A stretch of 36,346 bases of DNA from Vicinamibacterales bacterium (GTDB taxonomy: Bacteria > Acidobacteriota > Vicinamibacteria > Vicinamibacterales > 2-12-FULL-66-21): positions 1 to 36,346 of the forward strand of contig DASSPH010000095.1 in assembly GCA_035699745.1 (NCBI GenBank). Reading direction: 5' to 3'. Below the pieces are notes generated by a model. That model saw nothing but the letters and a program-made list of their open reading frames with translations. It did no database searches and was not told the origin of the DNA. Of the stretch, positions 1 to 36,346 are shown piece after piece (the stretch's first letter is position 1; each line of letters opens with the position of its first letter). The position numbers and the translations under genes are program-made.

Positions 1-1
1 C

Positions 2-1093
2 ACGCCGACCGCGCGGCCGCGCGCCGAGGCCCTCCCGCAATATCTCGACGATCGCACCTTCTGGATGCTCGCCTCCGAGTTCTCCGAACCCGGCGGGACC
101 TTCCGCTCCGACAATCTCGTCTCCAACGAGACCGTCTTTCAATACGTCATCCCGACACTGCAGCAGACGCTTGGGCCCGTCAGCGCGTATATCGGCGTCG
201 GGCCGGATCAGAACTTCACCTACATCGCGTCGCTCAAGCCGCGCATCGCGTTCATCGTCGACATCCGGCGGCAGAACATGATGCTGCACCTGATGTACAA
301 GGCGCTGATCGAGATGTCGGCGTCGCGCGAAGAGTTCCTGGCGCGGCTCTTCTCGCGGCCGCCGCCGAACCTCGACACCAACGCCACGGCGAACGCCCTG
401 CTCGACGCGTTCGGCCACACCGATCCCGATCCGGTGTCGTTCGAGCGCAACCGCGCCGAGATCGTCGCCTGGCTGACGCGGCGGCACGGCTTCGCGCTGT
501 CGCGCGGCGACCTCGCCGGCATCGACTACGTGTATCGCGCGTTCTACAGCGCCGGCCCCGAGCTGCGCTACTCGTTCGGCCGCGGCTGGCAGCCGTTCCC
601 GACCTACAGCGATCTCATGACCGCCGACGACGGGCAGGGTGTGCAGCGCAGCTATCTGGCCAGCGAGGCGCTGTACAGCACGCTGCGCGACCTGCAGGAG
701 CGCAACCTGATCATCCCCATCGTCGGCGACTTCGGCGGTCCCAAGGCGCTGCGCTCGGTCGCGCGCTATCTCGACATGCATCATTCGACGGTGAGCGTGT
801 TCTACACCTCGAACGTCGAGCAGTATCTCTTCCGCCCGGTCGAGGCCGGCGGCCGCGACGTCTGGCAGCGCTTCTACGACAACGTCGCCGCGATGCCGAT
901 CACGCCGCAGAGCACCTTCATCCGCGCGTTCTTCAACAACCAGGGACGCATCATGCGCATTCCGGATCCGCAGAACGGCGTGCCGCTGGGCCCGCGCTCG
1001 CAGACCCTGTTGAATCCGATCTCCATCCTGCTCGCGGCGTACACCGAAGGCCACATCGGCAGCTACTCCGACGTCATCGAGCTGTCGCGTTGA
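2..1093 (+). CDS. Conserved hypothetical protein, 5'-truncated by window edge
   Basis: The reading frame is open from the first bases of the window, so the true start lies upstream; the ATG at 65 is internal to a well-formed protein (residues YLDDRTFW precede it). The visible 363 residues contain a Gly-rich turn, GVGPDQNFTY, followed by a hydrophobic strand ending in an acidic residue, IAFIVDIRRQN. That layout recalls a Rossmann-like nucleotide or SAM site, but this is only a resemblance. A second strand-loop block reads VGDFGG, and later VSVFYTSNVEQYLF. No membrane helix is visible in this part. I do not recognise a named family, although the coherent sequence and codon use leave little doubt that it is a real gene. 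It converges on the sulfatase-like gene across a 63-bp gap filled with 7-bp repeats. Confidence 0.85.
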   Translation, partial: TPTARPRAEALPQYLDDRTFWMLASEFSEPGGTFRSDNLVSNETVFQYVIPTLQQTLGPVSAYIGVGPDQNFTYIASLKPRIAFIVDIRRQNMMLHLMYKALIEMSASREEFLARLFSRPPPNLDTNATANALLDAFGHTDPDPVSFERNRAEIVAWLTRRHGFALSRGDLAGIDYVYRAFYSAGPELRYSFGRGWQPFPTYSDLMTADDGQGVQRSYLASEALYSTLRDLQERNLIIPIVGDFGGPKALRSVARYLDMHHSTVSVFYTSNVEQYLFRPVEAGGRDVWQRFYDNVAAMPITPQSTFIRAFFNNQGRIMRIPDPQNGVPLGPRSQTLLNPISILLAAYTEGHIGSYSDVIELSR

Positions 1094-1110
1094 GACGGAT
1101 CGGAAGATTC

Positions 1111-1180
1111 GGGATTCGCGATTCGCGATTCGCGATGCGGGATGCGGGATTCACGATTAGCGATCGGGGATTAGCGATCC
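1111..1180. repeat. Degenerate 7-bp tandem repeat (GGGATTC-like), about 10 units
   Basis: Ten consecutive heptamers run in phase from 1111: GGGATTC, two GCGATTC, GCGATGC, GGGATGC, GGGATTC, then ACGATTA, GCGATCG, GGGATTA and GCGATCC. The array fills most of the gap between two convergent genes and continues over the stop codon (1157-1159) and last codons of the minus-strand sulfatase-like gene, so it encodes that protein's final residues. It has no spacers, so it is not CRISPR. Similar short-period arrays lie at 14776-14817, 19114-19222 and 36141-36346. Confidence 0.85.
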
Positions 1181-3346
1181 GCGCGTGTACGCGCGTACGC
1201 GCGCAATGTCGGGCGCGAAGAACGCAGGCGGGGCCGTGTCGACGAACTGCCGGCCGTAGCGGACGGCGTCGTCGCGGCGGCCCGCGGCCGCCAGCTCGAA
1301 CCACAGGTTGTACAGCGCGTTGAACTGCGAGGCATCGAGCGCCACCGCGCGCTGCCAGGCGGCGATCGCGTCGGGCTTGCGGCCGGTCGTCGAGAGCACC
1401 ACGCCGAGCGTGGTATAGGCGTCCGCCAGCGCCGGATCGACCTCGATCGCCTTTCGCGCGTGCGCTTCCGCTTCCTGCAGCCGCGCGCCCCGTGCGGGTT
1501 CGACGCGCGTCGCCAGGGCCTCTCGCAGGACGATCGACGCGAGGTTCTGATAAGCGATGCCGTTGGTCGGATCCAGGGCGAGGATCTGCCGGAACGTGCG
1601 CAGCGCGTCGGCGGATCGGCCGGCATCGCCGTACGCGACGCCGAGTCCGTTCAGCGCTTCCACGTCCTCGGCAGACATCCCTTCGAGCAGCCGGATCGCC
1701 TTGCCGCTGTCGATGTGGCTCTCGGCGAGATAGATCCCGAGGCGGATCCGGATGTCGCGATCGGGCGCGCCGCTCGAGAGCCCCTTCTCGAGGACGGCAA
1801 TCGCCTGCCGCGGATCGCCCGCCTGCCAGAACGCGTAGGCGAGCGACATGTAGGCGTCTGCCGTATCCGGACGCCGCGCGATCACGCTCTCCAGCATCGC
1901 CACGGCCTCCTGCTGCCGCCCCGCCTGATTCAGTTCGGTGGCGCGATGCAGATCGCGATCGATCTCGACCAGCCGCTTCGGGTCGTCGGCCTCGCCGTAG
2001 GCCGCCTTCGCCGGCGCGCTCCCTTGCACGTAGCCGAGCGAGCGCAGCGCCGCCGCCGCCTCCGGCGTCTCACGCCCCGGGCGATCCGGGGGTGCCACGT
2101 TGAACGTCCGCAGCAGGTTGCTCAGCACCTGCACGCGCTCCCGCTGCGTCGCCGCGCCGTTCGACGACTCGCGCGGATCCGCGCCGAGATCGTACAGCTC
2201 GGGGATGGGCAGATCGATGTACTTCGTGCGTTCGCGCAGCACACCGCGCAGCGGCGCCCAGCCCCGCACGAGGTTGTACGTCATCGATTCGAAGTACGAC
2301 GGTCGATCGCCCGCCGTGCCCGCGATTGCCTCACGCAGCGACGCGCCGGCAAGTGACGGGTCCGGGTCGATCCCCAGCGCGTCGAGAACGGTGGGGACGA
2401 TGTCGATGTGGCGTACCGGCGTGCCGACGACGACACCTGCGGCCGCCGCGCCCGAGCGCGGATCGATCCGCGACACGATCAGCGGCACGCGCAAGGTCGG
2501 TTCGTAGGCGAACATGCCGTGGGTCAGCTCGCCGTGATCTCCGAGGCTCTCCCCGTGATCCGCGGTGACGATCACCAGTGTCGGGCGCGTGAGCGTGCGG
2601 AGCCGGTCCAGCAGCGGGCCGAGCGCCCGGTCGACGGCCGCCACCTCGCCGTAGTACGGCTGCGTCGAGTACGCGCCGGCGAGATCCTGCGGCGGACGGT
2701 ACGGCGAGTGCGGATCGAACACGTGGACCCATCCGAAGAACGGCGTCTGCTGCTGCGCAATCCACGCCGTGGCCCGTGACACCACGTCCGCCGCGGGACG
2801 CTCCGGCATCGAGATCTCGACCGCCCCGCGCGTCTCCGGCATCTGGTCGTCATAGATGTCGAACCCCGGCGTCAGGCCGAACCGCTTGGTCAGCGGAAAT
2901 CCGCCGACGAACGCACCGGTCGCAAACCCGCGCGCTTTCAACCGCGTCGCGAGCGTCGGCGTTCCGGCGCGCACGCGAAAGCCGCTGTTGTCGCGCATTC
3001 CGTGCTCGTAGGGAAGCAGACCGCTGAGGATCGAGGTATGCGAGGGCAGCGTGACCACCGCGTGCGCGTGCGCGAACGTGAAGCGCGCCCCTTCAGCGGC
3101 CAGCCGGTCCAGCGACGGCGACTGCGCCGGCCCGCCATAGGACGACAGGGCGTCGGCGCGCAGCGTATCGATCGTGATGAGGAGGACGTTCTGATCTGCG
3201 GTCGACGGCAGCGAGAACCGGTTCCCGCCGCTGCGCCAGGTCAGGATCGCCGCGCTGATTGCGACCACGACGGCCGCGACGATCAGCGGCGATCGGAGGA
3301 GTGACCGAGGCGCCGGAGACGAAGCGGATTTCTTCTGGGAGGCCAA
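1157..3346 (-). CDS. Sulfatase-like (alkaline phosphatase superfamily) membrane-anchored protein with C-terminal TPR repeats
   Basis: The 729-residue protein has a basic N-terminus and one membrane helix (about residues 19-37), then a sulfatase/alkaline-phosphatase-superfamily domain (about 52-420) and TPR repeats (about 465-700). Metal-site motifs are visible: ITIDTLRAD (Asp60) and TADHGES (Asp263, His264). The sulfatase signature C-x-P-x-R is replaced by TLPSH with Thr99 in the nucleophile position, so formylglycine-dependent sulfatase activity is doubtful; phospho-transferases of the same superfamily use Thr. The enzyme domain should lie in the periplasm. The start is TTG at 3346, the best candidate after an in-frame stop at 3353-3355; no clear ribosome-binding site precedes it. 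It lies 66 bp downstream of the sortase gene on the same strand. A paralogue with the same architecture is at 19229-21208. The substrate is unknown. Confidence 0.88.
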   Translation of the reverse strand: MASQKKSASSPAPRSLLRSPLIVAAVVVAISAAILTWRSGGNRFSLPSTADQNVLLITIDTLRADALSSYGGPAQSPSLDRLAAEGARFTFAHAHAVVTLPSHTSILSGLLPYEHGMRDNSGFRVRAGTPTLATRLKARGFATGAFVGGFPLTKRFGLTPGFDIYDDQMPETRGAVEISMPERPAADVVSRATAWIAQQQTPFFGWVHVFDPHSPYRPPQDLAGAYSTQPYYGEVAAVDRALGPLLDRLRTLTRPTLVIVTADHGESLGDHGELTHGMFAYEPTLRVPLIVSRIDPRSGAAAAGVVVGTPVRHIDIVPTVLDALGIDPDPSLAGASLREAIAGTAGDRPSYFESMTYNLVRGWAPLRGVLRERTKYIDLPIPELYDLGADPRESSNGAATQRERVQVLSNLLRTFNVAPPDRPGRETPEAAAALRSLGYVQGSAPAKAAYGEADDPKRLVEIDRDLHRATELNQAGRQQEAVAMLESVIARRPDTADAYMSLAYAFWQAGDPRQAIAVLEKGLSSGAPDRDIRIRLGIYLAESHIDSGKAIRLLEGMSAEDVEALNGLGVAYGDAGRSADALRTFRQILALDPTNGIAYQNLASIVLREALATRVEPARGARLQEAEAHARKAIEVDPALADAYTTLGVVLSTTGRKPDAIAAWQRAVALDASQFNALYNLWFELAAAGRRDDAVRYGRQFVDTAPPAFFAPDIARVRAYTRGSLIPDR

Positions 3347-3412
3347 GCCGTTCTAAGGATGTCACGACTTGGCAGCCGCAAAGACGGCTGGCCCGGGCGC
3401 CGGCCAGGGGCG

Positions 3413-4024
3413 TCACTGCGCGGCGGCGGCCGCACGCGACGGCGGCAGCAGTTCCGCATGCACGATGAATCGCTGCGGCGCGCTGCCGACGTAATCGAAC
3501 GGGTAGCAGGTCACCAGCGTCAACTGCGACAGCTGTCCCGAACGCAGCACCGACACCTCATCCGGTGAAACGATGCGGGTGGCGAATACGCGATAGCGAT
3601 GCACCCCCTCGGCCGTCGTCACCAGCACGGTGTCGTCCTTCTTGATCCCGGCGAGCGGACGGAAGAACGTGTCGCGGTGCGCCGCAAACGCCGCGTTTCC
3701 TGGTTCCCCGGGCAGCGCAGTGCCGGGGACGTGGCCGACCGATCCGCGCAGCGTGCGCACGTCCACCCCCTCGCGCGCGAGCGCCGACAATCGCAGCCGT
3801 GGAACCTCGATGCGGCCGACGACGGCACGTCTGGCGAGAGCGGGTGCGGTGGCTGCCGTGCTGCCGGACGGAGAGGAAGACGCGTCAGCCGCCGCGGCGC
3901 GCCTCGCGGCTTCGAGCTCGCGCGACAGCGCCGCCTGCTCGCGGGCGGCATGAATCTGTCCGGCGGCGAACCACGCCAACGCGGCGAGTGCGATCGCAAA
4001 CAGCAGGCGCTCGGCAGCCCGCAT
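3413..4024 (-). CDS. Class D-like sortase
   Basis: A 203-residue sortase. It has an N-terminal membrane helix (about residues 8-24), a short Ala-rich linker and the catalytic domain (about 68-192). All three active-site residues are visible: His116 in AAHRDTFFR, Cys173 in LVTCYPFD, and Arg185 in APQRFIV. The HRDTFFR and TCYPFD context resembles class D sortases rather than class A. Sortases cleave an LPxT-type motif and transfer the protein to an amine acceptor; an apparent substrate with LPRTAGELP is encoded two genes upstream. I chose the ATG at 4024, 19 bp after the VWA gene, because the helix follows at once; a longer open frame to 4153 overlaps the VWA gene and adds no recognisable sequence. 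In a presumed Gram-negative host the acceptor is unknown. Confidence 0.93.
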   Translation of the reverse strand: MRAAERLLFAIALAALAWFAAGQIHAAREQAALSRELEAARRAAAADASSSPSGSTAATAPALARRAVVGRIEVPRLRLSALAREGVDVRTLRGSVGHVPGTALPGEPGNAAFAAHRDTFFRPLAGIKKDDTVLVTTAEGVHRYRVFATRIVSPDEVSVLRSGQLSQLTLVTCYPFDYVGSAPQRFIVHAELLPPSRAAAAAQ

Positions 4025-4043
4025 CACCCGGTCGGCAGAGGCT

Positions 4044-4943
4044 CTAGACACCGCCGCCGTCCCCAGGCGCGATATACAGCGACCGCGCGCGAACGGCGAA
4101 CCTGTCGTACTGCCGGCCCTGCAGATCGACTTCGACTTTCCGTTTGAGCCCATCCGCGGCCGTTCGCGGCGGAACGTAGCCGATGGTGTAGCTGCTGCGG
4201 ATGTCGCGGGCGATGCGCTGCAGGGTGGGCGTAATCTCGCCGTTCGACTTCGGGAAGAACGATTCGCCGCCCGTCACCGACGCGAGCTGGCGCAGCAGCT
4301 GCGGCTTCGCTTCGCGATCGAGGCCATCGGCGAGGCAGATCGTGTAGATGACGACGTCGCGGCGCAGCGCGGCGTCGAGCACGTCCGCGAAGCGCGCGCG
4401 GCTGGCGTTGTCGCCGCCGTCGCTGACCAGCAGCAGGACCTTGCGCGCCTGCGTGCCGCGATCGAGATGCTGCAGCGCGGCGAGCAGGGCATCGAACAGC
4501 GCCGTCATGCCGCGCGCCATCGAGCGCGCCAGCGCGTCGCGGAGCACGCCATGGTCGCTGGTGAACGGCTGGTCCGGCGGGAGGCCGGGCCAGACTCGTT
4601 CGTTGAAGTTGATGGTGAACAATTCGTCCGCGGGATGACTCGACTCGGCGAATGCGAGTCCGGCGGCCCGAACGGCGTCGAGCCGCGGCACCATGCTGGT
4701 GCTGTTGTCGATGACCAGACCGACCGTCACCGGCGTGTCGTCCTGGTCGAACATGGTGATCGGTTGCACGCGGCCGTTCTCGCGTACGACGAACGCCTCG
4801 CGCGGCAGTCCGGGAACGAACCCGGCTCGCCGATCGAGGACGCTGACCTGCAGGACCACCAGGTCGGCGCGCGACGTGAACGTCGGCCGCGACCCGGGAT
4901 CCTGCGCGATCAAGACGCCAAGCAGCAGTGCGGCGAGGCGCAC
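4044..4943 (-). CDS. Secreted VWA-domain protein (VWFA-related Acidobacterial type) of the sortase cassette
   Basis: A 299-residue protein with a short hydrophobic N-terminal signal (about 1-13), the conserved N-terminal strand region of VWFA-related Acidobacterial proteins (VSVLDRR...FVPGL...FVVRENG) and a VWA domain. The metal-ion-dependent adhesion site is intact: DNSTS at residues 79-83, with a later LLLVSDGGDN. Such domains usually bind protein or matrix ligands through a divalent metal. The GTG start at 4943 is set by AGGAGGAG nine bases upstream, which overlaps the stop codon of the substrate gene, so the two are probably translationally coupled. The position between a sortase substrate and its sortase suggests a shared surface role. 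It carries no sorting signal itself. Confidence 0.9.
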   Translation of the reverse strand: MRLAALLLGVLIAQDPGSRPTFTSRADLVVLQVSVLDRRAGFVPGLPREAFVVRENGRVQPITMFDQDDTPVTVGLVIDNSTSMVPRLDAVRAAGLAFAESSHPADELFTINFNERVWPGLPPDQPFTSDHGVLRDALARSMARGMTALFDALLAALQHLDRGTQARKVLLLVSDGGDNASRARFADVLDAALRRDVVIYTICLADGLDREAKPQLLRQLASVTGGESFFPKSNGEITPTLQRIARDIRSSYTIGYVPPRTAADGLKRKVEVDLQGRQYDRFAVRARSLYIAPGDGGGV

Positions 4944-4952
4944 GGCGTGCGG

Positions 4953-4960
4953 CTCCTCCT
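4953..4960 (-). promoter_or_regulatory. Ribosome-binding site fixing the GTG start at 4943
   Basis: The minus strand reads AGGAGGAG, nine bases before GTG, and overlaps the upstream stop codon TAG (4959-4961). It supports a GTG start and coupling between the surface-protein and VWA genes. Confidence 0.75.
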
Positions 4961-5834
4961 AGACGGCCGCCTTCCGCGCCGCGCGGAGCGCGAAGGCGCC
5001 GGCGAACGCGGCCAGGCCGATCAGGCCGACCATCGGCAGTTCACCGGCCGTCCGCGGCAGCTCGCTCGGTTCGGAGCGGCCGGACGTGCCCGTCGGCTGA
5101 TCCGCCGTGGACGTCCGCGGCGCGGTCGTCGGCTCCGGCGTGGCGGCGGGCTGCGCGGTCACCGGCTGTGACGGCGGCTGCGAGGCCGTCGGCTCTGCCG
5201 GCGTCGTCGTCGGCTGCGACGTGGTCGTCGGCTGAGAGGCGGCCGGCGGCTGCGACGCCGGCTCCGTCGTCGGCTGCGACGTGGTGGTCGAGGCCGTGGA
5301 GCTCGTCGTGGCCGTCGAGGCCGTCGTGCTCGACTGCGGTTCCGCGTTGGCGGTCACGCGCTCGGGTGTGCCGGTCCACTTGGTGACGTCCGTGGACTCG
5401 GTGTCCATCGACATGACGCCCTCACCCGAGGCGCGCGCGATCGTCATCGCCTGCGATCGCGGATAGACGAACTCGTTGCCGGCGGTTTCGCCCGCGTAAT
5501 ACCAGTAGCGCAAAGCGGGCGGGACGTTCGACGGGGTTTCACGGAACGTGATCACCGGTTCCCCTTCGGGCTGGTTGCGCTCGGCGGGCACCGCCAGCAC
5601 GGTGGCGAAGAGCTGCGTCTGATCGCGATCGAAGATCTGCACGATGTGGCGGTCAGCGGGGGAGTCGGCCAGTCGGAACGTATAGGTGCCGGCCGGCAGC
5701 GTCTTGCCGGGAATGGAGACCGGACCGCTGAACGTCACGAACGTCATGCGGTCGGACGGCTGTGCCGCGGCGCTGGCGGCGCCGATCAGCAGGGTGGCGC
5801 ACGCCGCCGCGGTTATCGATGTGATTCGACCCAT
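4959..5834 (-). CDS. Surface protein with Ser/Thr/Pro-rich stalk and C-terminal LPRTA sortase signal
   Basis: A 291-residue precursor. It has a signal peptide (about 1-24, ending ASAAAQ), a compact N-terminal domain (about 28-160: a strand-rich segment with IPGKTLPAGTYTF and HIVQIFDRDQ, then WYYAGETAGNEFVYP), and a long stalk (about 164-257) in which over 40% of residues are Ser or Thr, with Pro, Gln and Ala. The end is a tripartite sorting signal: LPRTAGELP (259-267), a hydrophobic segment (268-284) and a basic tail RAARK. The N-terminal domain resembles short secreted proteins common in Acidobacteria, but I know no function for it. The ATG at 5834 follows AAGGAGG by seven bases; the frame is open further upstream but that part is not needed. 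It is the first gene of the substrate-VWA-sortase cassette. Confidence 0.92.
   Translation of the reverse strand: MGRITSITAAACATLLIGAASAAAQPSDRMTFVTFSGPVSIPGKTLPAGTYTFRLADSPADRHIVQIFDRDQTQLFATVLAVPAERNQPEGEPVITFRETPSNVPPALRYWYYAGETAGNEFVYPRSQAMTIARASGEGVMSMDTESTDVTKWTGTPERVTANAEPQSSTTASTATTSSTASTTTSQPTTEPASQPPAASQPTTTSQPTTTPAEPTASQPPSQPVTAQPAATPEPTTAPRTSTADQPTGTSGRSEPSELPRTAGELPMVGLIGLAAFAGAFALRAARKAAV
5130..5300. repeat. Imperfect minisatellite encoding the Ser/Thr/Pro stalk
   Basis: The stalk DNA is built of near-repeats of CGTCGTCGGCTGCGAC-like text. An exact 20-bp match occurs at 5206-5225 and 5266-5285, 60 bp apart and therefore in frame. Copy changes here would alter stalk length without breaking the protein. 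Confidence 0.7.
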
Positions 5835-5940
5835 CAGTAATCCTCCTTGCGTTTCATCGCACTCGTGTCGCTGATGGAGTTGCACGCTGCGTGCCGGTGG
5901 GTTGCCGTGCAGCGCGGCGGCGGCACATCATTACGGCTCG
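5835..5940. other. Divergent intergenic region between surface-protein and TMTC-like genes
   Basis: This 106-bp gap must hold promoters for both the sortase cassette (minus) and the glycosyltransferase gene (plus). I see the ribosome-binding site at 5842-5848 but no convincing -35/-10 pair on either strand. Confidence 0.5.
5842..5848 (-). promoter_or_regulatory. Ribosome-binding site of the surface-protein gene
   Basis: The minus strand reads AAGGAGG, seven bases before the ATG at 5834. It decides the start against the longer open frame that reaches 5885. Confidence 0.8.
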
Positions 5941-7881
5941 ATGGCGAAGCGGAAGAGCTCGCAGGCAGTCTTCTCCCGGCCCGTTCCGGCGGGTTCTCGC
6001 GGCACGGCGCCGCACCGCCTGCTCGTGTACGTCGCGCTCGTCGTCATCAACCTGGTCATCTACGCGAACGTCGGCCGGTTCGAGCTCGTCAACTGGGACG
6101 ACCCGACGTACATCACGGAGAACCCGACCGTTCTGCGCGGGCTCAACTGGAGCACGGCCTGGTGGGCGCTCACGACGGGGCATTCACCGTATTGGCATCC
6201 GCTGACCTGGCTGTCGCATCTGCTCGACGTCAGCCTGTTCGGCACGAATCCCGGTCCGTATCACGTCGTGAGCCTGATCCTTCACGCCGCCAACACGCTG
6301 CTGCTGTTCGAGCTGCTTCGTCGCGCCACCGGCGCGCCGGGCCGCAGCGCCTTCGTGGCGGCGGCGTTTGCCGCGCACCCGCTCCACGTCGAATCAGTCG
6401 CGTGGGTGACCGAGCGCAAGGACGTGCTCAGCACGTTGTTCCTGCTGCTCACCACGCTCGCGTACGTCGGCTACGTTCGCCGGCCGTCGCTGGCGCGCTA
6501 CACGGGCGTGATGGCGCTGTTCGCCTGCGCCCTCATGTCGAAACCGATGGTCGTGACGCTCCCGCTGGTGCTGCTGCTGCTGGACGTGTGGCCGCTCGGC
6601 CGCACCAACGCGCGCAGGTTGATCGTCGAGAAGGTGCCGCTCCTGGCGCTGGCCATCGCGACCAGCATCACCACGGTCGCGATCCAGGCGCGCGTCGGCG
6701 CGATGGCCGGTCTGGATGCCTTGCCGCTGTCCACGCGGCTCGGCAACGCCGCGATCGGCTACCTCGCGTACGTGTGGAAGACCGTCTGGCCCTGGCCGAT
6801 GGCGGCGTTCTATCCGCTCTTCGAGCTCTCTCCGCTCCGCGTCGGCGCTGCGCTCGCGGCGCTCCTTGCCGTCAGCTACGCGACGTACCGCGTCCGGCGC
6901 CAGCATCCGTACGTCTGGGTGGGCTGGTGCTGGTATGTCGTCACGATCACGCCGGTCGTCGGATTCCTGCAGGCAGGCGAGCAGGGAATCGCCGACCGGT
7001 TCACCTACGTGCCGATGATCGGACTCGCCATCGCGGCTGCCTGGGGAGCGCCGCCGCTGGTGAACCGGATCCGCTCGCACACGCGGGCGCTGCCCGCCGC
7101 CGCGGCCGTCCTCGTGGTGGTCTGGACCATCGCCGCCCGCGCGCAGGCCGCGCACTGGGAGAACAGCCTCACGCTCTGGGAGCACGCGGCGCGCGTGACG
7201 CCGCGGAGCTACATCGCGCACGAAAACCTCGGCCAGGCGTTGCGCGAACGCGGCCGTCTCCACGAGGCGCTCGCCAGCTACGAGCGGGCGCTCGCACTGG
7301 CGCCGGCGCATTCCCCCGGATACGTCGCCGTCATCAACAACAGCATCGGGCTGGTGCTCGCGCGGCAGGGACGGACCGCCGAGGCGCGGCAGCGGTTCGC
7401 GGCTGCGGTGCTGAGCGATCGGGCGTTCGCGGAAGCGCGCTCCAATCTGGGGAACGCGCTGGCCGCCGAAGGGCACGCCAACGAGGCCATCGAGCATTAT
7501 CGCGAGGCGATCCGGCTGAAGCCGGACTCCGTGGAGCCGCGCGTGGGACTCGGCGCTGCGCTGCTGCGCACCGGCCGCGCCGCCGAGGCGGCGGTGCAGT
7601 ACCGCGATGCCATCGCGCTCGACGCGACGCTGGCGCAGGCCCACAACGGCCTGGGCGGCGCGCTGGCGACGCAGGGAGACGATGAGGGCGCGCTGCGGGA
7701 ATACCGCGAAGCGCTGCGGCTGGATCCGCGGCTGCCGACGGCGCATCACAACCTGGCGCTGCTGTATCTGAAGCGGGCGGATCTTGCGCAGGCGCGGCGG
7801 CATCTCGAGGCGGCGCTGTCGGCCGATCCCGGGTACGAGCCGGCGCGGCGGGCGCTGCTCGCGATCGACGCGCGGCGCTGA
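5941..7881 (+). CDS. TMTC-like membrane glycosyltransferase with C-terminal TPR repeats
   Basis: A 646-residue polytopic protein. Residues 1-25 are basic and cytosolic. About ten hydrophobic segments follow (27-400), then TPR repeats (about 424-640). The first extracytoplasmic loop carries NWDDPTY (51-57), the acidic pair typical of GT-C lipid-phosphate-sugar glycosyltransferases. HPLHVESVAWVTERKDVLS (146-164) matches the block shared with TMTC O-mannosyltransferases. It would use a polyprenyl-phosphate sugar and act on the outer face of the inner membrane; donor and acceptor are unknown. I chose the ATG at 5941 because basic residues and the first helix follow; a TTG at 5902 would add 13 residues. 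No strong ribosome-binding site is visible. It faces the sortase cassette across 106 bp, and its stop lies three bases from the convergent VWA gene. Confidence 0.88.
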   Translation: MAKRKSSQAVFSRPVPAGSRGTAPHRLLVYVALVVINLVIYANVGRFELVNWDDPTYITENPTVLRGLNWSTAWWALTTGHSPYWHPLTWLSHLLDVSLFGTNPGPYHVVSLILHAANTLLLFELLRRATGAPGRSAFVAAAFAAHPLHVESVAWVTERKDVLSTLFLLLTTLAYVGYVRRPSLARYTGVMALFACALMSKPMVVTLPLVLLLLDVWPLGRTNARRLIVEKVPLLALAIATSITTVAIQARVGAMAGLDALPLSTRLGNAAIGYLAYVWKTVWPWPMAAFYPLFELSPLRVGAALAALLAVSYATYRVRRQHPYVWVGWCWYVVTITPVVGFLQAGEQGIADRFTYVPMIGLAIAAAWGAPPLVNRIRSHTRALPAAAAVLVVVWTIAARAQAAHWENSLTLWEHAARVTPRSYIAHENLGQALRERGRLHEALASYERALALAPAHSPGYVAVINNSIGLVLARQGRTAEARQRFAAAVLSDRAFAEARSNLGNALAAEGHANEAIEHYREAIRLKPDSVEPRVGLGAALLRTGRAAEAAVQYRDAIALDATLAQAHNGLGGALATQGDDEGALREYREALRLDPRLPTAHHNLALLYLKRADLAQARRHLEAALSADPGYEPARRALLAIDARR

Positions 7882-7884
7882 GCG

Positions 7885-8823
7885 CTACTGCGGCGGGAAG
7901 CCGCTCGCGTGCGCCTTGACGTTGGGCAGCATCGTGCCGACCTGGATCAACTGCGGCACCTTGTTCGACTCGGGGCGCTTGTAGACGATCTCGTACTGTC
8001 CGGCGAGCGCGTCGGCGTAGCGCTGCATGATGCCGGCGACCGCGGAGATGCCCACCACGAAGTCGCGCCGGCCGCCGGTCACCTTGGCGAAATCGTTGAT
8101 CACGAGATCGCGCTTCGAGTTCTTCAGTCCGCCGCGCTGCACCGACACCGACCAGAGCTGCGCGCCGGATGCGCGGAACGACTCGACGATCTTCTTCGGC
8201 TCTTCCCGGCTCTGCTCGTTGCTCGGCTCGAGGTTGAGGGACACGATCGCGCGCCGGGTGCTCGGGCGGCGCGTCAGCTCGCTGTTCGCCGCGGCGATCG
8301 CTTCCAGCAGCACGGAGCCCACGCCCGGCTTGGCGGTCAGCCGGTTCACCCCTTTGTCGAACTCCAGCGCGTGCTGCGTGAACGGCACCACCGGAATTGC
8401 CGCCTGTCCGAACTCCATCAGCATCACCGACGCGTCCGGACTGCGTGACAGCAGCTGCTTCGCGAACGCCGACACCGCGACGCGGATGTCGCGCACGTAC
8501 TCTTCCGGCGTGCCGTAGGCATCGGTGACCCGCCGGCCCTGGGCGGTGTCGACCAGCACGACGACGGAGATTGGCTGGCTCGCCGGCTTGATCGCGACGA
8601 TCTCCCGATCCTGGCCGTCTTCGCGAATCAGCAGATCCCCCATGCGGACGTCGGGCACCGGCCGTCCGTCGGCGTCGAGAATCGAGAGGAACAGGGACTT
8701 GTCCGAGACGCTTGCCTTTGCCGCCTGCGCATGCGTTTCGGTTACGGCGGCACGCGCGGGGAGGAATGCCAGGGCGAGCAGCGCGGCGAAGATCGGCCGG
8801 CGGCGTCGGACGTGTGCAGTCAT
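7885..8823 (-). CDS. Secreted VWA-like protein with degenerate metal site
   Basis: A 312-residue protein with a basic n-region and signal peptide (about 1-34), a strand region (SILDADGRPVPDVRMGDLLIREDG) and a VWA-like fold. The expected DxSxS metal motif reads DTAQG (92-96), so metal-dependent ligand binding by the canonical site is unlikely. Later blocks (RAIVSLNLEPSNE, AGQYEIVYKRP) match the C-terminal part of the VWFA-related Acidobacterial family. It is a paralogue of the product of 18235-19113, with the same length class and the same degenerate motif. The ATG overlaps the TGA of the upstream glycosyltransferase gene as TGATG, and GGAGG lies six bases before it, so translation is probably coupled. 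Confidence 0.87.
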   Translation of the reverse strand: MTAHVRRRRPIFAALLALAFLPARAAVTETHAQAAKASVSDKSLFLSILDADGRPVPDVRMGDLLIREDGQDREIVAIKPASQPISVVVLVDTAQGRRVTDAYGTPEEYVRDIRVAVSAFAKQLLSRSPDASVMLMEFGQAAIPVVPFTQHALEFDKGVNRLTAKPGVGSVLLEAIAAANSELTRRPSTRRAIVSLNLEPSNEQSREEPKKIVESFRASGAQLWSVSVQRGGLKNSKRDLVINDFAKVTGGRRDFVVGISAVAGIMQRYADALAGQYEIVYKRPESNKVPQLIQVGTMLPNVKAHASGFPPQ

Positions 8824-11156
8824 CAGGAGCCTCCGCGGCGCAGTATACCCGCCGCGAGTTGATCCGCGGGGTTGAGAGCGAGCGCCGCCGCCGCATGCCG
8901 CCGCGCATCGCCGGTCCGTCCCATCTGCATGTCGCAGTAGGCGAGCCCCGACAGCGAGTCGGCATCGCGCGGGTCGAGGCGCACCGCTTCGCCAAGCTGG
9001 CGCGCCGCCTCGTCGATCCGTCCGAGCACCAGCAGGTTCAGTCCGTACTGCTGGCGGGCACTCGCCAGGTCCGGACGCAGTTCGACCGCGCGCCGGAAGA
9101 ACGGCTCCGCGATCCCGGGCTCGCGCCCCTGCTGGGCGATGCGGCCGAGGCGCAGCCAGGCTTCGACGCTCTCGGCGTCCGACAGTCGCACGCGCTGGAC
9201 GACGGCCGCCGCCCCGCGGAGATCGCCGGTGGCCTGCAGCGCTTCGGCAAGGTCGTAGCCCCCGCCGGGGATCGCTTCGCCCGACTCGAATCCGCGGCGC
9301 AGGTGCGGCACGGCCTCGGCGGCGTGTCCGCTCTTCCAGAGCGCCTGGCCGAGCGCGTATTCGATGCGCGGATCCGCCGGCTGCGCCTGGTGGGCGCGTT
9401 CCAGGTGCGCTCGCGCGCGTTGCGGCTCGTTGGCGAGGAGCAGTTGCGCGCCGACGCCGTAGTGCGCCGTGCCCGGCTGCGGCGGCCGCGAGCGCTCGAG
9501 CCGCTCGACCCAGCGATTCGCGGCGTCGTAGTCGCGCAGGATGACGTACCGCTGCGCCAGCCGCAGTCCCTCTTCCCACCGTCCGTCGTCGAGGTGCAGG
9601 GGCCAGTTCGCCGCGACCGCGAATGCACCCGCCGCTGCCACCGCCCGCCGCCGCCGCCGGGGGTCAGGTCTGGAAACAGGCGCTCGGGGGTCAGGTCTGG
9701 AATCAGGCGCCCGGGGGTCAGGTCTGGAATCAGGCGGTTTGAGGGCCAGGTCCGCGGTTACTGCTCGGGGCTGAGATCCCGCTGTGCGCTTTTTGAGACC
9801 TGGCACCACCAGACGGCGCATTCCCAGACCTGGCACCGCCAGACGGCGCATTCGCAGACCTGGCACCCGAAGACGTCCCATCCCCAGACCTGACCCCGGG
9901 ACAGCGGCAGTCTGCAGACCTGGCACCAGGGAGGCGAGCAGCGCGCCCGCGCCGGCGCACAGCGGGACCAGCAGCGGCAGACGGTACCGCTCGGCCACGA
10001 AGAACACTGCCACCGCTACCGCGTAGGCGGGGACGAACGACGCGAACGCGAGATAGCCCGCCCGGTCGCCCAGCGGCGGAACGAACAGCAGCCCGGCGAG
10101 CCCCAACGGGATTAACAGCCACGGGCCGACCGCCAGGAACCGCAGGACGGTGTTCGCGTCGTAGGCGTAGAACGGGTAGCTGTGCGGCAGTGCGGTGTGG
10201 GCCGCGTTGAAGACGTAATACAGCTTCTTCAGGAACAGCCGCGCGGCGCCGCCCGGATCGCTGGCCATCCACGACCAGCCGAGGCGGAAGAAATACGCGG
10301 ACGTCTCGGCATCCGTCACCGGCCGCCCCAGCGCCTGTTCCGCGACGCGCCGCGCGTCGCGCGCCTGTCCGGCAATCGTCGGGGTGATGCCCGGCACGTT
10401 GGTGTAGAAGCCCGACGCACGCTCGCTGTTGCCGATGTAGAAGTTCAGGCCGCCGTGCGACGACACGAACGAGAACTGCTGCGCGACGATCGCGTTGCGG
10501 ATCGCCACCGGCGCCATCCCGACGATCACTCCGGCGGCGAGCAGCGCCGCGGGACGCGTGCGCCGTGTCGCGACCGCCATGACGGCTGCGACGCCGGCAG
10601 CGGCGATCAGCATGTTCGGCCGGTTGAGCGTCTGCAGCCCGAACACGATCCCGCACAGCAGCAGCTTCCAGCCCGTGCCTCCCGTCCTCCCGCGGAACGC
10701 GTCGGTCAGACACCACAGCGCCGCCGACGTCAGGAACGCGTCGATCGAGGCCTGCAGGATCAGCACCTCGTAGAACGTGAACAGTCCGGTCGACGCCGCC
10801 AGTCCGGCGGCGATCCAGGCGGCACGCTCGCCGAACCACACGCGCGAGGTGTCGAACAGCAACCAGACCGACAGCGTCCCGAGCGCGATCTGGACCACGC
10901 GCACGACGGTGAACGAGTCGAACACCGCGAGGACGGCCGCGAGGAAGTAGATGTAGAGCGGTGAGACGTAATAAAGGCCCGGCCCCAGGCCGACGTCTCC
11001 GGCGAGCACGCGCCGGGCGAGATCCGCATAGGCAGTCGTGTCGAGCCCGGCGTCCGGGGAGGTGAGCGGATGGTCCCGCAACTGGAACAGAACGACCAGT
11101 TTGACGAGGAACACCGCGGCGAGCATGAGCGACAGCCGGAGGGGAGTCAGCCGCAT
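8823..11156 (-). CDS. GT-C membrane glycosyltransferase (PMT/ArnT-like) with TPR domain and in-frame repeat insertion
   Basis: A 777-residue protein. It has multiple membrane helices (about 8-405), an acidic first-loop segment typical of GT-C enzymes (DAGLDTTAYADLARRVL, 35-51), and a large loop with SSHGGLNFYIGNSERASGFY. A last helix (about 503-516) leads into TPR repeats (about 525-770). Between the helices, residues 411-502 are low-complexity text (VPGLRMRRLA-type and SRPDPRAPD-type units) encoded by the repeats at 9661-9735 and 9794-9930; the frame survives because the units are 27 and 30 bp. The family transfers sugars from polyprenyl-phosphate donors to envelope acceptors. The ATG at 11156, just before the first helix, follows CAGGA; the frame stays open to 11381 without recognisable protein. 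It is coupled to the VWA gene by TGATG. Confidence 0.85.
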   Translation of the reverse strand: MRLTPLRLSLMLAAVFLVKLVVLFQLRDHPLTSPDAGLDTTAYADLARRVLAGDVGLGPGLYYVSPLYIYFLAAVLAVFDSFTVVRVVQIALGTLSVWLLFDTSRVWFGERAAWIAAGLAASTGLFTFYEVLILQASIDAFLTSAALWCLTDAFRGRTGGTGWKLLLCGIVFGLQTLNRPNMLIAAAGVAAVMAVATRRTRPAALLAAGVIVGMAPVAIRNAIVAQQFSFVSSHGGLNFYIGNSERASGFYTNVPGITPTIAGQARDARRVAEQALGRPVTDAETSAYFFRLGWSWMASDPGGAARLFLKKLYYVFNAAHTALPHSYPFYAYDANTVLRFLAVGPWLLIPLGLAGLLFVPPLGDRAGYLAFASFVPAYAVAVAVFFVAERYRLPLLVPLCAGAGALLASLVPGLQTAAVPGSGLGMGRLRVPGLRMRRLAVPGLGMRRLVVPGLKKRTAGSQPRAVTADLALKPPDSRPDPRAPDSRPDPRAPVSRPDPRRRRRAVAAAGAFAVAANWPLHLDDGRWEEGLRLAQRYVILRDYDAANRWVERLERSRPPQPGTAHYGVGAQLLLANEPQRARAHLERAHQAQPADPRIEYALGQALWKSGHAAEAVPHLRRGFESGEAIPGGGYDLAEALQATGDLRGAAAVVQRVRLSDAESVEAWLRLGRIAQQGREPGIAEPFFRRAVELRPDLASARQQYGLNLLVLGRIDEAARQLGEAVRLDPRDADSLSGLAYCDMQMGRTGDARRHAAAALALNPADQLAAGILRRGGS
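9661..9735. repeat. 27-bp tandem repeat, 3 units (GGGTCAGGTCTGG core), inside a CDS
   Basis: TCAGGTCTGG recurs at 9664, 9691 and 9718, exactly 27 bp apart, in units reading GGGGTCAGGTCTGGAA plus CAGGCGC. On the coding (minus) strand it yields SRPDPRAPD-like nonapeptides. The core is the reverse complement of the core in the 30-bp array at 9794-9930. Confidence 0.92.
9794..9930. repeat. 30-bp tandem repeat, 5 units (CAGACCTGGCACC core), inverted relative to the 27-bp array
   Basis: AGACCTG recurs at 9796, 9826, 9856, 9886 and 9916, exactly 30 bp apart. Four units read AGACCTGGCACC; the fourth (9884-9898) reads CCAGACCTGACCCCG, the exact complement of the 27-bp family core GGGGTCAGGTCTGG. The coding strand reads VPGL plus six residues per unit. 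The two arrays thus form an inverted pair about 60 bp apart that could fold into a hairpin, a layout seen in REP/BIME elements. Confidence 0.92.
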
Positions 11157-11510
11157 CGGTCCTGCTTCGGCCGGCTCTGTCAAGCCGCTGTGCGGCAGCG
11201 GCTTGTGTCGATGCCTGGATCGGCGCTCCACGGCTTCGTCTATACACCAAGACCGTCGCGGCCGCTGCGGCAGGGGACATCCGTCCGCTGACGGCACCCG
11301 GCTCGAAGAGCAAGCCCATCGACGTGCGCCAGCGACCGTTTGAGGCCGCTTTTTCTTATAGTTACCAGCACATCTTTGCATATGCCTCGTTTCTAGAATT
11401 CCTTTGACCTCATCGACGGATCACGCATAGGATGCGCGAATCCGGACACAGGGCTGCGGGTTCCTCGGCGTTCTGACTCGGTTCTCAGGGGTCTAGGAGG
11501 AGGAGGAGAG
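11157..11510. other. Divergent intergenic region upstream of GT-C and TonB-receptor genes
   Basis: This 354-bp stretch has no credible gene; open frames through it lack recognisable protein. It contains the most AT-rich stretch I noticed in the window (about 11348-11410), a plus-strand promoter candidate (11404-11433), and a minus-strand TATAAG (11355-11360) that could be the -10 of the glycosyltransferase gene but lacks a good -35. Confidence 0.6.
11404..11433 (+). promoter_or_regulatory. Candidate sigma-70 promoter of the TonB-receptor gene
   Basis: TTGACC (11404-11409) and TAGGAT (11428-11433) are separated by 18 bp in an AT-richer stretch. Transcription would begin near 11440 and leave a leader of about 70 bases before the strong ribosome-binding site. 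Confidence 0.45.
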
Positions 11511-14500
11511 ATGATGAGACGTGCAACACGAGCGATGCTGCTCGCAGGCATCCTCGCGGCGTGGGCAGGTCCTGCCTACGCCCAGGCGATCGGCTCGATC
11601 TTCGGGAAGGTGACGGACGAATCGGGCGGCGTGCTGCCGGGCGTGACGGTCACCGTCACGGGGCCGGCGCTGCAGCAGCCGCTCACCGCAATCACCAGCG
11701 AAAACGGGACCTATCAGTTCCCCAGCGTCCCGATCGGCACCTTCACCGTCACGTTCGAGCTGGCGAGCTTCAAGAAAGCGCAGCGCCCGAACGTCGTCAT
11801 CACCACCGGCTTCAACGCCGGCGTCGATCAGCGGATGGAGATCGGCAACATGACCGAAGAGGTCACGATTTCCGCCGCCAGCCCTGTTGTCGACACGAAG
11901 AAGACCGCGACCGGCGCGGTGTTCACCGCGGAGATCCTCGAGAACATTCCGACCGCGCGCGACCCGTGGCAGATCATCAACATGACACCCGGCGTGCAGG
12001 CCGGCCTCAACGTCGGCGGCTCGTCGTCGGGCCAGCAGGTCGGCCTCAACTCGCGCGGCACGAACGCCAACGTGCAGTGGAACCTCGAGGGGGGATCGAT
12101 CACCGATCTGTCCTCGAACTCGTCGCCGTCGTACTTCAACTTCGACTCGTTCGAGCAGATCCAGGTGACCACGGGCGGCGGCGACGTCTCCGTGCAGTCG
12201 AGCGGTCTGTCGATCAACCTCGTGACCAAGAGCGGCAGCAACGTGTTCAAGGGCTCGGTGGTCGCGACCTACGAGAACGACGCGATGCAGGGGCAGAACG
12301 TCACGAAGGACCTGTTCGACCTCGGGCAGAACGGCTTCCTCTCGGGCAACCCGCTGAAGGAGATCGGCGTGTACTCGGCGGAATACGGCGGGCCGATCGT
12401 CAAGAACAGGCTGTGGTTCTGGGGCGCCGCCGACAAGCAGGACATCAACGTCGGCGTCACCAACTTCTTCGACGCCGGCGCCGGCCAGTTCTGTCAGCAG
12501 CTCATCGCCGCGCAGCGCGCCGGCTCGCAGGCCCTGCGGGCGCTCGTCACCTACGACAAGTTGAACGACGTGCAGAAGTGCTTGAGCAACGACAAGACGG
12601 TGATCAAGGACCTGCAGTGGAAGATCAACTACCAGATGAACACGTCGAACAAGTTGCAGTACCTGTTCCAGAGCGACAACAAGTACCGCAACGCGCGCGG
12701 CGCCAGCGCCACGACGCTGAAGGAAGCGACGACGCAGCAGACCAGCGACAAGCCGTGGAAGCTGCCGCTGCCGACCCACTCCCTGACGCATACGTTCATC
12801 GCCTCCGATCGGCTGGTATTCAACAACCAGTTCACCTACGTGCACGGCGGGTTCTTCCTCGACTACCAGGACGTGCCGCCGCAGGGTGACTGCGCCCAGA
12901 GCAGCTATACCGGCGCGACCAGCCCGGCGGACTACGCGCGCCCCGACGGCTGCCTGTGGAACATCCAGTCGCTGACCAACCGGACCACGGGCGTCGCGAG
13001 CCGCTCGCTCACCGGCACCTATCAGACGACGCGCCACTCGTGGGAAGCGAAGACCGACGGAACCTACTTCCTCACCAACAAGTTCGGCGGCGACCACTCG
13101 CTGAAGTTCGGCCTCGGCTGGCGCCGCAACCCGATCCAGTCGTTCTCGCACTACAGCGGCGGCGCGCGCGCCCACCTGCAGTGCGTCGGCAACAGCACCG
13201 CGAACTGCGGCGACGGGAGCCGCGTGGCGCTCGGCTCGAGCGCCGGCTACGTGCCGTATCAGGCGGTGCTCTATCGCGACCAGCTGCTGAACAACGACTG
13301 GTGGAGCTACAACGGCTACATCCAGGATGGCTTCAGCCGCGGCCGCTGGCGCCTGAACGGCGGCCTGCGCTACGACTGGCAGCAGTCGAAGTGGCTGGGC
13401 GGCTGCGTGCCGTCCAACATGCTGCGTCCCGATCTGCTGCCGTCACAGTGCGAAGAGGCGACCGACACGGATCCCGGCACCGGCAAGCGGATCCAGTCCT
13501 TCGGCAACCTGTCGCCGCGCGTCTCCGGCACCTACGATCTGCTCGGCAACGGCAAGACGCAGGTGCACGCCAACTGGTCGTACTTCTACGCGACGAAGAT
13601 CACACTCGCCAATCAGCTCGGCGGCCTCGCCACCGCCACGCAGCTGACGTGGGGACCGAATCAGTCCAGCGGCGCCTGCAGCACGACGGCGAACGCGCCG
13701 TGCTGGACCGACGCCAACATGGACGGGCTGGTCCAGGTCAACGAGCTGATCGGGACGCCGTCCTCGAGCTCGTCGAGATTCGATCTGACGACCGGCGTGC
13801 TCCGGCCCGCCGGCAACCAGGTCGATCCGAGCGCCCGGATCGCGCGGACGCGTGAAGCGGTCGTCGGCTTCCAGCACGAGCTGGTTCCGAACCTGGCGGT
13901 CGCGGTCGACTTCATCTACCGCAAGTACGATCGCGGCACGACGACCTACACGATCGGCTTCCAGCCGGGCGCGCCGGGCTTCCCGCTGTCGCAGATCTAC
14001 CGGCCGGCGACCTACACCGATCCGGTGACCGGCATCACCGCGCCGTATTACGTCGTGTGCGACACCTGCTCGCGTCCATCGGGCGCGTCGCAGATCACCC
14101 TGACCAACCCGAACTGGCAGGTCTACAAGGGCGTCGACATCACCGCCACCAAGCGGTTCAGCAACCGCTGGCAGATGCAGGTCGCGCTGACGCTGCAGGA
14201 CAATCCGAACTACTTCCTGCGCGAGTCGGCCGAGTTCGTCGATCCGATCAACTACGAGTTCCGCAACGGCGTGAGCACGATCGCGAAGTACGTGTTCAAG
14301 GCGCAGGGGAGCTATCAGTTCCCGTGGGACATCACCGCGTCGGCCAACTACAACTACTACCAGGGGGCGACGCGCACGATGACGATCAACGGGCCGGGCG
14401 CGGTGGCCGGCGGTCTCAACGCCAACGGCGCATCGACGACGATCAACCGCAACACGCTGGAGTTCCAGCCGCGTGACGCCGTCAGGTTCGACCCGACGAA

Positions 14501-14705
14501 CCTGCTCGACGTGGGTCTCCAGAAGTCGTTCCGCTTCCGCGGCGGCAAGAACCGGATCAAGTTCATGCTGGACGGGTTCAACGTGTTCAACAGGAACACC
14601 ATCCAGGGCTACAGCAGCAACAACCGGAGCCTGACCACGGTGACGGCCCCGAGCTCGATCATCCCGCCGCGCGTCTTCCGCGTCGGCGCCAGCGTGAACT
14701 TCTAG
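11511..14705 (+). CDS. TonB-dependent receptor, Oar-like, with N-terminal carboxypeptidase-regulatory domain
   Basis: A 1064-residue outer-membrane protein. It has a signal peptide (about 1-25, ending AYAQA), a carboxypeptidase-regulatory-like beta-sandwich (about 28-105: GKVTDESGGVLPGVTVTVTG...GTYQFPSVPIGTFTVTFEL), a plug domain (about 110-240, with RGTNANVQWNLEGG) and a large beta-barrel. The chain ends in Phe (RVGASVNF), as expected for insertion by the BAM complex. The architecture is that of Oar-type receptors, numerous in Acidobacteria, which import or bind large substrates using TonB energy; the ligand cannot be told from sequence. Two ATG codons (11511, 11514) follow a run of GGAGGAGGAGGAG, so initiation should be strong. 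A near-perfect terminator follows the stop. It stands alone, divergent from the glycosyltransferase gene. Confidence 0.95.
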   Translation: MMRRATRAMLLAGILAAWAGPAYAQAIGSIFGKVTDESGGVLPGVTVTVTGPALQQPLTAITSENGTYQFPSVPIGTFTVTFELASFKKAQRPNVVITTGFNAGVDQRMEIGNMTEEVTISAASPVVDTKKTATGAVFTAEILENIPTARDPWQIINMTPGVQAGLNVGGSSSGQQVGLNSRGTNANVQWNLEGGSITDLSSNSSPSYFNFDSFEQIQVTTGGGDVSVQSSGLSINLVTKSGSNVFKGSVVATYENDAMQGQNVTKDLFDLGQNGFLSGNPLKEIGVYSAEYGGPIVKNRLWFWGAADKQDINVGVTNFFDAGAGQFCQQLIAAQRAGSQALRALVTYDKLNDVQKCLSNDKTVIKDLQWKINYQMNTSNKLQYLFQSDNKYRNARGASATTLKEATTQQTSDKPWKLPLPTHSLTHTFIASDRLVFNNQFTYVHGGFFLDYQDVPPQGDCAQSSYTGATSPADYARPDGCLWNIQSLTNRTTGVASRSLTGTYQTTRHSWEAKTDGTYFLTNKFGGDHSLKFGLGWRRNPIQSFSHYSGGARAHLQCVGNSTANCGDGSRVALGSSAGYVPYQAVLYRDQLLNNDWWSYNGYIQDGFSRGRWRLNGGLRYDWQQSKWLGGCVPSNMLRPDLLPSQCEEATDTDPGTGKRIQSFGNLSPRVSGTYDLLGNGKTQVHANWSYFYATKITLANQLGGLATATQLTWGPNQSSGACSTTANAPCWTDANMDGLVQVNELIGTPSSSSSRFDLTTGVLRPAGNQVDPSARIARTREAVVGFQHELVPNLAVAVDFIYRKYDRGTTTYTIGFQPGAPGFPLSQIYRPATYTDPVTGITAPYYVVCDTCSRPSGASQITLTNPNWQVYKGVDITATKRFSNRWQMQVALTLQDNPNYFLRESAEFVDPINYEFRNGVSTIAKYVFKAQGSYQFPWDITASANYNYYQGATRTMTINGPGAVAGGLNANGASTTINRNTLEFQPRDAVRFDPTNLLDVGLQKSFRFRGGKNRIKFMLDGFNVFNRNTIQGYSSNNRSLTTVTAPSSIIPPRVFRVGASVNF

Positions 14706-14723
14706 TCACGCCTGGTAAGAACT

Positions 14724-14764
14724 CGAAGGGCCCGGGAGCAGCCGCTCCCGGGCCCTTCGTTTTT
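14724..14764 (+). terminator. Rho-independent terminator after the TonB-receptor gene
   Basis: A perfect 16-bp stem (CGAAGGGCCCGGGAGC at 14724-14739, pairing with 14744-14759) with loop AGCC is followed by TTTTT (14760-14764). It begins 19 bases after the stop codon. It is the only clear intrinsic terminator I found in the window. Confidence 0.95.
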
Positions 14765-14775
14765 CCGGCGCTCCC

Positions 14776-14817
14776 CCTCGAATCTCGATCCTCGCCCCTC
14801 GAACCTCGATCCTCGCT
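14776..14817. repeat. 21-bp direct repeat, 2 units, at a convergent gene junction
   Basis: Two units (14776-14796 and 14797-14817), each built of CTCGA and CCTCG sub-motifs, match at 19 of 21 positions. They lie between the terminator and the stop codon of the convergent VWA gene. Confidence 0.8.
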
Positions 14818-14819
14818 CC

Positions 14820-16049
14820 TTACTTGGTGAACCCCCAGATCGCTTCCTGCGGCGGCAGCTTCACGGCCGCGTAGCCCTTGCGCGCCCTCACCGTGACCCC
14901 AGGCACGTCCGTCCTGACCTCGATCCGCCGCAGCTTGCCGTCCATCGTGGCATTCTCCGGCTGATAGCCGATGACGTAGTAAGTGCTGGTGTCGCGGATG
15001 ATGCGGCCGAACGCCAGCGACACGTCGTCGATGTTGCGGATCATGAAGCCGCCGGTGTTGGCGGTGAGAATGTTGGGGCCGTCTTCGCCGGTGTCGAACG
15101 CCGCCGAGCGGGCTGCCGACTGCGACAACACGTCGGGGTTGGCGCCGAGGCCGTTGATCAACCCGCGGCCGTCGATCGAATAGATCGTGATGCCGCTGCG
15201 CGCCGCCTGGGCGGCGACCGTCTCGATCGTGCTGCGGACATCCTGGACGAAGAAGCCTTCGCTCAGCAGGACGACGGTCTTCCGGCCGGGCATCTTGGCG
15301 AGGCCGCGCGCGACGGTCTCCAGGTTCTGCACCGTGCGCGCCGTCATCATGCGCGCCTGCCGGATGTAGAGCCTGGCCTTCTGCTGCACCAGGTTCTCGA
15401 CGTTGCCGGCGCCCCCTTCGCCCGTGCACGCCACCGCGTCGTCCTGGCACGCCTGCGCGGCGAGCGCGCGCGTCACCTCGCGCGCCCCTTCCGCGATGCG
15501 CAGCGCGTCGACCTCACTCGGGATGCGCGGCCATTCGCGGAACGGCGCCAGGATGCCCTGGCGGTTCTCGAACGCCGGCTGCACGGCGCGCAGCCCGGCG
15601 AGCAGCTCTCCCTTGTCGACGGTCAGCCGCCCCTTGTACATGCCGCCGTTGACGAAAATGCCCGCGGCGTCCCCTTCGCGGAACATCTCCCGGACGAACT
15701 TCTCCGCGCCGACCTTCACGCGCATCAGCGAGTCGTTGGCGAGATGCGTCTCGTCGAAGAGCAGCACGAACACCCGGTGCGCGCTGTATTGCGCCTGTTC
15801 CGCGTACTCGCTGGCGACCGATCCCTCGCGCAGCCCGAGGTCGTGCGTCACCATGAAGAACTGCTGGATCTTCTGCGGCTTTCCGTTCTCGTAGAGCGTG
15901 ATGTTGCCCGGCTTCAGGCCCGGCACGAAGTTGCCCTGCCTGTCGAGCACGATCGCGTCGACTTCGACCAGCGCGGTGGTCGATTTGAACGTCGCCTGGC
16001 CCTGGAAGAGCGCGAGGCCGCACAGGAGGAGCGTCGCCATCCGTATCAT
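14820..16049 (-). CDS. Secreted VWFA-related Acidobacterial domain protein
   Basis: A 409-residue protein with a signal peptide (about 1-19), the family's strand region (VEVDAIVLDRQGNFVPGL...ITLYENGKPQKIQQF) and a VWA-type domain. The metal motif position reads DETHL (99-103) in VFVLLFDETHL, so the DxSxS site is not conserved. Later blocks are typical of this family: MPGRKTVVLLSEGF, GITIYSIDGRG, STYYVIGYQPEN and VRARKGYAAV. Two Cys residues (about 205 and 212) flank an insertion with QACQDDAVACTGEGG and could form a disulfide. The ATG at 16049 overlaps the preceding VWA gene's TGA by 4 bp (ATGA). It is the last gene of the TPR-VWA-VWA operon. Its function is unknown beyond presumed protein-protein interaction in the envelope. 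Confidence 0.92.
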   Translation of the reverse strand: MIRMATLLLCGLALFQGQATFKSTTALVEVDAIVLDRQGNFVPGLKPGNITLYENGKPQKIQQFFMVTHDLGLREGSVASEYAEQAQYSAHRVFVLLFDETHLANDSLMRVKVGAEKFVREMFREGDAAGIFVNGGMYKGRLTVDKGELLAGLRAVQPAFENRQGILAPFREWPRIPSEVDALRIAEGAREVTRALAAQACQDDAVACTGEGGAGNVENLVQQKARLYIRQARMMTARTVQNLETVARGLAKMPGRKTVVLLSEGFFVQDVRSTIETVAAQAARSGITIYSIDGRGLINGLGANPDVLSQSAARSAAFDTGEDGPNILTANTGGFMIRNIDDVSLAFGRIIRDTSTYYVIGYQPENATMDGKLRRIEVRTDVPGVTVRARKGYAAVKLPPQEAIWGFTK

Positions 16050-17038
16050 TTCGTGGCTCCGAGCTGATTACCGGGTGAGCCGATTCTACTGCGTCCCATG
16101 TACCCCTTGCGCGCGCGGATCTCGAAGCCGCCGCGCTTCCGCACCGATACCGACAGCTCGTGCCAGCCCTCGTCGCCGACTCCTTCGGCGATGTACTGCA
16201 GCACGTAGCTGGCGCGGAAATCCTCGAGCGTCGCCTTGAAGACGCGGCTGATCGACTCGCCGGTGCCGAGCGGAATGACGACGCCGCCGGTCGGCGCGAC
16301 GAGCCGCGCGAGCGCCGTCGGCACGCCGTCCGGACCGACCTCCATGCCGCGGCCGCTGAACGTGACGTTGCCCGCGCCGGCCAGCGAATCGAGGGTGTTG
16401 CGCTGCGCGAGGCGCCGCGACGCGCTCGCTTCGGCGGCTTCCACGGGCACGACGATGCTGACGACGGCGTCGGTGCGGCGCGCGATCTCGAGCGCAACCT
16501 TCTGGTCGACGATGCTCGTCGAGTCGCGGCCGTCGGTGAAGGTGACGATCAGCTGCCGTCGGCCGGCATCGGCGGGACGCATCATCGCCGCGGCCATGCC
16601 GTCATAGAGCGAGGTCGCGCCTTCTGCGCGCAGGCCGTCGAGCGCCATCGCCGCCGATTTCGGCTGGAACGGAAACACTTCCTGCAGCACCTGTGAGATC
16701 GCGACGAGACGGATGCGGTCGTCGGCTCGCAGCAGGCCGGCGGTGTCGGCGACCGCCTTCTTGATGCGCTGCAGCTGCGGGCCGTCGACGCTGCTGCTCA
16801 GATCGAGGAGCAGGGTGAGATCGAGCGGCACCTTCTCCGCGGCGAGCGAGGAGATCTTCTGGGGCACGCCGTTGTCGGTGAGCTGGAAATCGGCCGCCGT
16901 CAGCCCCGCGACCGGTCTGTTTCCCTGCCGCACCGAGACGACGACGGTGATGCCCTCGACGCCCGAGCGGAAGACCTGCTGGTGCCAGGCGGATGCGGAG
17001 GCGAGGGCGAGGACCGCGGCGGCGGCGAGCCGCGTCAT
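16046..17038 (-). CDS. Secreted VWA-domain protein with intact metal site
   Basis: A 330-residue protein with a signal peptide (about 1-17), the N-terminal strand region (VVVSVRQGNRPVAGLTAADFQLTDNG) and a VWA domain with a canonical metal-ion-dependent adhesion site, DLSSS (79-83), plus the third-loop Asp in VTFTDGRDS. It ends with the family's ASYVLQYI and IRARKGYMGR blocks. Of the three VWA proteins in this neighbourhood (14820-19113), only this one keeps the metal motif. I chose the ATG at 17038 because it begins the signal peptide and overlaps the upstream TPR gene's TGA by 4 bp; a longer frame to 17116 would overlap that gene more deeply without benefit. It is the middle gene of a three-gene operon. 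Confidence 0.92.
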   Translation of the reverse strand: MTRLAAAAVLALASASAWHQQVFRSGVEGITVVVSVRQGNRPVAGLTAADFQLTDNGVPQKISSLAAEKVPLDLTLLLDLSSSVDGPQLQRIKKAVADTAGLLRADDRIRLVAISQVLQEVFPFQPKSAAMALDGLRAEGATSLYDGMAAAMMRPADAGRRQLIVTFTDGRDSTSIVDQKVALEIARRTDAVVSIVVPVEAAEASASRRLAQRNTLDSLAGAGNVTFSGRGMEVGPDGVPTALARLVAPTGGVVIPLGTGESISRVFKATLEDFRASYVLQYIAEGVGDEGWHELSVSVRKRGGFEIRARKGYMGRSRIGSPGNQLGATK

Positions 17039-18105
17039 GGCGCCTTGACCAGCGCGCGCACGCGCTCGATCCTCGGGTACCAGAACCGCCAATCCGCGGC
17101 GTAGTACGACCACCACGGGTCCCGGCGCGGATCGTTGTCGCGCAGCAGCGCCGCGATCGCCGGCGACGGATCGCTGCCGCCGTGGACGAACGACAGGGCG
17201 GCGAGCCGGATGTTGGCCGAGTGCGCCTTGGGACTGATCTTCAGCGCCGCGTCGTACGCCGCGCGCGCCGCGTCGGTGCGGCCATAGCTCTCATGGGCGA
17301 GCCCGCGGAAGAGATGCGCGAGATAGAGAACGGACGGGTCCGGATTCAGCGCCTCGATCCCGGACCACGTCTCGAGCGCCGCGTCGTGCCGCGACAGCCG
17401 GTGCTGCACGTGTCCCATGCGGAGCGTCGCCTCGGCCGCGACCGCCGGCAGCTTCGCGGCGTCGCGGAACCGCGCGATGGCGCGATCCAGGGCGCGATAT
17501 CGTTCGCCTTCGGCGCGCGCGAGCGCCTCGCGGGCGCGGGCCAGGTTGGCCGCCGTCGCCGACCGCGTCAGCACTTCCGCCGGCGCCCCGAACTGCTCGT
17601 CGGCCACGCCGCGCGCCAGCGCGTAGCGCGGATCCGCGCCAAATCCCGCCTGCACGTGGTCCAGGTGCGCGTGCAGCACGGCGGAGTCGATCCCTCCCTC
17701 GAGCGCCGCGAGCGCCGCCAGCTGCCAGGCTCGATCGAAATCGTTCAGGGGAGCGTGCGAGCGCACGTACGGACAGGCCCATTCGATCAGCCGCGCCGCG
17801 GCCGCCGCATGCCTGTGGGATCCCAGCGCGGCCAGTTCCAGGGCGAAAGCCGTCATCAGGCGGCGCTGCCGTTCGCGCGCCTCCGCGGGGGGGAGCGCCG
17901 GGTCGACCGGGATCGCGCCCGGGTCGATGCGCGCGAGCGCCTGGCGCGCGGCGTCGAGATCGGCGACCGTGAGATCCAGCGGCGCGCGGCGGCCCTGCAC
18001 CCACTCGGCATACGCGCCGACGAGGTCCGCCATGGCGGACGGCTGGGGAGCGGCGGCGGCAAGCGCCGCGCACAGGACCGCCAGACCGGCATATTTCAGC
18101 AGCAT
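17035..18105 (-). CDS. Secreted TPR-repeat protein heading the VWA operon
   Basis: A 356-residue protein with a hydrophobic signal peptide (about 5-19, cut likely after AAAA) and an alpha-helical body. TPR-like helix pairs are clearest near the C-terminus (about 230-310: AAEATLRMGHVQHRLSRHD, LAHLFRGLAHESYGRTDAARAAYDAALKISP). The tail DPWWSYYAADWRFWYPRIERV is unusually aromatic. It resembles no named family that I recognise beyond the repeats. It probably scaffolds a periplasmic complex with the two VWA proteins whose genes follow with 4-bp overlaps. The ATG at 18105 places the signal peptide at the N-terminus; a TTG at 18120 is possible, and neither has a strong ribosome-binding site. The gene diverges from the VWA gene at 18235. 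Confidence 0.85.
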   Translation of the reverse strand: MLLKYAGLAVLCAALAAAAPQPSAMADLVGAYAEWVQGRRAPLDLTVADLDAARQALARIDPGAIPVDPALPPAEARERQRRLMTAFALELAALGSHRHAAAAARLIEWACPYVRSHAPLNDFDRAWQLAALAALEGGIDSAVLHAHLDHVQAGFGADPRYALARGVADEQFGAPAEVLTRSATAANLARAREALARAEGERYRALDRAIARFRDAAKLPAVAAEATLRMGHVQHRLSRHDAALETWSGIEALNPDPSVLYLAHLFRGLAHESYGRTDAARAAYDAALKISPKAHSANIRLAALSFVHGGSDPSPAIAALLRDNDPRRDPWWSYYAADWRFWYPRIERVRALVKAP

Positions 18106-18234
18106 CGCGGGACAGGCCAAATGTACACCCGGTCGTCAAAACGGGGGCGGCGTCGCGTACACTCACGGACGCCCGGCCGGCGAGCCCACGCGTGCGGCCG
18201 GCACCTCACGCTCAACCGCCCAAGGAGGGCACGC

Positions 18235-19113
18235 ATGAACGCTCACGTCGTCCGTTCCGGCATGCTTGCGGCCGCTGCTCTGTGCCTCCTCACCCCCACC
18301 TTCGCCTCGTCGCCGCAGGGGCAGCAGAAGACGGCGCTGGTCACGGTGGTCGCCGAGGCATCGGGTCCGATGCGCGATCTGACCGCCAAGGACTTCATCG
18401 TCACGGAGGACGGTCAGAAGCGCGAGGTGGTCAGCGCCGCGCTGGCGGAGGAGCCGCTGTCGATCGCGCTGCTCGTCGACTCGACCCAGCCGCAGCCGGG
18501 CGCGATGCCGCCGACTCAGGATCTGCGGAATGCGCTCGCCGCGTTCGTCAAGGCCGTGCAGTCGCAGAGCCCCGGGGCGCAGATCGCGCTGTCGGAGTTC
18601 GGCGGCGCGTCGGTGCCGAGGGTGCCGTTCGGCGGCAAACCGGGCGATCTCGAGGCGGCGATCGGCCGGCTGTATCCGAACCAGCAGGTCCACGCGGTGC
18701 TGCTCGAGGCGCTGGTCGACGCGGGCAAGCTCCTGGCGGGACAGCCGGCGCCGCGGCGCGCGATCGTGTCAGTGGACTTCAACTCGCGCGAAGGCAGCGC
18801 GGAACGGTCGATGAAGGCGGCGGCGGAAGCGGTCCACAACGCGGGCGCGACGCTGTGGACCGTCTCGGTTCGCGGCAGCGTCGTCAGCACGCCGATCCGC
18901 GAAGAGGTGCTGAACAAGATCATCCAGGCGAACGGCGGCCTGCGTCTGATGCCCGTGGATGCGAGCGGCCTCGAGGCGAACCTGAAGATCATCGCGCACA
19001 GCCTGGCGTCGCAGTACACGGTGTCGTTCATGCGCACCGGCGGCAATCCGAAGACGACCACGTTCGAGACGACGCGCGGCGCGAAGGTTCAGAAGACGCC
19101 GTGGATGCGATAG
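18235..19113 (+). CDS. Secreted VWA-like protein with degenerate metal site
   Basis: A 292-residue protein with a signal peptide (about 1-25), the strand region (VTVVAEASGPMRDLTAKDFIVTEDGQKREV) and a VWA-like domain whose metal motif reads DSTQP (82-86) instead of DxSxS. Later blocks (RRAIVSVDFNSREG, ATLWTVSVRG, ASQYTVSFMRTGG) parallel the product of 7885-8823 closely enough to call them paralogues. The ATG at 18235 follows AAGGAGG by six bases. It faces the TPR-VWA-VWA operon across 129 bp, so the four genes may be co-regulated from one divergent region. The stop is followed at once by a 7-bp repeat array. Confidence 0.9.
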   Translation: MNAHVVRSGMLAAAALCLLTPTFASSPQGQQKTALVTVVAEASGPMRDLTAKDFIVTEDGQKREVVSAALAEEPLSIALLVDSTQPQPGAMPPTQDLRNALAAFVKAVQSQSPGAQIALSEFGGASVPRVPFGGKPGDLEAAIGRLYPNQQVHAVLLEALVDAGKLLAGQPAPRRAIVSVDFNSREGSAERSMKAAAEAVHNAGATLWTVSVRGSVVSTPIREEVLNKIIQANGGLRLMPVDASGLEANLKIIAHSLASQYTVSFMRTGGNPKTTTFETTRGAKVQKTPWMR

Positions 19114-19222
19114 CAGTGCGCAGTGCGCGGTGCGCGGTGCGCAGTGCTCTCAGTGCGCAGTGCTTTCAGTGCGCAGTGCGCTCGGTGCGCAGCGCGCTCG
19201 AGCTGAGAGCTCAGAGCTGACG
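19114..19222. repeat. 7-bp tandem repeat (CAGTGCG-like) followed by a GAGCTGA-like repeat
   Basis: Heptamers CAGTGCG, CAGTGCG, CGGTGCG, CGGTGCG and CAGTGCT, then interrupted copies with 2-bp CT or TT insertions, fill the gap after the VWA stop codon. The array ends with another heptamer family (GAGCTGA, GAGCTCA, GAGCTGA, CGGCTGC). It occupies nearly the whole convergent gap before the stop of the minus-strand sulfatase-like gene. Confidence 0.88.
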
Positions 19223-19228
19223 GCTGCT

Positions 19229-21208
19229 TCACCGTATCGCCCGCAGGTTGTCTGCCGCGTTGGGGTCGCCGAGGGCGGCGGCGCGCTTCCATTCTTCGAT
19301 CGCTTCGGCCTTGCGGCCGGTGCGGGCGAGGAGGACGCCCAGGGCGGTGTGGGCGGCGGGGAGGTTGGGGTCGAGCTGGAGGGCGCGGCGCAGCGAGGCC
19401 TCGGCGCCGCGGAGATCGCGCGCCTGGATCTGCGCCACGCCCATGTTCTCGAACGCCGACGCATTGTCGGGCGCGATCTGCGCCAGGCGCGTGTAGGTGC
19501 GCACCGCGTCGGCGTTCCGGTTGGCGAGCGTATACGCGTTGCCGAGCACCAGCAGCGCGTCGGGATCGTCGCCGGCGTCCTTCTCGAGCAGGGCGATCGC
19601 CTTGCCGGGCGCACCGGATTCCGCGAGGTACTGCGACAGGCGGATCCGCACCTCCGGCTGCGTCACGCCGTTGCGCAGCGCGGTCTCGAGCGTTTCAACC
19701 GCAAGGGCGCGACGCCCGGTCCGCCAATACACGAGCGCGAGCTTCCGGTAGGCGTCCTCGGTGTCCGGCCGCTTTTCGATGATGGTGCGGAACGCCGCGA
19801 TGGCTTCGTCGGCCCGGCCGAGGCGGATCGCGTCGTTGCCGCGCGTGAGGAGCTGCTCGATCTCGACCAGCCGCTTCGGATCGTCGGCCTCGGTGTAGCG
19901 TTCGCGCACGGCAGCGGACGCGCCGCCGATGTAGCCGAGCGAGCGCAGCCGCTCGATGGTGTCCGCCGTCTCCTGGCGCGCGCGCGCCGGGGGCGCGACG
20001 TTGAACTGCTTCAACGTTTCGACCATGACCCGCGCGCGATCCGCGCGGCGCGACGCCACGTTCGCCGCCTCCTGCGGATCCGTGGCGAGATCGTACAGCT
20101 CGACGATCGGCAGATCGATGTACTTCTCGCGTCCCACCAGCACGCCGCGCAGCGGCGCCCAGCCGCGCGTCACCGCCGCGCTCATCGCCTCGAAGTAGGA
20201 GGGCCGGTCCTCGCCGCGCCCGTTGGCGATGGCGTCGAGCAGGGACGTGCCGGACGTGTCCGCCGCAGGCGCGCCGGCCGAGCCGGCGATCGTCGGCAGC
20301 AGATCGACATGGCGCACGGGCGTCGAGATCACCCTGCCGCGCACCTTTGCGTCCGGCTGCGCCGGATCGATCTCGCCGACGATCAGCGGGACCCTGAGCG
20401 TCGGCTCGTAGGCAAAGAGGCTGTGCGTGCGCTCGCCGTGCTCCCCCAGGCTCTCGCCGTGATCGGACGTGACCACGACGAGGGTCGGACGGGACAGGGC
20501 ACGCAGACGGCCGAACAGCGGCCCGAGCGCGGCATCGGTCCACGCGACTTCGCCGCCGTAGGCGTCCGGGCCGATGCCTGACGCGTAGACGCCCGGCGGC
20601 TCGTACGGCTCGTGCGGATCGTAGACGTGGACCCACGCGAACCATTTCCCGGACTGCGCGCCGATCCACGTCAGCGCCGATTTCACCACGTCGTCGGCGC
20701 GACGCTCGCGATCGGTGATCTCGCCGGTGGGCCCGGTGCGCGTCATCCGATCGTCGTAGACGTCGAATCCGGACGTGAGCCCGAAGCGCCGGTCGAGCGG
20801 GAAGCCGCCGACGAACGCGCCGGTCGCGAAGCCGCGCCCCTTCAGCAGCGTCGCCGCCGTGGGCTGGCGGCCATCCAGGCGATAGCCGGTGTTGTCGCGG
20901 ATGCCGTGTTCGTAGGGATAGCGCCCGGTCAGGATGCTCGCGTGCGACACCAGCGTGACGACCGCGTGCGCGTGCGCGAACTCGAACCGCGCGCCGCGGG
21001 CCGCGAGCGCGTCGAGGTTCGGCGTCGGCGCGCGGCCGCCGTACGCGCCCACCGCATCCGCGCGCAGCGTGTCGATCGTGACCAGCAGGATGTTGCGCTC
21101 GGGGTTGGGGAGGACCCGGAAGGATCGGCCGCCGAGCAACGCGCAGGCCGCGAGCGCCGCCAGCGCGCCGGCGGAGACCAGTGTGGCCACGGATCGCACG
21201 GGGAACAC
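19229..21208 (-). CDS. Sulfatase-like lipoprotein with C-terminal TPR repeats
   Basis: A 659-residue paralogue of the product of 1157-3346. The N-terminus is a lipoprotein-type signal with lipobox LAAC (Cys22), so it is probably lipid-anchored rather than held by a helix. The alkaline-phosphatase-superfamily domain (about 38-410) shows VTIDTLRAD (Asp46) and TSDHGES (Asp249, His250). The catalytic signature reads TLVSH (85-89), which lacks the Cys/Ser, Pro and Arg of true sulfatases; Thr85 sits in the nucleophile position. TPR repeats cover about 440-650. The GTG at 21208 follows GGAGG by seven bases; the much longer open frame upstream overlaps the S9 peptidase gene antisense-free but out of frame and is spurious. 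It is the third gene after the PPIase and peptidase, 41 bp downstream of the latter. Confidence 0.88.
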   Translation of the reverse strand: MFPVRSVATLVSAGALAALAACALLGGRSFRVLPNPERNILLVTIDTLRADAVGAYGGRAPTPNLDALAARGARFEFAHAHAVVTLVSHASILTGRYPYEHGIRDNTGYRLDGRQPTAATLLKGRGFATGAFVGGFPLDRRFGLTSGFDVYDDRMTRTGPTGEITDRERRADDVVKSALTWIGAQSGKWFAWVHVYDPHEPYEPPGVYASGIGPDAYGGEVAWTDAALGPLFGRLRALSRPTLVVVTSDHGESLGEHGERTHSLFAYEPTLRVPLIVGEIDPAQPDAKVRGRVISTPVRHVDLLPTIAGSAGAPAADTSGTSLLDAIANGRGEDRPSYFEAMSAAVTRGWAPLRGVLVGREKYIDLPIVELYDLATDPQEAANVASRRADRARVMVETLKQFNVAPPARARQETADTIERLRSLGYIGGASAAVRERYTEADDPKRLVEIEQLLTRGNDAIRLGRADEAIAAFRTIIEKRPDTEDAYRKLALVYWRTGRRALAVETLETALRNGVTQPEVRIRLSQYLAESGAPGKAIALLEKDAGDDPDALLVLGNAYTLANRNADAVRTYTRLAQIAPDNASAFENMGVAQIQARDLRGAEASLRRALQLDPNLPAAHTALGVLLARTGRKAEAIEEWKRAAALGDPNAADNLRAIR

Positions 21209-21215
21209 GGGTCGT

Positions 21216-21220
21216 CCTCC
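21216..21220 (-). promoter_or_regulatory. Ribosome-binding site fixing the GTG start at 21208
   Basis: The minus strand reads TTGGAGGACGACCC before GTG, so GGAGG lies seven bases from the start. It decides the start of the lipoprotein sulfatase-like gene within a much longer open frame. Confidence 0.75.
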
Positions 21221-21249
21221 AACGCGGATCGGACGCTGCGGCTGCCGTA

Positions 21250-23643
21250 TCAGCGCTGGACGGCCTGCGTGGACGTCGCCGGCTCCTTCTTCAGGTGCTT
21301 GTTCAGGAACGCTTCCATCCGCGCCCACAGCGGCAGCCAGCGCTTGTAGAGCAGCGTCTCGTGCGTGTCGTCGGGCTGCACCATGATCTCGTGCGGCACG
21401 TTGTGCGCGCGCAGCAGATTGACGAGGCCGACCGTCTGCGCGAAGTTCACGTTGCGATCGTCGTCGCCGTGGATCAGGAATACCGGCGACTTCCAGTTCG
21501 CGATCTCCGAGATCGCGGATGACCGATACGCCAGGTTCTCGGGATCGAGGTTGTTGCCGTACAGGTGCACGCCGGCCATGTCGACGCCGGCGACGAAGAT
21601 GTCGGAGTTGCGCGCGAGCGCCTGCGCGGTGAGCAGTCCGCCGTACGACAATCCCCAGATTCCGACCCGCTTCGGATCGACGTCGGCACGGCTCTGCAGG
21701 TACCTGCCGGCGGCCAGCACGTCCTGGTACTCGGAATTGCCTCGCGCGTTGGTGTTCGGCGCGGTTCGGAACGAACGCCCGTAGCCGATGCCGCCGCGAT
21801 AGTTCACCGACAGCACGACGTAGCCCTGGCTCGCGAGCCACTGGTTCACGCCGTAAAAGAGGTGGTAGACCTCCATGTAGTGATAGCCGAGCAGCATCTG
21901 GCGCACGGGACCGCCGTGCACGAAGACGATCGCCGGCCGCTTCTCGCCGGGACGGAGGTCCTTCGGCAGGAACAACTGATTGTGGAACTGCAGCCCGTCC
22001 GGCGCGTTGATCACGACGTCCTGCGGCATGACGTGCGCGTCGGTGGGGAACTCCCTCGTCAGGGTCGGGTAGATCGCCTTCTGCGCCGAACTGTCGAGAG
22101 CGGAGGCGGAGGGAGCAGGAGCGGGGAAGATGGCGACCGACTGCGGACGGTTGTAGGCCGCCGTCAGCGCGGCGAGGTATCTGCCCGAGGGCAACAGCAG
22201 CGGCGTGTGCTCGATCCCGTCGCCGCGCGTGACCTGCTCGGGGGTGCCGCCCGCAACCGGCACGCGCCACAGATGCCGCCGCTCGCTGTCGGTGGCGTTC
22301 GTCCCGTAATACAGGAAGCGTCCGTCGCCCGAGAAGCTGTAGGTTTCGATCTGACCGTCCTGCGGCGTCAGACTGATCGGCGCCGCCACGGCCGCCTCGG
22401 ATCCATCCGCGGCGCCGAACAGCTTCGGCTTCGCGACCGGGCCGGTGTTCTCGGCCTCACCCCCGCGTTCGGGGACGGCAATCGCGTAGAACCGGGTCCA
22501 CTCCTCCGGCTCGAGCTGGAACACGACGTGGTTGCCGCGCCAGGTGATCGCGTTGATGCCGGTGAAGACGCGATCGTCCTTGGCGTTGTGCCAGAACTCG
22601 CGGGCGTCGCCGGACTTCACGTCGGCGACCCAGAACGCCGTGTCATAGCCGCCCGGAAAGAACGCGTTGGTCAGCCCCGGGCGCTGCGGTTGCGGCTGGC
22701 CCTCCGGCGCTTCGCCGCCGCGGCCGCCGCGCCCTTGCCCGCCGCCGCCACCGCCCCGGCCGCCGCCGCGTCCCTGGGCCGCGGCATTGAAAGCGGGCCC
22801 TGGAGGATTGCCGAGTCCGCCGACGCCGCTCTGCGACTGCTGCGCGAAGGGTGTGCCGGGACGCCGGATGAACGCGATCCGCGTGCTGTCGGCCGACCAC
22901 GTCGGGCTCGTGTCGCGATCGACGTTCGGCGACATGTAGGTCACCTTCCTGGTCGCCGTGTCGAAGACCGCGATGTAGCTGTGATCGGTGCGGGCGCTCA
23001 CGAACGCGATCTTGCGGCTGTCCGGCGACCAGACCGGATTGGCGTTGATGCCCCAGATCCGGATGTAGGGCTTCAGCCCCTTGTCGATCTCGCTCGTGCG
23101 CGGCGCCGCCTGGGCGGTCGGCACACGATAGATCTGACCGTCTTTCGCGTACGCCACGTAGCGGCCGTCCGGCGAGATCGCGCCTCCCTGGCCCGCGGCG
23201 AGACGCCACGCCGCGCCGCCGGTCGTGCTCGCCGCCCAGATCGCGCGCTCGACGCCGGCGGGGTCCGCTTCGGGGCTGGCCACCCAGCCCTCGCGGTTGG
23301 CGGTGTGTCCGCGCGTGAAGCTGACGATCGTCCCGTCGTCCGACATCGACAACTGCGTGGTGTCGACGCCGTCGTCTTTCATGAACGAGGTGACGCGCAC
23401 GGCGCGGAACCCGGGCGCCGACGCGGTGAACACGTTGCGCAGCCCCTTGTCGTTCGCGATCCAGGCGATGCGGTCGGCCCGTTTCGCCGCCACCAGTTCG
23501 AGCGGATAGCCCGCGCTCATGAACTGCGCCATGGTGGGGACGTGCAGCCCCTTCACGGCCGGCGCACCGCCCGCCAGCGGCCGTCCCGCCGACACGGTCA
23601 ACACGGCGAGCAACACGATCAGCGTTCGCTTCATGGTCTTCAT
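21250..23643 (-). CDS. S9-family serine peptidase (prolyl oligopeptidase/DPP type), secreted
   Basis: A 797-residue protein with a signal peptide (about 1-24), an N-terminal beta-propeller with PD40/TolB-like blades (GGAISPDGRYVAYAKDG, NPVWSPDSRKIAFVSA, SPTWSADSTRIAFIR) to about residue 510, and a C-terminal alpha/beta-hydrolase domain. The catalytic triad is visible: Ser666 in GLSYGG, Asp729 in HGDDDRNV and His761 in DDTHE (numbers by hand count). The family cleaves short peptides, often after Pro or as dipeptides. A Gly/Arg-rich insertion of about 30 residues (about 286-318) interrupts the propeller. The ATG at 23643 overlaps the PPIase stop codon by 4 bp and follows GAGG; a second ATG three codons on is possible. 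The operon context suggests periplasmic protein folding and degradation. Confidence 0.95.
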   Translation of the reverse strand: MKTMKRTLIVLLAVLTVSAGRPLAGGAPAVKGLHVPTMAQFMSAGYPLELVAAKRADRIAWIANDKGLRNVFTASAPGFRAVRVTSFMKDDGVDTTQLSMSDDGTIVSFTRGHTANREGWVASPEADPAGVERAIWAASTTGGAAWRLAAGQGGAISPDGRYVAYAKDGQIYRVPTAQAAPRTSEIDKGLKPYIRIWGINANPVWSPDSRKIAFVSARTDHSYIAVFDTATRKVTYMSPNVDRDTSPTWSADSTRIAFIRRPGTPFAQQSQSGVGGLGNPPGPAFNAAAQGRGGGRGGGGGGQGRGGRGGEAPEGQPQPQRPGLTNAFFPGGYDTAFWVADVKSGDAREFWHNAKDDRVFTGINAITWRGNHVVFQLEPEEWTRFYAIAVPERGGEAENTGPVAKPKLFGAADGSEAAVAAPISLTPQDGQIETYSFSGDGRFLYYGTNATDSERRHLWRVPVAGGTPEQVTRGDGIEHTPLLLPSGRYLAALTAAYNRPQSVAIFPAPAPSASALDSSAQKAIYPTLTREFPTDAHVMPQDVVINAPDGLQFHNQLFLPKDLRPGEKRPAIVFVHGGPVRQMLLGYHYMEVYHLFYGVNQWLASQGYVVLSVNYRGGIGYGRSFRTAPNTNARGNSEYQDVLAAGRYLQSRADVDPKRVGIWGLSYGGLLTAQALARNSDIFVAGVDMAGVHLYGNNLDPENLAYRSSAISEIANWKSPVFLIHGDDDRNVNFAQTVGLVNLLRAHNVPHEIMVQPDDTHETLLYKRWLPLWARMEAFLNKHLKKEPATSTQAVQR

Positions 23644-24233
23644 GGCATCCTCGACATCCGCACGATGATCACCGGCGGGGTCAGCGCCTGCTTCTCGACG
23701 GGCTGCTGCTGAATCCTGCGGACGACGTCCATGCCCTTGACGACCCGGCCGAACGCGCCGGCCCCCTGGGCGTCATCGAAGCGCTTGCCGCCGAAATCGA
23801 GCGACGGCTGCTCGTCCAGGCAGATGAAGAAATCCGATCGCGCGCTGTCGGCAGCCGGCGTGCGCGCCATCGACACGGTGCCGACCACGTGCTTCAGCCC
23901 GGTGACGCTGGTGCGCTCGAGCGGGATCGGCGGGAAGCCGTCGCGGCGCCGCTCCGGATTGATGCCGCCCTGGATGATCTCCATCGCCGGCTTGTCGGGC
24001 GGCGCCGGCGTGTAATTGTCCGGCCGCGTCGCGCGGTGGAAGCGGCCGCCGTCGTAGAACCCGCCGTCGACGTATTTGAGGAAGTTGCCGGCGGTGATCG
24101 GCGCGCGCCTGGTGTCGACCGCGATCTCGATGCGGCCGAGCGTGGTCTCGATGCGGACGAGGACCTCGCCGGGACTCGGATCCTGGGCGGACGCGGCCGC
24201 CGCGAGCAGCGCGGCGATGACCAGAGATCGCAC
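23640..24233 (-). CDS. Cyclophilin-type peptidyl-prolyl cis-trans isomerase, periplasmic
   Basis: A 197-residue protein with a short signal peptide ([15 protein letters not shown], then QDP) and one cyclophilin domain. It shows the family blocks [44 protein letters not shown], and later [14 protein letters not shown] and [15 protein letters not shown]. It would catalyse prolyl isomerisation during folding of exported proteins. I prefer the GTG at 24233, which gives a compact signal peptide; an ATG at 24275 would add 14 residues without positive charge and would collide with the start codon of the divergent gene at 24274. It is the first gene of the PPIase-S9 peptidase-sulfatase-like operon, coupled to the peptidase by a 4-bp overlap. 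Confidence 0.88.
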
Positions 24234-24256
24234 GGCCCAGAAGATACTCCATCCTG

Positions 24257-24265
24257 TGGCAGAAT
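24257..24265 (+). promoter_or_regulatory. Weak extended -10 candidate for the BNR-propeller gene
   Basis: TGGCAGAAT (24257-24265) resembles an extended -10 (TGnTATAAT, four of six core matches). Transcription would start about two bases before the ATG at 24274, giving a nearly leaderless mRNA. This agrees with the absence of a ribosome-binding site there. Confidence 0.25.
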
Positions 24266-24273
24266 ACGCGCCC

Positions 24274-27210
24274 ATGAATCGAACTTTCGTTCTCGGCCTC
24301 GCCGTCGTCGCGGCGGCCGCCACCATCGGTGCCCAGTCGCAGCCGCGCATCACGGCGGAGATGCTGAAAGGGATGCCGCTCCGCACGACCGGACCGGACA
24401 TCACCACCGGCCGCATCTCGGACATCGACATCGACCCGCGGAATCCGAACGTCTGGTACGTCGCCGCCAGCTCCGGCGGCCTGTTCAAGACCGAGAATCG
24501 CGGCAACACCTTCACGCCGATCTTCGACGACGGCGGCTCCTTCTCGCTGGGCGCGGTGAAAGTCGATCCGAAAGACTCCAGCGTGGTCTGGCTGGGGACG
24601 GGCGAGAACAACAACCAGCGCAGCGTCGCGTTCGGCGACGGCCTCTACAAGTCGACCGACGCCGGGAAGACATGGAAGCGGATGGGGCTGGAGAATTCCG
24701 AGCACATCCAGAACATCCTGATCGACCCGCGCAACTCGAACACCGTCTACGTCACCGCCATCGGCCCCCTGTGGCGGCCCGGCGGCGATCGCGGTCTCTT
24801 CAAGACGACCGACGGCGGCGCGACGTGGAAGAACATCCTGCCGGGGACCGAGAACAGCGGCGCCACCGACATCGTAATGGATCCGCGCAGGCCGGACACC
24901 ATTTACGTGGCGATGCTGCAGCGGCGCCGTGCCGTCGGCCAGTTGATCGGCGGCGGCCCGGACAGCGGGATCTACAAGTCGACGGACGGCGGCGCGAAGT
25001 TCACCAGGCTGACCAAGGGACTGCCGACCGTCGAGATGGGGCGCGTCGGCCTCGGCATCCATCCGAAGAATCCGAACACGGTGTACGCGCTCGTCACCGC
25101 GCAGCGCGGACAGGGCGGCTTCTTCCGCTCCGATGACGCCGGCGCGAGCTGGACGCGGATCGGCCGCAACGTCAGCGCCGGCCGCGGCGCCGGCGGCGGA
25201 GAAGGAGCGGCGCCGCCGCCGTCGGCCCCGTGCGCACCGATCGGCGCGGCACCGGCGACGCCGGCGCCGGCCCAGCCGTCCACCGAGGAAGGGGCGCCGC
25301 AGGGGCGCGGCGGCCGCGGCGGACCCGGCGACGACTGCTTCCGCGGCGGCGACCCGGGCTACTACAACGAGATCTTCGTCGACCCGGAGAACGGCGACAC
25401 GATCTACTCGACCTGGACCAACATCTCGCGAAGCACCGACGGCGGCAGGACGTGGCGGACGGTGGCGCTGCCCGGCGTGCACGTCGATCACCACGAAGTG
25501 GTGTGGGATCCCTCCGATCACCGTCACATGATCATCGGCAACGACGGCGGCGTCTACGAGACCTACGACGACGGCAAGAGCTGGCGGCAGTTCACGAACC
25601 TGCCGCTGTCGCAGTTCTACCGGATCTCGACCGACAACGCGCGGCCGTTCTACAACGTCTGCGGCGGCGCCCAGGACAACGGCACCGTCTGCGGGCCGTC
25701 GCGCACGCTGAACCGCGCCGGGATCCGCACCAGCGATTGGTACAACGTCGGCGGCGGCGACGGCTTCCAGGCGCGCGTCGATCCCGAGGATGCCACGATC
25801 GTCTACGCGCAGTCCCAGAACGGCAGCCTGCAGCGGCTCGACCTGAAGACCGGCGTCAGCGTCCCGATCGCGCCGCGGTCGAACAATACCGTGGTCCCGG
25901 GCGAGGCGCCGGCGCCGCCCCCGCCGGCGGCGGCGGGGCAGGGACGCGGCGGCGCCGGCGGTGGCCGCGGCGGCCAGGGCGTGGGCCGCTGGAACTGGGA
26001 CGCCCCGACGATCATCAGTCCGCACGCGTCGCGCCGGCTGTATTTCGCCGGGCATCGCCTCTACCGCAGCGACAACCGCGGCGACTCGTGGACCGTCGTC
26101 AGCGGCGATCTCACGCGCAATCTCGATCGCGCCAAGATCCCGATCATGGGCAAGATCTGGCCGGCCGATTCCGTCGCCTACATGGAAGCGACGACGACGC
26201 TCAGCACGCTGACGGCGCTCGACGAATCACCGCTGCTCGAAGGGTTGCTCTATACCGGAAGCGACGACGGGCTGATCCATGTGTCCGAGGATGGCGGCGC
26301 TGCCTGGCGCAAGGTCGACTCCTCCGCGCTGACGTCCGCCGGCGTGCCCGAGTTCACCTACGTCACCGACGTGTTCGCGTCGCCGCGCGACGTCAACACG
26401 GTGTTCGCCACGCTGAACGACTGGAACCGCGGCAACTTCAAGCCGTACGTCGTGAAGAGCACGGACCGCGGCCGCACGTGGACCTCGGTGTCGGGCGATC
26501 TGCCCGAGCGTTCGGGGGCATGGTCGGTGGTGCAGGACTGGATCAACCCGAACGTGATGTTCGCGGGCATGGAGTTCGGGCTCTACGCGACCGTGGACGG
26601 CGGCCAGCACTGGGTCAGGATGAGCGGCGTCCCGACCATCCAGGTGCGCGACGTCACGATCCAGAAGCGCGAAGGGGACGTCGTCGCCGGCACCTTCGGC
26701 CGCGGCGTCTTCATCCTGGACGACTACGGCGCGCTGCGCGAGATGACGCCGCAGACGCTCGGCGAGCGCGCCCGGCTGTATCCGCTGCGCGACGCCTACC
26801 AGTACAACGAGCTGGGTCAGTACGAAGCATCCTGGGGGAACACGACGTACCCGAATCCGCCGTACGGCGCGGTGCTGACCTACAGCATCGGCCAGAGCTC
26901 CGACGCGAAGATGGCGATCGAGATCGCCGACGATCAGGGACAGCGGGTGCGCCGGATCGAGCTGACCGGCGACGCGGGCACCCCCGGCGTCCATCGGATC
27001 GCGTGGGACCTGCGCCGCGATCCGCCGGCCGGCGCCCCGGCAGGCCGCGGCGGCCAGGGAGGCGGCGGCGGCTTCGGCGGGCGCGGCGGCAACGCCGGTG
27101 CCACCGTGCCCCAGGCCCGCTACACCGCGACGATCGGCACGATCACCGGAGAGACGTTCACCGCCGTCGGGAAGCCGGTGTCGTTCCTGGTCACGGCACT
27201 GCCACGGTGA
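24274..27210 (+). CDS. Secreted BNR/sortilin-like beta-propeller protein
   Basis: A 978-residue protein with a signal peptide (about 1-20, ending IGAQ) and a large array of Asp-box (BNR) blades. I count about ten S-x-D-x-G-x-T-W motifs, among them [48 protein letters not shown] and STDRGRTW. Such VPS10/BNR proteins are often annotated as glycosyl hydrolases, but Asp boxes are structural, and I see no sialidase active-site Arg triad that I could assign. Low-complexity Gly/Pro/Ala-rich insertions occur at about residues 304-358, 542-570 and 919-945. A C-terminal beta-sandwich-like segment follows ([18 protein letters not shown]). It is divergent from the PPIase operon with only 40 bp between starts, and its stop lies 7 bp from the convergent gene. 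Confidence 0.9.
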
Positions 27211-27217
27211 ATGCCAA

Positions 27218-29689
27218 TCAGGGATTCTTCAGCTGGACCACGAAGACGTCCTGCCGCTTCGTGGTCGCGGCATCGCCCGTCGGATCCGTGCCGAGCGTCT
27301 TCTCCCAGTTGGACGTGAACATCACCCACCGTCCGTCGGGCGAGACGTTCGGGCGCGGTTCGTACCAGAACGAGATGCCGCTCGCGTCGTTGTCGGCGCG
27401 CACGTCGCTGCGATGGTGCGCGAAACGCCAGACCGTCGCGTCGGCGCCGGGGGCGGCGTCGGTCTGCACCGCGATGATCTCGTCGTCCCAGGCGCGCCAC
27501 GTCGTGTCCGAGGTCGGCGCGCGGAAGATGCCGCTGATGAACGGCGTCAGCTGGTCCGGCCGCGCGTTGTTCCAGGTGGTGTGATCGGCCAGGTAGATCT
27601 CCTTCGGCGTCAGCACGTTCGTGATCACGTCGCGCGTCTGCAGGGGCGTCGCCAGCGAGCGGAACTGCCACTGCGCCGCATCCCACGTCGTCGACACGCA
27701 GCAGTCCTGGTTCACCGACACGCCGTAACCGAACGCGTCGTGGCCGTAGGGCAGCGCCGTGATCCCGAGCTCCGTGAACGCGCCGGTCGCCGTGTCCCAC
27801 AAGTACGACTGCGCCGCCTTGCGCGTGCTCGACATGTCCGCCCACGTCGGATAGAGCATCACGTAGCGGCCGCTCCGATCGATCGCCACGTGGTGCAGCG
27901 AGAACTCGAGGCGCGCCGAGACGGGTGCGCCGTTGAGCGTGCCTGCCGTGGTGTCGAGCAGCAGGCGGCTCTGCGGGTTCGCCTTGTCGAAGAGCACGAC
28001 GTAGTGATGGCGATCCTGGCTCGTGCCGCCGAAGAACGCCATGATCCGCTCGACCGGGCCGGCGCTCGACGCGACGCCGCCGATGTAGGTCCCCGAGAGC
28101 CCTGACACCAGGGTGTCGAGATCGAGCAGCCGCGAATACGCGCCGGTGGTGAAACTGAACTGGTCGACCGTGCGCAGCGTCGCGCCGCTGATGCCGCTCA
28201 CGCTGCCGTAGATGAGCGCGTCGTCCACCCGGCTGAACTCGGGCTCGATGTAGAAGCGCAGGACCAGGCCGCCATCTCCCGTGGCCGATGGCTGAATCCG
28301 CTGCGCCGTGCCGGTCGCGCCGTCAAACGAGAACGGAAGGACAGAGCCGTCGCCGCTGACGACATAGAACTTCGTTCCAGCCGCGGACCATGCGTTCTGG
28401 TGCGGGCTCGACGGCGATCGATACGAGCGGCCGACGTACCCCGGGCGCGTGCGATCGTCGGTGATGCGGCGCACGGCGGACCCGAACACCGGATCGACGA
28501 TCGCGGTGCCCGCCGCACCAAACACCGGCACCGCCGGCTTGGCGCGCGGCAGACGATCGGTGATCGCCGTGTACGGCCCCGTCGTCACCGGATCGGACGG
28601 GGGCGGCGGCGGCGGGGGAGGAGGCGGCTCCGTCGGCGCTGTCACGAGCGCGCCGATTCCCGCGCCCGAGATCGACGCGCCGCGCGACGACAGCGTGACA
28701 TCGAACGTCATCGAGGCAGGCGGCGCCGCGGCGCTGGTATAGACGACGATGCCGTTCTGACGATACACGGCCAGTCCGGATTCGATGCCGACGCGGAACC
28801 GGTCGCCGGCGGCGAACGTGCCCCCGAGCCGGTAGACGCCGAGCTCGCGGATCTCCCACGCGCCGCTCGGCCACAGGCTGAACGCGTAATTCATCGTGGC
28901 GACGCTGGTGGAGGCCGAACGATCGGTGCTCAGACCAGCGGTGATGCGGTGGCCGGATGCGGGGGCGAACTCGGCGAAGAGCCCCGCGGTGATCGCCGCA
29001 GAACTGTGCGCCCCCGCGTCCGGACAGTCGCCGCAGCCGCCGCGCTTGGTCAGCGACCCGGCGGACGCCGTGACTTTCACGGTATCCATCCAGGAGATCG
29101 GCGTCGGAGCCGTGGCGGTCGTGCCGCTCGGCGGCGGTGTGACGACCGGCTGCGTCGCCGTCGAAACGACCGCGTCCGAGAGCGACGCCCCCGCCGACGA
29201 GAGCGTCACGTCGAGGACGACCGGATACGGCACCGGCACCGGGCTCGTATGGATCGCCGTGCCGTTGCGCCGGTAGACGACCACCCCGGACTCGATCGCG
29301 ACGCGCAGCCGATCCCCCTGCGCGAACGTGCCTTCGGTCCGGTATATCCCGAGCTCGCGGATCTCGAAGACGCCGCTCGGCCAGATGCTGAACGCGTAGT
29401 TCATCGTGGCGACGCCGGTGGACGCTGAGAGATCGGACGACAGGCCGGCGGTGATGCGGTGACCTGACGCGGGAACGAACTCGACGTAGCCGTCGCCGGT
29501 CAGGCGCGCCGCGCTCGTCGCGCCCGCGTCGGAGCAGAGATCGCATCCGGCTGTCTTGGTGATGGTCGATGCCGCGACCGAGACGTTGACGGTGTTGCTC
29601 CAGAAACCGTCGACCGCCTGAGCGCGCGCGGGAGCCGGCAGGCACAGAGCTGCCGCCGCTCCTATGTAGGAGAGCGAAAGGATTTTCAT
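27218..29689 (-). CDS. Secreted protein with two tandem Cys-x2-Cys modules and a propeller-like C-terminal half
   Basis: An 823-residue protein with a signal peptide (about 1-24). Two tandem modules of about 150 residues (about 27-176 and 198-346) share a Cys-x2-Cys motif (GCDLCSDAGA, GCGDCPDAGA), PASGHRITAGLS and MNYAFS.WPSG..EIRELG.YR. Poly-Pro linkers follow each, the second a run of ten Pro. The rest (about 370-823) has WD/TolB-like blade features (NAWSAAGTKFYVVSGDGS, HHVAIDRSGRYVMLYP, NVSPDGRWVMFTSNW). The modules look like beta-sandwich binding domains, perhaps for carbohydrate, and the C-terminal half like a propeller; neither can be assigned an activity. The ATG at 29689 starts the signal peptide but lacks a clear ribosome-binding site; a GTG at 29725 would add 12 residues. 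Confidence 0.85.
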   Translation of the reverse strand: MKILSLSYIGAAAALCLPAPARAQAVDGFWSNTVNVSVAASTITKTAGCDLCSDAGATSAARLTGDGYVEFVPASGHRITAGLSSDLSASTGVATMNYAFSIWPSGVFEIRELGIYRTEGTFAQGDRLRVAIESGVVVYRRNGTAIHTSPVPVPYPVVLDVTLSSAGASLSDAVVSTATQPVVTPPPSGTTATAPTPISWMDTVKVTASAGSLTKRGGCGDCPDAGAHSSAAITAGLFAEFAPASGHRITAGLSTDRSASTSVATMNYAFSLWPSGAWEIRELGVYRLGGTFAAGDRFRVGIESGLAVYRQNGIVVYTSAAAPPASMTFDVTLSSRGASISGAGIGALVTAPTEPPPPPPPPPPSDPVTTGPYTAITDRLPRAKPAVPVFGAAGTAIVDPVFGSAVRRITDDRTRPGYVGRSYRSPSSPHQNAWSAAGTKFYVVSGDGSVLPFSFDGATGTAQRIQPSATGDGGLVLRFYIEPEFSRVDDALIYGSVSGISGATLRTVDQFSFTTGAYSRLLDLDTLVSGLSGTYIGGVASSAGPVERIMAFFGGTSQDRHHYVVLFDKANPQSRLLLDTTAGTLNGAPVSARLEFSLHHVAIDRSGRYVMLYPTWADMSSTRKAAQSYLWDTATGAFTELGITALPYGHDAFGYGVSVNQDCCVSTTWDAAQWQFRSLATPLQTRDVITNVLTPKEIYLADHTTWNNARPDQLTPFISGIFRAPTSDTTWRAWDDEIIAVQTDAAPGADATVWRFAHHRSDVRADNDASGISFWYEPRPNVSPDGRWVMFTSNWEKTLGTDPTGDAATTKRQDVFVVQLKNP

Positions 29690-29817
29690 GGTATGCGACC
29701 GTCCATGGCAAATGAACGGCCACATCCATGCGCGTACGCTTTCGCTGCGATTCGGAGGAAATACCGGCGTCGCGCGGACACCGCCGCGCGATCGCGATCA
29801 CACAATTCGAGGCGGGA

Positions 29818-31431
29818 TCACCAAAGCGGTAGGCGCACCGCCAGATCGATCGCGAGACGCTCGCCCTCGGCGATCGCGATCGGCGGCACGTCGGCGGCGA
29901 GTTTCTCGAGCAGCCGCTTGTCCAACTGCTGAAAGTCCCACCGCGTTCCCGGCGGGAGTGCCGCGAGATGATACCGGCCGGACCGCACGCCGCGCAGGTT
30001 GAACCGCCCCTCGCGGTCCGCGTAGGCCGCGCGGATCCGGCTCGATTCGGTGAACCAGGCGGCGCGGTCCTCGCCGAACAGCACGACGAGACTCGATCGC
30101 GCCGGCGCGCCGCCTTCGCCGGTGACCAGCCCCGTGACCTCCGCCCAGCGCTCGGTCAGCACGATCTGAATGCGGCCGCTGTCCTCGGTGCGGAACTCAC
30201 GAGGGACATCGGTGATGTCCGCGCCGTCGAGCAGTACCGCCTTGAGACTCCAGAGTCCCGGCAGGCCGCCGGACGGACGGAGCAGAAGCTCCGTGGCAAG
30301 ATCCCGGAGCGTGAAGGTCGAGTCGTCGGCCACGCGAGCCGGCGTGAGAATCAACTGCGAGTCGAGCTCCCGCTGCGGCCGTTCGGCCCTGACGCTCAGC
30401 GCTCCAGGATTCCCGGGCGCGGCGGCTCCTTCGAACACGAGGCGCCCTGCGACGGTCGCCGTCGGCTTCACCGTGAGGACGATGCCGTCCACGTCACGGC
30501 TGGTGAGCGTCAAGGGCATCGATCCGTACCCGAGCGTCGCTTCACGCGTCTGGTTGAACTGGCGGACGATCAGCCGGTAGTCGCCGGGCCGCTGCAAGTC
30601 GAACGCGAACGCCCCGTCGCTGTCGACGCTTCGACTCATGCCGCCGCCTTCGCGCATCAGCGACACCATGGGCGGCGGGTCGGCGCGGGCCGCGCTCGCG
30701 GGCGAGACGACGCCGCGGACGCGCATCAAGCGTTCGACGCGCAGGCGCAGGTCGTCTACCCGGACTTCCTGTCCCTCGCGGACGAACACCCGTGTCGTGC
30801 CGTCACGCGACGCCGCATTCGGGTAATAGGTGTCGACGAACCCCATGGTGGCGCCACTGCCGCGAGCCATCGGTATCTGCGGCGGTCTGGCGAGGATCTC
30901 GTATTCGCCGGCCGGCAGCCGGTATACCCGATAGCGGCCGAACTCGTCGCTGGCCTGGAACGGCATGCCGCCCCGGCCGGGAGGGTCTCCGGTCCGGCGC
31001 GCCGAGATCAGGATCCCGCTCACGGGCTCGCCGTAATCGTCGACGACCCGGCCGACGATGGCGCCGGCGCGCACCAGCGCGATGTCGGGCCAGTCGACCG
31101 TCTGGCCGGCTGCGACCGTAACGGAACGATCGTTGTCGCCGGCGACGACGTGCAGGAACTGCGCCTGGTGGGAGCTCGGCGAGGCGGCCACGGAGTAGCG
31201 CCCCGCGGGCAGGCTGCGGGCCTCGTAGCGCCCTTCACGATCCGTGAACAGCGTTCGCGGCGTCACGCCCGGCGCGGAGATGGTGACGGCGACCTGCTGC
31301 ACCGGCGCTCCGGTGTCGGACGCCACCACGCGTCCCCTGAGGATGCCGGTGCCGACGTCCGGGGCGGGCGCCGGGAACCGGGGCGCCTGCTGCACGGCCA
31401 GCGCGACGATCACCGCAGCGAAGGTACGCAT
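29818..31431 (-). CDS. Carboxypeptidase-regulatory-like repeat protein, secreted
   Basis: A 537-residue protein with a short signal peptide (about 1-15) followed by several carboxypeptidase-regulatory or Cna-B-like beta-sandwich units: LRGRVVASDTGAPVQQVAVTISAPG...GRYEARSLPAGRYSVAAS, then AIVGRVVDDYGEPVSGILISAR...FGRYRVYRLPAGEYEILAR, and further units to a last one near residues 440-510 (GRFNLRGVRSGRYHLAALPPG). No catalytic residues are expected; such domains form stalks or binding surfaces. It is homologous in layout to the product of the preceding gene (31442-33295), including the motif FVDTYYPNA. The ATG at 31431 lies 10 bp after that gene's stop codon, so they form an operon. Confidence 0.88.
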   Translation of the reverse strand: MRTFAAVIVALAVQQAPRFPAPAPDVGTGILRGRVVASDTGAPVQQVAVTISAPGVTPRTLFTDREGRYEARSLPAGRYSVAASPSSHQAQFLHVVAGDNDRSVTVAAGQTVDWPDIALVRAGAIVGRVVDDYGEPVSGILISARRTGDPPGRGGMPFQASDEFGRYRVYRLPAGEYEILARPPQIPMARGSGATMGFVDTYYPNAASRDGTTRVFVREGQEVRVDDLRLRVERLMRVRGVVSPASAARADPPPMVSLMREGGGMSRSVDSDGAFAFDLQRPGDYRLIVRQFNQTREATLGYGSMPLTLTSRDVDGIVLTVKPTATVAGRLVFEGAAAPGNPGALSVRAERPQRELDSQLILTPARVADDSTFTLRDLATELLLRPSGGLPGLWSLKAVLLDGADITDVPREFRTEDSGRIQIVLTERWAEVTGLVTGEGGAPARSSLVVLFGEDRAAWFTESSRIRAAYADREGRFNLRGVRSGRYHLAALPPGTRWDFQQLDKRLLEKLAADVPPIAIAEGERLAIDLAVRLPLW

Positions 31432-31441
31432 GCGGCAACCG

Positions 31442-33295
31442 TTACAACCCGCCGCCGGCGGCCAGCACCTTGAGATCGACCTGCCGCTGTTCGTCCTCGC
31501 CGATGACGAACGGAGTGGCCTCCTTGACCAGCTGTTCGAAGAGCGAGGTGTCGTATCCCATCGAGGGCACGATCAGCCGTTCGCGCGGGGCGGCGATGAC
31601 GTAGTAGCGGCCGGGCAGGAGGCCGGCCACACGATACTTGCCGGTTGGATCGGCGGTTCCCCGGCGGGTGCGCGTCGCATTGACGCGCCAGGCCGTCTTG
31701 TCGTCGGAGAACACGAGGATCGCCGCGTCGGTCACCGGTTTTCCGCCGGCGTCCGTCACCATGCCTTCGAGCGTCGACGTGCGCGTCGTCATCGTCAGGA
31801 TGACCTGATCGCCGTTCTTGAACTCGTATCCGGTGTCGGTAACGTCTCGACCGCCGACCGTCACGGACTTGAGGAACATGTTGGGTCCGCCGGTGCGGAG
31901 GAGCAGCTCGCCGTGCAGACCGCGCAGCGTGAACGTGAGATCGGGCGTGACCGTCGCCGACGGCGAAGGACCGATCCCCATGCCGGCTTCGGGATCCGCC
32001 GGGGTTCCGTTCACGCGCATCTGGAACGACTGCTGCCCCGGCGGCAACTGCGGCGGTCCCTGCTCGAAGACCACTTGTCCCGTGACGGTCGCGCCCGGCG
32101 ACAGCATCAGGAACAGCCCTTCGAGATCCGAATTGACGGTGATCGGCATCGAGCCCATCTCACCCGGATCCCCCTGCATTCCTTCGCCGGGGGGGCCCTG
32201 GCGGTTCCGCGCCACGAGGCGGTAGGTGCCCGGCGGAATGTTCCGCACGGCGAAGCGCCCCTGTTCGTCGGTGGTGAATCCGAAGCTCGAGGTCGAGTTC
32301 GCGGTGCGGCGGATGAACTGCCCGTTGCTCCGCGCGACCGGCCGCCCCTGCGAATCGCTGACGATGCCTGACAAGCGGAACAGGCGCCCGGTCATCATCC
32401 GGATCTCGACGCCCGGCGTCTCGGCGCCGGCCCGCGCTCGAACGCGCTGGGCCGTCCCTTCATCCGGGGTGCCCGGATAGTAGGTGGTCATGAAGCCGAT
32501 CTTGTCGTCCTCGGTCTCCGGCGGCGCATTCGGCGGCACGAACGTCGGACCGCGCGCCTCGGCGACGACCGCATAGTCGCCCGGGTTGAGCCCGTAGAGC
32601 CGGAAGTGGCCGAGATCGTCCGTCTGCGCGCCTGCGCCCATCCGCGATCCGCGCGAGCTGCCGGGCGGAAAGAACAGCGTGTACACCTGGACGCGGGCCA
32701 TCGGATCGCCGTTCTCGTCGGTGATGCGTCCGCTGATCACGCCGCCGCGCGGCAGGGCGATCGCCGCCTTGTCGAATCGCTGGCCGTCGGCCACTTCGAT
32801 CGTAGCGCCCGGTTCGAATGCCCCCTGGCCCGCGGGCCGCTTCGCGCCGTAGGCCATGCTGAGGTACCCGGGACTGTATTGGCCTGGAGAGGCCATGACC
32901 CGGTAGGTCCCCGCCGGCAGCCCGGAGAACTCGAAGACCCCCTGAGCATCGGTGGTCGCCGTCCGCGCGCGTGCCATTCCCATCGGTGCGCCCGACTGCA
33001 CGACCTCGAGTCTGACCGCGGTCGTAACTGTCCCCGGCGGCGCGCCGCCCGGCGGAGGCGTCAGCGGCTGCGGCGGCGCGACCGGCTGCAGGCTCACGTT
33101 CGCGCGGCGCATCGGATTGCCGGTGTCGGCGGCGACGACCCGGCCGCGGATGACCGCGGAGCCGGTCGGCTCCGGACGCCGGACCACGTCGCGCGGCTGA
33201 CCGGCGGCGCCCGGCGCCGGCGGCGGCGGGGGAGGCGGCACCGGGACCTGGGCGAGCGCGGCGGACAGGAGCAGGATGGCGGCGGATGCGATCAC
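31442..33295 (-). CDS. Carboxypeptidase-regulatory-like repeat protein, secreted
   Basis: A 617-residue protein with a signal peptide (about 1-15) and a Pro-rich stretch (PVPPPPPPPAPG). Repeated carboxypeptidase-regulatory-like units follow: VIRGRVVAADTGNPMRRANVSL, GVFEFSGLPAGTYRVMASPG, ISGRITDENGDPMARVQVYT, LSGIVSDSQGRPVAR, GRFAVRNIPPGTYRLVAR and YRVAGLLPGRYYVIAAP. The motif FMTTYYPGTPDEGTA matches FVDTYYPNAASRDGTT in the neighbouring paralogue. It is a presumed extracellular or periplasmic scaffold. The GTG at 33295 follows GGGAGG by four bases; the frame remains open to 33463, but that extension is not signal-like. It heads a two-gene operon divergent from 33488. Confidence 0.88.
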   Translation of the reverse strand: MIASAAILLLSAALAQVPVPPPPPPPAPGAAGQPRDVVRRPEPTGSAVIRGRVVAADTGNPMRRANVSLQPVAPPQPLTPPPGGAPPGTVTTAVRLEVVQSGAPMGMARARTATTDAQGVFEFSGLPAGTYRVMASPGQYSPGYLSMAYGAKRPAGQGAFEPGATIEVADGQRFDKAAIALPRGGVISGRITDENGDPMARVQVYTLFFPPGSSRGSRMGAGAQTDDLGHFRLYGLNPGDYAVVAEARGPTFVPPNAPPETEDDKIGFMTTYYPGTPDEGTAQRVRARAGAETPGVEIRMMTGRLFRLSGIVSDSQGRPVARSNGQFIRRTANSTSSFGFTTDEQGRFAVRNIPPGTYRLVARNRQGPPGEGMQGDPGEMGSMPITVNSDLEGLFLMLSPGATVTGQVVFEQGPPQLPPGQQSFQMRVNGTPADPEAGMGIGPSPSATVTPDLTFTLRGLHGELLLRTGGPNMFLKSVTVGGRDVTDTGYEFKNGDQVILTMTTRTSTLEGMVTDAGGKPVTDAAILVFSDDKTAWRVNATRTRRGTADPTGKYRVAGLLPGRYYVIAAPRERLIVPSMGYDTSLFEQLVKEATPFVIGEDEQRQVDLKVLAAGGGL

Positions 33296-33487
33296 GGAAC
33301 CTCCCGAGCGGCGTCGTGACGTTAGACGCCCGGAGCCGCGAAACGGGCTGCGGGCAACAAATAATAGATCCCGATTCCGAGATCCTGCTGCCGAAACTGG
33401 CGGGCGACGCACATCGCGGCCGGGGGAGATCCCGGCGAAATCCGCCGGATTCGCGGTCGGCACGGAGGTGGCACAGTCGGCGCCCCG
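33296..33487. other. Divergent intergenic region
   Basis: This 192-bp gap separates the carboxypeptidase-regulatory operon (minus) from the orphan gene (plus). A minus-strand TATTAT (33361-33366) could be a -10 for the operon, but no convincing -35 precedes it. No other structure is evident. Confidence 0.4.
33300..33305 (-). promoter_or_regulatory. Ribosome-binding site fixing the GTG start at 33295
   Basis: The minus strand reads GGGAGG four bases before GTG. It supports the short start over the longer open frame; the spacing is at the short end of normal. Confidence 0.65.
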
Positions 33488-34213
33488 ATGGGCTGGTACA
33501 GGGTCCGCGACGGCCGGGTCATGTTCACGGGGGCGCTCACGCGCGACCCGTACACCGCGTGGATCGCCACGCGGGACGGGAGCGCCGCCATCCAGGCGGT
33601 TGCGAAGACGATCGGGTTCCGGCTGTTCGGGCGCGTCCGGGCGGCGCGGAAGCGCGTGTGGCGCGAGATGGCGGCGGCCGCCGCGTCAGAGGACGGGCGG
33701 GCGGCGCTGCAGGCCGCGGCGGATCTCTACGTCCGCAGCATCAGCACGCTTGCCTACGCGCAGGCGCTGCCCCGCACGACGGTCGAGCTGCGGCGCCTGG
33801 TACTCGTCCCCCGAACCCTCGCCGCGGGGCGCGCGCGCACCACCGCCATTCCGCGCCTGCTGCAATGCCGCGCCTTCGCGGAACGCCCGGCGGCGGAGCG
33901 CGAATTCCTGTTCGAGACCGCGCTCAACGAGATCGACGCCGCGATGCGCAGCGCCAAGCCGTCGATCCAGCGTCCCGTGCGCGCCGCCGACGAGTGGGTC
34001 TGCGTGGGGGCCGACACGCGCTTCGCGTGGGTGGATCAGTACTGGTCCGGACCGGGCTGGTCGGGCCACTGGTTCGTGTACGAGCTGCCGCGGCAGCCGC
34101 TCTCGCGGACGTCGCGGAAGGCGTTCGATCGCGCCGTCGAGCAGCTCAACGCCGGGCTCGCCACGCTCTCGCGCGAGCGCCGGCAGGCGCTGGTCCAACT
34201 CGCCGTGCAGTGA
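33488..34213 (+). CDS. Hypothetical protein, unrecognised
   Basis: A 241-residue, Arg- and Ala-rich, apparently soluble protein without a signal peptide or membrane helix. Three parts can be seen: an N-terminal strand segment (WYRVRDGRVMFTGALTRDPYTAWIATRDG), a helical middle rich in Ala and Arg (about 30-160) and a C-terminal segment with many aromatics (WVCVGADTRFAWVDQYWSGPGWSGHWFVYELP) before a final helix. I do not recognise the family. The ATG at 33488 has no well-placed ribosome-binding site; GGAGG at 33464-33468 is 19 bases away. The frame is open upstream, with no other start codon between that site and the ATG. It converges on ftsH with one base between the stop codons. It is one of the few non-exported products here. 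Confidence 0.7.
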   Translation: MGWYRVRDGRVMFTGALTRDPYTAWIATRDGSAAIQAVAKTIGFRLFGRVRAARKRVWREMAAAAASEDGRAALQAAADLYVRSISTLAYAQALPRTTVELRRLVLVPRTLAAGRARTTAIPRLLQCRAFAERPAAEREFLFETALNEIDAAMRSAKPSIQRPVRAADEWVCVGADTRFAWVDQYWSGPGWSGHWFVYELPRQPLSRTSRKAFDRAVEQLNAGLATLSRERRQALVQLAVQ

Positions 34214-34214
34214 T

Positions 34215-36131
34215 TCAGGGAGCGCTGCGGACGCCTTCGTCCGGAATCGCCGGCGGGATCGTCTCGGAATCCTTCGGCGGGGTCGGGCCGAGCAGCGCGC
34301 GCAGCTCGTCCCCTTCGATCACTTCCTTGTCGAGCAGCCGCTCCGACAGCTGATCGAGGATGGCGCGCCGCTCGCGCAGCACGCGGCGGGCGTCGTCGTG
34401 CGCCGCGGTGAGGATGCGCTTCACCTCGGCGTCGATCTTCTGCGCCGTGTCCTCCGAGTGGTTGCCGCGCTCGTTCATGAACGGCGTGTCGATGAACTTG
34501 GTTCCGCGGTGCCCGTCGTAGTTCACCGCGCCGAGCGTCTCGCTCATCCCGAACTCGGTCACCATCGACCGCGCGATGTCGGTGGCGCGCTGCAGGTCGT
34601 TCTGGGCGCCGGTCGACACCTCGCCGAACGCGATCTCCTCGGCGCTGCGGCCGCCGAGCAGGACGGCGAGCTGCCCGAGCAGGTCCTGGCGCGTCATGAG
34701 GTAACGATCCTCGAGCGGCAGCTGCATGGTGTAGCCGAGGGCGCCGAAGCCGCGCGCGACGATCGAGATCTTGTGCACCGGATCGAGTCCCGGCAGCACG
34801 CTGGCGACGATCGCGTGGCCGGATTCGTGATAGGCGACGATCCGCCGCTCCTTGTCGCTCATCACCCGCTTCTTCTCGAGCCCGGCGATGATGCGATCGA
34901 TCGCGTCGTCGAAATCCTTCATGTCGACCATGGTCTTGTCGCGGCGGGCGGCGAGCAGCGCCGCCTCGTTGACCAGATTCGCCAGGTCGGCGCCGGCAAA
35001 CCCGGCGGTCCGCTGGGCGAGCACCTTGATGTCGACCCCCTCGGCAATCTTCACCGTCTTCACGTGGATGCGGAGGATGTCCTCGCGGCCGCGCACGTCG
35101 GGCTTGTCGACCAGCACCTGGCGGTCGAACCGGCCGGGGCGGAGCAGAGCGGGGTCGAGCACCTCGGGACGGTTGGTCGCCCCCATGATGATGATCCCCT
35201 TGCGCCCGTCGAAGCCGTCCATCTCGGCGAGGAGCTGGTTCAGCGTCTGCTCGCGCTCCTCGTGGCTGCCCATCGGCGTCTGGATGCGCACCTTGCCGAG
35301 CGCGTCGAGCTCGTCGATGAACACGATGCACGGCGCCTTGGCCTCCGCCTGCGAGAAGAGATCGCGTACCCGCGCGGCGCCGACGCCGACGAACATTTCG
35401 ACGAATTCCGACCCGCTGAGACTGAAGAACGGGACCTTCGCCTCGCCGGCAACGGCGCGCGCCAGCAGCGTCTTGCCGGTGCCGGGCGGGCCGACGAGGA
35501 GCACGCCCTTGGGGATCTTGCCGCCGATCGACGTGTACTTCTTCGGGTTCTTGAGGAACTCGACGATCTCCTTGAGTTCTTCTTCCGCCTCGTCGACGCC
35601 CGCGACGTCGCCGAAGCTTACCTTGACGTCGTCGTCGGCGTAGATCTTCGCCTTGCTGCGGGCGAACGACATCACCCCCCCTTCGGCCCCGCCCATGCGG
35701 CGGAGGAAGAAGGTCCAGAGCCCGACGATGAACAGCAGCGGGATGACCCAGCCGAGCACCTCGGTGATCCAGCGGCTGGCGATCTCGCCGGTGTACTTCA
35801 CCCCGCGCGACTCGAGCTCCTCGTTCAGCTTCGGGTCGTCGACGCGGACGGCGGTGAAGGCGCGCGGCCGCCCGCCGTTCTCCGTCTTCAGCGTGCCGCG
35901 GATCCGGTCCTCGGAGATCGTGACCTCCTGGACCTTGCTCTCGCGCACCAGCGTCTTGAACTCGCTGTACGAGATGGTCTCGCCGCTCTGGAGCTGGAAG
36001 AAGAACGCCTGGGCGAGGGCGAGCAGCAGGAGGAAGCCGAGCACGTACCAGACCGCGCCGCCGGGCGCACGGGCACCGGTGCGGCGCTCGCCGGTGCGGC
36101 GGTTCTTCGCGGGCGGTTTCGGATCAGGCAT
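34215..36131 (-). CDS. ftsH: ATP-dependent zinc metalloprotease FtsH
   Basis: A 638-residue membrane AAA+ protease, the usual length. It has a basic N-terminus, a first membrane helix (about 26-45), a periplasmic domain (about 48-120) and a second helix (about 125-143). The AAA module shows Walker A GPPGTGKT (214-221), the pore motif [11 protein letters not shown] (247-257), Walker B FIDELD (271-276) and the second region of homology [21 protein letters not shown] (317-337). The zinc-protease site is HESGH (435-439), with Asp512 in AQNDLQRAT as third ligand. It degrades misassembled membrane proteins and regulators and is generally essential or important. The ATG at 36131 matches family N-termini, but no ribosome-binding site precedes it: nine bases upstream an 8-bp repeat array begins and runs beyond the window. 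Confidence 0.98.
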
Positions 36132-36140
36132 AGTCAGATC

Positions 36141-36346
36141 GGGCCATCAGGCCATCGGGTGATCGGGCCATCGGGCCATCGGGCCATCGGGCCATCGGGC
36201 CATCGGGTGATCGGGCCATCGGGCCATCGGGCCATCGGGCCATCGGGCCATCGGGCCATCGGGCCATCGGGCCATCGGGCCATCGGGCCATCGGGCCATC
36301 GGGCCATCGGGCCATCGGGCCATCGGGCCATCGGGTCATCGGGCCA
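36141..36346. repeat. 8-bp tandem repeat (GGGCCATC), about 26 units, immediately upstream of ftsH
   Basis: Strictly in-phase octamers GGGCCATC run from 36141 to the window end, 206 bp. Few variants occur: AGGCCATC at 36149, GGGTGATC at 36157 and again 48 bp later at 36205, and GGGTCATC at 36333. The array may continue beyond the window. Because 24 bp equals eight codons, all frames stay open and translate to an octapeptide repeat (MARWPDGP), which is surely not a protein. The ftsH promoter must lie inside or beyond the array. Confidence 0.97.

Follow-up and report, generated by a model that had tools for sequence, protein, structure and literature searches.

Gene content and organization of the locus

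The window (the whole stretch of DNA analysed here, 36,346 nucleotides of a Vicinamibacterales bacterium) carries a cassette of three genes on its minus strand, running from position 5834 to 3413 in the order substrate, VWA protein and sortase. All three genes were found at the place and with the content given in the initial annotation, and the following features were recognized.

4959 to 5834, minus strand: sortase substrate, 291 aa; signal-peptide-like start, beta domain, Ser/Thr/Pro/Gln-rich linker and LPRTA sorting signal
5397 to 5756, minus strand: N-terminal domain of the substrate, residues ~27-146; predicted all-beta with a closing helix (domain-profile match 5397 to 5753)
5457 to 5468, minus strand: VYPR, a site resembling a pilin motif, with Lys there in most tailed relatives (alignment; motif text from PMC5536039)
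5061 to 5396, minus strand: linker of ~111 residues, 90% P/T/S/A/Q/E/V by composition
4962 to 5060, minus strand: sorting signal with LPRTA (5046 to 5060), hydrophobic segment and basic end (tail-profile match 4965 to 5060)
4953 to 4960, minus strand: AGGAGGAG, ribosome-binding site of the VWA gene, overlapping the TAG stop of the substrate
4044 to 4943, minus strand: VWA protein, 299 aa; GTG start, signal-peptide-like N-terminus, TIGR03436 domain
4695 to 4709, minus strand: DNSTS metal-site motif of the VWA domain (sequence)
3413 to 4024, minus strand: sortase, 203 aa; class D-like, hydrophobic N-terminus
3677 to 3679, minus strand: catalytic His116 (sequence and alignment)
3506 to 3508, minus strand: catalytic Cys173 (sequence and alignment)
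3470 to 3472, minus strand: catalytic Arg185 (sequence and alignment)

Read on the minus strand, the junction between substrate and VWA gene is GTC TAG GAGGAG...GTG, bearing out the proposed overlap of the VWA ribosome-binding site with the substrate's stop codon. A promoter scan found no promoter. The genes flanking the cassette are rarely conserved and recur in few other sortase loci: the sulfatase-TPR protein found matches in 3 of 103 loci (117, 38 and 30 bits) and the mannosyltransferase-TPR protein in four (at most 56 bits), its N-terminal part in none. O-mannosylation of the Ser/Thr linker by this neighbor was considered and rejected because its gene is so seldom present in those 103 loci.

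The sortase

His116, Cys173 and Arg185 are intact, as claimed beforehand, and invariant in 13 aligned sequences, our own included; among 185 aligned sortase rows, the His was kept in at least 184 and the Cys in 184, and the Arg in the 157 rows listed. Membership in the superfamily is clear from PF04203 (101.1 bits against a cut-off of 26.6, E 4.6e-29) and TIGR01076 (70.9 against 39.35), and the best PDB sequence match covers residues 69-192 (E 1.4e-17). The best class-specific scores came from the two class D models, both below the curated cut-offs (NF058671, 127.5 of 140 bits; NF033746, 114.1 of 165); two of the seven non-GN relatives scanned pass the former and none passes the latter. Scores also stayed below the cut-offs for class C (64.9 of 160) and class GN (TIGR03784, 89.8 of 158.25). 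The active-site stretch reads TLVTCYPF, and the LPRTA of the substrate is of the LPxTA type that goes with class D, the fifth residue being A in 44 and G in 22 of 66 distinct tails. By model scores and sortase tree the enzyme resembles class D more closely than class GN, so that the description "class D-like" holds.

Class GN is, as far as we know, the only dedicated type of sortase to have been named for Gram-negatives; by the sequences compared here, another type, resembling class D, is found repeatedly in Acidobacteriota. The phylum also has class GN sortases paired with VIT-VWA targets; these sortases form a distinct, well-supported branch of the sortase tree (100/99), and the three that were scanned reached 203-212 with the class GN model.

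The substrate

The substrate had been described as a secreted 291-aa protein ending in LPRTA, a hydrophobic segment and RAARK. The sequence agrees, with LPRTA at residue 259, the hydrophobic segment and then RAARKAAV, thus displaying the LPxT motif, hydrophobic segment and basic end of LPXTG-type sorted proteins. Against a tail profile from which its own row had been excluded, the tail scored 39.4 bits (E 1.4e-11), the next of the 501 ORFs of the window reaching E 0.33; this profile was built from 40 of 67 available tails. Pfam PF00746 was reached at E 0.01 by six of 18 aligned members, but not by our substrate. No lipobox is visible in its sequence.

The beta domain, likewise recovered by a domain profile (16 fragments) without its own row, gave an AlphaFold2 model with a mean pLDDT of 86.6. 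It revealed no Pfam family above cut-off, the substrate scoring 17.8 bits against the 27 of DUF2911 (PF11138), and no Foldseek match in the PDB with E<=0.001; the best Z in a VIA-align comparison was 2.9. The predicted fold is therefore unnamed, a missing structural match being no proof of a new one.

The VWA protein

The DNSTS metal site is intact, as read directly in the sequence and as noted before; D79, S81, T147 and D175 are invariant among 13 aligned sequences, our own included, and D-x-S-x-S/T is present in at least 63 of 71 VWA rows. The protein belongs to the acidobacterial VWFA family TIGR03436 (177.3 bits, cut-off 81.25), and its structure model has a mean pLDDT of 86.7. The Pfam scan gave no VIT domain match, and no membrane or wall anchor is visible in the sequence.

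Such proteins are numerous, our genome alone showing 42 TIGR03436 matches, 28 of them above cut-off, and VWAs of sortase-free genomes score as high as the weaker cassette VWAs (best five candidates per genome scored, so that VWA counts across genomes are lower bounds). For the latter reason, 16 non-cassette VWAs were included in the tree besides the paralogues of our own genome. The 66 cassette-type VWAs, chosen by similarity to our own, a choice that favors finding a clade, formed one clade with a single outsider (support 98/99). By this phylogeny they are a supported subfamily tied to the cassette, and since 55 of 80 named loci also have the VWA gene next to the sortase gene, its place in the cassette stands. 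At locus L250, a tail-less beta-domain gene directly precedes a cassette-clade VWA, away from that genome's single sortase, an arrangement which suggests that beta domain and VWA are partners.

Distribution in Acidobacteriota

Sortases of either kind were present in 80 of 396 sampled Acidobacteriota genomes, and the tail in at least 59 of these 80 compared with none of the 316 sortase-free genomes (p 7e-53; lower bounds, the best 20 first-look candidates being scored in most genomes). The 106 sortase matches comprise our own, two unfetched fragments of genome G137 and the 103 loci used. Fourteen of the 103 had no neighboring tail, five of them lying within 750 bases of a contig end; a relaxed tail filter, allowing longer basic ends, still missed L170 (LPKTD), L189, L203 and L280, and counts were corrected where stated. 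Among 80 named best matches, all titled Acidobacteriota, a tailed protein lies by the sortase in 72 and the full trio in 49. The cassette VWA occurs in 15 of the 103 fetched loci of the phylum sample; anchoring therefore does not need the VWA gene. On the sortase tree, the three-gene label requires eight changes, at least three of them forced by supported branches, and a branch of nine loci carries other substrates, the three Pfam-scanned ones having PG_binding_1.

A self-contained sortase cassette in Acidobacteriota, as initially proposed, is thus borne out: one sortase and one tail here, with the trio or its two-gene core recurring across the phylum. The dedicated one-substrate pair holds for our own genome (one sortase and one tail, the best 150 of 179 tail candidates being scored), but not everywhere, as two or more tails, up to four, were found in at least 12 of the 59 genomes with a tail. 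The outcomes named initially as refuting a dedicated pair were thus observed in part, in these multi-tail genomes and in the 14 sortase loci with no neighboring tail. Within our own family, only two of 12 genomes have a sortase.

Regarding the envelope, eight Omp85 matches in the genome agree with the presumed two membranes, while the other outer-membrane marker searched for, LptD (PF04453), had no match. The "surface" location suggested initially was not borne out, since the sequence features suggest instead that processing takes place on the periplasmic face of the inner membrane.

Proposed function

We consider it moderately likely that this is a dedicated operon which joins the substrate to the m-Dap of peptidoglycan, as a receptor for the VWA protein. 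The substrate would be exported by Sec, as its N-terminal start suggests, and its C-terminal segment would keep it in the inner membrane, with the beta domain in the periplasm. The sortase, presumably tethered through its hydrophobic N-terminus, would cleave LPRT|A, form a thioester between Thr and Cys173 and hand the protein over to an amine, most likely the side chain of m-Dap in lipid II or in peptidoglycan. The class D sortase SrtC (class assignment in PMC3208642) is reported to cut LPNTA after Thr with m-Dpm as acceptor (PMC3297441). The product would be a beta domain fixed to the wall through a disordered tether of ~110 residues and most likely bound by the VWA protein via its metal site, so that the operon would build a wall-fixed, VWA-bearing complex. 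The PG_binding_1 substrates of the nine-locus branch fit a wall location. Counted against this reading as a whole were the class D scores below cut-off, the VWA gene in only 15 of 103 loci, the eight changes that the three-gene label requires on the sortase tree, the abundance of TIGR03436 VWAs in our own genome, the equally high scores of some VWAs from sortase-free genomes and the scarcity of the sortase in our own family.

Among the alternatives, the sortase may act as a releasing protease, freeing the protein into the periplasm or for export by transfer to water or a small amine, which we regard as unlikely. Other enzymes, e.g., rhombosortase, process C-termini in diderms (PMC3237569; PMC6219818). 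The His/Cys/Arg site is intact, though, sortases being transpeptidases, and the linker together with the PG_binding_1 substrates of the sister branch fits wall attachment better. Attachment to another envelope amine (a lipid, glycan or outer-membrane protein), yielding a true surface protein, seems quite unlikely: the organism has an outer membrane and the acceptor had been left open by the initial annotation, but the hydrophobic N-terminus of the sortase suggests an inner-membrane enzyme, and the cassette holds no route across the outer membrane, its flanking genes seldom recurring at sortase loci.

The polymerising system put forward earlier is disfavored here and rated improbable; on our reading of it, the Thr of one subunit would be joined to the VYPK lysine of the next in a pilus-like, one-subunit fibre. 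The C-terminal part of the beta domain does contain a conserved W...G.EFVYPK stretch similar to WXXXVXVYPKN, the pilin motif of Gram-positives in which Lys forms the link (PMC5536039), and scripted sorting placed Lys at this site in 87 of 104 tailed versus 7 of 24 untailed proteins; after four mis-sorted rows had been moved and a cut one dropped, the counts were 90 of 108 versus 4 of 19 (p 2e-7, a statistic that ignores shared descent). However, the site lies beyond the end of seven of the 19 untailed proteins, and the contrast may thus reflect an extra C-terminal helix instead of linkage. Arg occupies the site in 10 and other residues in 7 of the 104 tailed proteins, and no class C score exceeded its cut-off. 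Our own protein reads VYPR, and its mature part has only two lysines (44 and 152), neither at the site; with Lys replaced by Arg, polymerisation is unlikely in this protein. Still less probable, in our estimation, is that the Acidobacteriota cassettes are interchangeable covalent-display units, with VYPK lineages building a minimal-pilin, wall-bound fibre carrying the VWA and our VYPR copy as a non-polymerising anchored form. In this view, class-D-like sortases and a single type of tail would serve exchangeable cargo, such as the beta domain, PG_binding_1 and DUF4142, within the two-membrane envelope.

Origin of the separate VWA and substrate genes by the splitting of a class GN target, as also suggested initially, has become scarcely credible and is already largely refuted. 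Both systems pair a sortase with a VWA domain, and class GN is the known dedicated Gram-negative sortase-target pair (PMC3237569), but our sortase falls far below the class GN cut-off and outside the GN branch, our VWA is a TIGR03436 member without a VIT match, the substrate matches neither VIT nor VWA, and most loci lack such a VWA. Since the sortases of the phylum's own GN cassettes branch separately, the likeness is one of analogy, not of descent.

Comparison with known systems

Sortase anchoring has been studied almost only in single-membrane bacteria. Among the openly available papers listed by a literature search, no title or abstract start concerned Acidobacteriota sortases; a gene-count table for Solibacter includes a sortase row (PMC3174227). 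Corresponding searches yielded no paper on VWFA-related proteins of this phylum and, among the papers listed, no usable statement on acidobacterial m-Dap. One enzyme and one substrate in one genome make a clean case, so that the question of the Gram-negative sortase acceptor becomes directly testable in a cultured member, and a specific setting is gained for one subfamily of the acidobacterial VWA proteins, which are very numerous.

The cassette shares with class D systems (NF033746, NF058671; SrtC/LPNTA) its best class-specific models, the LPxTA-type signal and the TLVTCYPF site, but differs in scoring below both cut-offs, in its host with an outer membrane, and in the single substrate encoded in one operon with a VWA gene. 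Class GN (TIGR03784; PMC3237569) is likewise a dedicated Gram-negative sortase with an adjacent target and a VWA domain involved, whereas here the sortase lies on a separate branch, separate genes encode the substrate and a VWA of the TIGR03436 type without a VIT match, and the sorted domain is a different one. Sortase pili (class C) have in common the sortase, the LPxT tail and, in most relatives, the VYPK-like motif; our cassette is set apart by VYPR, a single small domain, the lack of a class C score and the absence of visible tip or base genes. Rhombosortase/GlyGly-CTERM and exosortase/PEP-CTERM systems also process tails of motif, helix and basic end in diderm envelopes, with adjacent enzyme and target genes when there is a single target (PMC3237569), but their enzymes are unrelated to the cysteine sortase found here. 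Braun's lipoprotein and outer-membrane proteins are joined to m-Dap by L,D-transpeptidases (PMC8263019), and the end product proposed here would again be a protein on the m-Dap of a diderm's peptidoglycan, though made by another enzyme from a substrate without a visible lipobox and joined via its new C-terminus.

Results

The sortase cassette lies in a genome of 6.3 Mb in 110 contigs, with a listed completeness of 100% and contamination of 1.47%.

Features of the cassette and its surroundings
5834 to 3413, minus strand: three-gene cassette, in the order substrate (291 aa), VWA protein (299 aa), sortase (203 aa)
1157-3346, minus strand: sulfatase-TPR protein, starting 67 bases after the sortase stop
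5902-7881, plus strand, divergent from the cassette: membrane protein with a PMT_2 mannosyltransferase domain and TPRs
19229-22270, minus strand: second sulfatase-TPR protein, judged by eye

The motifs named in the initial annotation were all confirmed, namely LPRTA at residue 259 of the substrate, H116, C173 and R185 of the sortase, DNSTS in the VWA protein and a ribosome site overlapping the substrate's stop codon. The sortase matched PF04203 (E 4.6e-29), and the VWA protein scored 177 bits against TIGR03436 (cut-off 81). When the 501 ORFs of the window were searched with a profile of 39 other tails (LPxT[AG]-type motif, hydrophobic segment and basic end), the tail of the substrate came first at E 1.4e-11 and the next ORF reached 0.33; the substrate's N-terminal beta domain scored 158.5 bits with a profile lacking its own row. 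The adjacent sulfatase-TPR gene may be co-transcribed with the cassette, and its protein has matches at only 3 of 103 other sortase loci; the N-terminal part of the PMT_2 protein matched at none of these. The PMT_2 gene lies beside the substrate gene, whose product has a long linker rich in Ser and Thr.

The proposal of one sortase with one substrate stood for this genome, which has a single PF04203 match and, in a search with the E limit set at 10, in which 150 of 179 candidates received a score, one tail at 1e-11 followed by three partial matches at 3.6 or worse. Omp85 gave eight hits in the genome, and LptD was sought there and not found. As a universal rule, the proposal did not survive. 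Sortases are present in 80 of 396 sampled Acidobacteriota genomes (106 matches in all), and the tail profile (E<=0.001) had matches in 59 genomes, all among those 80, and in none of the 316 sortase-free ones. Exactly one tail was found in 47 of the 59 and two to four in 12, these counts being lower bounds with usually at most 20 candidates scored per genome; a single tail is therefore common and true of our genome, but not universal. Some extra tails (L269-L282) lie on other contigs or several kb away from a sortase. Among these tailed proteins distant from a sortase, in genomes with one elsewhere, some have other cargo, for example DUF4142 (L273) and a weak PEGA match (L269). In the family to which the bacterium belongs, sortases are confined to 2 of 12 genomes; G404 has two sortases, of which one is adjoined by a tailed protein, the tail profile finding none near the other.

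At the 103 sortase loci fetched, not counting our own, a motif filter found a tailed protein no more than 3 kb away and in the same orientation as the sortase at 76. At 12 loci of the class GN branch (L097, L101, L113, L116, L118, L119, L122, L126, L127, L129, L131, L134), a neighbouring large protein ends in LPQGGT, LGQGGT, TTGTA etc. and not in LPxT[AG], which suggests a changed cleavage motif. Together with L032, where the profile located a tail at the contig end, a tailed or variant-end protein was found at 89 of 103 loci and was missing from the other 14 (L033, L045, L054, L064, L069, L076, L081, L082, L089, L091, L092, L099, L115, L132). Five of the 14 (L045, L054, L069, L091, L092) are less than 750 bases from the end of their contig, and L064 has a beta domain and no tail.

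A scan of named genomes confirmed 506 stretches, of which the best 80 were used; all 80 titles are acidobacterial, and those ranked lower may include other phyla. Looking no further than 3 kb from each of these 80 sortases and on the same strand, scripts found a tailed protein at 69 (72 with three more by eye), a VWA protein at 55 and a beta domain at 68, all three occurring together at 49. Of the eight loci without a tail, seven have an upstream stretch shorter than 1.8 kb, and at the eighth, L174, no tail was seen. Thirteen wide-gap loci (L143, L144, L149, L153, L154, L161, L171, L175, L179, L198, L199, L202, L218), eight of them titled Bryobacterales or Bryobacteraceae, have a homologous gene of ~600 aa that separates the substrate gene from the VWA or sortase gene; it encodes a malic enzyme in L143, the one scanned.

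The AlphaFold2 model of the beta domain has a mean pLDDT of 86.6 and is all-beta, closed by a helix; a PDB structure search with it gave no match of note. Tail-less copies of the domain also occur, both in genomes that have a sortase and in genomes that lack one. Close to the end of the domain is a VYPK-type site resembling the pilin motif (PMC5536039); corrected counts give Lys at this site in 90 of 108 tailed proteins. Our protein and nine others have Arg there, which speaks against Lys being required for catalysis in general.

TIGR03436 has 42 matches in our genome, 28 over the cut-off, the cassette VWA being one of them. In a tree that also held 14 paralogues from our genome and 15 further VWAs with high scores, the cassette VWAs grouped in one clade (support 98/99). 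It consists of 66 rows (the VWA of our cassette, those neighbouring a sortase elsewhere, and L250) plus one outsider from a sortase-bearing genome. The D-x-S-x-S/T motif occurs in at least 63 of 71 VWA rows, three being gapped there. L250 immediately follows a gene for a beta domain that lacks a tail, and its genome's one sortase is on a different contig. We read the VWA protein as a putative partner of the beta domain. Further TIGR03436-type genes near the cassette lie at 14868-15992, 16100-16975, 7960-8694 and 18340-19038 of the window; two of the four exceed the cut-off and the other two fall short of it.

Discussion

Like class GN systems, our cassette has a VWA partner, and the initial annotation regarded its sorted and VWA functions as split relative to the class GN target. 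In the tree of 104 sortases, class GN members form a separate branch (21 rows, support 100/99); their targets are VIT-VWA proteins in three Pfam-scanned loci (L074, L107, L097) and, by eye or pattern, in further ones, and all three sortases scanned passed the class GN cut-off. Our sortase belongs to the other half, whose 71 rows include three-gene and two-gene cassettes as well as loci with other substrates; 16 of these rows, including our own, carry a VWA. One branch (99/91) unites nine loci whose small substrates are of a different kind, with PG_binding_1 in the substrates of the three scanned. The likeness is therefore one of VWA partner, and our cassette is not derived from class GN by splitting.

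The best PDB match of our sortase is 2ln7, which we take to be the class D enzyme of the example that follows, and acidobacterial peptidoglycan is assumed to contain m-Dap. By analogy, the acceptor of the sorted protein would be m-Dap, because a class D sortase provides an example (excerpts of PMC3297441, PMC3208642). Among the papers listed in the literature searches, no title or abstract opening mentions a class-D-like, VWA-accompanied kind of sortase in Acidobacteriota. Dedicated Gram-negative sortase pairs are known as class GN (PMC3237569).
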